DNA from: SAR116 cluster bacterium AG-447-A06
GTDB taxonomy: Bacteria > Pseudomonadota > Alphaproteobacteria > Puniceispirillales > Puniceispirillaceae
Direction: 5' to 3'
Length of the DNA stretch: 64,000 nt
Assembly: GCA_003212345.1 (NCBI GenBank)
Contig: QCPZ01000003.1
Location: forward strand, 62,001 to 126,000
The notes below the pieces were generated by a model that did no database searches, was not told the DNA's origin, and worked only from the letters and a program-made list of their open reading frames with translations. Position numbers and translations under genes: made by a program. Shown one piece after another: positions 1 to 64,000 of this stretch; the stretch's first letter is position 1; each line of letters starts with the position of its first letter.

Positions 1-152
1 TTACAATCCATGTAAAACATTTCATGTCTGAGGCCAAACATTTGGGGTGTGTGAAATTGTCCCTGCCAGACTGTTTCTTTCCTTACAGTGGACGTAGCAG
101 TTTACCTCCTTATATTGTGTAAATGAACTCAGCCTATCAAAGAGAAAATGTG

Positions 153-1094
153 ATGACGCCTGCCTTGATTACGCATGAAATATCAGCCAAGCATGATGTG
201 CCACCGGGCCACCCCGAACGGCCCGAACGCTATGCGGCAATATTAGATCATATTGGTGATGATTATCAATCATGGCAGCGTGTTACGGCACCACTTGCCA
301 AACGTGATCAGTTGAAACTGATTCACAGCGAATCATATATTGACATGGTGTTTAATGTTGCTGGCTCTTCGGAAGAGGCGGCACCGCTAGATGCGGATAC
401 ATGGGCCAGCAAACGGGGTTATGAATGCGCATTGCGTGCAGTTGGTGGTGCCTGTGTGGCGGTTGATATGGTCATGACTGACAAGGCGAGCACCGCTTTT
501 AGTTTAATGCGGCCGCCTGGCCATCATGCCGAACCTGAAAAGGCAATGGGCTTTTGTCTGTTTTCCAGTGCGGCCATTGCGGCACGCCATGCACAGGAGA
601 AATGGGGAATCAACCGGGTTGCGGTGGTTGATTTTGACGTTCACCACGGTAACGGTACCCAGGCTTGTTTTTGGAATGATGGCAGTTTGTTTTACGCCTC
701 ATCTCACCAAATGCCACTTTTCCCTGGTACAGGGGCGCATGATGAAATGGGCGCCTACCAGAATATCTTTAACTTACCATTGGCCCATGGGACCGGCGGG
801 GCCAGTGTGCGCTCTGGATGGCGCGATCACTTGCTGCCGTCAGTTGTTGAAGCGCGTCCAGAACTGATCATTATTTCGGCAGGGTTTGATGCGCATGAGG
901 CAGATCCGCTTGGTGGTTTGCAAATGGCCAGCGAAGATTTTGGCATTCTGACAAATGATATCATTGATGCCGCAACCCATGCTGCCGAGGATAGTGGCGC
1001 ATTGCGGTTAATCAGTCTGCTGGAGGGTGGTTATGATCTGAATGCGCTTGGTGAGAGCGTTTGCCAGCATATGGACGCTCTGGAAGGTGTTTAG
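153..1094 (+). CDS. Histone deacetylase family amidohydrolase
   Basis: Zinc-dependent deacetylase of the arginase/HDAC fold; bacterial members remove acetyl or other acyl groups from polyamines or small amides in the cytoplasm. Seen: GHPERPERY near residue 19, the catalytic PPGHHAE around residue 122, the metal-binding DFDVHHGNG near 160, GFDAHEADPLGG near 245 and LLEGGYD near 290. The order and the 313-residue length fit the family. An in-frame ATG at 123 exists, but family N-termini begin near the ALITH segment, so ATG 153 is preferred; neither has a strong ribosome site. The 3' end overlaps the convergent citryl-CoA lyase-like gene by four bases. Substrate unknown. Confidence 0.9.
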   Translation: MTPALITHEISAKHDVPPGHPERPERYAAILDHIGDDYQSWQRVTAPLAKRDQLKLIHSESYIDMVFNVAGSSEEAAPLDADTWASKRGYECALRAVGGACVAVDMVMTDKASTAFSLMRPPGHHAEPEKAMGFCLFSSAAIAARHAQEKWGINRVAVVDFDVHHGNGTQACFWNDGSLFYASSHQMPLFPGTGAHDEMGAYQNIFNLPLAHGTGGASVRSGWRDHLLPSVVEARPELIIISAGFDAHEADPLGGLQMASEDFGILTNDIIDAATHAAEDSGALRLISLLEGGYDLNALGESVCQHMDALEGV

Positions 1095-1861
1095 TTGTTT
1101 TTTTTCAGCGCCTTACCCGTGTAGGGAATGCTACCATCAATGAGATCCCATATATGGCGTCCAGTTGGGCTAACTTGCTCCTCCATGACATGTGCAACAA
1201 GACCGGCGGCGCGTGAAATAACTGCAAAGCCACGCATGATCCCTACTGGTATCCCTGCCCCCATTAGTACTGCGGCGGTGGCGCCAGTGGCGTTGATGGT
1301 CAGATGTCTGTCATAAATTTGGTCCACTGTGCTGCCAAGCCGTTGAATCATTTCTATCGGTTTTTTATTGATATCATCATGCGCCATTGCAATCGCAAAT
1401 AATTTTGGTGTGCGCGGGTCATCGGGGCGGTGCAAATGATGGCCAAAACCGGGCATATGCTGGCCCTGATCGCGATGCTGCTGGACAATGCGGCGGCAGG
1501 CAGCATCTTTGCCTTCGGGGTCGGCGTCAATTTCCCCGAGGATCTTTGCAGCGTTCTCCATTGTGCCAATGAACTGGCTGGCTACATTCAACAATCCAGC
1601 GGCAACCGCTGATTGCAGGGCCTCAGGAGCCGATAGATAAGTCATCCGCGCGGCAATAGCGCTTGGGGTAAAGCCATGTTCCATCAATGTAACGAGCACT
1701 GCATCCAAAACTGCGCGTTGACCTGGCGAGGGAGCTACTCCCATGATGTGATAGAACATCGCGTCAGTAAATGTCATCTGCCCCATAACCTCGTCAACCA
1801 GGTTTTTATCGCGCAGATACAAGGCGTCTAGAGTGTGGGTGGATAACTTTGTTTCAGTCAC
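1091..1861 (-). CDS. Citryl-CoA lyase / citrate synthase-fold protein
   Basis: A 256-residue single-domain member of the citrate synthase superfamily. Seen: PGFGHHLHRPDDPRTPKLF in the middle, resembling the active-site His region of citrate synthase and of the CitE-like half of ATP-citrate lyase, and a C-terminal segment ending in an Arg-containing EQVSPTGRHIWDL stretch. It lacks the N-terminal part of full citrate synthase (about 430 residues). The start is GTG, six bases after a perfect AGGAGG, so it is well supported. Known family members cleave citryl-CoA or related acyl-CoA esters; the actual substrate cannot be told here. It lies beside M20 peptidases on the same strand. Confidence 0.75.
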   Translation of the reverse strand: MTETKLSTHTLDALYLRDKNLVDEVMGQMTFTDAMFYHIMGVAPSPGQRAVLDAVLVTLMEHGFTPSAIAARMTYLSAPEALQSAVAAGLLNVASQFIGTMENAAKILGEIDADPEGKDAACRRIVQQHRDQGQHMPGFGHHLHRPDDPRTPKLFAIAMAHDDINKKPIEMIQRLGSTVDQIYDRHLTINATGATAAVLMGAGIPVGIMRGFAVISRAAGLVAHVMEEQVSPTGRHIWDLIDGSIPYTGKALKKNN

Positions 1862-1922
1862 AGGGACCTCCTATTGGCCTATGAATTCTAATGTCTTGTA
1901 ATTTTTGTTTGCGGGATATTGG

Positions 1923-3062
1923 TTAAAGGTCGTGGTTTATGCCCATCAAAAGTCCAGCCATCATCTTGCCACGCATTGATAGGCTATCAATTTCAATATG
2001 CTCTTCAAGCGTGTGATATTTGTCACCAGCAACTCCAAGTCCGTCAAGTGTTGGAACGCCCATTGCACCGGTGAAATTACCGTCGCTGCCGCCACCGGAA
2101 CTTTCATGATGGAAGGGCTGGCCAAGCTGGATGGAGAGTCTTTTGGCAAGATCAACCAGTTTTAAGCCTGCTTCCGATGCGGTCCAAACGGGCCTAGTAA
2201 GCCCCACTGATACTTTGGTCATGACATCACCATCAGGATCATCAAAGGCCAACATTTTTTTGATACCATCATCAAGATCCTGCTGGCGTTTGGACATGGA
2301 TAGCACTTCTGCCGTGGCCTCGGATGAGACACAATTCACCCATTTTCCGGAATTCATAACACCAACTGAAAATGTGCAATCATCACTGGTCATCGCTTCA
2401 ATATCAATAATGTGTGAAGCCATTTTACGAATGGCAGATCGGCCTTCAGAAAGGCGCAAACCAGCATGGCTGGGCTTGCCGTAGGTACTAATATTGTAAC
2501 GCGCGACCGCATACCGGCCCGATGTAACACCATTGTTTTTCCGAGCAGGTTCTGGGATGAGCACGGCCTTTGCCCGGGCTGCTTCTGCCTCGATTAAATG
2601 CCTTGTATGTGGTGATCCAATTTCCTCATCGGAAGTGAAGAGAACTGTGATAGGGAGTGGCGTTTCAGCCCCGATCATGTGCAATTGCCGGATAGCCTCA
2701 AGTGCAAGATAATTGCCGCCTTTCATATCGCAAATACCCGGCCCAAAACATAAATTACCATCACGTTTGACGGGCAAGTGTTCGAGCGTGCCAAGGGGGT
2801 GAACCGTATCCATGTGGCCGAGGATTAGTAGGCCGGGTTGGTCGGGACTGGAATGGGAAAAGCGGGCGCGAATACAGTCACCAACTGAATGATGTGGGGT
2901 AATCCGTTCAATAGATGCACCCATGATCGCAAGATCATGTGCGGCGAGGTCTTGCATTCGGTTTACCGCACACCCATCATAGCTTGGGCTCTCACAGATG
3001 ACCCACCGTTGCAACCCGGCTAGCATTACCTCGTCATCAAAATCCAGCTTTGTGATATCCAT
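1923..3062 (-). CDS. M20 family metallopeptidase (carboxypeptidase G2-like)
   Basis: Di-zinc exopeptidase or deacylase of about 379 residues. Seen: HMDTVHP (first metal ligand), CDMKGG (bridging Asp), TSDEEIGS (catalytic Glu pair), a dimerisation (lid) domain with KPSHAG, and the C-terminal SSGGGSDGNF/DGLG region. The pattern is closest to the glutamate carboxypeptidase/CPG2 group, which releases C-terminal glutamate or cleaves small peptides. The start at 3062 is chosen because GAGGGGG lies six bases upstream of it; an ATG at 3083 in the same frame has no such site. No signal peptide, so probably cytoplasmic. It diverges from the gamma-glutamyltransferase gene, which suggests shared gamma-glutamyl or peptide substrates. 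Confidence 0.88.
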   Translation of the reverse strand: MDITKLDFDDEVMLAGLQRWVICESPSYDGCAVNRMQDLAAHDLAIMGASIERITPHHSVGDCIRARFSHSSPDQPGLLILGHMDTVHPLGTLEHLPVKRDGNLCFGPGICDMKGGNYLALEAIRQLHMIGAETPLPITVLFTSDEEIGSPHTRHLIEAEAARAKAVLIPEPARKNNGVTSGRYAVARYNISTYGKPSHAGLRLSEGRSAIRKMASHIIDIEAMTSDDCTFSVGVMNSGKWVNCVSSEATAEVLSMSKRQQDLDDGIKKMLAFDDPDGDVMTKVSVGLTRPVWTASEAGLKLVDLAKRLSIQLGQPFHHESSGGGSDGNFTGAMGVPTLDGLGVAGDKYHTLEEHIEIDSLSMRGKMMAGLLMGINHDL

Positions 3063-3231
3063 TTTAAACCCCCTCACAACCAAACCTGACTCTAATGCTA
3101 ACGCTATGATTATTCGAAGGACAAGTAATTAACTTCACAAAAGGACGATCAAGCACTCTGGTAAATTGGTTTGAAATAGGTCTATGGTTTAGTTGTTGTA
3201 GGTCATAAATTAGTAAACAGGGGTTGAATAA

Positions 3232-4842
3232 ATGACGCGGTGTATGATTTCAGCACCCCAACCTGAAGCCGTTGAAGCGGGTCTCAATGTGTTCAATGCT
3301 GGTGGTAATGTGATGGATGCAGCGATCGCGGCGGCCATGGTACAAACGGTTGTTGATCCGCAAATGTGCGGCATTGCGGGTTTTGGCTCAATGCAGATTT
3401 TTATGCGCGAAATGGGCGAATATAGTTTTTTCGATTTTCATGGAAAAGCCCCGAAAGCTGTAACGCCAAATATGTGGGAAAATTTGATTGAACGTGAATG
3501 TGACGATGGATTTGGATTTGTCCTAAAAGGTCAGGTTAATGAATTTGGGTATAAATCGATGACCTCGCCAATGACTTTGCAGGCCTTTGATACAGCTCTT
3601 AAAACTTATGGCACAATGCCACTTGGCACATTAATGAGGCCAGCAATCGATTATTGCTTGGATGGATTTGAGGTAAGACCGAGGGTCCACGCTTTCTGGT
3701 TGCAACCTGCACAGGCCGGCCGGATTGAGCGTGTGGCTGTGGTTAAGGAACTCGATGCTGCCCGCAAGATTTATCTACATGATGATGGGACACTTTTAAA
3801 TATTGGAGAAACCCTGCGGAACCCAGATATGGGGCGTCTTTACCAGCGGATTGCGGATGAAGGAATTGGGGTGTTTTACAATGGTGATGTTGCTGATCAG
3901 ATTGCGGCTGACATGAAAGCTAATGGCGGCTTGCTGACCAAGGATGATTTAGCTGATTGCGCGCCGACCAAAATTGCACCTTTAAAAGGCAGTTATCGTG
4001 GTTTTGATGTAGACACCAATCAGCTCCCCGGCGGAGGGCTGATGATCCTGCAAATGTTAAATATTCTTGAACAATTTGACCTTGCTGCGATGGGCCATAA
4101 TTCCGCACGCTACATTGCAACGGTGTCTGAAGCGATGAAATATTCAACCATCGACAAGGACTCAAATATGGGGGACCCCAATTTTGTAGATGTGCCGCTT
4201 GAACGTCTAAAAAGCAAGGAACTAGCGGTCGAAACAGCAGCTAAAATCCGCGCTGGGCACAAAGCAAATGTTGTTCGGATGAATGCTGGTGCCCCTGAGA
4301 GCAAGGACACAACGCATCTTGTGGTGGCAGACACGGCGGGTAACATTGTCAATGTTACGCATTCACTTGGGTCATCGTCGGGCGTGATAACTGATGGGCT
4401 GGGATTCATGTATAATAATTGCATGATGGTGTTTGATCCGCGCCCGGGGCGTGTTGGCAGTCTTGCTCCAGGTAAGGCGCGCTTTACCGCCATGTGTCCA
4501 ACGATACTATCAAAGGATGGTATGCCTGCCATGGCGCTTGGCGCACCTGGCGGGACCACCATCACGATGGGCGTACTGCAGGCTATTTTGAATATGGTTG
4601 ATTTTAGTATGAGCGCACAGGACGCTGTTTCCGCTCCGAGGTTTTGTGCAACCTCGAACGTTATTGAATTGACCAACCGGATTTTCCGCGGCGTTGAGAG
4701 CGAACTAAACAAACAGGGCTACGAGACTAGACGCTATGCTGCCAGCTATGTCACGCCGATTGTCCATGCAATTCGGCTTCTTGATGGCAAACTGGACGGT
4801 GGTGCAGATCCGGCAGGAGATGGCATGGCTGCATTGAACTAG
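3232..4842 (+). CDS. Gamma-glutamyltransferase family protein
   Basis: N-terminal-nucleophile hydrolase that cleaves or transfers gamma-glutamyl groups, or related acyl groups in family variants. Seen: the N-terminal GLNVFNAGGNVMDAAIAAA segment typical of the family, the autoprocessing/catalytic Thr in SKDTTHLVVAD near residue 362, and GAPGGTTI in the small subunit near 440. The length of 536 residues is normal. No signal peptide is visible, unlike the periplasmic enterobacterial enzymes, so a cytoplasmic peptide or amide hydrolase is likely. CAGGGG precedes the ATG. Flanked by two M20 peptidases on the opposite strand. Substrate not inferable. Confidence 0.88.
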   Translation: MTRCMISAPQPEAVEAGLNVFNAGGNVMDAAIAAAMVQTVVDPQMCGIAGFGSMQIFMREMGEYSFFDFHGKAPKAVTPNMWENLIERECDDGFGFVLKGQVNEFGYKSMTSPMTLQAFDTALKTYGTMPLGTLMRPAIDYCLDGFEVRPRVHAFWLQPAQAGRIERVAVVKELDAARKIYLHDDGTLLNIGETLRNPDMGRLYQRIADEGIGVFYNGDVADQIAADMKANGGLLTKDDLADCAPTKIAPLKGSYRGFDVDTNQLPGGGLMILQMLNILEQFDLAAMGHNSARYIATVSEAMKYSTIDKDSNMGDPNFVDVPLERLKSKELAVETAAKIRAGHKANVVRMNAGAPESKDTTHLVVADTAGNIVNVTHSLGSSSGVITDGLGFMYNNCMMVFDPRPGRVGSLAPGKARFTAMCPTILSKDGMPAMALGAPGGTTITMGVLQAILNMVDFSMSAQDAVSAPRFCATSNVIELTNRIFRGVESELNKQGYETRRYAASYVTPIVHAIRLLDGKLDGGADPAGDGMAALN

Positions 4843-4894
4843 TTTGGGTGCTAAAATCGGGGTTGGAGATTTTCTAGGGACAAACGTACATCTC

Positions 4895-6079
4895 CTAGAG
4901 GCCAGTTTTTGTGGTCTGGTTGGTAAGGGTTAAAATCGTTTCGGCGATGAGCTTAGCCCTCTCGGTTAGACTGTCAATTCGCATCCATTCATCGGCGCGA
5001 TGGTAATTGCCGCCAATTGGTCCAACTCCGCAAATAACTGGCGTCCCAACACCCGCGATAAAGCCGCTATCGGCACAGCCGCCTGAATGTTCACCTTTGA
5101 TGGTGATATTGTGCGTGGCCGCTATTTTGGCATAAACTTCGAATAATTCATTCGATTGAGTTGATGGGTTTAGCGGATGAAATTCACCCCGCACTGCTAT
5201 TACCGAGCTTGTGCCATCAACACTTGTTTTTTGGCAAATCTCATGAACCTTCTCGAAGATCTCATCTCTATCAGCGCTGTCGCGATAACGGATATCAATG
5301 TCGCAGCTTGCTTCGGCTGCTACGGTATTTACCGACTGTCCGCCAGCAACTAACCCAACATTCAGGGTGATACCGCGGTCTAGATCGGTAAGGGCATGAA
5401 GGGCTTGAATCTTTCGGGCAAGTTCCTCAATTGCACTACGTCCCTCTTCAAAAAACCCCCCTGAATGTGCCGCCACACCGTAAATATCACAATGACAGAA
5501 AATTCCGCCTTTGCGCTTGGTAACAATGTTTCCACTTGGTCGCCCGGGTTCACTATTGAAAGCAAGGCGCGCTTTTTTCGCTTCGGCAACGATCACATCT
5601 TGAGATGTTGGTGAGCCAATTTCCTCATCACCAGTGAATAGACCAACAAGGGGGTTTGGGTGGCCGCCAAATTTGTTGAATGCTGCCAAAATGAATGCGT
5701 TGATCACAAGGCCAGGCTTCATATCGGCAACACCTGGCCCGTAGGCCTTACCATCACGCACTTCAAACGGCCGTTTTTCAACCTCGCCTGTTGGAAACAC
5801 TGTATCGCGATGCCCGCAAAGCAAAATAGGTCGATTGCCATTGCCGCCAGCCACAACCGCGCGCATACCGTCGCCATGTGTTGCAATTGGAATAGTTTCA
5901 AATGGGATCGACTGTTCATCAAAGAACTCACCAAGACGGTCAGCAACACGATCAACTCCAGCCTTGTCAAAGCTGTTGCTGTCAATGTTCACAAGGTCCC
6001 TAAGCAGGGTCACCATATTGTCTTCTTGAGTGTCAAGCCAATCCAACAGAGTTAGCTTGTTCGATGATGGCTGTGTCAT
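4895..6079 (-). CDS. M20 family metallopeptidase
   Basis: Second M20 di-zinc hydrolase, 394 residues, distinct from the one at 1.9-3.1 kb. Seen: GHRDTVFP (metal ligand near residue 89), VADMKPG (bridging Asp), TGDEEIGS (catalytic Glu), HSGGFFEEGRSAIEE in the dimerisation domain, and HSGGCADSGF with the C-terminal YHRADEW metal-binding His. No signal peptide. AAGGGGTG lies upstream of ATG 6079, and this site sits in the last codons of the DMT transporter gene that ends four bases away, so the two are translated as a pair. Probable substrates are small peptides or N-acyl amino acids; inference only. Confidence 0.88.
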   Translation of the reverse strand: MTQPSSNKLTLLDWLDTQEDNMVTLLRDLVNIDSNSFDKAGVDRVADRLGEFFDEQSIPFETIPIATHGDGMRAVVAGGNGNRPILLCGHRDTVFPTGEVEKRPFEVRDGKAYGPGVADMKPGLVINAFILAAFNKFGGHPNPLVGLFTGDEEIGSPTSQDVIVAEAKKARLAFNSEPGRPSGNIVTKRKGGIFCHCDIYGVAAHSGGFFEEGRSAIEELARKIQALHALTDLDRGITLNVGLVAGGQSVNTVAAEASCDIDIRYRDSADRDEIFEKVHEICQKTSVDGTSSVIAVRGEFHPLNPSTQSNELFEVYAKIAATHNITIKGEHSGGCADSGFIAGVGTPVICGVGPIGGNYHRADEWMRIDSLTERAKLIAETILTLTNQTTKTGL

Positions 6080-6083
6080 AGTA

Positions 6084-7076
6084 TCACCCCTTCTCGATCA
6101 TCAACGCTCGTTTTTTATTGGCGGTTTTCTTGGCACGCATTTCCCGTTGAATAACATAGAAGGAAGAAACAAAAATCACGCTCGCTCCAATCCATGTCCA
6201 GATATCGGTTAATTCACCAAACAGGATCCAACCAAACATTACGGCAAATGGCAATCGGGCATAATCAACTCCCACAACAAAGGACGCATCGGCAAGCGAA
6301 AAGGCTTTGGCGAGAGTGAAATGACCAATAACTGCAAAAGGGCCGGTGGCAATCAGGATAAACCATACCTCGGGGACGTGCCATTCCCATACCAACAGTG
6401 CCGGTATAAGAGCCATGGGCATCATTATAATGTGAGAAATAAAGACAATGATTAATGGATTATCCCGACTTGTCAGCTTTTTAATTGCCAAAGCTGAACA
6501 GCCCATTGCAATTGCGGATAATATAGAAATCCAGTGCCCAATGCTAACTTCAATAATGCCCGGCCGGATAATAATAAGTGCGCCAATAAAACCAATGATG
6601 ATTGCTGCCCACCGGCGTGCACGCACCGTTTCTCTCAACAAGAATGCAGCTCCAACAGTTGTGAACAGTGGGGCCAGAAAGCTCAGCGCTGTCTGCTCAC
6701 CGATCGGAATGAGTGTTACTGCGTAAAACCACGTCCACATTGCTACAATGCCGGAAAGGGTCCTGATTAAATATATTTTAATCTGGACAGTTGCAACGTT
6801 CTTAAAGCCCAGATGCATGACCATTGGAAGCATAACAAGAAAGGCAAAAAATAGACGGCAAAAAACTGTTTGGAATGCATTGACCTCATATTGACCAAGT
6901 AAACGACCAAGCCCAGCTAAAACTGATAGCGCGACGCATGAAACAAGCATCCAGAATACAGATTGCAAAGCCGTATCTTTGCCTGAATTCTGTCTCAAAA
7001 AAGATGTCTTTGTTTTATTCGTATTTGGTGTCAAATTGATATCCGAGGCTCTGTCTTGTGTGGCAAGGTTTGGCAA
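6084..7076 (-). CDS. DMT superfamily (EamA) transporter
   Basis: Inner-membrane protein of about ten hydrophobic segments in two EamA repeats (for example LVSCVALSVLAGLG, then later IIIGFIGALIIIRPG and FFVSSFYV-like helices). Family members export or import amino acids and other metabolites; specificity cannot be read from sequence. The frame opens with TTG at 7076 and a 40-residue polar leader; the first in-frame ATG (near 6950) would cut into the first helix, so the true start is uncertain. It is followed four bases later by the M20 peptidase gene, suggesting a transporter-peptidase pair. Confidence 0.82.
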   Translation of the reverse strand: MPNLATQDRASDINLTPNTNKTKTSFLRQNSGKDTALQSVFWMLVSCVALSVLAGLGRLLGQYEVNAFQTVFCRLFFAFLVMLPMVMHLGFKNVATVQIKIYLIRTLSGIVAMWTWFYAVTLIPIGEQTALSFLAPLFTTVGAAFLLRETVRARRWAAIIIGFIGALIIIRPGIIEVSIGHWISILSAIAMGCSALAIKKLTSRDNPLIIVFISHIIMMPMALIPALLVWEWHVPEVWFILIATGPFAVIGHFTLAKAFSLADASFVVGVDYARLPFAVMFGWILFGELTDIWTWIGASVIFVSSFYVIQREMRAKKTANKKRALMIEKG

Positions 7077-7325
7077 TCATCGAAAAGCACACAAGGCAGG
7101 AGTAAAGATGAAAAGTATGTTGACTGCAAAGTGATGATGCAACCAAAAACAACAATCTAAATTTTGGTTAAACTTGTTCTGCGGTCATTTGCTTCACAAA
7201 TAAATTCTGAGCCCGCAACTTTAATAATCGGTTTTTGAGCCTCGACACCCATCGAAAGGTGTGGTTAAGTTTGTCCGTTATAAAAGTAAAAAAAATACGA
7301 ATCATGTATTCGAAGGGAGAGTTTG

Positions 7326-8849
7326 ATGGTTGTAAACAAGCATTTTTCGAAGCTAGTTGTGGGCGCATTGCTCGCGGCGGGGGTGTCAACCGCAGCGCAT
7401 GCCGGCAAGTCAAATGACACATTGAACGTTGCAATTGATCGAGAGCTTGAATCAATTGACAACTATTACAATACAGCACGCGAAGGTATTGTGATTTCAA
7501 GGATGGTCTGGGATGGGTTGTTGTATCGCGATCCAAAAACCAACGAGTATTTGCCAAACCTCGCTACAGCGTACAAATGGGTGGACTCAAAAACGCTTCA
7601 GTTTGACCTTCGTAAAGGCGTGAAGTTTCACAATGGTGAAAAGTTTGACGCCGATGATGTTGTGTTCACATTGAATTATCTTGGAGATCCGGCAAATGGC
7701 GCCAAGCCTGCACGGAATGTGAATTGGTGGAACAACGCTGAAAAGCTTGGCGAATACAAGGTCCAACTGAATTTGAAAAAAGAATTTCCCGCAGCGCTTG
7801 AATTCTTATCAGGCCCACTTGTGATGTATCCAAATGATTATTATAGCAAGAATGGTCCTGAAGGGATGGCATTGAAGCCAGTGGGCACAGGTCCGTACCA
7901 GGTCACGAGCGTTGAACCTGGCAAACGCTATAAATTCAAAAAATATGATGGCTATCATGCCTCTAGTCCAAAGGGTCAAGCAAGCATTGGCAACATCGTG
8001 ATCCGAACCATTGCTGAGAGCAATACTCAACTTGCTGAGCTTTTTTCAGGTGGTATTGATTGGATCTGGAAGGTCAAGCCTGACCAGGCGGAACGAATTA
8101 AGTCGCAAGGCGCTTTTACCGTCAAGAATTCTTCAACCATGCGTATTGGATATTTAAACTTTGATGCGATGGGTAGACACAGCAAAAACCCAATGAATGA
8201 CGTTCGGGTTAGGCGTGCCGTTGCTCATTCTATTGACCGTGAGGGTATTGTTAAATCTCTTGTGCAGGGCGAATCAATAGTCGTGAATTCACTCTGTTTT
8301 CCATCACAGTTCGGCTGTACACAAGATGTTCCGAATTATGATTACAACCCAGAAAAGGCTAAAAAGCTACTTGCCGAAGCTGGTTATCCGAACGGATTTG
8401 AGATCCCATTCCTTGCCTATAGAAATCGTGATTATGCTGAGGCAATGATTAACAACCTCAATGCTGTGGGTATTAAGGCTAAATTGGAATATCTGAAATA
8501 TGCAGCTTTTAGGGATAAAGTCCAAAGTGGTGGTTCTCCATTTAACTTTGGTACATGGGGCTCCTACTCGATAAATGATGTTTCAGCAATTACGAGCCAT
8601 TTTCAATCAGGTGGTAAGGATGATTATTCGAAAGATCCAGAAGTAATAAAGCAGCTAGGAATAGGTGACACATCTGTTGATGCAAATGTGAGAAAAGCCG
8701 CTTATAAAGCCGCCTTGTCAAGAATCACCGGTGAAGTTTTTATGTTCCCGTTGTGGTCTTACAACACTTGGTACGCTTTTTCTAAGGATGTTGATTTCAA
8801 TCCAACCCCTGATGAAATACCGCGCTTCTTCACCGCAAAGTGGATGTAA
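7326..8849 (+). CDS. Peptide ABC transporter substrate-binding protein (SBP_bac_5)
   Basis: Periplasmic binding protein of the DppA/OppA family, 507 residues. Seen: an N-terminal signal peptide ending near AAHAGKS, the KWVDSKTLQFDLRKGVKFHNGE motif region typical of the family near residues 90-105, and DVRVRRAVAHSIDRE near 295. The start is ATG 7326, seven bases after AAGGGAGA; a TTG sits directly before it. It opens an operon with two permeases and two ATPases. A strong hairpin separates it from the permease gene, expected to raise binding-protein level. Ligand likely a di- or oligopeptide, fitting the surrounding peptidases. Confidence 0.93.
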   Translation: MVVNKHFSKLVVGALLAAGVSTAAHAGKSNDTLNVAIDRELESIDNYYNTAREGIVISRMVWDGLLYRDPKTNEYLPNLATAYKWVDSKTLQFDLRKGVKFHNGEKFDADDVVFTLNYLGDPANGAKPARNVNWWNNAEKLGEYKVQLNLKKEFPAALEFLSGPLVMYPNDYYSKNGPEGMALKPVGTGPYQVTSVEPGKRYKFKKYDGYHASSPKGQASIGNIVIRTIAESNTQLAELFSGGIDWIWKVKPDQAERIKSQGAFTVKNSSTMRIGYLNFDAMGRHSKNPMNDVRVRRAVAHSIDREGIVKSLVQGESIVVNSLCFPSQFGCTQDVPNYDYNPEKAKKLLAEAGYPNGFEIPFLAYRNRDYAEAMINNLNAVGIKAKLEYLKYAAFRDKVQSGGSPFNFGTWGSYSINDVSAITSHFQSGGKDDYSKDPEVIKQLGIGDTSVDANVRKAAYKAALSRITGEVFMFPLWSYNTWYAFSKDVDFNPTPDEIPRFFTAKWM

Positions 8850-8856
8850 AGAAAAT

Positions 8857-8891
8857 AATCAGCTGCGCATCGCTCTGGTGCGCAGCTGATT
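8857..8891 (+). terminator. Intercistronic hairpin after the binding-protein gene
   Basis: Perfect 13-bp inverted repeat (AATCAGCTGCGCA and its complement) around a nine-base loop, eight bases after the stop codon. No long T run follows, so it is more likely a partial terminator or 3'-end stabiliser than a full stop. Confidence 0.75.
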
Positions 8892-8919
8892 AACATGTTC
8901 ATTTTATGGGTATTCTAAA

Positions 8920-9837
8920 ATGCTATATTACACGCTCAAGCGGTTAGCCCTAGCAGCCCTGGTGGCGCTAACGGTGTCTTTCATTAGTTTTGGGCTTTTA
9001 TATCTGTCTAGTGATCCGGCGATTGCGATGGCTGGTGAAACAGCATCTGACGCTGACATTGAGGCTATCAGGCAGTTATACGGATTTGACCGTCCAATTT
9101 TAGTCCAATATTTTGATTGGCTGCAGCGTGCAGCTGCTGGTGATCTTGGAAAAAGCTATTATTTCAGAACTGATGTAAGCGCTTTAATTGGTGAGCGTTT
9201 GCCGACAACGATGACTTTGGGCGTTTGCGCCATAACATTTGCGATTTTACTATCAGTGCCACTTGGTGTGGCTGCAGCTATTAGACCAAACAGTTTTATT
9301 GATCGAATTGCTCTTTTTCTGTCTGTAATGGGGCAAGCGCTCCCAAGTTTCTGGTTTGCGCTAATGTTGATCATATTCCTGTCAGTTTCCCTCAGATTGT
9401 TGCCAACATCTGGCTCTGATACTTGGCTACATTTTGTCATGCCAACAGTCGTTCTTGGATATTACGCCGCCCCGGCGATTATGCGCTTAACACGAACAGG
9501 AATGTTGGAAGTTCTCAGCACAGATTATATCCGAACCGCTCGAGCAAAAGGTCTTCGGCCATGGGTTGTGTTATTCAAACATGCACTTCGTAATGCGGTG
9601 ATACCCGTTGTAAGCCTGGCCGCTGTTCAGTTTGGATTTATGCTTGGAGGATCGATTGTTGTTGAGACAATATTTGCCCTTCATGGCGCTGGCTTTTTGG
9701 CGTGGGAGTCCATTACGCGGAATGATTTGCCAACGGTACAGGGCCTTATTCTTGTTTTTTCTCTTTTCTATATCGTTCTAACCTTCTTTGCAGATTTGCT
9801 AAATGCATGGCTAGACCCACGGATTAGGATAAACTGA
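8920..9837 (+). CDS. Peptide ABC transporter permease (DppB type)
   Basis: Inner-membrane subunit of 305 residues with about six helices. Seen: the N-terminal LYYTLKRLALAALVALTVS helix, the periplasmic YGFDRPILVQYFDWL segment diagnostic of DppB/OppB, and the EAA loop YIRTARAKGLRPWVVLFKHALRNA that docks onto the ATPases. It overlaps the next permease by one base (TGATG), so translation is coupled. No strong ribosome site precedes ATG 8920. Confidence 0.93.
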   Translation: MLYYTLKRLALAALVALTVSFISFGLLYLSSDPAIAMAGETASDADIEAIRQLYGFDRPILVQYFDWLQRAAAGDLGKSYYFRTDVSALIGERLPTTMTLGVCAITFAILLSVPLGVAAAIRPNSFIDRIALFLSVMGQALPSFWFALMLIIFLSVSLRLLPTSGSDTWLHFVMPTVVLGYYAAPAIMRLTRTGMLEVLSTDYIRTARAKGLRPWVVLFKHALRNAVIPVVSLAAVQFGFMLGGSIVVETIFALHGAGFLAWESITRNDLPTVQGLILVFSLFYIVLTFFADLLNAWLDPRIRIN

Positions 9838-10727
9838 TGGCTGAAGTATTGAGCAAAACGCAAGAGATACAATCGGGCGGTTCAGTGTTTTGGAGTCGGA
9901 TACTTGGACATCAGGGTGTCCTGATTGGGGTGACAATTGTGGCGGCGGTCATTCTGATTGCTCTCAGTGCGCCGTTGATTGCTCCACATGATCCCTATCA
10001 CCAAGATCTGATGAATCGTCTTGTTCCGCCTGTATGGGATGCAAGAGGGAGTTGGGAGCATATTTTTGGTACCGACCATCTTGGGCGCGATTATCTCTCG
10101 CGCTTGATATATGGCGCGCGCATATCGTTGTTGATCGGCATTGGAGCGGCTTTAATTTCAGGCTTAATTGGTACCTTTCTTGGTGTAGCTGCTGGCTATT
10201 TTGGTGGTCGTGTTGATATGGTGGTCACTTTCTTAATCACGGTTCGGTTATCAATGCCGGTGGTGCTTGTGGCATTGGCAGTTGTAGCAATTGTCGGTGG
10301 GTCATTACAGGTGGTGATTACGGTTCTCGGGCTATTGCTATGGGACCGGTTCGCTGTCGTGATGCGATCCTCCACCTTGCAAATACGGTCGATGGATTAC
10401 GTGGCCGCTGCCGAGGCCGTTGGTTGTTCGACAACACGCGTTTTGATGACAGAAATCATGCCTAATGTGGTCAACAACCTGATTGTTATTGCGACGTTAG
10501 AAATTGCTCATGCCATCATTCTGGAGGCAGCACTCTCATTTCTTGGTCTTGGCGTTCAACCGCCTTTACCATCATGGGGCCTTATGGTGTCAGAAGGAAA
10601 GGATATGATGTTGTTCGAACCATGGTTGATCACGATACCGGGTGTGGCATTATTTTTACTGGTCCTTGCAATTAACCTGCTGGGTGATGGTGCACGAGAC
10701 ATCACTGCCCCCGAGAACAGGAATTAA
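9837..10727 (+). CDS. Peptide ABC transporter permease (DppC type)
   Basis: Second inner-membrane subunit, 296 residues. Seen: an N-terminal helix after about 25 polar residues, the HDPYHQDLMNRLVPP and GTDHLGRDYLSRLIYGAR segments characteristic of DppC/OppC, and the EAA loop MDYVAAAEAVGCSTTRVLMTEIMPN. It pairs with the preceding DppB-type protein to form the channel. AGGA precedes ATG 9837, inside the end of the upstream gene. Confidence 0.93.
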   Translation: MAEVLSKTQEIQSGGSVFWSRILGHQGVLIGVTIVAAVILIALSAPLIAPHDPYHQDLMNRLVPPVWDARGSWEHIFGTDHLGRDYLSRLIYGARISLLIGIGAALISGLIGTFLGVAAGYFGGRVDMVVTFLITVRLSMPVVLVALAVVAIVGGSLQVVITVLGLLLWDRFAVVMRSSTLQIRSMDYVAAAEAVGCSTTRVLMTEIMPNVVNNLIVIATLEIAHAIILEAALSFLGLGVQPPLPSWGLMVSEGKDMMLFEPWLITIPGVALFLLVLAINLLGDGARDITAPENRN

Positions 10728-10769
10728 ACATTGGTGAGTCGGGGGCCTGAAGAATTTGGGAGTTAAATA

Positions 10770-11771
10770 TTGTCTAATCGCGTCTTGAATGTTGAAAACC
10801 TGACTGTTGATATTCCACTCGCAACGGGTGTTCTCCATGCGGTTGATGACGTTAGCTTGCATGTGGATCGAGGCGAGACTTTGTGTATTGTTGGTGAGTC
10901 TGGCTGTGGTAAATCACTGACATCTTTGGCAATAATGGATTTGTTGCCAAAAAAGGCGATCCGTCGGCTCAGTGCACTGGACCTTGGTGGGGAGAGTATT
11001 CTTGAATATTCTGAACGCGAAATGTCAGATGTGCGTGGCAACAAAATGGGAATGATTTTCCAAGAGCCAATGACCAGCCTTAATCCGTCATTCACCATCG
11101 GTAACCAGATGATAGAGACTCTGCACCGCCATAAGAATATGTCAGGTGTCGCGGCACGCGATTTGGCCAAAAAAATGCTGGAAAAAGTTGGCATCACCGC
11201 GGCGGAGCAGCGCCTTGGTCAGTATCCACACCAACTATCAGGTGGTCTCCGCCAACGAGTAATGATCGCGATGACGCTGTTATGTGAACCGGAGTTAATT
11301 ATTGCGGATGAGCCAACGACTGCTCTTGATGTTACAATTCAAGCACAAATCCTGCTGTTACTTAAAGAACTGCAAACCGAATTTGATATGGGGTTGGTTT
11401 TAATCACACATGATCTCGGTGTGGTAGCACGAATAGCAACACGGGTTGCCGTAATGTATGCGGGGCAGATTGTGGAAGAGGGAACCGCGCAGCAGATTTT
11501 TGAAAATCCACTTCATCCATATACACGTGGTTTAATGGGCTGTATTCCGGTGCCGGGCAAAACCAAACGCGGAGAGCCTCTCGGGTCTATTCCGGGAATG
11601 GTGCCATCATTGATTGGCGAATTTACAGGTTGCCGGTTTGCCGATCGTTGCGACTTGGCCAAAACCGTTTGTCGGCAATCTGATATCAGGCTTCGAGATC
11701 CCAAAACAAAAATTCAGGGCTATCGCTGTGTGCATGAAGTCAAAGATTTAGCAAATAATGGTGTAGCGTGA
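10770..11771 (+). CDS. Peptide ABC transporter ATP-binding protein (DppD type)
   Basis: Cytoplasmic ATPase, 333 residues. Seen: Walker A GESGCGKS at residues 42-49, signature [13 protein letters not shown] near 155, Walker [13 protein letters not shown] near 177, switch His in LITHDLGV, and the C-terminal oligopeptide-ATPase extension with cysteines ([14 protein letters not shown]) that in relatives carries an iron-sulphur cluster. The start is TTG, eight bases after TTGGGAG; no ATG lies upstream in frame before the conserved domain. Ends in an ATGA overlap with the next ATPase. Confidence 0.92.
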
Positions 11772-12724
11772 TGAACGAAGTGATGATTAACGCATTCGAT
11801 GTTACCCGTAATTTCACAATTTCACGTGGCATGTTTCGTGGCAAGCAACAGCTAAAGGCAGTAAGTGGTGTTAATTTGACTGTAGAACGTGGCGAGGTGC
11901 TTGCGCTTGTTGGTGAGTCTGGATGTGGTAAAACCACCCTTGCCAAAATGCTGTTGGGGCTTTTGCCACAAACGTCAGGAACCGTTGAGCTATGTGGTCA
12001 GCAGATTGCTGATGTTCCGCGGCTTGAGTTGGCCCGAACAGTTCAGCCTATTTTCCAAGACCCTTATTCTTCGTTGAACCCGCGCAAAAGAATTGGCTCG
12101 ATCATCGCTCTGCCAATGAAGGTTCAAGGTATCGATGATGAGGAAACCATGCGTCGTCGTGTTGAGGAAACTATGGATCTCGTTGGTTTACCGCCTCGTC
12201 TGTTCACCGCATTTCCTAATCAGTTGTCGGGTGGACAGCGCCAACGCGTTGCCATTGCCCGCGCCTTGGTCAACAGACCGCAGGTCGTGATTTGCGACGA
12301 GCCAACATCGGCGCTTGATGTCTCGGTGCAATCACAGATTTTAAACCTGTTGAATGACCTCCGGAATGAGTTGAACCTGACCTATATTGTCATTAGCCAT
12401 AACCTAGCGGTGGTGGAACATATTGCAACGCGAGTCGCAGTAATGTATTTGGGCCGTATCGTTGAGGTGGCTGATACAGAAACTCTATTTAGTGACCCAA
12501 AACATCCCTACACGCGGGCATTATTGGCCTCGGTACTTACCCCTGATCCAAATATGGACGTTCCAAATAACCAGCTAGGTGCCTCTTACCCGAACCCGAT
12601 TGACCCGCCAAGCGGGTGTGCATTTCACCCACGTTGTGTAAATGCAATGCCGCAATGTTCCAAAATAGCCCCTAGTGGTTCGACACAAGGTGAGCATTAT
12701 GTTGAATGCCATCTTTATGATTGA
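11768..12724 (+). CDS. Peptide ABC transporter ATP-binding protein (DppF type)
   Basis: Second ATPase, 318 residues. Seen: Walker A GESGCGKT at residues 49-56, the PIFQDPYSSLNPRKR Q-loop segment diagnostic of DppF/OppF, signature [15 protein letters not shown], Walker [13 protein letters not shown] and the C-terminal GCAFHPRC cysteine region. It overlaps the preceding gene by four bases (ATGA) and closes the five-gene importer operon. It meets the convergent amidase gene 20 bases downstream. Confidence 0.92.
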   Translation: MMNEVMINAFDVTRNFTISRGMFRGKQQLKAVSGVNLTVERGEVLALVGESGCGKTTLAKMLLGLLPQTSGTVELCGQQIADVPRLELARTVQPIFQDPYSSLNPRKRIGSIIALPMKVQGIDDEETMRRRVEETMDLVGLPPRLFTAFPNQLSGGQRQRVAIARALVNRPQVVICDEPTSALDVSVQSQILNLLNDLRNELNLTYIVISHNLAVVEHIATRVAVMYLGRIVEVADTETLFSDPKHPYTRALLASVLTPDPNMDVPNNQLGASYPNPIDPPSGCAFHPRCVNAMPQCSKIAPSGSTQGEHYVECHLYD

Positions 12725-12744
12725 CAAACTTTACCAGCTAAAAT

Positions 12745-14181
12745 CTAACTGGATGATAGCATGGCTAAATCAGGTGATGGCCGCGTGGTTTCTGCATGGC
12801 ATGCGAGCGCCGACTCCAGTGCTTTGGCCACTTCGATAACAAGTCGGTCATTCCCGGGAGCACTTAATATTTGAATGCCGAATGGCATTTTTTTGTCATC
12901 GAGTCCACATGGTAAGACAACGGCGCTCGCAAGTGCCATTGTTGGCATGTAGGTAATTGCCAGCCAGCGCATGTAGGTAGGCATTTCAACACCATCAATT
13001 TCATTAACTGACCATTGGCTATGATCAAATGGCGTTGTGGCGGCTGCTGGACAAATCACTACATCAATATCTTCAAACAGATCCAACCAGTTGCGTGCAA
13101 TCTGGCTTTGCTGCAAATGGGCAATCGCCACATCTTCCAGGCTGTGGGAAAGGCCGCGATCTACATTGTCAACGACGTTGGGGCTTAATTTATCTCGGTG
13201 CAGGCGTACCCGTTCACCATGGGCGGCAACAAAATTAACGCCGCGTAATACTTCAAAACAATTATCAACATCGGTGAAATCTGGGGTGCCATCTTCAGCG
13301 CTAGCAAAATAGCGGCTGAATGTTTCAACGCGTTTGGCAAAAATTGACCGGTAGCTATTTGACATGGGCGCGCCGCCAAGATCAGGGGTGATCATGGCCC
13401 TAATGCTGCTAAGGTCAGCTGCCTCAAGTGGGGCAAACAAATCAACGTCAGGGGCGGTGGAAAACGGATCACGCGGATCAACGCCCATTTGTGCCTGGAG
13501 CAATAGATAGGCATCATCGACAGTGCGGCCCATCGGCCCAAGAACCGAAAATGGAAGCAGGCCAACGGGCCTGCTTTCAGCGGCAACAACACCGGGTGAT
13601 GGTCGAATGCCAACAACGCCGCAAAATCCAGCTGGTGTTCGCAAACTACCCCCATAGTCAGATCCACTGGCAAGAGGCATCATTCCGGTGGCTAGCGCAA
13701 CCGCTGACCCACCAGATGAACCGCCGCAAGTTTTTTCCGGCGCAAAAGGATTGCCGGTAGCTCCAAAAACGAGGTTACGCGTATTTGCCCCGGCTCCAAA
13801 TTCGGGGGTATTTGTTTTGCCAATCACAATGCCGCCCTCGGCGCGAATATTGGCGACTGATCCTTGGTCCTTTTCTGGAACATGATTGGCGTAAAGCTGC
13901 GATCCCAACGTCGTAAGAATACCGCTTGTTGCCTCGAGATCTTTAATGCCGATTGGCAGTCCATGAAGCAGACCAAGATCATCCCCATCGAGAACAGCTT
14001 TTTCAGCTCGCGCCGCCTCATCACGGGCATAATCAAATGTGGGTGTTACAACTGCATTCAGTGCTTTGTCAGTTGTCTCAATCCTCTCAATGCAACTCTC
14101 AACTAGTTCGACGGGTGAAATATCTTTTCGACCAATCAGAGATCGCAATTCGGTGGCCGTTTTATCACAAAGATCAGACAT
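12745..14181 (-). CDS. Amidase signature family enzyme
   Basis: Ser-cisSer-Lys hydrolase of carboxamides, 478 residues. Seen: catalytic Lys in LPIGIKDLEATSG near residue 82, and the Gly/Ser-rich CGGSSGGSAVALATG followed by GSDYGGSLRTPAGFCG, which supply the two catalytic serines. The start at 14181 is chosen because GAGGAGA lies six bases upstream; an ATG at 14205 has no such site. It lies 43 bases downstream of an M20 peptidase on the same strand, so probably an operon. Whether it is a GatA-like, indoleacetamide-type or other amidase cannot be told; the absence of GatC/GatB argues against Glu-tRNA amidotransferase. Confidence 0.9.
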   Translation of the reverse strand: MSDLCDKTATELRSLIGRKDISPVELVESCIERIETTDKALNAVVTPTFDYARDEAARAEKAVLDGDDLGLLHGLPIGIKDLEATSGILTTLGSQLYANHVPEKDQGSVANIRAEGGIVIGKTNTPEFGAGANTRNLVFGATGNPFAPEKTCGGSSGGSAVALATGMMPLASGSDYGGSLRTPAGFCGVVGIRPSPGVVAAESRPVGLLPFSVLGPMGRTVDDAYLLLQAQMGVDPRDPFSTAPDVDLFAPLEAADLSSIRAMITPDLGGAPMSNSYRSIFAKRVETFSRYFASAEDGTPDFTDVDNCFEVLRGVNFVAAHGERVRLHRDKLSPNVVDNVDRGLSHSLEDVAIAHLQQSQIARNWLDLFEDIDVVICPAAATTPFDHSQWSVNEIDGVEMPTYMRWLAITYMPTMALASAVVLPCGLDDKKMPFGIQILSAPGNDRLVIEVAKALESALACHAETTRPSPDLAMLSSS

Positions 14182-14224
14182 TTGGGTCTCCTCATTATTA
14201 AGCAATACCCATCATTAGAACAGA

Positions 14225-15619
14225 TTAGGATACATACCGAGGTGTATTTCCATCACCAAGATCCCACCACAGACCTGTCATAAGGCGGAGGGCGCTTTTG
14301 CTTATTGACTCTAAAATATGTTCGTTTGGGGCATGCTGCGAGCATCCTGCATAGGAATGCGGTACCCAAATTGTTGGTAGGCCAAGGAGATCGGCAAAGA
14401 CATCATTAGGCAAGGAGCCACCAAGATTTGGCACAACTGCGATTTCACCGTCAGCGGTTTTTTTCAATGACTGTATCGCCCATTTTGCCCATGGGTGATC
14501 CGGATCAAGTCGAGTGGCATGCATTGGATCGCGCTCGCTGGTGATGGCAATGTCACCAAAGCCATGCTTGTCTAGATGAACTCGCAGCAATGGCATAAGC
14601 TGGTTAATGTCAGTTCCAACAACGTAGCGAAGATGCCCAAACACCACCGCTGATGGCGGAATGGCATTGGCCGGAGATTGCGGGTTCCCGGTTTCAAATG
14701 CGCGCACTTCAAATGTGTTGCTAGCAAAAACACGTTCAGCGATTGTCATATCTGGTTCGCCCCAGTTTGGGTTGATATCGGGATTGTTCTCACCACCGCC
14801 AACCTTGAGCTTGGCGATCGCTGCCCTTACCGAATTCGGAATACGGGTATTGCGCCACCCCTCCACCAAAATTTTCCCGTTGCGGTCAATCATGCTCGCA
14901 AGCGCATGTGCCATCACCACACCTGGATTGGTTAACAGCCCGCCCCAATTGCCAGAATGATGCCCGCCAGCGTGCGAATCAAGACGCATGGTAAAATTAA
15001 AGACACCGCGTGATCCCATAAAGATCGTGGGTTTGTCGGGGTGAATGCGTGGTCCATCTGACGCAATAAAGACATCGGCTTCAAATAAATCCTTATGCGC
15101 TGCGCAAAAATCCTTTAAACCGGGTGAGCCGCGTTCCTCACCCATCTCGATTAGAATGGTGACGTTAAACCCAAGTGATCCTCGAATATCCAATACGGTT
15201 TTCAGCGCGGCCATATTGATTGTGTGCTGCCCCTTATTATCGGCAGTTCCGCGTCCGTACCAGCGCTCCCCAACCTTGTTAATATGCCATGGCGACATTG
15301 CATTATTCCATTGATCATCATAACCGGCCACAACATCGCCATGGCCATAGGTCATTACTGTTGGAAGGTTGCTTCCTTCAATCCGTTTCGCAACCAAAAA
15401 TGGACCAGCGTCGCTGCGCGGGTTTGGGTAGGTGTTACAGACAAATCCCATATCCGACAGATAGGGAACAAGATCATCCTCAAGATACGCCTCTAGGGCT
15501 GCGTCGCAATTGGGCAGGTTACTCTCAGTCTTGAAAGCAATACGGGTGGCGAGCTCGGCTTCAAAATCGCCATTCTGGTAATAATCGTCAATTGCAGCTA
15601 TCGCTTGATCTCGGCTCAT
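14225..15619 (-). CDS. M20 family metallopeptidase (dipeptidase-like)
   Basis: Third M20 enzyme of the region, 464 residues, of the larger dipeptidase/ArgE-DapE-related group. Seen: TYGHGDVV (metal ligand), RGTADNKGQH (bridging Asp), IEMGEERGSPGL (catalytic Glu pair), HAGGHHSGNWGG in the lid domain, and SYAGCSQHAPNEH near the C-terminus with the last metal His. No signal peptide. It precedes the amidase gene, suggesting stepwise hydrolysis of an imported amide-containing peptide. Divergent from the DmdA-like gene across a 248-base gap. Confidence 0.88.
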   Translation of the reverse strand: MSRDQAIAAIDDYYQNGDFEAELATRIAFKTESNLPNCDAALEAYLEDDLVPYLSDMGFVCNTYPNPRSDAGPFLVAKRIEGSNLPTVMTYGHGDVVAGYDDQWNNAMSPWHINKVGERWYGRGTADNKGQHTINMAALKTVLDIRGSLGFNVTILIEMGEERGSPGLKDFCAAHKDLFEADVFIASDGPRIHPDKPTIFMGSRGVFNFTMRLDSHAGGHHSGNWGGLLTNPGVVMAHALASMIDRNGKILVEGWRNTRIPNSVRAAIAKLKVGGGENNPDINPNWGEPDMTIAERVFASNTFEVRAFETGNPQSPANAIPPSAVVFGHLRYVVGTDINQLMPLLRVHLDKHGFGDIAITSERDPMHATRLDPDHPWAKWAIQSLKKTADGEIAVVPNLGGSLPNDVFADLLGLPTIWVPHSYAGCSQHAPNEHILESISKSALRLMTGLWWDLGDGNTPRYVS

Positions 15620-15867
15620 GATTAACTATCTCCAACCATACGTATTCATCATCTAATTTTCAAAATTGATAGGTCAAGAATAGGATCATCGTGACGGAAA
15701 AGGGAAGAATAATTACCATTTGTCGTAATGATCTTTTGAAGAATTGTGATAAAAATCATTGTCGTCTTGCGTGTATTATTATTAACAAAAGTCCGGCACG
15801 ACGGCGGTATTATAATCAGTGAATAGCTCTTGCCATATAATTTGCACGGCGCTTTCAGGAGACTCCT

Positions 15868-17010
15868 ATGAATAATCTAGTTGATTTTGGTTTTGGCACG
15901 CAAATTCGTAAGTCACCATATTTTGAAGCCACTGTCAAATGGGGGGCAACGGCGTTTTCGGTTTATAACCACATGTATATACCGCGTGATTTTGGTGATC
16001 CTGAAAAGAATTTCTGGAATCTAGTCAATGACGCAATCCTATGCGATGTAGCGGTCGAACGCCAGGTTGAAATTACAGGACCGGATGCGGCAAATTTTGT
16101 GCAATATCTTACCCCGCGCGACCTCAGCAATATGGTAGTTGGCCAATGCAAATATGCGCTAATCACCAATGCTGAAGGCGGCATTCTCAATGACCCTATA
16201 ATCCTGCGGTTGGAAGAAAATAAATTTTGGATTTCGTTGGCTGATAGTGATGTGCTGTTTTGGGCGCAGGGCGTGGCAGTGAATGCAGGATTTGACGTTC
16301 ATATTTGTGAACCTGATGCATCGCCATTGCAGCTCCAAGGGCCGCGATCAATGGATATTATGAAGGTACTGTTTGGTGAAGAAATTGCCGATCTGAAATA
16401 TTACTGGATTCGTGATGTGACATTGGATGGCATGGACCTGATAATTTCGCGCACTGGCTGGTCAAGCGAACTTGGCTATGAGATTTATTTACAAGATGGT
16501 AGGCGCGGCACCGATTTGTGGGACCGAATTATGACGGCAGGCGAGCCTTTCGGATTGAGGCCTGGTCACACATCAACTATTCGCCGGATTGAAGGGGGTA
16601 TGCTCTCTTATCATGCTGACATGGATATCAAAACAAACCCGTTTGAACTGGGTCTTGACCGGCTGGTTGCACTTGATGTGCCGCATGATTTTGTAGGAAA
16701 AGCAGCCCTAGCTGAGATAAAAAGGTTAGGGCCAAGCCGAAAGCAAGTGGGTCTGATCCTTGATACATCTCCCTTATCCAGCCCAAATACAAAATTTTGG
16801 CCAGTGATCAGGAATGGTAAATTTATTGGCAAAGTTACCTCTGCTGTCTATTCACCTCGCCTTGAGCAGAATATTGCCATGGCGATGATCGATCGGGATT
16901 ATTTTGAGTTGAGTTCCATTGTCGAGGTGGAAATGACGCATGGTACCTGCAGCGCAACAATGGTGGCTATGCCCTTTTATGATCCGAAGAAAAGTATTGC
17001 CAAAAGCTGA
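15868..17010 (+). CDS. DmdA/GcvT-like aminomethyltransferase-fold protein
   Basis: A 380-residue folate-dependent methyltransferase-fold protein. Seen: FSVYNHMYIPRDFG, VERQVEITGPDAANFVQYLTPRD, ILNDPIILRL and FWISLADSDVLFWAQG, which match DmdA-type proteins more than glycine-cleavage T protein, then RTGWSSELGYEIY and IRRIEGGMLSYHADMD. It diverges from the stronger DmdA candidate at 33.1-34.2 kb in the C-terminal half (LGLDRLVALDVPHDFVGKAAL instead of the DmdA pattern). AGGAGAC precedes the ATG. Known family activity is transfer of a methyl group to tetrahydrofolate; here the donor is unknown. Confidence 0.75.
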   Translation: MNNLVDFGFGTQIRKSPYFEATVKWGATAFSVYNHMYIPRDFGDPEKNFWNLVNDAILCDVAVERQVEITGPDAANFVQYLTPRDLSNMVVGQCKYALITNAEGGILNDPIILRLEENKFWISLADSDVLFWAQGVAVNAGFDVHICEPDASPLQLQGPRSMDIMKVLFGEEIADLKYYWIRDVTLDGMDLIISRTGWSSELGYEIYLQDGRRGTDLWDRIMTAGEPFGLRPGHTSTIRRIEGGMLSYHADMDIKTNPFELGLDRLVALDVPHDFVGKAALAEIKRLGPSRKQVGLILDTSPLSSPNTKFWPVIRNGKFIGKVTSAVYSPRLEQNIAMAMIDRDYFELSSIVEVEMTHGTCSATMVAMPFYDPKKSIAKS

Positions 17011-17032
17011 CTCTCCGTTTAACACGGCCTAA

Positions 17033-18289
17033 TCACTCTTTTGTTATGGTTTTCATAACACCAAGAAACTGCGCCACTTCGGTAATACTGTTGTAATGGC
17101 ACATCGACACCCGCACACAGCTATCAATTCCAAGTGGGTCAAGAATATTGCCCGAATAGTGATCGGCTTTACGAAGGTGCGTACGAATACCAGCTTCGTT
17201 AAGGCGGGCAACAATATCACGCGACTCAATGCCATCAACGTAAAGGGAAACAAGGCCTTCACGAGCGGGATTGTTAACGCCGCCTATAATCCTCACATTG
17301 GTCATTTCGGCAAGGCCGGGTAAATTGCCAGTTCCATGTATCATCGCATTGGTGAGATCCTTTTCATGATCATGGATGGCCTTGCCCGCCGCCTCAAAAC
17401 GGGTGCGTCGATCGTCACTAATGCTGAGCTTGCTGCCAAGCCATTCTATGTATTCAACGACATCTGACATGGTGGCATAGGCGCCAGTATCACGGGTGCC
17501 AAGTTCCCAATTTTCTGTTGGCCCACCATCTAGGTGGTCATGCGGCAGGGCAGCCATCCGGTCAGAAATCCACGCCAAACCATAGCCGTGCCGCGAAAAC
17601 ATTTTATAGGGCGAAATAACATAGCCATCAATGTCATAAGCATTGATATTGATCTGGCCATGGGCGGCATGCTGGATGCCATCAACAACGATAAAGCAAT
17701 CAGGATTGACTGCGCGAATTACTTTAGCAATCGCTTTCACATCCATTCCCATGCCGGTTACTGGAGATGTGTGAAGGATGGTTGCAACACGCGTATTTTT
17801 GGTAACTTGTTTTGCATAGGCTTGGGCTGATACCAGCCCGGCATCATCATCATGCGCGATCAGCACATGGGTTTTGCCACTAATCGGTGCCCATCTTGCA
17901 CATGCGCTTCTGGTTGCCGGATGTTCAACCGTTGACCCGAGCACGACACCATCCTTGGCCGTGCCGAGGCAGGCATTCATGATAAGGCGGAAAATAAGCT
18001 CGGTCCCACTTTCCCCAACAAAGAACTGCCCGGTTGGTGCATTCATAAAGACTCGCAAATCCTGCTTGGCCTTATCAATCACTCGCACTAACTCATGAGA
18101 CCCTGGATTGTCGCGCCCCTGGTTATCAGGGACAGCGGCAAATGATGCCGAGGTTTGAACAGCTTTGTTAAGGGTTAACGCCCCGCCAGCATTTTCAAAA
18201 AATATGCGTGATCCCTGAACGGGGCAGGTGTCAATTTGCGAAAATTGACTGCGAATATCATCAAGGAGATTCATGGAAATTTTCGTCAT
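17033..18289 (-). CDS. Class V aminotransferase (cysteine desulfurase fold)
   Basis: PLP-dependent enzyme of 418 residues. Seen: FFENAGGALTL near the N-terminus, GESGTELIFRLIMNA, the PLP-contact VVDGIQHAAHG and the Schiff-base Lys in YVISPYKMFSRHGYG near residue 235. The usual desulfurase loop with its catalytic Cys (RxGxxC) is replaced by HLRKADHYSGNIL, so sulphur transfer is doubtful; isopenicillin-epimerase-like, kynureninase-like or C-S/C-N lyase roles are alternatives. It is convergent with the DmdA-like gene 22 bases away. No suf or isc partner is nearby. Confidence 0.82.
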   Translation of the reverse strand: MTKISMNLLDDIRSQFSQIDTCPVQGSRIFFENAGGALTLNKAVQTSASFAAVPDNQGRDNPGSHELVRVIDKAKQDLRVFMNAPTGQFFVGESGTELIFRLIMNACLGTAKDGVVLGSTVEHPATRSACARWAPISGKTHVLIAHDDDAGLVSAQAYAKQVTKNTRVATILHTSPVTGMGMDVKAIAKVIRAVNPDCFIVVDGIQHAAHGQININAYDIDGYVISPYKMFSRHGYGLAWISDRMAALPHDHLDGGPTENWELGTRDTGAYATMSDVVEYIEWLGSKLSISDDRRTRFEAAGKAIHDHEKDLTNAMIHGTGNLPGLAEMTNVRIIGGVNNPAREGLVSLYVDGIESRDIVARLNEAGIRTHLRKADHYSGNILDPLGIDSCVRVSMCHYNSITEVAQFLGVMKTITKE

Positions 18290-18466
18290 GAAGGATCTTT
18301 CAAACTAGAAAAAAATAAGTAAATAACTTCGACTTGCGATCAGGTAGTGACGATTATGCGCATCTGGTGCCCAATGGGCAATAGAGTCTCTCTATAGGGG
18401 CGGCTTAATGCCGCGTGGTTGCGAGATCGTTTGAAAGTCTGAATTCAGAAGTGTTAAAATTATACA

Positions 18467-20017
18467 ATGAAGAAAAAAGTTAATATTGTCTGGTTCAAGC
18501 GTGATTTACGAATATCCGATCATGCGCCGCTCTATATCGCGGCGCGAGATGGCGCGGCGGTTCTTCCCCTATTTGTTGTCGAGTTGGGCTATTGGCAATT
18601 GCCAACATCATCACGTCGGCAATGGTGTTTTGTGCACGATTGTTTGACCGAACTTCATGCCAGTTTGAGAGCCCTTGGCCTAGGGTTAATTATCCGTATT
18701 GGTGAGGTAACAGATGTTCTTCGAGATCTTTCAAATGAATTTGAAATTGATGCTATTTATGCGCATGAGGAAACTGGAGATGCTTGGACTTATGCGCGAG
18801 ACCGAGCGGTCACAGCCTTTTGTCGAGGCCAAAATATTCGATTCTGTGAGTCACCGACAAACGGCGTCGTGAGGCGCCTGAAAAACCGGAATGAATGGGC
18901 TGGTATTCGGGCCCAGCGAATGCGTGAAGATCGTTGGCCACGCCCGAGCCGGTTGCGAGATTTATCAGCATATTCATCATTAACAAGTTTAGCAGATATG
19001 ATACCCAGCAAGGATGATCCGTTGTTTGGGCCGCCCGTGCCCTCAGCAATAAGGGGGCAATCTGGTAGAACTCAGAAAGGTGGACGTAGGGAAGCAATTG
19101 CCCTTTTGGAGTCATTTCTGACTGAACGCAGCCAGCACTATATTAGGGATCTCGCGTCCCCATCAAATGGTCCAGACAGCTCGATGCGCCTGTCACCCCA
19201 TTTAGCATGGGGAGTGATTTCATCCCGTGAAGTAGAAACCACCATCCGCAATTACTTGTCCAATCCTAAATTGATCGTCAACCCGGCTAAAAGGCGAGGC
19301 TGCAGAGCCGTATCATCACGGCTAGCATGGCGCTGTCACTTTGTTCAGAAACTCGAAGACCAGCCTGATATCGAATTTAGGGCAATGCACCCGCTGTACG
19401 AGCAGGTTCGAAATATTCCCCAAAACAATGCGCATTTAGTTGCGTGGATGGAGGGCAAAACTGGCTTTCCAATGGTTGATGCCTGCATGCGGGCGCTTAT
19501 CCATAATGGTTGGATCACCTTCAGGATGCGCGCAATGCTTGTGAGTTTTGCCAGTTATCATCTATGGCTTGATTGGCGGCTTACTGCCCCCTATCTGGCA
19601 AGGCTTTTTACTGATTATGAACCCGGTATTCATTACAGCCAGTTCCAGATGCAGTCTGGTGTTACAGGTATAAACGCAATTCGGATTTATAATCCGGTCA
19701 AACAATCTTTGGATCATGACCCCAATGGTCAGTTTATTAAACGCTGGGTGCCAGAACTAGCGGAACTACCCAAGGAATGGATTCACCAGCCACATGAAAT
19801 GCCGCCGGTTGAGGCTGTGGTCCTTAATTTTGAGTGTGGCCGTGATTACCCATTGCCCATTGTTGATAATGCAACAGCAATGCGGACCGCCCGTGAACAA
19901 ATTTATGCCGTTCGCAAAATAGACTGTTTCAAGGATATGGCTCGAGAAGTTTACCAGAAACTCGGAAGCCGCAAAGATGCGTCAAAAAGATTAAGAACTT
20001 CTGGAAACAAGGCCTAG
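18467..20017 (+). CDS. Cryptochrome/photolyase family flavoprotein
   Basis: FAD-binding blue-light protein of 516 residues. Seen: N-terminal Rossmann-like antenna domain starting [29 protein letters not shown], the C-terminal catalytic domain with [30 protein letters not shown], and [17 protein letters not shown]. In class I CPD photolyases the last segment usually reads with a Trp/Thr-rich turn before FRIFNP; this variant suggests a separate branch. No four-cysteine iron-sulphur set is evident. Role is either DNA repair or light sensing; the sequence does not decide. Preceded by a 177-base gap, no clear ribosome site. Confidence 0.85.
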
Positions 20018-20100
20018 CCAAAGCTAATTTAGTCTTCTGGCAAGGGTGCAGAAATGACGATTGTCTGGAAAGTGAGAGCGCTGAAAAAGAGGCGTCTCAT

Positions 20101-21039
20101 TCAATATGAAACGTCATCAACGAGTTTTCGCGTATCGTTAAGTGTTTTCCTAACAGCGCTTTCTAAAGCTTCGACAAAAGCCAATGCCGCCCGTGACAAG
20201 GGTCGCCGCTTTGGCGTGATGATTGAAAAATGATAGGGGATTTTTGGAGAAAATCTCCGAAACTCGAGAGACCTGTTGTCTCTCCACATTTTACGGTGAA
20301 TCCAAGCTGTTAGCGGGCTAAAGACGCTAAACGCAACACCTGATGAAATAATTTCATACTGTGCGGCTCCATTCTGCATTTGAAATTTCGGGTCAAAACT
20401 AACGCCAGCACTATCAAATGCCATTTTCAGCGCCTTGGTAATATGATGCTCAGGAAGAAAACTTGCACATGATCGTCCTGCGAGATCATGAGGTTCAATA
20501 ACAGATTTTCTCAATAAAGGATCTCCTGACGGTAAAGCGCAAACGCAATCAACATCGAACCGCCGGCATTTGATTAAATCAGTGTCTTCCCCGCGCTCCG
20601 CAAGGCCAATATCGAATCGCTGCGCCTCTATACTTGAAATTACTTCAGGTGATTTTTGAACCGCAACCTGAAATCCGGCTTTTGGATGGTTTTTGGAAAA
20701 TTTGGCGATTACACCCGGTAAGAAATGTTCGGAGAGAACCGGCATTGAACTCACGGTTATTTTTGTTGGGCTTGCTTCGACACCGGCTTGCAATAGCTGA
20801 TGCAGTTCGTCAACCTGTTCCAAAATTTCGGTGGCTTTTTCAAGAAGAAAAAATGTTTCTGGCATTGGCATCAATCGGCCTTTCTCGCGCTTAAATATCG
20901 GATAATTCAGATTTTTTTCTAGTTCTTTGACCGTTGCGCTTAGGGCTGGCTGGGTGCGTCCTAATTCACGGGCGGCTGCCGAAATAGATCCGCTTTTCAT
21001 GATCTCGCGGATAACTGTCATTTGCCACAAGCTAATCAT
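20101..21039 (-). CDS. LysR family transcriptional regulator
   Basis: 312-residue activator/repressor with an N-terminal winged HTH (residues about 1-60: SISAAARELGRTQPALSATVKELEKNL) and a periplasmic-binding-like effector domain. GAGGCAGGGT precedes ATG 21039. It is divergent from the TAXI/TRAP-flavoprotein operon across a 320-base gap that contains a T-N11-A palindrome, so by the usual LysR arrangement it likely controls that operon and responds to its substrate. No special residue lets the ligand be named. Confidence 0.9.
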   Translation of the reverse strand: MISLWQMTVIREIMKSGSISAAARELGRTQPALSATVKELEKNLNYPIFKREKGRLMPMPETFFLLEKATEILEQVDELHQLLQAGVEASPTKITVSSMPVLSEHFLPGVIAKFSKNHPKAGFQVAVQKSPEVISSIEAQRFDIGLAERGEDTDLIKCRRFDVDCVCALPSGDPLLRKSVIEPHDLAGRSCASFLPEHHITKALKMAFDSAGVSFDPKFQMQNGAAQYEIISSGVAFSVFSPLTAWIHRKMWRDNRSLEFRRFSPKIPYHFSIITPKRRPLSRAALAFVEALESAVRKTLNDTRKLVDDVSY

Positions 21040-21350
21040 ACCCTGCCTCGAATGGTTCTCTTTCGTCTTTATGATTAGACATAGAGGTAGCCCATAAATT
21101 TTATTTATGGAATCAGAATAATTTATAATTTGTATTAATGGAAGCTAAAGCGCTAAATTTTAGTCAGGGTGAAATGTTTAGAGTTAACCCGTCGATTGGC
21201 AAATGGGGGATTGGCTGATCTATGGTGACACTGCGTTGGTGTCATTGTGGCTTCAGACATTCGTTCCTTCATTTGTTTGGCGAAGCGTTTGGCGAAGAAA
21301 ATGCCGGTAGGTAATTAGTCGCGACTGCTTCACTAATTAATAAAACTGAA
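21040..21350. other. Divergent regulatory gap between lysR and TAXI operon
   Basis: No coding frame is convincing here. The gap holds an AT-rich stretch next to the LysR gene with a palindrome at 21092-21110, and the promoter region of the TAXI operon nearer to 21350. Confidence 0.6.
21092..21110. promoter_or_regulatory. Candidate LysR operator
   Basis: Perfect seven-base inverted repeat CCATAAA / TTTATGG around a five-base centre. It contains the T-N11-A pattern expected of LysR-type boxes, 53 bases upstream of the divergent LysR gene. Binding is inferred from pattern and position. Confidence 0.45.
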
Positions 21351-21362
21351 GTGGAGGAACCC

Positions 21363-22358
21363 ATGAAATACTTAAGCAAGCTATTCGCAACAGCTTTGGT
21401 TTCATTGCTTGCGATGGGCGGCGTAGCTCAAGCGCAAGATATGAAATTTTTTAGGATTGGTACTGGTGGAGCCGGTGGCACATATTTTCCAATTGGTGGC
21501 CTGATTGCAAATGCAATTTCCAGCCCACCGGGCGCGCGTTCTTGTGAAAAGGGCGGAACCTGTGGTGTGCCTGGATTGGTTGCTATCGCTGTTTCAACAA
21601 ATGCATCTGTGTTTAACATGAACGCCGTGCAGGCAGGCAACCTTGAAGCTGGCCTTGCTGGTGCTCAAAGCGTGACACAAGGTTATGAAGGCACGGGAAA
21701 ATTCAAAGGCGACAAGAAAGATAAAGTCCGGATCATTGCCAATCTCTATCCAGAAGACATGCACCTTGTGCTGCCAAAAGGCGGTAAGCTCAATAGTCTT
21801 AAAGACCTCGAGGGTAAAAGAGTTGGTGTTGCGTCAGCCGGTTCAGGAACTCAGGTTTCTGTGAAAATGATCCTTAAACATTACGGTATTTCAGTAAAAG
21901 AGAATGAATTGGGATTAAAGCAGAGCGCACAGCGTCTCGCTGACGGCCAACTCGATGCTTTTTTCTATGCCGGTGGTACACCGTTTGCTGCTCTCATTCA
22001 GTTGGGATCAACCAAAGGATTTGAGTTATACAATTTCTCAGCCTCAGAACGCAAAGAAATTAACAAAATCATTCCTTACTATGTTGAGTCAAAGATTCCT
22101 GCCGGAACTTATGAGACAATTGGCTATGATGTTGCAACAGTCGCGGTCAACGGTCAGCTCGTGACATCAATTGACCAGCCAGAAGATCTAATCTACGGAA
22201 TCACCAAGGCTTTATGGAGCAAGAAGACCCGTGGTTTGCTCGATAAAGGCCACTCAAAAGGTAAGGCGATCCAATTGGAAACAGCTCTCAAGGGTGTTTT
22301 GATTCCGGTTCATCCAGGTGCTGCTAAATTCTACAAAGAAAAAGGACTAATGAAATAA
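21363..22358 (+). CDS. TAXI family TRAP transporter solute-binding protein
   Basis: Periplasmic receptor of a TRAP-T system, 331 residues. Seen: signal peptide with hydrophobic core ATALVSLLAMGGVAQAQ, then FRIGTGGAGGTYFPIGG, the classic TAXI opening that binds the ligand, and LKDLEGKRVGVASAGSGT. The start is ATG 21363, six bases after GGAGG; a GTG at 21351 in frame overlaps that site and is rejected. An odd internal insert, SSPPGARSCEKGGTCGV, has two cysteines that could form a disulphide. It heads the operon with the fused permease; TAXI ligands include glutamate and other small acids, but this one is unknown. Confidence 0.92.
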   Translation: MKYLSKLFATALVSLLAMGGVAQAQDMKFFRIGTGGAGGTYFPIGGLIANAISSPPGARSCEKGGTCGVPGLVAIAVSTNASVFNMNAVQAGNLEAGLAGAQSVTQGYEGTGKFKGDKKDKVRIIANLYPEDMHLVLPKGGKLNSLKDLEGKRVGVASAGSGTQVSVKMILKHYGISVKENELGLKQSAQRLADGQLDAFFYAGGTPFAALIQLGSTKGFELYNFSASERKEINKIIPYYVESKIPAGTYETIGYDVATVAVNGQLVTSIDQPEDLIYGITKALWSKKTRGLLDKGHSKGKAIQLETALKGVLIPVHPGAAKFYKEKGLMK

Positions 22359-22374
22359 TTAACCCTCATTAGCG

Positions 22375-22418
22375 AGTTGCAGAGGCGTTTCTACGAATGC
22401 CTCTGCAACTATTTTTTT
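22375..22418 (+). terminator. Hairpin plus T run after the TAXI receptor gene
   Basis: Perfect 12-bp stem AGTTGCAGAGGC with a 12-base loop, followed by A and seven T. This is a textbook intrinsic terminator in form, yet the permease gene follows in the same direction, so partial read-through is likely. Confidence 0.85.
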
Positions 22419-22461
22419 GATCATTTTAAGCGCTTAAATGCGTATGAATGAGGACACGGTA

Positions 22462-24555
22462 ATGGCTGAACTCGACATTAAGAAAGCTGAAGAGTTAGAG
22501 GAAAAATATGACTCCGGGCTTCAAACTCGTGTCATTGGACCTTACCTCGTAAAATTTTCGTTTTATTTTTCTATCATTTTTGCCGCATATCATTATGTCA
22601 CCGCAGGCATAGGTGTACCTATTGATTATTGGCACATGGGCTCGCACATGGCTGGGGTCATGATTTTAGTGTTTATTGGATTTCCGGCTTTTCGAGGCAG
22701 ACACAGTAATAAAATGCGACCAAATAGTTGGTGGATTTACGGAAATGTACCAATCTGGGACTGGCTTTTTATTGTCGCGGGCGTCGCGTCTGCTTATTAT
22801 GTTGGCGTCACCTGGTATGAGATTGATTTCGAGTTTCTGGGTGGGCGGTTTCAACTGCCTGATCAGGTGATGCGTCAAGGTAATCCTGCAACAATTGATG
22901 TTGTTTTTGGCACTATACTCGTAGTTGTGTTGCTTGAAGCCGTTCGTCGTACCCTTGGCATTATTGTGCCGATCATTATTTGTATTTTTACAGTCTACGC
23001 CGTATTTGGCATGTATATGCCGTTTCAAATTTTAAAGCATCCCGGCGTAAGCTGGGATTTGTTTATCAATAGTATGTATTTCCCTGAAGAAGGAATTTTT
23101 GGGGTAACGCTGTGGATCGTTTCAACCGTGGTGTTTCATTTTGTGCTGTTTGGTATTCTTGCCCAACGAATGGGCTTAGGACAATTCTTTGTTGATGTTG
23201 CGACTGTTGCTGCGGGGCGCTATACCGGTGGCCTTGCTAAGGTCAGCGTGGTGTCATCGGCCTTTTTTGGAACAATCTCAGGATCATCAATTGCTAATAC
23301 CGTTTCTACGGGGTCTTTGACAATTCCAAACATGAAGCGGATGGGGTATCCCGGTCATTTGGCAGGTGGTGTCGAAGCGGCATCAAGCGCCGGTGGACAG
23401 ATCACCCCACCAATCATGGGTGCTGCTGCGTTTGTCATGGCTGAATTTCTCGAGCTTCCATACACTACCATCATTCTAGCCGCATTGGTTCCGGCCGCCA
23501 TGCATTATGTTGGCGTGATATCAATTGTCCATTTCAAAGCAAAACGCCTCGGTCTGAAAGGTATGCCGGACTCGGAAATCCCAAAACTTTGGGATGTAAT
23601 CAGACGGGGATGGCCAACAGCTATCCCACTCGCGGTGCTAATCTATGTTTTATTTAGCGGTTACTCGCCCCACATGGCAGCCTTCTGGGGGATCACTACT
23701 GCATTGGTTGTTGGCTTTTTGAACCCAATGCACCGTATTGGTATCAACGATATTATGGAAGGCTGTGTAACCGGTGTGAAATACGCACTTGCGGTTGGCG
23801 CGGTCTGTTCTGCCATTGGTATTGTTGTTGGAGTTGTAAACACAACTGGCCTTGGATTTCGGCTGGGTTTTATGGTTACTGAAGTGGCAGTTAATTTTGG
23901 TGAGGCGACGCTGCCATTGATCGCCTGGTTTCCACTGGCAGATTTTGATTTGCAAGATCTAACCTTATTCATCTCGCTGATTATGATTGCGGTTACCTGT
24001 ATTTTTATGGGTGCTGGATTGCCAACCACAGCGCTTTATATCATGTTGGCGACAGTAGCACAGCCGGCGCTTGGCAACCTCGGTGTTCCACCACTCGCAT
24101 CACATTTGTTTGTGCTTTACTATGGTGTTATCTCAGAAATTACTCCGCCGGTGTGTGCGTCTGCATACGCGGCTGCTGGCATTGCTGGGTCAAACCCATT
24201 TAAGACAGGCCTATCAGCGTTTTCTCTCGGCATTGGTAAACTTTTGGTGCCGATGGTATTTGTCTATTCACCAGCTATGTTAATCGTTCTTGATGATTAT
24301 TTCACCTGGGCTGAATTTATTCAAACTGCAGCTACATGTGCACTTGGGGTGTTTTTGTTGTCCGCTTCAGTTGCAGGGTACTTCCTTGCGTTTATGAATG
24401 GCCCAAGCCGTGTCATGTTTGCTCTTGCGGGGTTACTTCTGGTATCTCCCAGCACTACTGCAATACTTTATGCATTGCTGTTGGCTTCGCCTGTCTTGGC
24501 ACATCAAATTTATGAGCGGTATTTTAATAAAGGTCACCTGACGAAGGAGACTTGA
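22462..24555 (+). CDS. Fused TRAP transporter permease (TAXI type)
   Basis: Integral membrane protein of about 697 residues combining the small (DctQ-like) and large (DctM-like) TRAP subunits. Seen: helices after residue 40, then the DctM domain with VSVVSSAFFGTISGSSIANTVSTGS, the VEAASSAGGQITPPIMGAAAF motif and GAGLPTTALYIM near the second half, all typical of the 4TM/12TM fusion. The start at 22462 has GAGGAC seven bases upstream; ATGs at 22438 and 22444 lack one. It works with the upstream receptor, driven by a sodium or proton gradient. Overlaps the cupin gene by one base. Confidence 0.93.
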   Translation: MAELDIKKAEELEEKYDSGLQTRVIGPYLVKFSFYFSIIFAAYHYVTAGIGVPIDYWHMGSHMAGVMILVFIGFPAFRGRHSNKMRPNSWWIYGNVPIWDWLFIVAGVASAYYVGVTWYEIDFEFLGGRFQLPDQVMRQGNPATIDVVFGTILVVVLLEAVRRTLGIIVPIIICIFTVYAVFGMYMPFQILKHPGVSWDLFINSMYFPEEGIFGVTLWIVSTVVFHFVLFGILAQRMGLGQFFVDVATVAAGRYTGGLAKVSVVSSAFFGTISGSSIANTVSTGSLTIPNMKRMGYPGHLAGGVEAASSAGGQITPPIMGAAAFVMAEFLELPYTTIILAALVPAAMHYVGVISIVHFKAKRLGLKGMPDSEIPKLWDVIRRGWPTAIPLAVLIYVLFSGYSPHMAAFWGITTALVVGFLNPMHRIGINDIMEGCVTGVKYALAVGAVCSAIGIVVGVVNTTGLGFRLGFMVTEVAVNFGEATLPLIAWFPLADFDLQDLTLFISLIMIAVTCIFMGAGLPTTALYIMLATVAQPALGNLGVPPLASHLFVLYYGVISEITPPVCASAYAAAGIAGSNPFKTGLSAFSLGIGKLLVPMVFVYSPAMLIVLDDYFTWAEFIQTAATCALGVFLLSASVAGYFLAFMNGPSRVMFALAGLLLVSPSTTAILYALLLASPVLAHQIYERYFNKGHLTKET

Positions 24556-24908
24556 TGCAACCAGTTTCACGCAGCACTCAAACAGCTTATAAATGGGGTG
24601 AGGGTGGCGTTGGATGGCCCCTTGTTGATACTCATGGACTATTGGTTGTTGAAGAAACTATGGCGCCTGGCTGTAGTGAAAAGCGCCACCATCACAATAA
24701 AGCTACTCAATGTTTTTACATCCTTGAGGGCACTGCGTTGATGAAAATTGATGGCCAAAATATAGTTCTTGTCCAAGGTATGGCCTTGCAGATACAACCG
24801 GAAACTGACCATGCCATTGCCAATGAGAGCTCCAAGGAAATCCGGTTTTTGGTGATTTCAGCGCCATCAACGCGGTCTGACCGACATGAAATTGGGGTGA
24901 AAAAATGA
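24555..24908 (+). CDS. Cupin domain protein
   Basis: Small single-domain beta-barrel of 117 residues. Seen: motif 1 KRHHHNKATQCFYILEG near residues 37-53 with three His and a downstream Glu, and motif 2 around QIQPETDHAIANES near 80-92 with a His, enough to bind one metal ion. Start ATG 24555 shares a base with the permease stop (TGATG), after GAAGGAGA. It ends in an ATGA overlap with the first flavoprotein gene. Role may be a metal-dependent isomerase, dioxygenase or sensor of the pathway substrate; not determinable. Confidence 0.85.
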   Translation: MQPVSRSTQTAYKWGEGGVGWPLVDTHGLLVVEETMAPGCSEKRHHHNKATQCFYILEGTALMKIDGQNIVLVQGMALQIQPETDHAIANESSKEIRFLVISAPSTRSDRHEIGVKK

Positions 24909-26161
24909 TTCAGCCAAAACCCACAATTGATGTTGCTGTTGTTGGTGCAGGGATCATTGGTGTTTGCATGGCACTCGAACTTGCTGAACGTGGCCTGAAG
25001 GTCACTATCTTTGACCCAGCACCTGTTTGCAGCAAGACCAGCTATGGTAATGCTGGTGTTATTTCGCCTTGGACATGTGTTCCGCAATCAATGCCGGGCT
25101 TGTGGAAGCAGGTCCCGGGTTGGTTGATTGACCCGGATGGGCCGGTTTCAATTCGTCCAAGCTATATGCCAAAACTGTTGCCATGGGTGCTACGGTTCAT
25201 TGCGGCGGGCCGCTCACAACGCATTGACCCCGTTGCAGATGCTATGTTTCGTCTAAGTAAAGGCAGTGTTGCTGCCTATAAAAAGCGGCTCGATGGAACG
25301 GGTAAGGAAAACCTCGTTCGTGACTCCATGTATGTCCATGTGTACCGGAGTTCAAAATCAGCATCACTAGACCATTTGGGATGGCAGTTGCGACAAGCAC
25401 GCCAAGTGCCAATCGAGCTAATTGACAAGGCGGCTTTGAGGGAAATTGAACCCGAAATTGCCGATCAATATCAGGCTGCCATACTTATCAAACAGCAGGG
25501 ACGAGCAAGTGACCCCGCTGGCATCGGCATTGCATTGGCTGAAAAAGCTTTGGCTAAAGGGGCCAGTCATCTTCAAACGATGGTGCAGGAGATTAACCCC
25601 GATCAGGGAGAGGGCTGCCGATTGGTGACGGATCAGGGTGACTATAGGGCCGAAAAAATTGTTCTGGCGGCAGGAGTTTGGTCGTGTCAGTTGTTGAAAA
25701 GATTTGGCATTAAGCTGCCGCTTGAAGCTGAACGTGGATATCATCTGGTGCTGCGCAATCCGGGCGTTACCATCAATAATTCAGTTATGGATGCCGAGCA
25801 GAAATATGTAGCTAGTTTGATGAAAGCGGGCGTCAGGGTTGCGGGCACGGCTGAGTTTGCTGGTATTGATGCGGCCCCAAATTATGTTCGCGCTCATCGG
25901 TTTGCACAGCAGGCCAAGAAGCTTTTTCCTAGGTTAAACATCACTAATCCGGAGGAGTGGATGGGGGCACGTCCCAGTTTTCCTGATAGCCTCCCTTGCC
26001 TCGGTGAAATTCCCGGTTTGAAGAATATTGTTGCTGCTTTTGGGCATTCCCATTACGGGCTTGGCATGGGGCCTGGTACCAGTGAGGTTATAGCCGATTA
26101 TATCACGAGGGCTGCTCACTGTGAGAGTTTACTGCCATATAGTATTGAACGATTCCAATGA
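24905..26161 (+). CDS. FAD-dependent D-amino acid dehydrogenase-like oxidoreductase
   Basis: DAO/DadA-family flavoprotein, 418 residues. Seen: dinucleotide-binding VAVVGAGIIGVCMALELAERG near residue 11, an acidic FDP after strand two, SYGNAGVISPW typical of DadA, and the C-terminal FAD segment FGHSHYGLGMGPGTSEVIADYI. DadA relatives oxidise D-amino acids or secondary amines at the membrane, passing electrons to the respiratory chain. It begins in an ATGA overlap with the cupin and ends in another with the next flavoprotein. One of three DAO-fold proteins in this operon. Confidence 0.88.
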   Translation: MIQPKPTIDVAVVGAGIIGVCMALELAERGLKVTIFDPAPVCSKTSYGNAGVISPWTCVPQSMPGLWKQVPGWLIDPDGPVSIRPSYMPKLLPWVLRFIAAGRSQRIDPVADAMFRLSKGSVAAYKKRLDGTGKENLVRDSMYVHVYRSSKSASLDHLGWQLRQARQVPIELIDKAALREIEPEIADQYQAAILIKQQGRASDPAGIGIALAEKALAKGASHLQTMVQEINPDQGEGCRLVTDQGDYRAEKIVLAAGVWSCQLLKRFGIKLPLEAERGYHLVLRNPGVTINNSVMDAEQKYVASLMKAGVRVAGTAEFAGIDAAPNYVRAHRFAQQAKKLFPRLNITNPEEWMGARPSFPDSLPCLGEIPGLKNIVAAFGHSHYGLGMGPGTSEVIADYITRAAHCESLLPYSIERFQ

Positions 26162-27273
26162 CCCAGTCAGCAAAGTCAAATTTTGATGCCATTATTGCCG
26201 GCGGGGGGTTGATCGGTCTTTCAATTGGTTATGGGTTGTCACGGCTTGGTTTGTCAGTCCTTTTGTTGGATGCGAAAGATACCGCCATTAGGGCGGCGCG
26301 TGGTAATTTTGGATTAGTATGGGTTCAGGGCAAAGGCGCCTATTTTCCTTCCTATGCTGATTGGACGATGCGATCGTCTGAACTGTGGCCAAATCTGGCT
26401 GATGAATTACAGGACATTGATGGACCCAAGTTGGGCTTGCATCAAAATGGTGGCCTTAGCATTTGTCTTAGTGAGGCTGAAATGCAACAGCGTTTCGATA
26501 AGCTTGAGCACCTTCGTGTGCATCAGAATGGCCGTTTTCATTTCGAGATGCTTGACCGTGCTGCTGTGAAGGAGATTATGCCGGGTATAGGGCCACGGGT
26601 TCTAGGAGCGGCGTATTGTGCGCATGATGGACATGTAAACCCACTTTATCTAATGCGTGCCCTTCAAACTGGATTAATCCGCAATGGCGGTGTTTGCCTC
26701 TCAAATTCGCCAGTGTCTGACATTCGTAAAAATGGCAGCGCCATTAATGTTTCTACCCCAAAGGATAATTTTGAATGCCAGCGGTTAGTTCTGGCAGCCG
26801 GTCTTGCCAATGCCGGACTCGCGCCGATGGTTGGTTTGGAGCAATCCGTAACACCGCAAAAGGGACAAATTGTTATTACCGAGAAACTAGACCAGCAACT
26901 GCCTCTACCCACATTACTTTTACGGCAAACTGACGAGGGCGGGTTGATGATCGGTGACAGCCACGAAGATTGTGGATTTGATACCAGCGTGTCCCCTAAC
27001 GTCGTTAGCGGCATTGCCGATCGGGCATTGGCTACCTTGCCAGCCCTCGCTGATGTTGGTGTTGTTCGTAGCTGGGCGGCACTTCGGGTTATGTCTAAAG
27101 ACGGTTACCCTATTTATGACCAGTCTGAAACAATGTCGGGGGCATTTGCGATATCATGCCATAGTGGCGTAACATTATCGGCCGCACATGCGTTTGACCT
27201 AGCAGGCTATATTGCAGAGGGTGAATTAGGGCAGGAGCTTGATGGATTTTCCCAGAGGCGATTTGATGTTTAG
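26158..27273 (+). CDS. DAO-family FAD-dependent oxidoreductase
   Basis: Flavoprotein of 371 residues. Seen: AIIAGGGLIGLSIGYGLSRLG near residue 11 for ADP binding, an acidic residue after strand two (LLLDA), GNFGLVWVQGKG where the FAD isoalloxazine region is expected, and a C-terminal CHSGVTLSAAHAFDLAGYI FAD motif. Resembles the catalytic subunit of multi-subunit amino acid dehydrogenases such as the HcnC/sarcosine-oxidase-beta type. Coupled to the DadA-like gene by ATGA and overlapping the ferredoxin-like gene by 32 bases. Confidence 0.86.
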   Translation: MTQSAKSNFDAIIAGGGLIGLSIGYGLSRLGLSVLLLDAKDTAIRAARGNFGLVWVQGKGAYFPSYADWTMRSSELWPNLADELQDIDGPKLGLHQNGGLSICLSEAEMQQRFDKLEHLRVHQNGRFHFEMLDRAAVKEIMPGIGPRVLGAAYCAHDGHVNPLYLMRALQTGLIRNGGVCLSNSPVSDIRKNGSAINVSTPKDNFECQRLVLAAGLANAGLAPMVGLEQSVTPQKGQIVITEKLDQQLPLPTLLLRQTDEGGLMIGDSHEDCGFDTSVSPNVVSGIADRALATLPALADVGVVRSWAALRVMSKDGYPIYDQSETMSGAFAISCHSGVTLSAAHAFDLAGYIAEGELGQELDGFSQRRFDV

Positions 27274-27568
27274 GCCTGTTATGACAAAGACTGGCAAGCC
27301 CGTTGAATTTCAGTTTGAGGATGAAATTATAACGGCCATTGATGGCGATAATGTTGCCGCCGCGCTGTTGAAGGCTGGCAAAATTCAATTTCGGACAGCC
27401 AAAAAACATGACACCCGCGGGCCTTATTGCATGATGGGTGTCTGTTTTGAGTGCCTTGTTGAAATTGATGGTAGGCCCAATCAACAAGCCTGCCAGGCTA
27501 TGATACGTGATGGTATGCAAATCCGGCGGCAGCAGGCCCCAGATTTGGATGGCGACTTCGAGGGATAG
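27242..27568 (+). CDS. HcnA-like [2Fe-2S] subunit
   Basis: Small 108-residue protein with a plant-type ferredoxin fold as in HcnA or sarcosine oxidase alpha N-terminus. Seen: the cluster motif GPYCMMGVCFECLVEIDG followed by QQACQAM, giving Cys-x4-Cys-x2-Cys and a distant Cys. Start ATG 27242 follows GCAGGAGC; an ATG at 27266 after GAGGCG is an alternative. It overlaps the preceding flavoprotein gene and is four bases before the HcnB-like gene. It should carry electrons between the flavin subunits. Confidence 0.88.
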   Translation: MDFPRGDLMFRPVMTKTGKPVEFQFEDEIITAIDGDNVAAALLKAGKIQFRTAKKHDTRGPYCMMGVCFECLVEIDGRPNQQACQAMIRDGMQIRRQQAPDLDGDFEG

Positions 27569-27572
27569 GCCG

Positions 27573-28955
27573 ATGACAGATCAACATTTCCAAGTCGCCA
27601 TCATTGGTGCTGGTCCCGCTGGTATGGCGGCCGCATGTACAACTACAAAAGCCGGCCTTCACACCATTGTTATTGACGATCAGAAAGATAGTGGGGGTCA
27701 GGTATATCGTAATCTGAAAGCTAATCATTCGTTGTCCCCGACCTATCTTGGCGATAGCTATTATGCTGGGACAAAGCTATCTAATGACTTTGCTGCATGT
27801 GGGGCAAATTATTTGACTGATTGCACGGTTTGGCAAATTACCAACAGTCATGAAATAGCCCTTGTTTCGTGCGGCAAAGCCGAATTAATTACTGCTGATT
27901 ATATTATCATTGCAACGGGGGCAATTGAACGAGCAATGCCGGTCAAAGGATGGACACTTCCTGGTGTGATGAGTGTTGGTGGAGCGCAGACATTGCTCAA
28001 GCAGGCAGCTCTTGGCGCTGATGAGGCCGTTTTTGTGGGGTCTGGCCCTCTGCTATATCTAACCGTTTGGCAGTATATCAACGCGGGCTTATCTGTTCGT
28101 GCCGTTCTTGATACCACTGGAAGATCTCAATGGCTGTCTGCGCTTCCGTTTGCGCCATTGGCGTTCCTGCAGCCTGATATGCTGGCAATGGGGCAGAAAT
28201 GGCTTCGTGAAATCCGCCAAAAAGTGGATGTAATCACAAATGTTGAGGGGGTTGAGATTGCCGGCCGGTCTCGGGTAGAAGGGCTGTCCTACACAACTTC
28301 ATCACGTGAAAGAATTGATTTGCCGGCAAAGTATGTGTTTTTGCATCAGGGCGTTATTCCTAATATTAATCTGTCAATGGCGACTGGCTTAGAACATCGC
28401 TGGGATCAAAAAGCGCACTACTGGACGCCCGTAACTGATGCAACCGGCAAATCATCGGACGAACAGATTTATATAGCGGGAGATGGTAACGGGGTTGGCG
28501 GTGCCAAGGCCGCGGCAATTACTGGGCGATTAAGCGCAAGTGCAATTGTGGCGCGGTATGGAAAACCAAGACTTATGGCACAGCTCTATTATAAATTACG
28601 TCATTTACATTTTCTGAGTATAAGGCCGTTTCTTGACCGCCTTTACCTACCAGAAGTCCGATTCCGAATTCCACAAAATGATGAAACAATTATCTGTCGG
28701 TGTGAGGCTGTTACCAAGGCGGATATCTCCGCTGCCCTTGGCAGTGGTGCGACAGGACCAAACCAGCTAAAGGCTTTTAGCCGCGCTGGTATGGGGCGTT
28801 GTCAGGGTCGCACTTGTGGGTTGATGGTCCAAGAAATGATCGCCGATCATACTGGCCAATCAATGGCAGCAATCGGCTATTACCGCTTACGCCCGCCGGT
28901 AAAGCCAATTACGTTGGCCGCACTTGCCAGCTTAGAGGGCACATGGCCACAGTAA
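27573..28955 (+). CDS. HcnB-like FAD/NAD(P) oxidoreductase with BFD-type cluster
   Basis: Electron-transfer subunit of 460 residues. Seen: FQVAIIGAGPAGMAAA near residue 6 (first nucleotide site), FVGSGPLLYL near 150 (second), GDGNGVGGAKAA near the second FAD contact, and a C-terminal cysteine set CRCEAV with GRCQGRTCG, as in the BFD-like [2Fe-2S] domain of HcnB, opine oxidase and hydroxyproline dehydrogenase subunits. The start at 27573 is chosen after GAGGGATAGG; a longer frame to 27507 overlaps the upstream gene. Forms a complex with the HcnA-like and a DAO-type subunit by family analogy. Confidence 0.88.
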   Translation: MTDQHFQVAIIGAGPAGMAAACTTTKAGLHTIVIDDQKDSGGQVYRNLKANHSLSPTYLGDSYYAGTKLSNDFAACGANYLTDCTVWQITNSHEIALVSCGKAELITADYIIIATGAIERAMPVKGWTLPGVMSVGGAQTLLKQAALGADEAVFVGSGPLLYLTVWQYINAGLSVRAVLDTTGRSQWLSALPFAPLAFLQPDMLAMGQKWLREIRQKVDVITNVEGVEIAGRSRVEGLSYTTSSRERIDLPAKYVFLHQGVIPNINLSMATGLEHRWDQKAHYWTPVTDATGKSSDEQIYIAGDGNGVGGAKAAAITGRLSASAIVARYGKPRLMAQLYYKLRHLHFLSIRPFLDRLYLPEVRFRIPQNDETIICRCEAVTKADISAALGSGATGPNQLKAFSRAGMGRCQGRTCGLMVQEMIADHTGQSMAAIGYYRLRPPVKPITLAALASLEGTWPQ

Positions 28956-30103
28956 ATGACGCCGCAGTATGTGTTAGAAGGAGCACGGCAGCCTCAAAAA
29001 GGCCTGTAGTTATAATAGGTGCTGGCATCCAGGGCTGTGCAACGGCCTTTTTTCTTAGCCAGAGGGGCCAGCCGGTCATTGTGCTCGACAAGGACCACGT
29101 TGGGCGCCATGCGTCGGGGGTGAATGCTGGCGGAGTCAGACGTCTCGGGCGTGACATTAATGAAATACCGTTGTCACTTGTGGCAATGGATTGGTGGCAC
29201 CAAATTGATCAATTGCTTGATATTGAGGATGGGTTTCATCAGCAATTCTATGTCAAGGTGGCGCTTGATGATGCAGGTGCTAACCTTGCTGGGAATCGTA
29301 TACAGCAATTGGAAAAAGCCGGATTTAAGCATGAAAAATGGGTGGAACCTGAACAGCTGCATCGGCGTATTCCGCACTTGACGAAATCCATTATCGGAGG
29401 TGTGCTCGTCGAGGGCGATGGTTGGGCTTTGCCATGGAGGATCACTCGTGCTTTTTATGAGCAGGCGGTTAAGCTTGGTGCTGAATTCCGGACACCAGTT
29501 AGCGTACAATCACTGGATTATGTTGGTGACCATTGGCAGGTCACGACTAATGTTGGCAAGCTGGAGACGGATAATGTAGTCAATTGCGCCGGTGCATGGG
29601 GCTCGCAGATTGCAAAAATGGTTGGTGATGACATGCCGGTTGAGGCGCATGCCCCAATGCTAGTTATCACCGATCGACAACCTCTGTTTCTTGATGCGGT
29701 TATTGGGGTTATGGGAGGCACATTGTCACTCAAACAACTTGATAACGGTTCAATGGTAATTGGTGGTGGTATGCGGGGTGTGGCAGATCCAGACCAAAAT
29801 AAAACTCAGCTTACCCCCGTTGGACTCAGCAAATTTGTGATGACAGCAGGTCGGGTTTTCTCGCATTTGCGCGATGTTTCGATTCTGCGGGCATGGGCTG
29901 GAATTGAGGGTTATACTGCTGATAATCTACCCTTTATTGGAAGGGGTAGCCAACCGGGAATTATTCACGGATTTGGCTTTTCTGCGCACGGGTTTCAGCT
30001 TGGCCCGGGAGTTGGTGAGGTGCTCTCTGATCTTGTTATGGCCCGCCAGCCACGGGTTGATATCTCGCCATTTGCGCCGCATCGTTTTTCAAAGCTGTCA
30101 TAA
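28943..30103 (+). CDS. HcnC-like DAO-family oxidoreductase
   Basis: Third DAO-fold flavoprotein of the operon, 386 residues. Seen: VVIIGAGIQGCATAFFLSQRG near residue 24, VLDKDHVGRHASGVNAGGVR with the FAD-binding turn, and the C-terminal GFGFSAHGFQLGPGVGEVLSDL. Such proteins are the catalytic beta subunits of opine, proline or hydroxyproline dehydrogenases. Start 28943 lies inside the end of the HcnB-like gene after AGAGGGC; the longer frame to 28799 has no family match. Last gene of the operon; a convergent oxidase gene follows after 21 bases. Confidence 0.87.
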   Translation: MATVNDAAVCVRRSTAASKRPVVIIGAGIQGCATAFFLSQRGQPVIVLDKDHVGRHASGVNAGGVRRLGRDINEIPLSLVAMDWWHQIDQLLDIEDGFHQQFYVKVALDDAGANLAGNRIQQLEKAGFKHEKWVEPEQLHRRIPHLTKSIIGGVLVEGDGWALPWRITRAFYEQAVKLGAEFRTPVSVQSLDYVGDHWQVTTNVGKLETDNVVNCAGAWGSQIAKMVGDDMPVEAHAPMLVITDRQPLFLDAVIGVMGGTLSLKQLDNGSMVIGGGMRGVADPDQNKTQLTPVGLSKFVMTAGRVFSHLRDVSILRAWAGIEGYTADNLPFIGRGSQPGIIHGFGFSAHGFQLGPGVGEVLSDLVMARQPRVDISPFAPHRFSKLS

Positions 30104-30124
30104 CCTGGCTTTGCTTAAGAACGG

Positions 30125-31420
30125 TTATTTTGTTGTTGTTTTGAACTTATCTTGGATCGAATAAAAACTCATAGCCAATGGTAGGAACCACGGATCGCCG
30201 GAATAAAATGGCATTGTGCGGAATGGCATGCCCTGGAAGACACTGTCCTGCAGATCGTCAAGCACCATATATGCTGCTTTTTGTCCCAACCAGCGAGCCC
30301 ATACGGTTCCCGAACCGCAAAAGCCAGTTGGGTAAATAACCCCGTCATGCACGGCCAGCTTTGGTAACTGGTCAAACGGGAAAGCGACAAAGCCAAACCA
30401 GTGATTTGAAATAGAAACTTTGGAAAGTTGGGGAAAAATTGAAGTCAGGCCATTAATTAGACGGTCGCGCGCCTTAGCCGGGTCTGGGCTCATCCGGCGG
30501 CCCCCTAATAGAATTCTTTTACCATCAGGTGATGGTCGGTAATAATGTCCAAGCTGTAGCGCTTCGCTATACATGTTTAACCCCGGCATCAAGCTTCGCA
30601 CCATGTTTTCACCGAGTTCTTCGGTTGCGATCATCTCAGAAATGACCGGCACTAAACGGCGACGTAACCATGGTTGCCCTGAGTCAGTATAAGCATTTGT
30701 AGCACTAATAACGTGACCGGCACTGATTATCCCTCGACTGGTTTCGACGCGAAAATCTGATGTTGTTGACGTTTGATTTGTCTTGCTAACTGAAAGCACT
30801 TTGGTTTGGGTTGAAAGTTTGACCGACTCGACTAGTGCAATCTTGCACATGCCGGCTAACAGTTTTGCTGGATGGATGCCGCCGATATCATCCCGTAAAA
30901 TGCCCCCGCAGTAGCGTGACGTGTCAATATAATCGGGTAATTCCGCCCGCGTGCAAACTGTGGTATTGATATCAAGGAGTACATTGAGCTTTTCTGCTTC
31001 GCGCTTCATGCCCTCAAATGACTCAGGGCGTAAGGCGCCCACCACTCGCCCACAATTTTGCAAATCACATTCAATTTTTTCTGTCTTTATGAAATCAAAA
31101 AGGTCTTCACGCGCGGTTTTTCCTTCGCGGTAAAATGCCGTTGCTTTTTCTTTGCCAAATTTTTTTGTGAGTTTATCGAGCGACACACGGAGATTACCGC
31201 TTGTTATGCCCCCGTTACGCGTTGAAGCCCCTGATCCAATCTGATCGCGTTCAAGAATAACCACATCAAGTCCAGCTCTCGCCAGTGGTATTGCGGCTCC
31301 AAATCCAGTATAGCCGCCACCGATAATTACCACATCAGCGCGCGTTGGCCAGCTATCCATTTCAAAGTCCTGAGGTGGTGCGGCGGCCCACCAATAGGGG
31401 TCAGTAGAAATATTTGTCAT
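30125..31420 (-). CDS. FAD-dependent amine/amino acid oxidase (PuuB-like)
   Basis: DAO-family flavoprotein of 431 residues. Seen: DPYWWAAAPP near the N-terminus, which is typical of gamma-glutamylputrescine oxidase-like proteins, ADVVIIGGGYTGFGAAIPLARAG, GSGASTRNGGITSGNLR for FAD, and ILLGGRRMSPDPAKAR with GFCGSGTVWARWLG at the C-terminus. ATG 31420 is preferred over a TTG at 31465. Substrates of the family include N-acylated polyamines and N-methyl amino acids. Not cotranscribed with the TAXI operon, since it lies on the other strand. Confidence 0.85.
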   Translation of the reverse strand: MTNISTDPYWWAAAPPQDFEMDSWPTRADVVIIGGGYTGFGAAIPLARAGLDVVILERDQIGSGASTRNGGITSGNLRVSLDKLTKKFGKEKATAFYREGKTAREDLFDFIKTEKIECDLQNCGRVVGALRPESFEGMKREAEKLNVLLDINTTVCTRAELPDYIDTSRYCGGILRDDIGGIHPAKLLAGMCKIALVESVKLSTQTKVLSVSKTNQTSTTSDFRVETSRGIISAGHVISATNAYTDSGQPWLRRRLVPVISEMIATEELGENMVRSLMPGLNMYSEALQLGHYYRPSPDGKRILLGGRRMSPDPAKARDRLINGLTSIFPQLSKVSISNHWFGFVAFPFDQLPKLAVHDGVIYPTGFCGSGTVWARWLGQKAAYMVLDDLQDSVFQGMPFRTMPFYSGDPWFLPLAMSFYSIQDKFKTTTK

Positions 31421-31615
31421 GCTAACATTCACTTTTGTCGTTGTTTGATAGGCTTGTTCGGCCAACGGATATCGTTCATGCTAATGCAAATTGATAAAAT
31501 TGGAAGCTTGCATTTTCTGGCAGAGTTTGTTGGAGAAGCACGTAAAAATGCGGCAGGGGCACCACTTACTTGCAAATATTATTTATTTTTCACGAATTCT
31601 TGAGGACATCAGCCA

Positions 31616-31900
31616 ATGATACGCAGTCTGCTAATCTTTATATTGTTTACCCAGTTTAACCAGTCAGCTATGGCACATAAATGCATCTTAACTGGCAATA
31701 GTGCGGCTGAAATTACGGTATATAATGCGTGCAAAAATGATCTTGGATTTGGAGATGCTGGCCATGACAGCGCAGCATTACCTATATCGCCTGAAACATC
31801 AGATTACATCAAAAATTTGGAGGCAGAAAACGAGGCCTTAAAGGCCAAACTTCTAGTTTTAAGAGGACGTTTGCTCGATTTAGCGCGCATCCTCGATTAG
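31616..31900 (+). CDS. Small secreted protein with C-terminal coiled coil, unrecognised
   Basis: 94 residues, no family recognised. Seen: a signal peptide (SLLIFILFTQFNQSAMA), a short segment with two cysteines (KCILTG and YNACKND) that could pair in the periplasm, and a C-terminal heptad-like helix SDYIKNLEAENEALKAKLL. ATG preceded by a weak GAGGAC. It stands alone between the PuuB-like and DMT genes. Likely a periplasmic structural or binding protein; function unknown. Confidence 0.6.
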   Translation: MIRSLLIFILFTQFNQSAMAHKCILTGNSAAEITVYNACKNDLGFGDAGHDSAALPISPETSDYIKNLEAENEALKAKLLVLRGRLLDLARILD

Positions 31901-32071
31901 AAATTTATATATTTTTTACAGAATTTGATGCTGCGATAGTCCTCTGACATTATTCACTGGGCATAACAATCAGGCAGTGTGAGAAATTGCCTAGCTTTCT
32001 TTTGTGCGTTTCGATTACCCTCGCGACTCACAACCGAGTGATAATTCCATTTTTAGAAGCACAGAGCAAAA

Positions 32072-32959
32072 ATGACAAAACCTATTGCCACAATATTGGT
32101 CCTTTGCGGGGCCTCATTGATGAGCTTCGTCGGAGTGTTGATGCGATTGCTCAATGACGCAACTGGTTTTCAAATTCTATTCTATCGATCAATCAGCCTT
32201 ACGTTGATTGTGCTTGTGGTAATTTGTATCCGGCGCAAAACTAGCCCGCTAACCTTTTTCAAATCAATTGACAATCATGACCTCTTAATGGGCGGGTGGC
32301 TTGCGGCTGCTTTTACGACATATATTTTTGCCATGCTGTTAAGTTCGGTCGCATCAACTTTGCTGATTATCACCGTTGCCCCTTTTCTTGCGGCAGTTAT
32401 TGCGTGGAAGTGGATTGGGGAAATACCCCGCTTGGTGACGTGGCCAACCATGACTGTTGCAACCTTTGGTGTCGGTTTAATGGTTTATGATGGCGCTAAC
32501 CTCGGTTATTCACTTGGCAATATCTGTGCGTTTATATCCGCATTTTGCTTTGCTGTTATGTTGGTGGTGGCAAGGCGTAGCCGGAAGATAGACGTGTTAG
32601 GTGGCACTTTCATGGCTGGAGTTTTTAGCATCCTGCTTGGGGGTTTCACTGCGCTTATTTTTGATGGCGATTTAGCAATCAGCCACTCGGATATTTTGAT
32701 AATATTATTTATGGGCGCTTTCACTATTGGAATCGGAATAGCTTTAGTAACAACAGGGACTGGTTACATCCCTGCTGGAGAGGTGAGCTTGTTAGTGCTG
32801 ATAGAGAGCGTCCTCGGTCCAATTTGGCCTTGGGTGTTCTTAGGTGAGCCAATCACTAATTATGAGCTCGTTGGCGGAACAATTACACTTCTTGCCGTCA
32901 TGGCATTCACAGTTTATAACAACAACTCAAGAGGGCGGCCTATGAGTAAGGGGCTCTGA
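32072..32959 (+). CDS. DMT superfamily (EamA) transporter
   Basis: Inner-membrane protein of 295 residues with about ten helices in two EamA repeats. Seen: ATILVLCGASLMSFVGVLMRLL as first helix, FQILFYRSISLTLIVLVV, then the second half with GNICAFISAFCFAVMLVVARR and VSLLVLIESVLGPIWPWVFLGE, the usual conserved end of the family. It is convergent with the DmdA candidate. Substrate unknown; export of a pathway metabolite is possible. Confidence 0.85.
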   Translation: MTKPIATILVLCGASLMSFVGVLMRLLNDATGFQILFYRSISLTLIVLVVICIRRKTSPLTFFKSIDNHDLLMGGWLAAAFTTYIFAMLLSSVASTLLIITVAPFLAAVIAWKWIGEIPRLVTWPTMTVATFGVGLMVYDGANLGYSLGNICAFISAFCFAVMLVVARRSRKIDVLGGTFMAGVFSILLGGFTALIFDGDLAISHSDILIILFMGAFTIGIGIALVTTGTGYIPAGEVSLLVLIESVLGPIWPWVFLGEPITNYELVGGTITLLAVMAFTVYNNNSRGRPMSKGL

Positions 32960-33049
32960 CCTGTGATCATAGCAAATGTAGAGTAAGACAGGTGTGCTTC
33001 TAGAAACTGCACTTACTTATACCGCCGCTTGGAGGTTTTGGCTAATTTG

Positions 33050-34177
33050 TTACCCATCATGGGTAAATGGTAATGCCGCTACCGATGCTCTGCGGGCTAT
33101 TCCATCAGGCGTATGGACCATTAGTGAGGTGCCAATGTCCCAATGGGATCGTGCGATCATTGAAAGACCGATATTACAGTCAAAACGTGGCGAAAAAATC
33201 CCTGATGTGATCTGCCCAACTTCCTCGCCGTCAAGGGTTGTTAACGGAAATGGTTTGCCGCAGGGTGGCGCCTTACCACCACCAAATCGAACCCCGCTAA
33301 GCCGCTGGGTAGGACCAATGTTGGCAATACGCTGCAGTGCTGTTTTGCCAATGTAATCAATCTCACTGCCAAGATGGCATAGCGGGCCAAAACCGCATTC
33401 GAGTGGATTATTAGCACGAGTGAATTCATTGCCATACGACATCAATCCGCCTTCAATTCGCTCAATCAGATTAGGACAACCGGGGGCTATGTTATACTTC
33501 TGGCCTTCCTCCCAGATCATGTCCCAAAGGGCCGTGCCAAGGTGGCCGCCTTGAAGGTAAATTTCAAAACCACCCTGCTTGCTATAACCGGATCGGGCAA
33601 TTAGCTGGCGTGTGCCGAGAACATCAAACATCGCGAAGCCAAAATATGGCAGATCATGAATTTTGTGGCCAAATAGGTTAGCCATTAATGCAATTGCTTT
33701 TGGGCCCTGGACAGCTAGGGGAGAGACATCTGGCTCTTCAATTTGCACGTCAAGGCGCATGCCATATGCCAATCCTTTTGCCCATAATAGTATATCGGAG
33801 TCGGCTATGGATAACCAGAACCGATCATTATCCAGTTTTTGCAAGACTGGATCATTCAGCATGCCAGCTGCATCATCAATTAGCGGAATATATAGCCCCT
33901 GTCCAAACTGTGCCTTACGGAGGTCGCGTGGGGTCATTGACTGAACCAGCTTTGAAGCATCGGGCCCTGTAATTTCTACCTGCCGTTGACAGCTAACATC
34001 CCAGATTTGCACATTCTCGCGAAGATGCCAGTAATCATCCTCAACCGTTGGGGCAAAGGCCTTAGGCAGCAGCATATGATTTACAACACTGAACCCGCGC
34101 ACGCCATGCGCTTCAACACGGTCAGTATATGGTGTTCGCCTAATGCGGCGCGACATGTTCAAACCCGATTGACTCAT
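33050..34177 (-). CDS. dmdA: Dimethylsulfoniopropionate demethylase-like methyltransferase (DmdA family)
   Basis: GcvT-fold protein of 375 residues that matches what I remember of DmdA along its length. Seen: RRIRRTPYTDRVEAHGVRGF, VVNHMLLPKAF, VSCQRQVEITGPDASKLVQ with MTPRDLR, SIADSDILLWAKGLAYG, EPDVSPLAVQGPKA, ARSGYSKQGGFEIY and CPNLIERIEGGLMSYGNE. DmdA moves a methyl from dimethylsulfoniopropionate to tetrahydrofolate, giving methylmercaptopropionate. CTGGAGCC precedes ATG 34177. No dmdB/C/D genes lie in the window, so the sulphur pathway is incomplete here; other methyl donors such as dimethylglycine remain possible. Confidence 0.78.
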   Translation of the reverse strand: MSQSGLNMSRRIRRTPYTDRVEAHGVRGFSVVNHMLLPKAFAPTVEDDYWHLRENVQIWDVSCQRQVEITGPDASKLVQSMTPRDLRKAQFGQGLYIPLIDDAAGMLNDPVLQKLDNDRFWLSIADSDILLWAKGLAYGMRLDVQIEEPDVSPLAVQGPKAIALMANLFGHKIHDLPYFGFAMFDVLGTRQLIARSGYSKQGGFEIYLQGGHLGTALWDMIWEEGQKYNIAPGCPNLIERIEGGLMSYGNEFTRANNPLECGFGPLCHLGSEIDYIGKTALQRIANIGPTQRLSGVRFGGGKAPPCGKPFPLTTLDGEEVGQITSGIFSPRFDCNIGLSMIARSHWDIGTSLMVHTPDGIARRASVAALPFTHDG

Positions 34178-34229
34178 TTGGCTCCAGTCTACCTTTTGAT
34201 TTTATGATTAATGGCCATAAATCTATAGG

Positions 34230-34577
34230 TCAACTGGACCACCAGCAGGAATAGCTGTTGGGCGACATAATTACTGGGATATGATAGCGTGCTTCAGGGT
34301 CTGGCATGGTAAACCGAATAACAATTTCCTCGAGGATCTGGACGCTATCGCTCGGCAGCACCTGTCGTTTAAAATAGGCACCGCTGGCGATTAACATTTC
34401 ATATTTTCCACCTGCGATAGCGTTTACATCATGGGTAAATCGGCCGCCATCATCGCTAAAATCTGAAAAGACTGTTTGCCGGCCCTCAGCCATATCTACA
34501 TGTATCAGTGTTACGCCAACGGCGGCCGCATGAGTGCCATTGGTGCCGTCGAGAAAGTGCGATGAAAGAACTGCCAT
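34230..34577 (-). CDS. Transthyretin-like / 5-hydroxyisourate hydrolase-like protein
   Basis: 115-residue transthyretin-fold protein. Seen: the N-terminal LSSHFLDGTNGTHAAAVGVTL with the catalytic-type His, DGGRFTHDV with the Arg, and YHIPVIMSP with the second His, as in HIU hydrolase of urate breakdown. The C-terminal family signature YRGS is replaced by WWSS, so the active site is incomplete or altered. Twenty-two bases downstream of the ThDP-enzyme gene on the same strand, hence probably in its operon. No other urate gene is in view, which weakens a role in purine catabolism. Confidence 0.75.
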   Translation of the reverse strand: MAVLSSHFLDGTNGTHAAAVGVTLIHVDMAEGRQTVFSDFSDDGGRFTHDVNAIAGGKYEMLIASGAYFKRQVLPSDSVQILEEIVIRFTMPDPEARYHIPVIMSPNSYSCWWSS

Positions 34578-34599
34578 TGTTCTCTACCCCCGGTCTTGC

Positions 34600-36342
34600 C
34601 TACTCAATTGACGCTTTGTCGCGCTTGGATGTTGTGGCCAATACAATTGGGCTAATCACGCCCTTTACTTTGACATTTACACAAGCCGTTTTCCCACTCG
34701 CAATAGCCCGTTTTACCGCGGGGACAATATCTTCCCGCCGCGTAACTAGTTCGCCATGCCCACCAAGCCCTTCAAACATCGTATGAAAAGGGATATCACG
34801 GAAATCAGTCGCATAATGGGTACCGCTTTCAAATAGGCGTTCTTGTTGCTGAGAGATACAATCAAGACCCCCATTGTTATCAATAACCACGGTGATGGGC
34901 CGGTTTTCTTGAAACGCTGCCTCTATCGAGAGGCCACCGGATAGAAACGCTCCATCACCGCTGATCAAAACAACATTTTTATCCCGGTGTATATTTTTTG
35001 CCGAAACGGCGAAAGACACGCCAACGCCAAGTAGACTAAAGGTTCCTGGATGTAGAATGCCGCCCAGCTTCTTACCTTGGTATCCAGCAAGATTAACTGC
35101 AATTTCCGACCAAAAATGTGTATTTCCTCCATCGATCACGAGCCAATCTTCATCACCCATTGCTTGCTGAACATCCATTGCCAATTGCAGCGGGTGAATG
35201 CGGCCACCAAATTCGGGGGCGTTGGCATCTTCAGCAACATCAGCAAGCATTTTTGTTACCCATTCGCCACGACGTTTGCGGTTCAAATTGTACCAGCTTC
35301 TATCACCGGTGAAATTTGGACTATCACTCAGTGCAATCAAGGCCTTTAAAAAAGCGCTCGGGTCACTAAGAAGTGTAAAATCGGCGGCGCGGTTAAAGTC
35401 AATTTCTTCATGCGAGCCATTGATGCAAACAAGTTCTGTTGTATCAGGAAACAGAGGTGCATTACCAAAATTCATCTGGTTATCAAGGCGGGCGCCCACC
35501 ATTAGCACAAGATCAGACTCGTTGAAGGCATCGGCTGAGGGATGATATTGATGGACATCAGCAAGCCCCATATAGGCCTCGCTCTCTTCGCCAAGCAATT
35601 TCTGGTGATACGGAATGTTAAAAACTGGAATGCCGAGGGTACGCCCGGCTTCTTCCAGATCGGCCTCGGCGCATGACCACCATACGCCATGCCCACCAAT
35701 GAGGACTGGGCGGCTGGCAGCTTCCAGCTTTTTCAACACTGTTTCCAGACGTGATGGGTCTGGCCAAGCGCGAGATGGTGCCTGTGACGTTAAATCAAAT
35801 GGGCGCTCTTGGCGCCCGGCATCTTCAGGAAAAGATGAAAACATCAGATCGACCGGTAGGCTTAGATGCACTGCACCCGGATAGCCGTTAGTGGCAATCT
35901 TATAGGCGCGGTCGACAAATTCATTGATTCGTTCGCCATCCGTTATACTGGCACTGTATTTTGTCAGCGGGGCGGCAATTGCGACATCGTCAATTTCCTT
36001 AAAACCGCCGGAGCCTTGGCGTTTCAAAGTGCTTGAGCCGGTAACAAAAATGACGGGAGAGCGTTCACCCCATGCCTCCATCATTGCCGGAACGGCATTG
36101 GCAAATCCCTCTGGCCCAACAAGGCAAACCGCTGGCTTGCGAGTAATGCGTGTGTGTCCATCAGCAAAATGGCCGGCAATCTGCTCATGCGGGCAGTTGA
36201 CAACCTTCATCTGACATTCCATGAACCCTTCTAGGGCAGGATTGCAAAAGCCTCCAGACAAGGTGAAGACATGTTCCACTCCTTTTTCCTGTAGGGCCCG
36301 CGCCAATAGAGCTCCTCCCCGTATTCTTTTCTCTTCACTCAT
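34600..36342 (-). CDS. Thiamine diphosphate-dependent enzyme (acetolactate synthase-like)
   Basis: Three-domain ThDP enzyme of 580 residues. Seen: catalytic Glu in NCPHEQIAGHFADGHTR near residue 53, the central FAD/nucleotide-like domain with PVLIGGHGVWW, and the ThDP/Mg motif GDGAFLSGGLSIEAAF through NN near 445-475. Relatives decarboxylate 2-oxoacids, ligate aldehydes or cleave 2-hydroxyacyl-CoA. Its ATG overlaps the stop of the 2-hydroxyacid oxidase gene (ATGA), so the two act together: oxidase makes a 2-oxoacid, this enzyme may use it. Glyoxylate carboligase is unlikely because the Glu is kept. Product unknown. Confidence 0.85.
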   Translation of the reverse strand: MSEEKRIRGGALLARALQEKGVEHVFTLSGGFCNPALEGFMECQMKVVNCPHEQIAGHFADGHTRITRKPAVCLVGPEGFANAVPAMMEAWGERSPVIFVTGSSTLKRQGSGGFKEIDDVAIAAPLTKYSASITDGERINEFVDRAYKIATNGYPGAVHLSLPVDLMFSSFPEDAGRQERPFDLTSQAPSRAWPDPSRLETVLKKLEAASRPVLIGGHGVWWSCAEADLEEAGRTLGIPVFNIPYHQKLLGEESEAYMGLADVHQYHPSADAFNESDLVLMVGARLDNQMNFGNAPLFPDTTELVCINGSHEEIDFNRAADFTLLSDPSAFLKALIALSDSPNFTGDRSWYNLNRKRRGEWVTKMLADVAEDANAPEFGGRIHPLQLAMDVQQAMGDEDWLVIDGGNTHFWSEIAVNLAGYQGKKLGGILHPGTFSLLGVGVSFAVSAKNIHRDKNVVLISGDGAFLSGGLSIEAAFQENRPITVVIDNNGGLDCISQQQERLFESGTHYATDFRDIPFHTMFEGLGGHGELVTRREDIVPAVKRAIASGKTACVNVKVKGVISPIVLATTSKRDKASIE

Positions 36343-37532
36343 TCAGCAGCCCTTCCTGAAATAGTATTATTGGGAAGATTGCTCGCGTGGTTTGCAAGGC
36401 AGGTTTCGTCAATCATGTTTGGTCGCTGTTGACCAATAAGCCCCATTACCGCGCTCGTTTCACGACTAATTATGTCAATAACATCGGATAGTCCAGTTTC
36501 CCCACCTGCCCCCAGCCCGTACATGGCACTGCGGCCAAGCATGACAAAATCTGCGCCGGTGGCTAGCGCTTTGACAACGTGTTCGCCGTTACGAATGCCA
36601 CTGTCAAAAATCAATGGCATGTTTGAACCTACAGCTTGTTTTATTTCCAGCAATGATTCGATTGCTGCTGGTGCGGCATTCAGCTGACGGCCTCCATGGT
36701 TAGAAACATAGATTGCATCAGCGCCCATTGATTTTATACGAATTGCATCATCCGAATGTTGCACACCTTTCACAACTAACTTGCCATGCCAGCGGTCGCG
36801 TAAAGTGGCAAGAAATGACCAATTGGCCTGGGCCCGGCTCGCATTGCGGACAAAGGTTGTATTGTTGCTGGACGTAGCATAATTCATTGGACGTGGCATG
36901 CCGTTGCGAAGCGCATGTGCCAAAGTTGCCATGGACCATTGCGGGTGTGTGGCAAAATCCCACAGTTGTTGGAGGCCCCAGCGCATTGGAAAGGTAAAAC
37001 CGTTTCGAAGATCCCGAAGGCGCACTGATGGGATTGGCACATCAACCGTCAATATCAGTACTTCATAACCTGCAGCGGCGGCTCGATCGACCAACTCATT
37101 GACAAAATCACTGGATTGGTCAGCATAGAGCTGGAACCAGGCGTTCCCTTCGGCGATTTCATTGATTTGTTCCAAAGTCGTTGAGGATGCGGTTGAAACA
37201 CAGAGTGGCATTCTCCGGCGGGCAGCCTCAATCGCCAAAGCCCGGTCAGCGCCGGGCCATGCAAGGCCGCACATTCCCATCGGCGCAATGCCAAAAGGCA
37301 GACCTGTCTCAAGGCCGAGGATCGAGCTAGAGAGGCTGCGGTCACTGACATCAACAAGAACACGCGGCATCAACCGTATCTCATCAATGGCTGCTGAATT
37401 TAAACCGCATAAAGTTTCATCACCAGAAGATCCGTCAATGAAGTCAAACATCATCCGCGGCAAGCGTTTTCGCGCATGTTGCCGCGCATCATCAACCGAA
37501 AAAAGCTGTTTCCCCAAGACTTGATCCTTCAA
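36339..37532 (-). CDS. FMN-dependent alpha-hydroxy acid oxidase/dehydrogenase
   Basis: TIM-barrel flavoprotein of 397 residues in the lactate/glycolate/mandelate oxidase family. Seen: DDARQHARKRLPRMMFDFID at the N-terminus, FGIAPMGMCGL, WFQLYADQ, LTVDVP, the FMN-binding Lys in LVVKGVQ, and the catalytic SNHGGRQL near residue 277, then FDSGIRNGEHVVKAL. It oxidises an (S)-2-hydroxyacid to a 2-oxoacid. The frame starts with TTG five bases after AAGGGT; the first ATG would remove conserved residues. Divergent from a LysR gene. Substrate not decided by the sequence. Confidence 0.88.
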   Translation of the reverse strand: MKDQVLGKQLFSVDDARQHARKRLPRMMFDFIDGSSGDETLCGLNSAAIDEIRLMPRVLVDVSDRSLSSSILGLETGLPFGIAPMGMCGLAWPGADRALAIEAARRRMPLCVSTASSTTLEQINEIAEGNAWFQLYADQSSDFVNELVDRAAAAGYEVLILTVDVPIPSVRLRDLRNGFTFPMRWGLQQLWDFATHPQWSMATLAHALRNGMPRPMNYATSSNNTTFVRNASRAQANWSFLATLRDRWHGKLVVKGVQHSDDAIRIKSMGADAIYVSNHGGRQLNAAPAAIESLLEIKQAVGSNMPLIFDSGIRNGEHVVKALATGADFVMLGRSAMYGLGAGGETGLSDVIDIISRETSAVMGLIGQQRPNMIDETCLANHASNLPNNTISGRAAE

Positions 37533-37566
37533 ATTACCCTTTTTGAATCTAACAAACCGAAGAAAT

Positions 37567-37585
37567 ATAATGCAAATATAATTAT
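37567..37585. promoter_or_regulatory. Possible LysR operator between divergent genes
   Basis: Imperfect palindrome ATAAT-N9-ATTAT in the 102-base gap between the oxidase and LysR genes. Position fits a LysR box; the sequence is AT-rich, so chance is a real alternative. Confidence 0.28.
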
Positions 37586-37634
37586 TGGATGAATTAATAG
37601 AAAAAAGTTATCATTTAGGCGCAAGGAGATGTTT

Positions 37635-38555
37635 ATGAATTTTAGACAGCTGAAGGCATTTGATACTGTTATGCGACTTGGTTCGATCACCGGCGCGGCA
37701 AAGGCGCTTCACGTCTCACAACCAAGTGTCACGCGCTTGGTTCGTGAGTTGGAGACGCACCTTGGGTTCGCTTTATTTCTGCGGCGTGGACGCGGCATTG
37801 CTGCAACGGTTGAGGCCCGCCGTTTTCATCAGGCGGTGGAAAGTGCATTTATGAATATTGAACGGCTTGATGACCTGGCCGCAACAATCCGCAAAACCGC
37901 GGTTGGCAAAGTATCAGTTGGGGTAATTTCGACCTTTTCATTTTCGCTGCTGCCAGAAGTTCTTGGCCGACTTCGCCAAGAAAAAGATGACACGCACACA
38001 ATTGTATATATCCATAATACGCCGGCAATTGTCGATGCGGTACGCCTACAACAGTTTGACATTGGTATTGTATCGCGGTCGCCGCCCTATTTGGGTGTTC
38101 ACAGTCTCTATCAGACGGAAGTGAATTATGTTGCGCTTGTCCCTCAAAATCATCCCCTTGCGGCATCAAAGGACAGATTGGATTTGCGTGAGGTTGCTGG
38201 TCGTGAGGAATTTATTACTTTTGGTAATGTCTACCCGCTAGAAATGCAGGGCATGGAAGAAGATTTGGCCACGCAGTTTCAAAACAAGGCACGTTATAGC
38301 GTGGCGAATGTGTTGGCCGCAACCGCACTTGTGCGTGCGGTTGGTGTGCCGGCATTGGTGGATCCATTTTCGGCCCGAATGTCGGCTAGCGCAGGTGGGA
38401 TGGTGATTCGACCAATCCAACAAAAGCTGACATATCATATTGGTATCATTACCCGCGGGATTGAAGTTATGAACCGTGAAACGCGCCAACTGGCTGATGC
38501 GCTTATCGACAGGTTTGAGGCTGACCCACTTATCGCTGCTGCTGGTCAATCTTGA
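37635..38555 (+). CDS. LysR family transcriptional regulator
   Basis: 306-residue regulator. Seen: N-terminal HTH with GSITGAAKALHVSQPSVTRLVRELETHLG and the effector-binding domain from about residue 90. Start at 37635 is preferred because AAGGAGA ends six bases before it; the ATG at 37629 overlaps that site. Divergent from the oxidase-ThDP-HIUase-like-DmdA strand set, which it probably regulates. Its last ten bases overlap the convergent MttB-family gene. Confidence 0.88.
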   Translation: MNFRQLKAFDTVMRLGSITGAAKALHVSQPSVTRLVRELETHLGFALFLRRGRGIAATVEARRFHQAVESAFMNIERLDDLAATIRKTAVGKVSVGVISTFSFSLLPEVLGRLRQEKDDTHTIVYIHNTPAIVDAVRLQQFDIGIVSRSPPYLGVHSLYQTEVNYVALVPQNHPLAASKDRLDLREVAGREEFITFGNVYPLEMQGMEEDLATQFQNKARYSVANVLAATALVRAVGVPALVDPFSARMSASAGGMVIRPIQQKLTYHIGIITRGIEVMNRETRQLADALIDRFEADPLIAAAGQS

Positions 38556-40108
38556 GGATTTACGGCAAGCTGTATTGGGAGAGCGGCGCGGAGTAAACTG
38601 TCACTCTCCGCATCAATGTAATAGGGGTTATGCGAACCCAGAATGTCTTCTAACTGTTTGGCCGCAGCATCGCGAATATCTGGGCTGCCAGCCGCTTCCC
38701 ACACATCAATTGTGGTGCGGTCAGCAAGCTCGGGATAGAGAAAATCTGAGTGCATTCGAGCATAGGTCTCAGCCTCACCCAGAAAGTGCCCAACGCCTGT
38801 TGCCACATTGCCAATTGCGCTGGGTGATACCGTATCTGCTGAAACATCCACCTTGGCAGTTGATCGAAGAATGGCGCCAAGCATGTCATTATCAATGATC
38901 ATCGCTTCAAGTGAAATGCCCATAAGTCCGGCTTGGGCGCCGCTCGCCTGGGTAACAATATTGGCACCGGAATGAACCGTCTGAGAGACGGTTAGACATT
39001 TTTCATAGCCGCTTTGAGCATCTGGTAACTTGCTATCAGTTGCCCCTGCGATTGTTGATGAGCAAAAGCCGTAATGTCTGGCCATTTGCATGGATGCGGC
39101 AGTTAATAGCGCCTGCTCCCCGCCGCCGCCGGCCATTGCGCCGCTGCGAAGATCGGTAACCATGGGACGTGGACCAAACACTGCTTTTGCCGCCGGATCA
39201 ACAAGCCAAGCAATCACCATACCGGCAAGTGTTTCCGCTATTGTTTGCGCAACGCAGCCGGCAATCGTAACTGGACTTGATGCGCCTAGCTGACCAAATG
39301 TATTTACCATGACCGGAATGCCACAGTGCACAGCCTCTATCATCACGTTCAGTGCTTCGCCGTCGAAACGAAGTGGTGGTACGGCATGATTAATATTGAT
39401 TGACAGGAACGGTCTGGCACAAAAATCCTCTTTTGATCCCGCAAGCTGATAACAGATTTGAGCGATGTCGCGCACGGCGGATGGTGATGTTGCACTAACA
39501 AAGGCGTGCTTGCGCGTGCCGGCAAGGCAGGCATAGGCAGTATTGATGTCAAGGTCACGCGCATTGGACATGTCACGTGCTACTAAGGGGCGACTAAAAA
39601 AATGAATATGGTCAAGCTTGTCAACAAGTCGTGCAACATCATAAAGATCAACAAGTTTTGACTCGCGATATTTTCTGAGCCGCCGATCATAAACCAGTGG
39701 TGAGGCCCCGCCCGTGCCAACAAACACATTGTCTGGCGTAAGGTTAAGGTTGGTATCCCCGCCACGACCATAAAGTGTGATATCACGTGTCAGTCCATCA
39801 ATCGCGGCCGTGACAAGTGTTTCCGGAAATCGCAATCGATTTTGGTTGTCGAGTTGACCGCCAGCAGCCATGACAAGGTCAATGGCGTTTGTTGATGGTT
39901 CACTCAATCCAGTTTCGGAAAGCAGCGTCAAGGCAGCTTCATGGATAGTCGTGATACCGGCACTATCTAGCGCATTAAAACCGCGGCCATGCCCGATAAT
40001 TCGGCGCTTGACCAGTGAGTTTGCGGATGATGATGTGTCTGCCATGCCGCGTCGCCGGCGTCCTGACCGCCCTTTACCATGTCTGGCGGTTGTCTCATTT
40101 TGGGTCAT
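38546..40108 (-). CDS. Trimethylamine methyltransferase (MttB) family protein
   Basis: TIM-barrel methyltransferase of 520 residues. Seen: a basic leader (GRSGRRRRG), GHGRGFNALDSAGITTIHEAALTLL-like start of the domain, VFVGTGGASPLVYD, and TDSKLPDAQSGYEKCL near residue 380. No in-frame amber codon occurs, so it is a non-pyrrolysine member, like the glycine betaine methyltransferase MtgB. Such enzymes demethylate quaternary amines and pass the methyl to a corrinoid protein. No corrinoid protein or MtgA-like partner lies in the window. Clusters with DmdA-like and oxidase genes, suggesting methylated-compound use. Confidence 0.86.
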   Translation of the reverse strand: MTQNETTARHGKGRSGRRRRGMADTSSSANSLVKRRIIGHGRGFNALDSAGITTIHEAALTLLSETGLSEPSTNAIDLVMAAGGQLDNQNRLRFPETLVTAAIDGLTRDITLYGRGGDTNLNLTPDNVFVGTGGASPLVYDRRLRKYRESKLVDLYDVARLVDKLDHIHFFSRPLVARDMSNARDLDINTAYACLAGTRKHAFVSATSPSAVRDIAQICYQLAGSKEDFCARPFLSININHAVPPLRFDGEALNVMIEAVHCGIPVMVNTFGQLGASSPVTIAGCVAQTIAETLAGMVIAWLVDPAAKAVFGPRPMVTDLRSGAMAGGGGEQALLTAASMQMARHYGFCSSTIAGATDSKLPDAQSGYEKCLTVSQTVHSGANIVTQASGAQAGLMGISLEAMIIDNDMLGAILRSTAKVDVSADTVSPSAIGNVATGVGHFLGEAETYARMHSDFLYPELADRTTIDVWEAAGSPDIRDAAAKQLEDILGSHNPYYIDAESDSLLRAALPIQLAVNPQD

Positions 40109-40147
40109 CTATTTCCTCACTTATAGGAACAGTACTTAAATATTGTG

Positions 40148-40867
40148 TCATATCACTTGATGTCCAAGGTCAAGTGGCTTCACTTCAACCTTGTTACGGT
40201 TACTCTTCACAAAATATGCATTAGCCGAAGCCCCGCGTGCTCTAATTATGTTTGTTACAATTCCATCACATATATGAATCGCGACCCCATCATCAATCGC
40301 TATGCCCGCCGCGAGGTGGCGCTTGGCAATTTTTTGTTTAAAGGCTCGCTTGCGGGGCGGTTCATTGTTGAAGTGTGGACAAGCACTGCCAGCCAATAGG
40401 CCGAGACCTTTATGGAGGGTATAACCATCTTTGGCGGAGCCAAGTAACAATTCAGAAAACCAGCAAATCGCCCCAGCACTCACACCGCTGAGAATAACGC
40501 CGCCATACGCCGCTTCTAAAAGAATTTCGCAGATACCAGTTTTTTGCCAATGAGCCAGCATTTTCTTGGTGGCGCCACCGCCAACATAAAGAATGTCTAG
40601 ATTATTTAAAAAACCCCTTGCTTCGGCCAGATTTGCTTCAAGAGGTAGTGTTGTTATTTTCGCGCATCTATAAAAGCGTTTGTAGAACATTTCAATCTTG
40701 GCAGGGTTATCATTGCTGGCGTGACCGATATATCCAATACGGACTTCTGCGATTGGTCCTGCCAAAGCTAGAAGTTGGTCTTCAAGAATTGCGTCATGTG
40801 GATAGTTGTCTTCAGGATGGGTAAAGCCTCCCCCACCTACAGCAAAAATTTGCACAGGGTTAATCAA
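40148..40867 (-). CDS. Peptidase S51 family (dipeptidase E-like)
   Basis: Cytoplasmic serine peptidase of 239 residues. Seen: FAVGGGGFTHP near the N-terminus, LYVGGGATKKML and the nucleophile elbow GVSAGAICWF (Ser near residue 130), as in PepE, which cleaves Asp-X dipeptides; cyanophycinase is a relative. The frame opens with TTG at 40867, eight bases after AGGAAGAG. It lies 39 bases downstream of nothing on its own strand; the MttB-family gene follows it, so a joint transcript is possible. Confidence 0.82.
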   Translation of the reverse strand: MINPVQIFAVGGGGFTHPEDNYPHDAILEDQLLALAGPIAEVRIGYIGHASNDNPAKIEMFYKRFYRCAKITTLPLEANLAEARGFLNNLDILYVGGGATKKMLAHWQKTGICEILLEAAYGGVILSGVSAGAICWFSELLLGSAKDGYTLHKGLGLLAGSACPHFNNEPPRKRAFKQKIAKRHLAAGIAIDDGVAIHICDGIVTNIIRARGASANAYFVKSNRNKVEVKPLDLGHQVI

Positions 40868-41216
40868 TATTTACGCTCTTCCTTGTAACTTCATATTATT
40901 GCGAGTTATTCCTCGCCAAATAATTACTCGGCATTTCCCGATAATCATATCGTCATATTTATATTGAATGCTAATTTTTGCAAACTTTACATGATAAATA
41001 ATTCGAATGTAAGGAATGAATATATCCGTTTTTCGTATTAAAACATTCGGAAATTATATTTGTTATCGTTCATTTGGAAACCCATACTTTGACGCTTAGA
41101 ATGGGGGAAAGTTCGGGGTCATAGGGTCATGAACGTCTTCGATGAAACAATAGCGAGTCCCCGCTAAAGTGTGGATCGTGTCTAGCCTGGACAGGTGTTA
41201 TGAGGAGGAATAATCA
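40868..41216. other. Intergenic gap upstream of the second oligopeptide ABC operon
   Basis: AT-rich stretch without a convincing frame, with the ribosome site TGAGGAGG just before the binding-protein gene. It should hold the divergent promoters of the peptidase E and ABC operons. I see no recognisable riboswitch or RNA gene. Confidence 0.5.
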
Positions 41217-42698
41217 ATGAAAAAATGGCTTATCGCGTCAGCAATGACAGCCGCGTTAGTTGGAACGAGCGCAATTGCCGCCCCGAGCGGTACGTTTAAA
41301 CAAGCACATGAATACGGTTATGGCGACAAATCAAGCCTTGACCCAGCATCGCGTGGCCGAGTGATGCAGATTACTGAAAAACTCATGAGCCGGTTGATCC
41401 GTCCTGATATGAAGGGGTCACCAAGCCCAGATTTGGCAACATCATGGAGCGCCAATGACGCGGCTACCGAGTGGACAGTGAAGCTACGTGCAGGTGTAAA
41501 ATTTCACGATGGAAGTGCATTTGACTCCGGCGACGTTATCTACACATTCAACCGCGTTCTAAACCCAGAAAATAAGTCACCGGCCCGCTCAGCGATCAAG
41601 ATGATAGAAAAGATGGAAGCGGTCGATAGCTCGACCGTCAAATTTTCGTTGTCTACACCTTTTGCTGATATGCCGCTGCAGCTAATGGATTATCGTTTGC
41701 GGATTATTCCAGAGGGTTCTGGTGATAGCATTGCTTCTTCCGGTATTGGTACTGGTCCATTCAAGCTGGTTTCATTCGACGCAGCTGGTGTGACCAAGTT
41801 GGAAGCGAATATGGATTATTGGGAGGGTGCACCCGGCGTTGCCAAGATGGAAATAATTGGTATTGGCGATGGGCAGGCCCGTATGCAGGCGCTGCTTGGT
41901 GGACAGATTGATTTTGAAAATACTGTTACCAACCAGCAAAAGCCGATGTTTGCCAGCAGTAACAAATTTAAGATGATGGAAGTGCCAACCGGTAACTGGC
42001 GTGGTCTCGTTTTTCGAACGGATGTTGCGCCATTCACAGACGTGCGTGTCCGTCAAGCAGTTCGTATGGCAGCCGATCGGGAAGATTTGGTGAAGTTGAT
42101 TATGGGCGGTGCGGCATCAATTGCATGTGACACACCGGTGAAGCCTGACGATCAGTATCGTGCTGATATAAATTGCCCACAGGATATTGCTGGTGCAAAG
42201 AAGTTGCTTGCTGAAGCCGGATTTCCAAATGGAATTGATATTGACGTTTATGTCGCAACGCTTGAGCCAACATGGCCAATTTTGGCAGAGGCCTATCAGC
42301 AGCAGGCCGCAAAGGCAGGTATCCGCGTTACCATAAAACAGGTCCCATCAGATGGTTATTGGAAGGATACTTGGATGCAGAAAAGTGTTTCAGCCACCCG
42401 CTGGAACGAACGCCCAGCAGACTCTGCGCTCCATGAAATCTATCTTTCGACCGCTAAATGGAATGAGTCTTATTACAAGGATGCCGATTTTGATGCGATG
42501 CTTGCAAAGGCGCGTCGTGAGCTCAATTTTGAAAAGAGAAAAGCTCTTTATGTTGGGGCGCAAGAGCACCTGTATAAGACAACGGGTACGCTAATCCCTT
42601 ATCATGTCTCAAAGTTGTATGTCATGAATTCAAGGGTGAGTGGTATCGATGCAGTAGAAAATCATACTATTCGGTGGAATAAAGTAGCGGTCAAATAA
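41217..42698 (+). CDS. Peptide/opine ABC transporter substrate-binding protein (SBP_bac_5)
   Basis: Periplasmic binding protein of 493 residues. Seen: signal peptide ending near SAIAAPSG, KLRAGVKFHDGSAFDSGDVIYTF near residue 90 and FTDVRVRQAVRMAADRE near 275, both typical of the DppA/OppA family. TGAGGAGG gives a strong start. It is followed by a hairpin and then two permeases, a fused ATPase and a signal-less binding-protein-like gene. Ligand unknown; the family also binds opines, glutathione and nickel-chelates. Confidence 0.93.
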   Translation: MKKWLIASAMTAALVGTSAIAAPSGTFKQAHEYGYGDKSSLDPASRGRVMQITEKLMSRLIRPDMKGSPSPDLATSWSANDAATEWTVKLRAGVKFHDGSAFDSGDVIYTFNRVLNPENKSPARSAIKMIEKMEAVDSSTVKFSLSTPFADMPLQLMDYRLRIIPEGSGDSIASSGIGTGPFKLVSFDAAGVTKLEANMDYWEGAPGVAKMEIIGIGDGQARMQALLGGQIDFENTVTNQQKPMFASSNKFKMMEVPTGNWRGLVFRTDVAPFTDVRVRQAVRMAADREDLVKLIMGGAASIACDTPVKPDDQYRADINCPQDIAGAKKLLAEAGFPNGIDIDVYVATLEPTWPILAEAYQQQAAKAGIRVTIKQVPSDGYWKDTWMQKSVSATRWNERPADSALHEIYLSTAKWNESYYKDADFDAMLAKARRELNFEKRKALYVGAQEHLYKTTGTLIPYHVSKLYVMNSRVSGIDAVENHTIRWNKVAVK

Positions 42699-42728
42699 CC
42701 GTTAAATATCATTCCTAGACTAGGTAAT

Positions 42729-42772
42729 GGGCCAGTGACCAATTCTGATTAAATTCGGTGTTGCACTGGCCC
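42729..42772 (+). terminator. Intercistronic hairpin after the second binding-protein gene
   Basis: Perfect nine-base stem GGGCCAGTG / CACTGGCCC with a 26-base arm that can pair further. A short TTAT tail follows, so read-through to the permease gene is expected. Confidence 0.68.
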
Positions 42773-42818
42773 TTATATCACCTGACAATCTTACCACCTG
42801 CAAATAAGGACACAGTCA

Positions 42819-43778
42819 ATGCTGTTGATGTTGATCAGACGGGTGCTCCTTGGGCTTGTAACGGTTTGTATTGTGTCTTTGATTATTTTTGCGGGTGTAG
42901 AAATTCTGCCTGGTGATGCCTGTACTCAGTTTTTGGGTGAATATCAGGCGGACGATGAACTGCTGGCGCAGTGTCGCAAGGACCTTGATTTGAACCGACC
43001 AGCGATTGATCGGTTTGCTGAATGGGCTGGAGGAGCTATGGCCGGCGATCTTGGCCTTGCGGTGGATGGCAAAACAAAGATCAGTTCAATTGTAGGTGAC
43101 CGGTTGCAGAATTCTCTTCTGCTGGCGCTATGTGCAATGGGCATTGGTGTGCCGTTGGCATTGATGCTCGGGGTCATTACAGGATTATGTCGTGACCGGA
43201 TGCCTGATTTGATTGCCTCTACATTGGCCATCTTTGCGATGACCATTCCTGAATTTGTATCAGCAACCTTATTAATCCTGATTTTTAGTATCTGGCTTGG
43301 GTGGCTTCCCGGTATTGTTTTAACCTCAGCCAGCGCACCAGCGGCCGAATTCTTTCCCGAAATCTTGTTACCTGTTATCGTTTTGTCGTTGGTGATGTGT
43401 GCTCACATCATGCGGATGGTTAGATCATCCGTGATTGAGGTCATGGCCGGGGACTATATCCAAATGGCAACGTTAAAGGGTGTTCCATATTGGCCTATGG
43501 TATTCCGCCATGCGTTGCCGAATGCGCTATTACCTGCAATTAATGTGGTTGCGTTGACAATCGCATGGTTGCTAGGCGGGGTTGTGGTAATCGAGGTGGT
43601 GTTTAACTATCCCGGGCTTGGTAGGTTAATGATCGACTCCATCTCTGATCGTGATTTGCCGGTAGTTCAGTCAATCGCACTTATTGTTGCTAGTGTTTAT
43701 GTTTGTGTGAATCTGGCAGCAGATCTTTTAACTATGCTGGCCAATCCAAAGCTGCGTACGATGTATACGAGGAAATGA
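42819..43778 (+). CDS. Peptide ABC transporter permease (DppB type)
   Basis: Inner-membrane subunit of 319 residues. Seen: N-terminal RRVLLGLVTVCIVSLIIF helix, periplasmic RKDLDLNRPAIDRFAEW segment, and the EAA loop YIQMATLKGVPYWPMVFRHALPNA. A cysteine pair in GDACTQFL and AQCRKDL of the first loop is unusual and may form a disulphide. Stop codon overlaps the next permease start by one base (TGATG). Confidence 0.92.
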   Translation: MLLMLIRRVLLGLVTVCIVSLIIFAGVEILPGDACTQFLGEYQADDELLAQCRKDLDLNRPAIDRFAEWAGGAMAGDLGLAVDGKTKISSIVGDRLQNSLLLALCAMGIGVPLALMLGVITGLCRDRMPDLIASTLAIFAMTIPEFVSATLLILIFSIWLGWLPGIVLTSASAPAAEFFPEILLPVIVLSLVMCAHIMRMVRSSVIEVMAGDYIQMATLKGVPYWPMVFRHALPNALLPAINVVALTIAWLLGGVVVIEVVFNYPGLGRLMIDSISDRDLPVVQSIALIVASVYVCVNLAADLLTMLANPKLRTMYTRK

Positions 43779-44662
43779 TGACTAGCGTGGCGCATCAAAA
43801 GCTTCAAAACGGGAGTCGTGCGGCTGTCATTTTTAAGGATTTGGTGTCACGACCATCTGGCGCGATCGGGCTTTCATTGGTGATCTTCCACGTTGGATTG
43901 GCACTCATTAGCCCGTTCGTTGTCCCATTCGATTACAAGTTACAAAATTCTGCGCTGATGCTAAGCCAACCAGATGCAATTCACTGGCTCGGTTCTGATC
44001 ACCTGGGGCGGGATGTATTCTCGCGGACCCTGATGGGTGGACGTGAGGCCTTGTTGGTAACTGGCGTTGCTACTCCGCTGGCAGTGATTTGGGGTGGTTT
44101 TGTGGGTATTCTGTTCGGGCTTGTCGGTGGGCGAGTTGACGAGGTTTTGATGCGCATTGTTGACGCTTTTTTGTCGCTACCATGGATTTTGAAAATGCTG
44201 GTGCTAATTGTCACATTCGGCACTGGTATTGAAGTTTTGATCCCCACCCTTGCGTTTTTCTATGGCATTCCGGTCATCCGTATTGCGCGGGCTGCAACGC
44301 ATGATGTTATTGCGCGAGACTTTGTATGGGCGGCCAAGGCGCGCGGTCATGGCAGGGTTAGCATCATCTGGCGCGAATTGTTGCCCAATGTCCTTGACAC
44401 CCTGATGGTAGAGGGGGCAATGCGCTGGTCGTGGATGTTGCTGGCTTTTTCGTCGCTCTCGTTTCTTGGCTTTGGTGTGTCCCCGCCAACTCCTGATTGG
44501 GGATTGATGATTTCGGACGCACGCGGCTTTATGTCATTTGCCCCCTGGGGTGTAATTGGGCCTGTGATTGCCCTTTCGTCGCTTATTATTGGTATTAATC
44601 TTACTGCTGACGCCCTTGCCAAGGCGCTTGGCATTGATCGCGCCCAGAAGGCGCCAATGTAA
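43778..44662 (+). CDS. Peptide ABC transporter permease (DppC type)
   Basis: Second channel subunit, about 294 residues. Seen: an N-terminal helix LSLVIFHVGLALISPFVVPF, WLGSDHLGRDVFSRTLMGGREAL diagnostic of DppC, and EAA loop DFVWAAKARGHGRVSIIWRELLPN. Two adjacent ATGs (43775 and 43778) follow GAGGA; the second is chosen for spacing and overlap. A frame extending to 43703 lies inside the previous gene and is rejected. Confidence 0.92.
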   Translation: MTSVAHQKLQNGSRAAVIFKDLVSRPSGAIGLSLVIFHVGLALISPFVVPFDYKLQNSALMLSQPDAIHWLGSDHLGRDVFSRTLMGGREALLVTGVATPLAVIWGGFVGILFGLVGGRVDEVLMRIVDAFLSLPWILKMLVLIVTFGTGIEVLIPTLAFFYGIPVIRIARAATHDVIARDFVWAAKARGHGRVSIIWRELLPNVLDTLMVEGAMRWSWMLLAFSSLSFLGFGVSPPTPDWGLMISDARGFMSFAPWGVIGPVIALSSLIIGINLTADALAKALGIDRAQKAPM

Positions 44663-44663
44663 T

Positions 44664-46682
44664 ATGAGCAAGCAACCTTTCATAAGTGTTAAGGATTTGT
44701 CGGTTGGCTATAATAGCAGAAGTGGCGAAACGATTGAGGTTTTGCGTAATGTCAGCCTCGACATAAATCGTGGGGAAAGCATAGGCCTCGTTGGTGAGAG
44801 TGGATCTGGCAAAAGCACGCTGGCACTGGCCGCGATGGGGTATTTCAAGCGCGGCCTCCGGGCGCTTTCTGGCAGTGCGCATTTTGATGAAATTGATGTC
44901 CTTGCGCTTGATCGTGATGAATTACAAAAAATCCGCGGTGGCCGTTTAGCCCTTATTCCGCAGAATTCCGGTCAATCTCTCACGCCAACAATGCGGATTG
45001 GCCAACAAATTAATGAGGCGTTGCGACTTCATAGCAAAGTCGGTGCAAGTCAGTTTCAAAGTCGTGTTATTGAGTTGCTAGCACAGGTGAGACTGCCCGA
45101 TCCAACTGCTCTCATTACCCGATATCCGCATGAATTATCAGGTGGTCAGCAACAGCGCGTCGCAATCGCTATGGCATTGGCTGGCGAGCCGGACGCGCTG
45201 TTGCTTGACGAGCCAACAACTGGGCTCGATGTGACAACTCAAGCGCATATTCTCGAATTGTTGCGCGAGCTGGCACAAGAACGGAATATGGCGATGCTTT
45301 ATGTTAGCCATGATCTGGGAGCTATTTCGCGTGTATGTGACCGGGTAGTAGTGATGTACGCGGGTGAAATTGTCCTAACCGGAACTGCGCGGCAGGTTTT
45401 GCTTGCGCCACGTCATCCCTACGCGCATGGCTTGCTAAAATCAATCCCGCGCTTGAATCAGACAAGCCTCCCGCTAGCCCTTGATGGACGCCCACCTATG
45501 CCGGGTGAGGCAATTAATGGTTGTGCTTTCGCTGATCGGTGCGCTCTCGTTGATGAAAAATGCCGGACGACACCACCTGACCTGCATCCCATTCCCAGTG
45601 GCGAAAATGTTCGCTGTTTCAAAAGTGATATGATTGCCGATATGCCTGCTCTCAACCGTAAGACTGGGCAAAGGAATAGTGCAAGGTCAGATGTTGACAG
45701 TGCCGCGCTCGGGCTTGAAAGCCTTGCTATTAGCTACGAAAAAAAGGATTGGTTATCATCGCTTTTAACGCCGGGCGCGAAACCACAGCCCGCAACTGTT
45801 GATGCGATCAACATTAGGATCCAAAGAGGGGAAACATTGGGTCTCGTAGGTGAAAGTGGGAGTGGTAAGTCTACAATTTTAAAAGCAATTGCTGGGCTGA
45901 TTTCGCCAAAAGAGGGTGTTTTGACTCTCCACGATAATATCATTCTGACACCGCGTGTTGAAGACCGGCCAGCACCAACGCTGCGGCAAATCCAGTTAAT
46001 TTTTCAAAATCCTGATGACAGTTTGAATCCGCGCCATACCGTGGCACAAATTCTGGCTCAACCACTACGACTTTATTACAGCCTCTCGGGGAGCGCGCTG
46101 CATGATGCCAGTGTGGACTTACTTGAACGCGTCCGTCTTGGCGCGCATTATCTGGATCGGCTTCCAAGCCAGTTATCGGGGGGAGAAAAACAGCGTGTGG
46201 CCATCGCACGTGCGTTTGCCGCTGAACCCGAAATTGTGCTTTGTGACGAGGTGACATCGGCACTTGACGTATCTGTACAGGCAGCAGTGCTGGACTTGCT
46301 TGATGATTTAAAAACTCAGCAAGGTACAACCTATATTTTTGTTTCACACGATTTGGCAGTTGTGAAAGCCATTTCGGATAGAGTTGCCGTTTTGTATCAA
46401 GGTCGGTTGTGCGAGATCGGGCCCGCTGATGCGGTGTATGAGGCGCCGTTCCATCCCTACACTGATGTTCTGTTGGGCGCTGTGTTGGAACCCGATCCAG
46501 ACATCGCCCCAAATTTGAGCGCTGATGATGTCGTTGAGTTATCGCCTCCTGCACAAGGGTGTTGTTTCCAGCGACGGTGCCCACGTAAGCTGGGTGAAAT
46601 ATGTGATAAGGAAACACCGCCAGTTCGCGAACTTGCCAATGGTCATATTATCTGCTGTCATGTTCCAGCATCCGATCTTTAA
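44664..46682 (+). CDS. Fused double ATP-binding protein of a peptide ABC transporter
   Basis: 672-residue protein holding a DppD-type and a DppF-type ATPase in one chain. Seen: first Walker A GESGSGKS at residues 44-51 with [15 protein letters not shown] and DEPTTGLD; a first C-terminal extension with GCAFADRC; then second Walker A near 396, [29 protein letters not shown] and CDEVTSALD, and a final GCCFQRRC. In the second Walker B the usual Pro is Val. Such fusions occur in glutathione-importer (GsiA) and YejF-type systems. Start 44664 is one base after the permease stop. Confidence 0.92.
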   Translation: MSKQPFISVKDLSVGYNSRSGETIEVLRNVSLDINRGESIGLVGESGSGKSTLALAAMGYFKRGLRALSGSAHFDEIDVLALDRDELQKIRGGRLALIPQNSGQSLTPTMRIGQQINEALRLHSKVGASQFQSRVIELLAQVRLPDPTALITRYPHELSGGQQQRVAIAMALAGEPDALLLDEPTTGLDVTTQAHILELLRELAQERNMAMLYVSHDLGAISRVCDRVVVMYAGEIVLTGTARQVLLAPRHPYAHGLLKSIPRLNQTSLPLALDGRPPMPGEAINGCAFADRCALVDEKCRTTPPDLHPIPSGENVRCFKSDMIADMPALNRKTGQRNSARSDVDSAALGLESLAISYEKKDWLSSLLTPGAKPQPATVDAINIRIQRGETLGLVGESGSGKSTILKAIAGLISPKEGVLTLHDNIILTPRVEDRPAPTLRQIQLIFQNPDDSLNPRHTVAQILAQPLRLYYSLSGSALHDASVDLLERVRLGAHYLDRLPSQLSGGEKQRVAIARAFAAEPEIVLCDEVTSALDVSVQAAVLDLLDDLKTQQGTTYIFVSHDLAVVKAISDRVAVLYQGRLCEIGPADAVYEAPFHPYTDVLLGAVLEPDPDIAPNLSADDVVELSPPAQGCCFQRRCPRKLGEICDKETPPVRELANGHIICCHVPASDL

Positions 46683-46698
46683 CATGTAAGAGACAAGA

Positions 46699-47478
46699 GT
46701 GACCGTCGACCAATCAGTTATCGATGCAATGGCGCCAAAAGGAGTTTTGCGGGCGGCGATCAATTTGGCAAACTTTCTACTTGTGTCTGGAATCCGTGTT
46801 GATGGCACGCCAGATGGGGTGTCACCTGACATTGCAAGACGTATTGCTGCCGCACTGGATGTGCCTTGTGAATTTGTGTTGTTTGAAGGTCCAGGACAAT
46901 TGGCCGATACTGTTGATAACGATGTCTGGGATATTGGCAATATTGCCATTGAGCAAGCTCGCGCTCAGACGATAAAATTCAGCGATCCATATGTACAGAT
47001 TGACGCTAATTTTATGATCAGGCGGGGCGCGCCATTCACTGACAACGAATCTATTGATGTAGCAGGTGTGACAATCGCCGCGTACCGGAGTAGTGCATAT
47101 GACTTGTGGTTAAGTAAGACATTGCGAAATGCTACAATTGTCAGGTGTGAGTCGATTGAAATCTCGCATGAAATGTTTCGACAGGGTAAAACGGATGTGC
47201 TTGCCAGTCTTAAACCAAAATTGCTGGATGAATTATCTAGCTATGATGGCTACCAGATTGTTGAGCCATCATTTACCGGTATTCAGCAGGCCGTTGGGAT
47301 TGCTAAACATCGGTTGGATAATTCGGGATCAAATGATACGGGTATGCCAGCCATGGACTTCATTAATGCGTTGATTGCAGAAATGATCAAGGATGGAGAT
47401 TTGGTCGCGTCGTTGAAATTTCATGGGGTTGCCAACAAACTCAGTGTACCCACTTCATCCAATATGAGGCTCCTATGA
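46699..47478 (+). CDS. Signal-less family 3 binding-protein-like protein
   Basis: 259 residues matching the amino-acid periplasmic-binding fold. Seen: PKGVLRAAINLANFLLV near residue 13, SPDIARRIAAALDV, WDIGNIAIEQARAQTIKFSDPYVQID near 75 and VAGVTIAAYRSSAYDLWL. The N-terminus begins directly with the mature-like domain and has no signal peptide, so the product should stay in the cytoplasm. Start GTG 46699 after AGAGACA. It closes the ABC operon 16 bases after the fused ATPase. It may be an enzyme or sensor derived from a binding protein rather than a transport receptor. Confidence 0.8.
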   Translation: MTVDQSVIDAMAPKGVLRAAINLANFLLVSGIRVDGTPDGVSPDIARRIAAALDVPCEFVLFEGPGQLADTVDNDVWDIGNIAIEQARAQTIKFSDPYVQIDANFMIRRGAPFTDNESIDVAGVTIAAYRSSAYDLWLSKTLRNATIVRCESIEISHEMFRQGKTDVLASLKPKLLDELSSYDGYQIVEPSFTGIQQAVGIAKHRLDNSGSNDTGMPAMDFINALIAEMIKDGDLVASLKFHGVANKLSVPTSSNMRLL

Positions 47479-47911
47479 TTGGTTTTGGGCTTTTTGCTAT
47501 TTGTCTAACAACGCCGCTTGAATACCTCTCTCATCCCAATTGACTCTTTATCAATGCACATAATTAATACTCTCAAAACAAGATAGCGATGCAATAAGTG
47601 CAGCGCTTATGATCGTTTATAGCACTATGGTTAATGGGAGTGATGGGATATTTTTTTTATCAAGCTGTTTTCCTCCCAGATTTTAGCTTGTTACCTGACC
47701 AAATTGCTGTTGTTTTCTCCTCCGTTAACAACATGCAGACACACCTTACCCCTCTGGCATAACTTGCTGGAGGGGCTTTTTTTTGTAAATTGACGTACGC
47801 GCTATCGCACCTCCAAGTATTTTGTTGCTACCTCATTTTGGGCTATTATGCGGTCATCGAGCTTATAAATGTTACCCAGCAACGTGATAGAAACGAAATG
47901 CGGAGGCCAAA
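47479..47911. other. Gene-free gap with one terminator
   Basis: No convincing frame in 433 bases. It holds an intrinsic terminator at 47749-47784 and otherwise AT-rich sequence; the promoter and ribosome site (GCGGAGG) of the NTF2-like gene lie at the right end. Confidence 0.6.
47749..47784 (+). terminator. Intrinsic terminator
   Basis: Six-base GC stem CCCCTC / GAGGGG around a 15-base loop, followed by C and eight T. It lies 270 bases after the ABC operon, so it ends either that transcript or an unseen small RNA. Confidence 0.75.
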
Positions 47912-48298
47912 ATGACACGCAAAGATAGCGCTTCAGCGTCAGCTCTCAGTGTTATGAAACATCACCTTCAGGCCTTAAATGCGTTAAATGAGAATGATCT
48001 GACTGACACGCTACATTTCCCGCATTATCGGCTTGTTGGAAATAAACTTGATTGTTGGTTATCGAAAGATCAGTATTTATCTGATTTTAGACGCCGAGCT
48101 GGTGAGAACTGGGCACGTACTGCCTGGAAAGCAATCACCGTTCAAAAAGAAAGCTCAGATAAGGTTCACCTTTGGGTTAATATCAACCGGTTTGATAAGA
48201 ATGAAACTTTGATTGCAGACTTCGAATCACTTTGGGTTATCACCCTCAAAAAGGGAAAATGGGCCGCCCAGTTCCGGTCCAGCTTTGCGGCAGCATAA
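47912..48298 (+). CDS. NTF2/SnoaL-like small protein, function unknown
   Basis: 128 residues, no named family recognised with certainty. The pattern of an N-terminal helix, HFPHYRLVGNKLDCWL, an Arg/Trp-rich centre (FRRRAGENWARTAWKAI) and C-terminal strands LIADFESLWVITLKKGKWAAQFRSSFA looks like the cone-shaped NTF2 fold, seen in ketosteroid isomerases and lyases. GCGGAGG precedes the ATG. Stands alone; no context clue to substrate. Confidence 0.6.
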   Translation: MTRKDSASASALSVMKHHLQALNALNENDLTDTLHFPHYRLVGNKLDCWLSKDQYLSDFRRRAGENWARTAWKAITVQKESSDKVHLWVNINRFDKNETLIADFESLWVITLKKGKWAAQFRSSFAAA

Positions 48299-48711
48299 AA
48301 ATCATTTTTTTGTTCATATCATTTCGCATATGACAGCGATTGACTTTGAAGCCTGCAATGGACTTGAGAATGCGACCTTCCTATCTAGCTTCTAAGCGCA
48401 GTTTTCTGGGAATGATCAAAAAAATTACCCAAATATCTCAATCAATGCGCCAGAGAAACAACTGGAGAGAGTTTTCACCTTTCAACATTAAATTTTTCTT
48501 GATGAGATTAATTTTTCACGATCATGATCAGAAATTCCTGCGCTGTTTGTTTCCGTCCAAATAATTTGTTGTAAGGTGTTTTTCGACAGTGCAGCGAAGA
48601 CTACCCTCGGCCTGCAGATTGACGCAAAGTAGAGTGGTTTATAAAAATAGTTGTGAAAAAAGTGCGATAGACTCCTTGCGTGTCTGCAAATGATTGTTGA
48701 AAGATTAAAAA
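48299..48711. other. Gene-free AT-rich gap
   Basis: 413 bases with only short frames of no coding character. Presumably the promoter of the aldehyde dehydrogenase lies here. I see no clear terminator, repeat or RNA. Confidence 0.5.
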
Positions 48712-50149
48712 ATGGAAAGATTCAATCAATTTTATATCGATGGTGAATGGGTAGCCCCAGCGTCGAAGCTTAATATGCCAATAATAAACCCAGCAACAGA
48801 AAGACGAATTGGAACTTTAGCACTTGGCAACAGAGAAGATGTTGACCGCGCCGTTGCCGCTGCAAAAGCCGCTTTTAGCAGTTATTCAAGGTCAAGCAAG
48901 GCAATGCGAGTTGATTTGCTTCATGAGGTCAAAGACAAGACAAAAAGACGATTTGAGGACTTGGCGCAAGCAATGCGGGTAGAGATGGGTGCTCCAATTA
49001 CTATGTCACGAAATGCGCAAACCGACGCAGCTATTGGGCATTTGGAGAGTTTTATTGATGCCCTCGAAAAGCTTCAAGAGCGGGTGACTCTGGACAATGG
49101 TGATGTCATGGTGCGCGAGCCTATCGGGGTGTGTGGACTTATCACTCCATGGAATTGGCCGGTGAATCAAATCGTGTTAAAGGTGTTGCCTGCGCTTGCT
49201 ACCGGTTGCACTTGTGTTCTAAAACCCAGTGAGCACACGCCTATTTCAGCAATGATCTACGCTGAAATTATCCATGAGGCTGGTTACCCTGCTGGTGTAT
49301 TTAACCTTATCAATGGTGAGGGGCCCATTGTTGGTGCTGCAATGTCACAGCATCGTGATATTCAAATGATGTCATTCACTGGTTCTGTAAGGGGGGGGGA
49401 CAGCGGTCACACGAGACGCTGCTCAAACGGTGAAGCGTGTGACATTAGAGCTGGGTGGCAAATCACCAAATTTAGTTTTCGCTGATTGTAAACTAGAAGA
49501 ACGCGTGTTGGCGTCTGTGGCTGAATGTATGTATAACACTGGCCAATCTTGCGACGCTCCAACCCGCTTATTGGTTGAGAAAAGTTGTTACGATGAAGTG
49601 CTAAAGATTGCCAAGCGAGCTGCCGACAGCATTGCTGTCGGAGACCCCGAAGATGAGGGGCCTCACATTGGCCCACTATTTGACAAAATCCAATTCGACC
49701 GGGTGCAAGAGATGATCAAGGTTGGCATCGAAGAAGGAGCAAATCTTCTCGCGGGAGGTCTTGGTAAACCTGAGGGGTATGATGTTGGATGGTATGTTAA
49801 GCCGACTATTTTTTCTGACGTAAAAAATGATATGCGAATAGCGCGTGAAGAAATTTTTGGTCCTGTTCTTGTTATTATTCCGTTTGAGGATGAGGTAGAT
49901 GCCATTTCAATTGCCAATGACAGTTTATATGGTTTGGCTGGCTATATTCAGACAGGAGATCCCGAGCGCGCAGAGCGTGTTGCAAGTAAATTACGGGCTG
50001 GAGCTATTCATATAAACGGAAGTGGGATTGAGTATGGCACTCCTTTTGGCGGCTATAAACAATCTGGGAATGGCCGTGAGGGCGGAACTATGGGGCTCGA
50101 AGATTATCAAGAGGTCAAGACATTACATGGCCTTTTCAGCAAAGCCTAA
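48712..50149 (+). pseudogene. Aldehyde dehydrogenase with a frameshift at a nine-G run
   Basis: The two halves (48712 to about 49395, then onward in another frame to 50149) together give a normal-length NAD(P)-dependent aldehyde dehydrogenase of about 478 residues. Seen: ITPWNWPVNQI and LKPSEHTP for NAD binding, then after the break LELGGKSPNLVFAD with the general-base Glu, the nucleophile in NTGQSCDAPTRLLVE, EEIFGPVLVI and GGYKQSGNGREGG. Removing one G from the run at 49391-49399 restores SVRGGTAVTRDAAQTVKR, as in relatives. It is either a sequencing error, a phase-variable gene or an early pseudogene; the rest is intact. Confidence 0.88.
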
Positions 50150-50220
50150 TGCCTACAGAAGGTTTCCGTTGAGCTGTTTTATCAAGCGGTTTAAACACTC
50201 TAAGTATGAGAGGTGATGAT

Positions 50221-50475
50221 ATGATTGGAACAATCGTACAATTTATTAAACAAGATGGTAGTAGTCAGCAGACTATGAGTATTGACCAACCTCCCCGGGT
50301 TGTAATTGATGCAATTAGGCATGGCACACCAAAATTTGTACGAGATCAGCTAACATCAGGAACTGTTGAAACTATTGATATTTTGAGGACAGAATTAAAT
50401 GAGGAAAAACATCCACAAGGCAAGGGTGAAAGGGTTGAAACCATACTCGTGAATACCCTGGAATGGCTGAAATGA
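50221..50475 (+). CDS. Hypothetical protein, 84 residues
   Basis: No family recognised. The start at 50221 follows AGAGGTG; a GTG/ATG-type start at 50206 is less likely. Seen: a short beta-rich opening (IGTIVQFIKQDG) and an acidic, charged C-terminal helix (TEETILVNTLEWLK-like). It is the first gene of an AT-rich block after the aldehyde dehydrogenase, with two more unrecognised genes downstream on the same strand. Confidence 0.5.
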   Translation: MIGTIVQFIKQDGSSQQTMSIDQPPRVVIDAIRHGTPKFVRDQLTSGTVETIDILRTELNEEKHPQGKGERVETILVNTLEWLK

Positions 50476-50576
50476 CAGAAAGTACTAGATTTAATCCAAA
50501 AATACATTTGTGTTGGATATCTGGACAAACAATCGAATCCCCTGATTTTTTGGGAATGTAGAGGGGCCTGTAGTTG

Positions 50577-50894
50577 ATGATTATCTCACCCAAAAAAAAG
50601 AAATGCATTATTGAAGTTGGCGAATACAATGGCCAAAGACACCAAACAATCTGGAGGATGGGGGAATTCTCTGTTGACGCATTGCCCCAAACTGAGAGTG
50701 ATGGATCCATAACACTTGATCCCTCGACACTACTGGGGCGATGGGATGAATGGGAAACGTCAATTCCAACGGATTTACGTAGTTGGAATGTTGATAAAGA
50801 ACCTATCGAGAGCGAAGATTTCAAAGAGAACTACAAAATTCTACACTATAAAATTGTAGATGGGTTTGAAGTAAATGGAGTTAGAGGCTTGTGA
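50577..50894 (+). CDS. Hypothetical protein, 105 residues
   Basis: No family recognised. A Lys-rich N-terminus (PKKKKCIIEVGEYNG) leads into a mostly polar, acidic protein without signal peptide or membrane segment; Trp residues in TIWRMGE and GRWDEWET suggest a small folded domain. The start ATG 50577 has only a distant GAGGGG. Its TGA overlaps a GTG start of the next gene (GTGA), so translation may be coupled, which supports both as real. Confidence 0.5.
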   Translation: MIISPKKKKCIIEVGEYNGQRHQTIWRMGEFSVDALPQTESDGSITLDPSTLLGRWDEWETSIPTDLRSWNVDKEPIESEDFKENYKILHYKIVDGFEVNGVRGL

Positions 50895-51166
50895 AGGTTA
50901 ATGATGTTTCAAAGAATGAACAACAGAATTCCTTTGAGGATATGGGTTTTACCAAGTTTTGGATAATTTCAACAATTTTTTGGTTTTCTTTTCCGGTGTC
51001 CTTGGCCGTTAGTTACGTGACCCTTGGTTCAGTCCGAACCAAACAATTAGTAAAAGCCTTGGTGCATGATTTTCTTCAAACATTTTTCATCATAATTATT
51101 GTGATGTGCGTCGTAATATATGGGCTCTATAAGTATGCATCCGGCCTGTTATTAAACATTGCATAA
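50891..51166 (+). CDS. Hypothetical two-helix membrane protein
   Basis: 91 residues, no family recognised. Seen: polar N-terminus of about 20 residues, helix one FWIISTIFWFSFPVSLAVSYV, a short basic loop, and helix two TFFIIIIVMCVVIYGLYKYA. Start GTG at 50891 overlaps the preceding stop (GTGA). Could form a pair with the soluble protein encoded just upstream, such as a membrane anchor; inference only. Confidence 0.5.
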   Translation: MKVNDVSKNEQQNSFEDMGFTKFWIISTIFWFSFPVSLAVSYVTLGSVRTKQLVKALVHDFLQTFFIIIIVMCVVIYGLYKYASGLLLNIA

Positions 51167-51272
51167 TTGTTTAACAAATCATTTTGATTGCGCTTTTGTA
51201 AGACCAAACAAAAAAGAGCTTATGCTTGCAGGGGTTTTATGGAATTTCATCCCTAAACCTATCAAAGGGGCG

Positions 51273-52202
51273 TCATGAAGCATCGCGATTTTTTGGAAAT
51301 TTAATTAAAGTTTGGTGGGATGAAGTGTTTTTCCTTCCATCCTTTAATAAGTCATGGCGACTTAGCTGTATCTCATTGAAAAGCGATAAGTAATGAGTTA
51401 TGGGCTCGTCAACATCTTTATGATGTTTCGCAATTTTGGTTTCATGCTTCCACCAACCCTTATCACCATTGTTTATTGTTGATATCCACTGATTTCCATC
51501 TTCATTGCGATGCACCCCTACAAGCCCGTCTAAACCATCAAATTCTGGAAGTGTTACATGAACAAAATTTGTATTATGGAGGTGGCCTTCAAGGTGCATT
51601 TTTAGGTTTGAATGACCACTTAGATCAATGCCAAGTCTCATAGCGGCACGTCTTCGTGTACGTTTGTCCAAGCGCAGGTATATGATTTGCTTTCTCGAAA
51701 ATTGTAAGTAATTAGTATTCAGAAATTTGGTTGTTCTGTCCGTCAAAAATTTCTCACGTTCAGACTGACTCTCAAGAGAAGCTTGAAAACGATCGCGTTC
51801 GGCAAATAAATCAGCTTTATTACTGATGTCTTCTGCCCAAACCTCCTGTTTCCAAACTCTTTCCATGATTAATTGTTCAACTGTATTAGGTGCATTTCTG
51901 CCATCCGCTGGAAATGCGAGAAGCCCTGCTCCGGGTGGATCAATGTAGATTTCGTTAAAGTAAGTCTTGGTCGATGCCTCTATGCCAGAGCGTGTTACCG
52001 CCTTTATGTTTCGAGTCATAAAAGTTTTACATTTCACTAAAACATGTGGCCATCTATGATGCACTTTTTTCATTCGGAGTTTTAAATTGGCGTCATTGGA
52101 TATTTCGACCCAATCTTCGAACTCGCGCACCGCGGTGATATAGCCAAACTCTGTTAGAGTAATAGACCTGTTCTTGAGAGATATAGAGGAATTACTGTTC
52201 AT
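51273..52202 (-). CDS. Hypothetical protein, 309 residues
   Basis: No family recognised. Mostly polar, Lys/Arg/His-rich and soluble, no signal peptide. A central helical part (ERDRFQASLESQSEREKFL) precedes a basic stretch DKRTRRRAAMRLG and His/Asp-rich C-terminal half (HLHNTNFVHVTLPEFDGLDG). The basic, charged makeup would suit a nucleic-acid-binding or structural role, but this is weak. Convergent with the small-gene trio; the whole block is AT-rich compared with its neighbours. Confidence 0.55.
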   Translation of the reverse strand: MNSNSSISLKNRSITLTEFGYITAVREFEDWVEISNDANLKLRMKKVHHRWPHVLVKCKTFMTRNIKAVTRSGIEASTKTYFNEIYIDPPGAGLLAFPADGRNAPNTVEQLIMERVWKQEVWAEDISNKADLFAERDRFQASLESQSEREKFLTDRTTKFLNTNYLQFSRKQIIYLRLDKRTRRRAAMRLGIDLSGHSNLKMHLEGHLHNTNFVHVTLPEFDGLDGLVGVHRNEDGNQWISTINNGDKGWWKHETKIAKHHKDVDEPITHYLSLFNEIQLSRHDLLKDGRKNTSSHQTLIKFPKNRDAS

Positions 52203-52581
52203 GTTTCATATGCATTTAGTATTGGACAATGTGATTTTTTACCAGAGTGTTAACAGTCAAAATAACATTAGTTCCTACTCAAATAAAATAGATTATTTGT
52301 CCATTTTTGCGGCTTTTATTGGACTACCACTCCACTCCTTCCCTCTTTTTGAGTGGCGTCTCATCACCCAAAACTATATCTTTTTTCAGTGTCGTTTTTC
52401 TTAACACCGTTAACTTTCATACGGCTGATATGTGACTTTGTTTCGGCGACGTGAGCGTAGTTATCAAAGCTATCGGGTTTTGTTTTAAAATGTAATTTAT
52501 TAGCTGTGATTTTTCATGATTTGAAATACCGCCCCTAAATAATCTAAGTAAAAAAGTATCGAAATATCAGGAGGTTTTTTT
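52203..52581. other. AT-rich gap upstream of the flavin reductase gene
   Basis: 379 bases, AT-rich. One short frame crosses it with no coding character. The promoter and ribosome site (AGGAGG) of the flavin reductase gene lie at the right end. Confidence 0.5.
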
Positions 52582-53247
52582 ATGCATTATGCGCCCGGAC
52601 AGGAGCCCTGCCCATTGTCATTCTCGCCATTCAAATCTTGTACAGTACCGCGTCCAATTGGCTGGCTCTCGACAATTTCGCCGAATGGCACGCTCAACCT
52701 TGCACCATATAGTCAATGGCAAAATCTCTCTTTTGACCCGCCGCTTGTTATGTTTGCTGCAAACCAACTCAGCAATGGAGAGCGGAAACACACTGTAATT
52801 AACGCTGAAGAAACCGGTTGGTTTGTATGGAATATGGCGACTTATGCTTTAAGGGATGCAGTGAACTTGTCTGCGATTGAATGGCCTACAGGAGAGGACG
52901 AATTCGTGCGGGCAGGGGTAACCCCTGTGGCTTCAATCAACGCGCCCTGTCCACGGGTGGAAGAAAGTCCTGCACATTTCGAATGTAGGTACCTTTCCAC
53001 GCATCGGTTGCGGGGAAATTCAAATCACGGTTGGGTTGACGTAGTCTATGGTGAGGTTGAACGTATTCACATAGCGGATGAAGTGATCATGCCGGATGGC
53101 AAGATCGATATTACTCGAATCCGCCCTCTCGCCCGTTTGGGGTATTATGATTACACCTCAGTAACCGATGTTTTTGAGATGCGTATTCCGGGAGCATCAG
53201 GCGCGGCAGCGGCTGGGCTTGAGGGTAGGGCAAGCAACACTGATTGA
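52582..53247 (+). CDS. Flavin reductase domain protein
   Basis: 221 residues of the FMN-binding split-barrel flavin reductase family. Seen: CTVPRPIGWLSTISPNGTLNLAPYSQWQNLS near residue 17, the flavin-phosphate site of the family, FVWNMATYALRDAVN and FECRYLST. Members reduce free FMN/FAD with NAD(P)H for a partner monooxygenase, or bind flavin alone. AGGAGG precedes ATG 52582. Convergent with hutC 21 bases away; no monooxygenase is adjacent. Confidence 0.85.
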   Translation: MHYAPGQEPCPLSFSPFKSCTVPRPIGWLSTISPNGTLNLAPYSQWQNLSFDPPLVMFAANQLSNGERKHTVINAEETGWFVWNMATYALRDAVNLSAIEWPTGEDEFVRAGVTPVASINAPCPRVEESPAHFECRYLSTHRLRGNSNHGWVDVVYGEVERIHIADEVIMPDGKIDITRIRPLARLGYYDYTSVTDVFEMRIPGASGAAAAGLEGRASNTD

Positions 53248-53268
53248 TCGACGGAAGAATAAATTCGT

Positions 53269-53970
53269 CTATAACTGCGTGCGTTTTCGATGACCGGCAT
53301 GAAACACGAGTTCAACCATGGTCACTGCTTTTTCGTGATCCCATGTCGTGCGTGAAATTACGAACAGGGCTGTGTTGGGCTTTGTTCCCAAAAGCGTTGC
53401 TTCACGCTGGCTAGCATTTTTAGCGCTGAAATCAATGTCACCATGAGTAAAGGGAGTGTTTTGCAAAAGCCATTCATTAGCGCTCAATTCAGCAAAACAG
53501 ATATCCTCCGAATGCGGCATAATTTTTTCGTTAATCCATCGGTTTTCAAGAACATAGGGTTTGCCATCGGCCTCGTGTAGTGCAACAACGTGAAGCAAAT
53601 TGGCTTGACCTGCGAGGGCGAATTTTTGGACCACCGAGGAGGGGGCGGCTTTTCTCCGCTGGCTGAGCAAATGATAACCGTATGATTTCCCACTTGCCTC
53701 AATTTCGTCCCTGATAAGAGGGATTGTTAGGGTAGCCTTACCAATTCGATGCAATGCAACACGCGTACCGGCTTTCCTGCGTCGGTCAAGCAGACCGTCC
53801 TCGGCAAGAGTACGAAGCGCGCGGTTCACGGTAACACGAGCGCAGCCCAATTCGATAGCAAGATCAGCCTCATTTGGAATGGACTGGCCTGGTTGCCACT
53901 CACGAGTGTAGATGCGCCGCTCCACCTCTGCCATTACATCCCGCCAATTTGTTCTGGTTGAGCTGTTCAT
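53269..53970 (-). CDS. hutC: Histidine-utilisation repressor (GntR/HutC family)
   Basis: 233-residue regulator with an N-terminal GntR winged HTH (WQPGQSIPNEADLAIELGCARVTVNRALRTLAEDGLL near 23-60) and a C-terminal UTRA ligand domain that in HutC senses urocanate. Placed 18 bases downstream of hutF on the same strand, so it is autoregulated if it binds the operator at 55386-55395. No ribosome site is obvious, suggesting coupling to hutF translation. Confidence 0.9.
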   Translation of the reverse strand: MNSSTRTNWRDVMAEVERRIYTREWQPGQSIPNEADLAIELGCARVTVNRALRTLAEDGLLDRRRKAGTRVALHRIGKATLTIPLIRDEIEASGKSYGYHLLSQRRKAAPSSVVQKFALAGQANLLHVVALHEADGKPYVLENRWINEKIMPHSEDICFAELSANEWLLQNTPFTHGDIDFSAKNASQREATLLGTKPNTALFVISRTTWDHEKAVTMVELVFHAGHRKRTQL

Positions 53971-53988
53971 TGCTAACGGACTGCTGGA

Positions 53989-55362
53989 TCAGAGATCATG
54001 GCGCAGCGATGTCAATGCCCGGACGTAGGCTGATGTGATCTTATCATGGTCTACATGGCGGCCAGCGGTAACAAGGTGCCGCCCGGCAGACCATACATCA
54101 TGAACCAGGTGGTCATCGCCGGCAAAGATGAAGCTGTCAATTAACTGATCCTTGGACCGACCTGCAAGAGTTGCTGTTTTTTTGTCGAGGGCCATCAGAT
54201 CGGCCCAGTACCCGGGGGCAATTTGGCCTGTGTGCCGGCCAGCAGCCTGGGCACCACCAGCAATCATGTTGTCAAGTATGTGGCGTCCCGTTGAAGCAGT
54301 TGAAGTGGCTAAGGCTGCACGTGATTGATCGCGAAGGCGCTGTGAATATTCAAGACTGCGCAACTCTTGAGACAATGAAATACGAATATTGGAGTCAGAA
54401 CCAATGGCAATCATTCCGCCCGCCTCAAACCAACCAACCCCATCAAAAATCCCATCACCGAGACTGGCTTCTGTTATTGGGCACAGTCCTGCAATTGCAC
54501 CGCTTGCTGCAAGCCCACTTGTTTCATGAGGTCGCATTTGCGTGCAATGGATGAAACAGCAATCTGGACCTACATCAAAATTATCTAATATCCAATTAAC
54601 AGGGCGTGCGCCGAGGTGATAGCTAACCTCTTCAACCTCGGCGCGTTGTTCTGCCAAATGCATGTGAAATGGCCCTCCATCGGCAAGCGCGCGAGTCAGG
54701 CTGAGGCTATGAGGGGCGACTGCGCGAAGGCTGTGGGGTGCAACACCAAAGGCCGTGTCGGCAGGTAAATTGCCAAGCCCGCTCCGAACGCCATCACATA
54801 AGTCGGCAAAACCGTCTAGATCGTTATAGAACCTACACTGGCCACGAACCAGTGGGCTCATATCACAACCGCCATATTGATAATGGACAGGGAGCATGGT
54901 TAGTCCAATGCCCGTTGTCTCAGCAGCAGCCATGATGCGTTCAGCCATCTCGCTACGATTTTCATAGGGGTTACCATCAGGTGCATGATGGAGATAGTGA
55001 AATTCTACATTGGTAGCATAACCAGCCTCGAGCATTTCCATCTGCACCAACGCGGCAATGGCCTCAATATGATCTGGAGTCAATTGGTCAAGGAACAAAT
55101 ACATTAATTCGCGCCAAGTCCAAAAACTGTCTGTGGTATTGGTGCTTCGATGTTCTGTTAATCCGGCCATTGCACGTTGAAAGGCATGGCTATGGGCGTT
55201 AACGGGGGCTGGCAGAAGGCAGGAAACATTGGATTTGGCAGCAGCATCGGTGACATTTGTATTTACCTTGGCGATACGCCCACTGTCATCAAGTTCGACG
55301 AGGACATTCTCTGCCCAGCCATCAGGTAGAAGCGCAGTCTCAGCGTGAATTTTCGACATCAT
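53989..55362 (-). CDS. hutF: Formimidoylglutamate deiminase
   Basis: Amidohydrolase-family enzyme of about 457 residues that turns N-formimidoyl-L-glutamate into N-formylglutamate and ammonia. Seen: SCLLPAPVNAHSHAFQRAMAGLTE near residue 50 with the metal-binding His-x-His, HMLAEQ-like MHLAEQRAEVEEV, and FIHCTQMRP with further metal His. Two ATGs (55362, 55359) follow TGGAAA; an upstream frame to 55422 runs over the operator and is rejected. Divergent from hutI. Its presence implies the five-step route, needing HutG, which I do not see in the window. Confidence 0.92.
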   Translation of the reverse strand: MMSKIHAETALLPDGWAENVLVELDDSGRIAKVNTNVTDAAAKSNVSCLLPAPVNAHSHAFQRAMAGLTEHRSTNTTDSFWTWRELMYLFLDQLTPDHIEAIAALVQMEMLEAGYATNVEFHYLHHAPDGNPYENRSEMAERIMAAAETTGIGLTMLPVHYQYGGCDMSPLVRGQCRFYNDLDGFADLCDGVRSGLGNLPADTAFGVAPHSLRAVAPHSLSLTRALADGGPFHMHLAEQRAEVEEVSYHLGARPVNWILDNFDVGPDCCFIHCTQMRPHETSGLAASGAIAGLCPITEASLGDGIFDGVGWFEAGGMIAIGSDSNIRISLSQELRSLEYSQRLRDQSRAALATSTASTGRHILDNMIAGGAQAAGRHTGQIAPGYWADLMALDKKTATLAGRSKDQLIDSFIFAGDDHLVHDVWSAGRHLVTAGRHVDHDKITSAYVRALTSLRHDL

Positions 55363-55385
55363 CGTTTCCAGTTGACAGATTATTA

Positions 55386-55395
55386 TGTATGTACA
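55386..55395. promoter_or_regulatory. HutC operator (TGTA-N2-TACA)
   Basis: TGTATGTACA, a perfect match to the TGTA-N2-TACA half-site pair known for HutC, sits between the divergent hutF and hutI starts. Flanks extend the palindrome loosely. This would let one site repress both hut transcripts. Confidence 0.75.
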
Positions 55396-55431
55396 TATAA
55401 ATAAATTTAGAGCGCAAAGCAAGGTCCCGTC

Positions 55432-56688
55432 ATGAAGGCATTAATCACAAATGCAGCGATGGCGCTGTTGGATGATCAAATCACAAACGCGGCTGAAAAA
55501 GGCGTTACTGACAGGTTTTATGGTCTTATCCCCAATGGCTATTTGCTCATAGAAAATGGCCTGATTAGTGCGTTTGGTCCCATGTCAGCACTCCAAGAGA
55601 ATTTGGCCAATAACACGGCGATGAATCAAATAGACGATGCGATAGATGCGGCTGGCAGGTTATTGACGCCTGCCCTTATTGATTGCCATACGCATGTCGT
55701 TTACGGAGGGCATCGCGCTTTGGAATTTGAAATGCGCCTCAAGGGGGCAAGTTATGCCGAAGTGGCGAAGGCTGGTGGCGGCATTGTATCTACAGTAAGT
55801 GCAACACGCTCTCAATCGGTTGAGCAGCTTGTCGAAGGAGCGCTTGCGCGGGTTGATGCGCTGATCGCGGAAGGGATTAGTCTGATCGAAATAAAATCTG
55901 GCTATGGTTTGGATATCGAGACTGAATTAAGAATGTTGCGCGCAGCGCGGTCCATCGAGGCAGCGCGACCGGTGCGTGTTATTACCAGCTTTCTTGGGGC
56001 CCATGCGATGCCCCCGGGTGAGGATATGTCGCCTGAAGGTTATATAGAGAAAACCTGTATTCCTGCCCTTCGCCAAGCACATAAAGAGGGGCTGGTAGAT
56101 GCTGTGGATGGCTTTTGTGAATCGATTGCTTTTAGCGCTGAGCAGATCGTACCTTTGTTCAATGTAGCAGCCGAACTTGGCCTCCCTGTTAAACTTCATG
56201 CTGAACAATTGACACGGTGCGGCGGCAGCCTTCTGGCAGCTAGTCATAAGGCGTTGTCAGTGGATCATGTTGAGTATGCAAATAAAGAAGATGTTATAGC
56301 GCTTGCGGCTGCAGGTTGTACGGCCGTTCTCTTGCCGGGAGCATTCTATACACTGCGTGAAACCCAAAAGCCTCCGGTTGCATTGTTTCGTGACCAAGGT
56401 GTGCCGATGGCGCTTGCCACCGACGCTAATCCAGGGTCATCGCCTATGACGTCTGTGCTGTTAGCCATGAATATGGGCTGTACATTGTTTGGCATGACAC
56501 CATATGAGGCACTTGCCGGGGTGACAAGGAACGCGGCACGGGCACTTGGTATTTCTGACTCTGGCATGTTGCGTTCGGGCTTACGTGCTGATCTGGCCCT
56601 ATGGGATGTAGCTCATCCGGCTGAGCTTGCATATCGGATTGGGTTCAATCCCCTGTACCGCCGTATTTTTGGAGGACAAATCACATGA
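55432..56688 (+). CDS. hutI: Imidazolonepropionase
   Basis: Metal-dependent amidohydrolase of 418 residues; opens the imidazolone ring to N-formimidoylglutamate. Seen: [20 protein letters not shown] near residue 82 with metal His pair, [38 protein letters not shown] and [10 protein letters not shown], all typical of HutI. Overlaps hutH by four bases (ATGA). First gene of the hutIHU transcript controlled from the operator at 55386. Confidence 0.95.
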
Positions 56689-58226
56689 TTACTCTGACTC
56701 CGGGGGAGGTTACGCTGGCTCAGCTTGAACAAATTTGGCGTGGCAATGATGCTATTGCCTTGCATTCAGACACCAAGGCGCCAATCGAGGCGGCGGCGGC
56801 GTTCGTTTCCAAAGCAGCGGCCGGTGGCATTGCGGTTTATGGTGTCAATACCGGTTTTGGTAAGTTGGCCAATGTACCTATTGCTGAAGACCAGACGGCA
56901 ACTCTCCAACGTAATCTTGTACTCTCACATTGCTGCGGCGTTGGCGAAACGCTCGAAGCACCAACAACCAGGATGATGATGGTCCTAAAATTATTGTCGC
57001 TTGGTCGCGGTGCCTCCGGCGTGGCGTGGACAACGGTGGATTTGATTACTGAAATGCTGAATAAGAGAGTATTGCCGCAAATTCCGGTGCAGGGGTCTGT
57101 TGGGGCATCCGGTGATTTAGCCCCGCTTGCACATATGGCAGCAGTCATGCTTGGTGAGGGTGAGGCAATGTTTCAGGACGAGGTGATGCCCGGAGGCGCA
57201 GCGCTCGCGGCGGCTGGTTTATCGCCCGTAATTTTTGGCCCGAAAGAGGGGCTTGCCTTGATCAATGGCACCCAATTTTCCACTGCTTGTGCGTTGGCGG
57301 CATTATTTGATGGCTGGCGGAATGCCAGTGCTGCGGTAGTGACAGCTGCGCTGTCAACGGATGCAATCATGGGTTCAACGGCACCGCTGGTTGACTCTAT
57401 ACATAGGCTTCGTGGTCACAAGGGGCAGATTGCTGTTGCTCAAGCGCAGCGAGCTATTATGGAAGGTTCAGAAATTCGTGAGACGCATCGTGAAGGTGAC
57501 AGCCGTGTGCAAGACCCTTATTGCATTCGCTGTCAGCCGCAAGTTACTGGCGCGGCCCTAGATTTACTGCATTTTGCCGGACAAACGCTGGAGATTGAGG
57601 CCAATGCGGTGACTGATAATCCACTGGTGCTGGTTGAAGAGGGACGGATTGTATCGGGTGGCAATTTTCATGCCGAGCCGGTTGCATTTGCGGCCGATCA
57701 GATTGCCCTTGCATTGGCCGAAATTGGGTCGATTTCGCAGCGGCGTATCGCGTTGATGGTCGATCCGTCCCTGAGTTTTGATTTGCCGCCCTTTTTAACT
57801 GGAAATCCCGGGCTTAATTCGGGTTTTATGGTTGCTGAGATTACCAGCGCTGCTTTGATGAGCGAGAACAAGCATCTTGCCAACCCCTGCTCAACTGATA
57901 GCACGCCAACATCGGCCAATCAGGAGGATCACGTTAGTATGGCAGCGCACGGTTCTCGGCGGCTCCATAAAATGAATGCCAATTTGAATATGATCCTCGG
58001 TATTGAGCTAGCTTGTGGGTGCCAGGGTATCGGCTTTCGCGCCCCGTTGAAAACTAGCCCGATATTGCAGGATGTGATTGCTCGCGTGCGCAGTAGGGTC
58101 AAGCCACTTGCGGAGGATCGGTACATGGCCTCGGATCTGCAAATGGCGGCTTTCATGATTGCTGATGGCAGCCTGGTTCAAGGGCTGAATATGCCAGCCT
58201 ATGTTCTTGGCCGTTTGACAGCTTGA
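56685..58226 (+). CDS. hutH: Histidine ammonia-lyase
   Basis: 513-residue enzyme converting L-histidine to urocanate and ammonia. Seen: [13 protein letters not shown] near residue 51, the MIO-forming Ala-Ser-Gly in [15 protein letters not shown] near 140, TDNPLVL and the C-terminal conserved [14 protein letters not shown]. Length is normal for HutH. Begins in an ATGA overlap with hutI and is followed 24 bases later by hutU. Confidence 0.96.
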
Positions 58227-58250
58227 TGCCTTATTGAAGAGGAGAGTAAG

Positions 58251-59918
58251 ATGCCAAATTCACGCCACAATATCCGCGACGTTTATCCGCCAACAGGTAA
58301 TCAGATCACGGCAAAAAGCTGGCTTACCGAGGCACCAATGCGCATGCTGATGAACAATTTGCATCCTGATGTTGCTGAAGATCCTCATGCACTTGTGGTA
58401 TATGGGGGTATTGGCCGTGCCGCCCGTACGTGGGAAGATTACGACAAGATGGTTGCAACTTTGCAAGACCTTGAAACTGATCAGACACTGCTGGTGCAAT
58501 CGGGAAAGCCGGTGGGCGTTTTTCGCACACACAAGGACGCCCCGCGGGTGCTTATTGCTAACTCTAATCTGGTGCCGCACTGGGCCACGTGGGATCATTT
58601 TAATGAATTAGATAAGCGCGGCCTTGCCATGTATGGCCAGATGACCGCGGGGTCATGGATTTACATTGGCACACAAGGAATTGTACAGGGCACTTATGAA
58701 ACCTTCGTTGAAGCTGGCCGCCAGCATTATAAAGGGAACTTGACTGGGCGCTGGATTTTGACAGCAGGCCTTGGTGGCATGGGCGGCGCACAACCACTAG
58801 CTGCAGTGATGGCTGGCGCGTGTTGCCTGGCAGTTGAATGTGATGAGTCCCGAGCAGACTTTCGACTTCGTACACGCTACGTTGATGAAAAGACCCATTT
58901 ATTGGATGAGGCGTTGGCCATGATAAAGGGCTGGTGTAACGCAGGCGAGGCTAAGTCGGTTGCGTTGATTGGAAACGCCGCCGATGTGTTTCCAGAGCTT
59001 GTACGGAGGGGTGTCAAGCCTGATATTGTCACGGACCAAACATCTGCGCATGACCCGCTCCACGGCTACTTGCCCCGTGGCTGGAACGTAGCTGAGTGGC
59101 GAGCTAAACAAGAAACCCATCCGAAAGAGGTTGAGACTGCGGCCAGAGCATCAATGAAAACACATGTGGCAGCGATGGTTGATTTCTGGAATGGGGGGGT
59201 GCCAACACTCGATTATGGTAACAACATAAGGCAGGTTGCATCTGAGGAAGGGCTGGAGACAGCGTTTAGCTTTCCGGGCTTTGTGCCGGCATATATCCGT
59301 CCACTTTTCTGCAGGGGAATTGGCCCGTTCCGCTGGTGTGCATTGTCCGGCGACCCCGAGGATATCTACAAGACTGACGCCAAGGTCAAGGAACTGGTTG
59401 ATGATGCGCATCTGCATAACTGGCTGGATATGGCAGGTGACCGCATTGCCTTTCAAGGTTTGCCAGCACGGATTTGCTGGGTTGGACTTGGAGTCCGCCA
59501 CCGTTTGGGACTTGCATTCAATGAAATGGTACGCACCGGCGAGTTGTCTGCGCCGGTAGTCATTGGACGGGATCATCTCGATAGTGGGTCTGTTGCCTCG
59601 CCAAACCGGGAGACTGAGTCGATGAAGGACGGCTCGGACGCGGTTTCCGATTGGCCGTTGCTGAATGCTCTTTTGAATACGGCTTCCGGAGCAACTTGGG
59701 TATCAATCCATCACGGAGGCGGTGTTGGCATGGGTTTTTCTCAGCATTCCGGCATGGTCATTTGCTGTGATGGCACTGAGGATGCGGACCGGCGTATTGC
59801 CAATGTATTATGGAATGATCCGGCCACAGGGGTGATGCGCCATGCCGATGCCGGATATCACGATGCGGTTAATTGTGCCCGTGAACAGGGGCTTAATCTA
59901 CCGGGTATTCTAGACTAG
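58251..59918 (+). CDS. hutU: Urocanate hydratase
   Basis: NAD-dependent hydratase of 555 residues that makes imidazolonepropionate from urocanate. Seen: [15 protein letters not shown] near residue 49, [18 protein letters not shown] near 168 (NAD site), [19 protein letters not shown] near 353, and [19 protein letters not shown] near 485. GAGGAGAG precedes ATG 58251. Last of the hutIHU operon. Confidence 0.96.
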
Positions 59919-59988
59919 CTGGAATCGCGTTCATGTTCCAATCGGCTATCAGGCACAAAACAGTCTCAATTTATGGGCTGAGCAAATG

Positions 59989-60762
59989 TTAATGCTGTAA
60001 GATTTTAGACAGGAATGCCTCGGCCCGTTCACCGCGTCCGCCGGTGAAAAAATCTTCCTTGCTGCAGTTTTCCTCAATTCGACCTTCATCCATAAAGACA
60101 ACGCGGTCGGCAACTTTGCGCGCGAAACCCATCTCATGGGTAACAACCATCATTGTCATCCCGTCACTGGCGAGTTCGCCCATCACATCCAAAACCTCAT
60201 TGATCATCTCTGGATCAAGCGCGGATGTGGGTTCATCAAACAGCATCACCCGTGGTTTCATCGCCAAAGCTCTTGCGATGGCAACGCGCTGTTGCTGGCC
60301 GCCTGAAAGCTGGTTTGGAAATTTATCTGCCTGATCGGCAATTTGCACCCGTTCAAGATAATGCATCGCAATCTCTCTCGCTTCAGCTGGTGAAATTTTG
60401 CTATTACGCATTGGTGCAAGTGTCACATTCTGCAGGATCGACATATGGGGAAAGAGGTTAAAACTCTGAAATACCATGCCAACTTCGCGGCGAACCTGTT
60501 CCAGTTGTTTCATATTGCCGTAGACTTCACGTCCGCATACGTGAATGGTTCCTTGCTGATGGTTTTCGAGCTGATTGACGCAGCGTATCATGGTTGATTT
60601 TCCAGATCCGGACGGACCGCACACAACAACGCGCTCACCCTGTTTGACTGATAGATTTATATCCTTTAAGGCCTGAAAGTGGTCAAACCATTTGTTAACA
60701 CCCTGAAAGGAGATCAGAATATCGGAGTCTATCTTGCGGTCTGTGGTTGATAGGTTTGACAT
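59989..60762 (-). CDS. Polar amino acid ABC transporter ATP-binding protein
   Basis: 257-residue ATPase of the GlnQ/HisP/AapP type. Seen: [18 protein letters not shown], Walker [10 protein letters not shown] at 49-57, [37 protein letters not shown], Walker [16 protein letters not shown] and switch [15 protein letters not shown]. Eight bases downstream of a permease gene. Completes a four-gene importer with two permeases and a family 3 receptor; adjacency to hut makes histidine a candidate, not proven. Confidence 0.92.
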
Positions 60763-60770
60763 GATTGCTC

Positions 60771-61667
60771 CTAGCGGCGTGCCCTAAGGGCGCGTTTTTC
60801 AAGGTGGCTGAACGTTGCAGCAAAGGAATAACAAAGAATGAAATACATTGCCCCAACAATGATCCATGTTTCGAAAACCTTTGTTGTAGTTGATGCAACC
60901 TCTGTTGCAAGGAAGGTGAGTTCTTGAATGGAGATCAGAGAAACAATTGCTGAGTCTTTGATCAGGGTTATGAACTGGCCAGCAAGCGGTGGCAGTATTT
61001 TTCGAATTGCCTGAGGAAAAATGATGTCGCGTAGAACATTTAGTCGCGAGAGGCCAACAGCACGTGCTGCCTCCCATTGACCTTTTTGAATAGATTGAAT
61101 GCCTGCTCGCACGATTTCGGTAATGTAAGCCCCTTCAAATAACGCAAGGCACAAAGCGCCAGCAACAAAATTAGAAAATAATTTTGGGTCACCAAATAGA
61201 ATATAAAAGATACCTGAACTTACGAAAGTTCCGTTTTTATCAAGGTCATCAAGGCCAATGACCGGCATTAACTGGCCAGAAAGAAAAAAGTAAAAAATGA
61301 ATATAAAAACCACTGGTGGAATATTACGTACTAATTCGACATAACACCTGCTGATCATTCGCATCGCGAGGTTTTTGCTTGTCCGCATATAACCCATTAT
61401 AAGACCAATAGTAGCGGCAACGATGGTTGCCCAGAATGCAAGACGCAGTGTTGTTGCGATGCCCAGAAGTAGCAGATTGGGCACATAGCTTGAGCTTTCC
61501 TCATCGTAATAGAGAACAAAATTGAAAACGCGTGACCAGTTCCAATTATAAACAAGAACGTCACTTACTCGGTAGATCGCATAGGCAATAATAGCACCCA
61601 CGAGTCCAAAACAAATGTAATCCACAATTGTTAGTTTGCGACGAGTCTTTAGAGGTGGTTTGGTCAT
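60771..61667 (-). CDS. Polar amino acid ABC transporter permease
   Basis: Inner-membrane protein, 298 residues. Seen: one long N-terminal helix ([20 protein letters not shown]), a periplasmic insert with [17 protein letters not shown], then core helices and the EAA loop [25 protein letters not shown] of the HisM/HisQ/AapM class. Separated from the upstream receptor gene by a hairpin and an 18-base tandem duplication. It likely pairs with the other permease at 62692-63555. Confidence 0.9.
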
Positions 61668-61689
61668 TTTCTGTCTCTGTTAGATTCGA

Positions 61690-61714
61690 TACCGGCAGGA
61701 AATTCCTGCCGGTA
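61690..61714 (-). terminator. Intercistronic hairpin after the family 3 receptor gene
   Basis: Near-perfect 12-base inverted repeat TACCGGCAGGAA / TTCCTGCCGGTA with almost no loop, in the 149-base gap between receptor and permease genes (minus strand). No T run follows, so it probably stabilises or attenuates rather than stops the message. Confidence 0.7.
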
Positions 61715-61741
61715 AGATTTTATTTTGATGAGTGGTATTTG

Positions 61742-61777
61742 CCAGTAATTGCCACGCAACCAGTAATTGCCACGCAA
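61742..61777. repeat. 18-base tandem duplication
   Basis: CCAGTAATTGCCACGCAA occurs twice without gap or mismatch, between the hairpin and the end of the receptor gene. It looks like a recent slippage duplication in non-coding DNA. Confidence 0.85.
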
Positions 61778-61816
61778 TTTATCTGCTTGAGCGGCGTTCA
61801 GAATCATATACCGACG

Positions 61817-62650
61817 CTACTGCTCGAGTTTTACCATATCCTTCCAACCTGAACGGTCTTTGAACCAGAAGCTATGGCGTTCTTCTAGCCAACCGCTGCT
61901 GGCATTTACAAGAATCCAATTGCTAAAGAAGTTCATTGCATCCATGTCGCCTTTGCGAAGAGCGAATGCCTCGTTCCCGCGTGTCAGCTTCTTACCATCA
62001 AGAGCAACAAAAACTTCATTTGGATAGGCTTCAGACCAGAAACTTGGCTTGGGAGCACTTGAAATCATCGCATGAGCATTACCATTCACAACCTCTTGGA
62101 AGGCTTGTGCATCATCGTCAAACTGGCGAAGTGTTGATTTTGGAAATAGCTTTTGAGCTGCTTTACATGGTGTTGCACCGCGACGACAGGCGATGGTTAC
62201 ACTCGCTTGGTTGAAATCATCCATTGTGGTGTAATTGCCGGCAAGCTTCTTGTTCGCGGCCATAATCTGACCCGAATGTGCGTAAGGAGCTGTGAAATTA
62301 ACTGTCAAGTTTCGCTGAGGTGTGATTGACATGCCACCAATGATGACATCGAATTTTTTTGCTAACAGCGCTGGTATAATTCCACTCCAGGCTGTAGGGA
62401 CAAATTCAACTTCAACACCCATGTCTTTGGCAAGTTTGGTTGCAACATCAATTTCAAAGCCGATTAAGTCACCTTTCTTATCACGCATGGCCCAAGGAAC
62501 GAATGTTGACATACCAACTTTCAATGTGCCGCGTTTTTGAATGTCTGCGATTAGATCACCAGCAACCGCTGGCAACGAAGTTGCTACAACTCCAAAAATC
62601 GCAACGAGAGCCAAAATGGCTCGTGTCTTTAATATCCCAAAAATTTTCAT
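61817..62650 (-). CDS. Polar amino acid ABC transporter substrate-binding protein
   Basis: Family 3 periplasmic binding protein, 277 residues. Seen: signal peptide (LALVAIFGVVATSLPAVAGD), KRGTLKVGMSTFVPWAMRD near residue 37, GFEIDVATKLAKDMGVEVEFV and MSITPQRNLTVNFTAPYAHSG. AGGAGAG precedes its start on the minus strand. Two cysteines in the lobe (ACRRGATPCKAAQ) may form a disulphide. Sits between the two permease genes of the operon, an order permease-receptor-permease-ATPase. Confidence 0.92.
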   Translation of the reverse strand: MKIFGILKTRAILALVAIFGVVATSLPAVAGDLIADIQKRGTLKVGMSTFVPWAMRDKKGDLIGFEIDVATKLAKDMGVEVEFVPTAWSGIIPALLAKKFDVIIGGMSITPQRNLTVNFTAPYAHSGQIMAANKKLAGNYTTMDDFNQASVTIACRRGATPCKAAQKLFPKSTLRQFDDDAQAFQEVVNGNAHAMISSAPKPSFWSEAYPNEVFVALDGKKLTRGNEAFALRKGDMDAMNFFSNWILVNASSGWLEERHSFWFKDRSGWKDMVKLEQ

Positions 62651-62691
62651 CAGTTTCTCTCCTTTTCTTAGTTTTGGTATTTGCGATTAAG

Positions 62692-63555
62692 TTATCGCGC
62701 CCTGTTCATCCTTACTTCCAGGATGTTGACCAGCACAGAAAGGCTAGTCGTAAGGACAAGATACATCCCGGCCACAATGAACCAGATTTCAAATGCCATA
62801 TAGGTATCAGATATAAGATTGAGCCCCTCGGTCGTCAGTTCTGCAACGGCGATTACGCTAACAATGGCGGAATGTTTAATTAGTGAGATAAGCAAGCCAG
62901 TTAATGGTGGCAAAATAAGTGGAAGCGCCTGAGGTAAGATCACGCAAAAGTATTTGTCAAATTTTGACAGGCCAGTTGCGTCAGCAGCTTCATATTGACC
63001 GCGGTCAACTGCCTGAATACCGCCTCTAATGATTTCTGCAGCAAAAGACCCTTCAAAAGCGGCGAGGCACAAAACACCAGCCCAGAACCTGTCGATGCCA
63101 AAAATTGGTGCGAGCACGAAATAGAACATGAAAAGTTGAACGAGTAGTGGGGTATTTCTAATAATTTCAAGATAGGTTGTCGCAATAGATCGTCCAGCGA
63201 TGGAGTTTGACATTCTGCCGATTGCAGTGAATGCGCCAATGAGTATTGCTAGAACACTACTGACGCCAGCTAGTTGCAAGGTAACAATGATACCTCGGAT
63301 CAATGGGCCAGCAATAAACTCACCATCAACAATTCGGTAAAAGAATGGCCCAACGCGATACCATTGCCACCGATATTCCATCGCGGCGGCTCCCGCATAT
63401 ATGAGCCAAGCAATAATACCAAACACCAGAATTGCTTGCAAAATTTGCCAGATTGAACGCGCAATATGGGAAGATGCGGGATCTTTTGGATGACGCAATT
63501 TATTTTCGCCAAGCAGACTCGCTAAATACGTGATTCCAGCATTTGCTTGTGTCAT
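62692..63555 (-). CDS. Polar amino acid ABC transporter permease
   Basis: Inner-membrane subunit of about 287 residues. Seen: a cytoplasmic N-terminus, helix QILQAILVFGIIAWLIYAGAAA, a periplasmic WYRVGPFFYRIVDGEFIAGP segment and the EAA loop GQYEAADATGLSKFDKYFCVILPQA. Start 63555 is chosen for TGGGGAAAA just upstream; an in-frame codon at 63588 is less likely. First gene of the transporter operon, divergent from the LysR gene at the right edge. Confidence 0.9.
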   Translation of the reverse strand: MTQANAGITYLASLLGENKLRHPKDPASSHIARSIWQILQAILVFGIIAWLIYAGAAAMEYRWQWYRVGPFFYRIVDGEFIAGPLIRGIIVTLQLAGVSSVLAILIGAFTAIGRMSNSIAGRSIATTYLEIIRNTPLLVQLFMFYFVLAPIFGIDRFWAGVLCLAAFEGSFAAEIIRGGIQAVDRGQYEAADATGLSKFDKYFCVILPQALPLILPPLTGLLISLIKHSAIVSVIAVAELTTEGLNLISDTYMAFEIWFIVAGMYLVLTTSLSVLVNILEVRMNRAR

Positions 63556-63716
63556 TAATTTTTCCCCACATATGTCCCTTTGGACCACTTAATAAGATCA
63601 TACCTGTAAATATCTTGCTAGCTATCATTTTATTTATGTTATGTTTTAATTCTTTATGAGTAGTTTTTCGCGGGCAAAGGTTCAACGTTCAATTAGTCAC
63701 CACATTAAGGAACAAG

Positions 63717-64000
63717 ATGAAAATTACCTTCCGTCAAATTGATGCCTTTCAAACCTTAATTTCTTCCGGAACGGTGACAAAGACAGCGTCTCTACTTGAA
63801 ATTTCTCAACCTGCAGTGAGCCGTTTGATTTCAGATCTGGAGAAAGGTGCTGGCTTCAAATTGTTTAACAAGGTCGGAAGAAGGCTCGAGCCGACGCTTG
63901 AAGCGAGACTTCTTGCTGAGGAGGTCGCGCAATCGATGTCAGGGTTAAAGCGGATCGAACAAGCTGCGCAAAATATTCGAGACTTTAACCATGTGCAACT
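63717..64000 (+). CDS. LysR family regulator, N-terminal part (cut by window end)
   Basis: The frame runs open to the last base, 94 codons. Seen: MKITFRQIDAFQTLI and the winged HTH TVTKTASLLEISQPAVSRLI with LEKGAGFKLFNKVGRRLEPT, typical of LysR residues 1-65; the effector domain is outside the window. TAAGGA precedes ATG 63717. Divergent from the amino-acid ABC operon, which it likely controls. Confidence 0.88.
   Translation, partial: MKITFRQIDAFQTLISSGTVTKTASLLEISQPAVSRLISDLEKGAGFKLFNKVGRRLEPTLEARLLAEEVAQSMSGLKRIEQAAQNIRDFNHVQ

Follow-up and report, generated by a model that had tools for sequence, protein, structure and literature searches.

A TAXI-TRAP importer linked to a putative opine dehydrogenase operon with two beta subunits in a SAR116 bacterium

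A SAR116 (Puniceispirillum) genome carries what is probably an operon for the breakdown of an opine-type substrate, combining import by a TAXI-TRAP transporter with oxidation by an enzyme of the OdhABC family that would use two alternative beta subunits on one alpha/gamma pair. The operon lies in a 64,000-nucleotide stretch of DNA from SAR116 cluster bacterium AG-447-A06 (contig QCPZ01000003.1), referred to here as the window. Opines are amino acids with a second carboxyalkyl group on their nitrogen, and since the flavin enzyme is of the kind used by crown-gall and soil bacteria for opine breakdown, this bacterium probably feeds on opine-like compounds. Gene content, gene order, linkage, motifs and phylogeny were observed directly, and the leading substrate candidate is an N-substituted amino acid, perhaps arginine derived. 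A preliminary description of the window had proposed an operon that imports and oxidizes an amino or imino acid; this is still the best reading.

Between positions 20101 and 30103, a divergent LysR gene is followed by those of a TAXI receptor, a fused permease, a cupin, DAO1, DAO2, an HcnA-like protein, an HcnB-like protein and DAO3 (Table 1). All frames are open and without internal stops, that of DAO3 being taken with its start at 28943. This is the gene set named beforehand, and every member matched its family, although a fourth DAO-fold protein (DAO4), convergent with the operon, had been missed. Most genes are indeed joined by overlaps of 1 to 32 bases, as had been noted: permease and cupin share 1 base, cupin and DAO1 share 4, DAO1 and DAO2 share 4, DAO2 and HcnA share 8 (32 with an alternative upstream start), and HcnB and DAO3 share 13. 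Gaps are found between receptor and permease (103 bases, or 79 if the permease starts at 22438) and between HcnA and HcnB (4 bases). The region is flanked by GCV_T genes.

Table 1. Genes and diagnostic residues of the operon region (positions in the window)
Feature	Position	Strand	Evidence
LysR-type regulator, divergent from operon	20101..21039	-	Pfam LysR_substrate + HTH_1
TAXI-type TRAP solute-binding protein, 331 aa	21363..22358	+	TIGR02122 (TRAP_TAXI) 272 bits, cut-off 84; phmmer matches to solved TAXI proteins 1us4, 8s4j
Receptor Gly100, at VcGluP Gln93 position	21660..21662	+	Alignment column
Fused TRAP permease (alternative start 22438)	22462..24555	+	TIGR02123 (TRAP_fused) 624.5 bits, cut-off 321
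Small cupin, putatively accessory	24555..24908	+	Pfam Cupin_2
DAO1, DadA-like flavoprotein	24905..26161	+	Pfam DAO; 193.8 bits, D-amino acid dehydrogenase cut-off 383
DAO1 W352-x-G-x-R356	25958..25972	+	W, G, R in 26/26 rows
DAO2, OdhB1-like (type-1) beta subunit	26158..27273	+	Pfam DAO; 46.8% to OoxB, 48.5% to Azospirillum B1; clade 100/100
DAO2 R304-x-W306 (FMN motif) + R310	27067..27087	+	R, W, R in 81/81 rows, window included
HcnA-like, OdhC-like gamma subunit, [2Fe-2S]	27266..27568	+	Pfam Fer2_4; 43% to 2Fe-2S protein beside OoxB
HcnB-like, OdhA-like alpha subunit, 460 aa (FAD, BFD-type [2Fe-2S])	27573..28955	+	Pfam Pyr_redox_2 + Fer2_BFD + SO_alpha_A3
DAO3, OdhB2-like (type-2) beta subunit	28943..30103	+	Pfam DAO; 43.3% to Azospirillum B2; clade 100/98
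DAO3 R316-x-W318 (FMN motif) + E322	29888..29908	+	Alignment of 40 rows
DAO4, L-pipecolate-oxidase-like flavoprotein, convergent with operon, putatively accessory	30125..31465	-	Pfam DAO; best NCBIfam match 132.9 bits, cut-off 600

The enzyme genes have the features of the OdhABC family: the B-C-A/B1-C-A-B2 order, a beta subunit in the type-1 clade, the R-x-W motif and the Fe-S cysteines. As a family, such enzymes form alpha4beta4gamma4 complexes that contain FAD, FMN and 2Fe-2S and oxidize opines with dye acceptors. Of the three DAO proteins described previously, DAO2 and DAO3 carry the beta-subunit FMN motif, scored by alignment columns, while DAO1 does not (Arg at the R-x-W position in 0 of 26 rows). 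With the window included, the DAO3 alignment has Arg in 36 of 40 rows (His in the other four) and Trp and Glu in all 40. Four residues past the motif Trp, DAO2 has Arg and DAO3 has Glu, which suggests that the two may bind substrate differently or take different substrates. All three proteins retain GxGxxG, so the loss of FAD-binding residues that had been named as grounds for discarding the operon was not observed. The Fe-S cysteines match the OdhABC pattern, with C-x4-C-x2-C-x11~12-C in the gamma subunit (four Cys kept in 73/73 rows) and C-x-C ... C-x4-C in the alpha subunit (conserved in 68-69 of 69 rows), and the FAD motifs are kept. The alpha-subunit Cys spacing is 32, against the 15-20 printed in the available text of PMC4575208, and OoxA and NoxA show a like spacing. 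The HcnB-like protein is 39% identical to OoxA and 46% to Azospirillum A. Genes of its type were found in each of the five genomes of the genus that were searched, as one full-length copy (ca. 460 aa) in four and split into three pieces in the fifth (G029), the remaining matches being frames of ca. 320 or ca. 1,000 aa or two short, weak ones.

The phylogeny of the DAO proteins, proposed earlier as a check, grouped DAO2 with OoxB and NoxB (support 100/100), and DAO3 with three B2 proteins, the second beta subunits of plasmid loci (support 100/98), in a tree that lacks Bradyrhizobium and P. putida sequences and for which the program warned of long branches at deep joins. The DAO1, DAO2 and DAO3 clades were broadly congruent. 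In HcnABC the order is A-B-C, with the sole catalytic subunit last. That label, considered for the complex, was rejected because the order does not fit, a catalytic-type subunit also preceding HcnA. Opine dehydrogenase is a closer comparison than the HcnABC-type complexes named earlier. No HcnC reference was identified among the DAO matches of five genomes behind named loci.

The closest parallel is Bradyrhizobium japonicum OdhB1-C-A-B2, in which, according to the available text of PMC4575208, a single alpha/gamma pair serves both beta subunits, as shown experimentally. It has the same four-gene order, two different R-x-W beta subunits, and the Fe-S and FAD motifs, whereas the window (marine host) adds the TAXI-TRAP importer, DAO1, the cupin and DAO4; this comparison is with the published description rather than the sequence. 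The idea that two catalytic DAO subunits share one electron-transfer pair, already raised for the window, is supported by this precedent but is already in print (PMC4575208). In the same account, octopine dehydrogenase activity was obtained with both beta subunits, although the B1 form was weakly active and alpha/gamma favored B2, which speaks against a division of labor. The B1-C-A-B2 order is also found in plasmid loci of Azospirillum, Thioclava and pTi186. The Ti-plasmid oxidases OoxB-C-A and NoxB-C-A have a like B-C-A order (DAO2 is 46.8% identical to OoxB and 37.1% to NoxB), but a single beta subunit in the stretches seen, and the importer of the octopine locus is of the ABC type. Among solved structures, the best match for both DAO3 and HcnB was the archaeal L-proline dehydrogenase of Pyrococcus horikoshii (1y56; 27% to DAO3), with an LRTWAG motif and, as the available text of PMC4575208 has it, the gamma part fused into alpha. 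DAO2 matched 7fgp, the flavin-containing opine dehydrogenase of Aureimonas altamirensis, over nearly its full length, although distantly (E 1.6e-13, 53.7 bits).

The importer is of the TAXI-TRAP type, receptor and fused permease both scoring above curated cut-offs. Compared with the glutamate receptors VcGluP and TtGluBP, as presented in the accessible part of PMC11574862, family and most pocket residues are alike (Tyr45, Ser75, Glu125 and Tyr200 equivalents are retained), but Gly stands for Gln93 and Ala for Met201. A glutamate-specific TAXI, defined by Tyr45 and Gln93, was rejected because Tyr is kept but Gln is replaced by Gly100; the same source assigns Gln93 of VcGluP to amino-group binding in glutamate TAXIs. 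Gly occupied this position in 20/20 operon-type receptor rows (the window entered twice, and the L114 contig ending before the enzymes) versus 0/24 comparison rows, which include 20 of the other receptor matches, a subset, and of which 13 do not retain both Tyr45 and Ser75, so that their alignment may be poor. The 11 that keep both residues have Gln in 10 cases and Thr in 1. The receptors of L112, L113, L160 and L172 are near a DAO2 homologue (39-40%) of genus g7, and these four are therefore comparison rows, not rows far from such enzymes. Since the source finds Gln93 in just 54% of TAXI sequences, its loss alone is not diagnostic.

The gene-neighborhood search suggested beforehand showed that the TAXI and enzyme genes recur together across several groups of alphaproteobacteria, for the most part in a single order (in L100 the same set is rearranged), which indicates more than chance; the rarity of linkage that would have spoken against the operon was not seen. 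DAO2 was on the same contig in 17 of the 20 receptor-bearing genomes of the family (the window's own included), and short or ending contigs can explain its absence from the other three. A chance neighborhood of unrelated catabolic genes is extremely unlikely: the transporter block of L040 has its own history (DNA identity to the window mostly 72-80%, versus 56-62% for the enzymes), but the linkage in many genomes and the congruent DAO clades argue against it. The cupin, although present in the window as described, was found at just five of the 80 listed loci, all SAR116 (L021 also has one at 39%), and is therefore not a core part. DAO4 recurs at 9 of the 14 TAXI loci among these 80. RidA is near 22 of the 28 ABC-type loci listed, and was found, at ≥30%, at none of the 14 TAXI loci, several on short contigs, a point against the opine reading.

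DAO1 accompanies the dehydrogenase at 14/14 TAXI loci versus 0/28 ABC loci among the 80 listed. This association, together with D-amino acid dehydrogenase as the best NCBIfam match (roughly half the cut-off score), could indicate that the operon serves mainly D-amino acid uptake and oxidation, with DAO1 as the main enzyme and the complex handling N-alkyl or cyclic D-amino acids. We regard this as unlikely, given that the complex subunits are nearest to opine dehydrogenases and that DAO1 relatives (36-38%) are also near DAO2 in betaproteobacterial loci without a TAXI importer. DAO1 (AlphaFold2 model, mean pLDDT 87.1) is predicted to function independently of the complex.

Oxidation of D-hydroxyproline or another cyclic imino acid, as in heteromeric D-hydroxyproline dehydrogenase, is quite unlikely. 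Sister-genus DAO2 homologues (39-40%) are near genes for 4-hydroxyproline epimerase and trans-3-hydroxyproline dehydratase, and those of L112 and L113 fall inside the DAO2 clade, so that clade membership is not enough to tell the substrate and leaves the opine reading unproven. However, no DAO3 was seen in the map of the sister locus, where the receptor carries Gln instead of Gly at the pocket position. The route is disfavored because the proline-racemase family PF05544 had no match above cut-off in any of the genus's 16 genomes, eight of which have a completeness of 90% or more (G022 gave one sub-cut-off match; the control for this search matched in 3 of 14 genomes). As previously remarked of the missing racemase, no hydroxyproline epimerase gene is present in the operon either. 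Heterotetrameric sarcosine oxidase has a GCV_T domain in its alpha subunit. Matches to TIGR01372 and TIGR01373, far below their cut-offs, and the flanking GCV_T genes might suggest sarcosine-oxidase-like demethylation of an N-methyl amino acid, but the HcnB-like protein, with 460 aa, is without this domain and the flanking genes were not seen in locus maps outside the genus (limited flanks), making this very unlikely.

For the favored opine-type substrate, we infer from the protein families that the receptor would bind it in the periplasm, for import by the ion-driven permease. By analogy with homologous enzymes, the dehydrogenase would turn the secondary amine into an imine, whose hydrolysis would give an amino acid plus a 2-oxo acid, with electrons passing from the beta FAD to the FMN at the beta/alpha interface, the Fe-S centers and the respiratory chain. 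DAO2 (type 1) and DAO3 (type 2) would be alternative beta subunits of the single alpha/gamma pair, and DAO1 would probably work on its own, its substrate being a released D-amino acid or related amine. An arginase-family gene, which would hint at arginine opines, is absent from the window; the genome has three family members, the best 33-35% identical to the operon-linked SAR116 enzyme. The NAD-dependent opine synthase family PF02317 had no match in this genome, its positive control being likewise silent. PF02423 (ornithine cyclodeaminase) gave a single match, below cut-off. Homarine was considered as a marine substrate and set aside; the available text of PMC13390433 ties it to Mgd. A fuller SAR116 opine economy is speculative and rather unlikely in its entirety: the Gly pocket would admit N-substituted amino acids, the type-1 and type-2 subunits would attack opposite ends of an arginine-derived opine (e.g., octopine from marine animals), DAO1 would remove the D-amino acid and the arginase-family enzyme, linked in other SAR116 genomes, would take the arginine.

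Crown gall is the best-known setting for opines, but marine animals make them too, and little was found in the literature on their fate in the sea. In one open-access library, which does not extend to wider print, opine and SAR116 gave nothing on topic by title, and TRAP transporter, opine and TAXI gave just an exoproteome study. With subunit sharing already published (PMC4575208, available text), what is new is that a TAXI-TRAP, accompanied by DAO1, stands where an ABC importer is usual. With Arg in one beta subunit and Glu in the other, it becomes possible to test what the published arrangement of two such subunits is for. The linkage of a TAXI receptor to enzymes of the opine type offers a concrete, cloneable test of uptake by SAR116 in the surface ocean, and would lengthen the short list of known TAXI substrates.

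The nine-gene set (a divergent LysR, a TAXI receptor, a fused permease, a cupin, the DAO-fold flavoproteins DAO1 and DAO2, HcnA, HcnB, and DAO3) lies where the preliminary description had placed it, and each gene label was supported by domain searches. From the permease onward, neighboring genes overlap by 1, 4, 4, 8, and 13 bases apart from a single 4-base gap, while 103 bases separate receptor and permease. SAR116/Puniceispirillum genomes come nearest of the named relatives, with a top DAO2 identity of 98% among the matches listed. The operon is real and conserved and is best explained as a TAXI-TRAP importer joined to a core of the opine dehydrogenase type, a variant of a known system.

Coordinates of the features in the window and in a related locus
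Feature	Sequence	Positions
Operon genes	window	20101-30103
M20 peptidase and amidase genes, upstream of the operon	window	12745-15619
GCV_T-family protein, one side of the region	window	15868-17010
GCV_T-family protein, other side of the region	window	33050-34177
Stretch compared with loci L040 and L032	window	21001-24500
M20 and amidase relatives near DAO2	L100	1319-4310

A gene-neighborhood check bore out the proposed linkage of import and oxidation. The receptor was found at an identity of at least 69% in 20 of the 61 family genomes (the window's own included), 17 of which carried DAO2 on the same contig, 4.5 to 4.9 kb away. In two others (G023 and G030) DAO2 was on a different, short contig, and in G008 the receptor was 1.4 kb from the contig end, with no close DAO2. 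M20 peptidase relatives (50 to 61%) were located near DAO2 in L054, L089, L097, and L100, the last with an amidase relative (57%) as well. The bins of L054, L089, L094, and L097 are labeled Bordetella parapertussis, a label that may be wrong, and are listed among environmental Burkholderiales bins.

The order DAO2-HcnA-HcnB-DAO3 is the same as that of OdhB1-C-A-B2 from Bradyrhizobium japonicum, expressed by Watanabe and co-workers (PMC4575208). The available text of that report describes two phylogenetically distant beta subunits, each assembling with common alpha and gamma subunits and never both in one complex; octopine was oxidized by both forms, weakly by the B1 form, and alpha and gamma showed a preference for B2. 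DAO2 was 48.5% identical to Azospirillum B1, 46.8% to the octopine oxidase subunit OoxB, and 37.1% to its nopaline counterpart NoxB, DAO3 was 43.3% identical to Azospirillum B2, and HcnB and HcnA were each 45.7% identical to Azospirillum A and C, respectively. In a 57-row tree, for which the program flagged long branches that meet at the deep joins, DAO2 grouped with OoxB, NoxB, and the B1 proteins of the plasmids in one clade (support of 100/100), DAO3 grouped with three plasmid B2 proteins in another (100/98), and DAO1 and the convergent DAO4 each fell in a separate clade. The DAO3 clade joined the L-proline dehydrogenase beta subunit weakly (88/83, long branch), and the same text places type-2 beta subunits near archaeal L-proline dehydrogenase (PMC4575208). 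In place of a direct comparison with the Bradyrhizobium sequences, type 1 was assigned via OoxB and NoxB, and type 2 via the order of the genes, the B2 proteins of the plasmids, and this published placement. The family is firm, but the substrate is not, since the DAO2 clade also includes proteins from the hydroxyproline cluster of L112 and L113 (sister genus). In seven betaproteobacterial loci (L049, L077, L084, L089, L096, L097, and L103), the position after HcnB that DAO3 would hold is taken by a gamma-glutamyltransferase-like gene, a label read from its sequence.

Using HcnB as a query against five genus genomes, we found a single full-length HcnB-type protein (ca. 460 aa), the operon's own, in four, including the window's own genome and a single-contig genome rated 100% complete; in G029 the gene was broken into three pieces. 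The remaining matches in the five genomes were ca. 320-aa or ca. 1,000-aa frames and two short weak ones. There is thus one obvious partner pair for two beta subunits, and DAO2 and DAO3 would probably share it in this organism, a sharing of the kind that the preliminary description had surmised. Such sharing is already published for a relative and is not new here. Frame changes, possibly assembly errors, split HcnB in G029 and in L026 (FRAM18_bin087), and the permease in L026.

The R-x-W of the beta subunit is given as a putative FMN site in the available text of PMC4575208. In alignments of the window with sufficiently long relatives from the best 80 of 586 loci, R and W were present in 81/81 DAO2 rows, and DAO3 had W in 40/40 and R in 36/40 (His in four). 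At this place DAO1 had W in 26/26 rows and Arg in 0/26, suggesting that it is no subunit of the complex. Four residues after the Trp, the same alignments showed Arg in all 81 DAO2 rows versus Glu in all 40 DAO3 rows, and Arg in all 26 DAO1 rows. This Arg binds the substrate carboxylate in related amino acid oxidases, e.g., glycine oxidase, and from the Arg/Glu difference DAO2 and DAO3 may hold their substrates in different ways. The DAO1 model (AlphaFold2, 21 rows) had a mean pLDDT of 87.1, with glycine oxidase and L-proline dehydrogenase beta as best solved matches (22 to 24% identity); if the substrate is an opine, its simplest role would be clearing a released D-amino acid.

Among the best 80 of 586 loci (identity thresholds of 30 to 60%, depending on the gene), 14 had a TAXI receptor, all with DAO1, 28 had a PotD-type ABC receptor, none with DAO1 at an identity of at least 30% (the relative in L056 reaches 26%), and five had a tripartite tricarboxylate (Bug) receptor ca. 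1 kb upstream. One enzyme core therefore occurs together with three or more importer types. RidA was near 22 of the 28 ABC loci but none of the 14 TAXI loci. The TAXI form appeared, within these 80, in SAR116 and in bins named Rhodospirillaceae, Rhodospirillales, Rhodobacteraceae, Rhodobiaceae, Hyphomicrobiales, and Kiloniellaceae; in the Kiloniellaceae bin (L100), transporter and DAO1 are located after DAO3. The transporter DNA of L040 was mostly 72 to 80% identical to the window, whereas its enzymes reached 56 to 62%, suggesting a separate exchange of the transporter block. L032, a relative of L040, showed 62 to 72% across the compared stretch. A D-cysteate sulfo-lyase- or D-cysteine desulfhydrase-like gene lies upstream of the operon in L032, L033, L040, L114, and L121, the L032 protein being under curated cutoffs.

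In VcGluP, the available text names Gln93 and Tyr45 as key binding residues, Gln93 holding the ligand amino group with Tyr45 and Glu125, and Q93A carrying a 990-fold cost (PMC11574862). The window receptor retains equivalents of Tyr45, Ser75, Glu125, Gly156, and Tyr200, with Gly in place of Gln93. This Gly occurred in 20/20 operon-type rows (the window twice, several close relatives, and L114, whose contig ends before the enzymes) versus 0/24 comparison rows, 10 of which had Gln. A smaller residue near the ligand nitrogen would be compatible with an N-substituted amino acid, to be read with caution since Gln93 is present in only 54% of TAXI sequences (PMC11574862). L112 and L113 carry a TAXI receptor (44%) with the pocket Gln, encoded in a row with genes for allantoinase, ureidoglycine aminohydrolase, and ureidoglycolate lyase and also near the hydroxyproline cluster; it is perhaps part of a ureide importer.

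Among the loci listed, an agmatinase/arginase-family gene adjoins the operon in nine from SAR116, downstream in L026, L027, L029, L030, L031, and L118 and upstream in L032, L040, and L114; it was not seen in the window or in the maps of L024, L033, L034, L036, L037, L100, L119, and L121. The two SAR116 proteins checked were both under the agmatinase cutoff, one having agmatinase and guanidinobutyrase as nearest solved relatives. In strain C58, an arginase on the nopaline Ti plasmid likewise adjoins the gene in the noxA position. Together, these neighbors make an arginine-derived opine an attractive substrate, but not more. Octopine, alanopine, strombine, and tauropine are described as products of marine invertebrates (PMC4575208), excerpts of an open-ocean survey suggest marine opines as the substrate of mannopine-type transporter genes in free-living bins (PMC9426571), and genes annotated as opine/polyamine ABC transporter are stated to go up in Ruegeria pomeroyi near a marine alga (PMC9870897). 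To the known system, this study adds the TAXI-TRAP importer type, the marine setting, the link to DAO1, and the receptor Gly.
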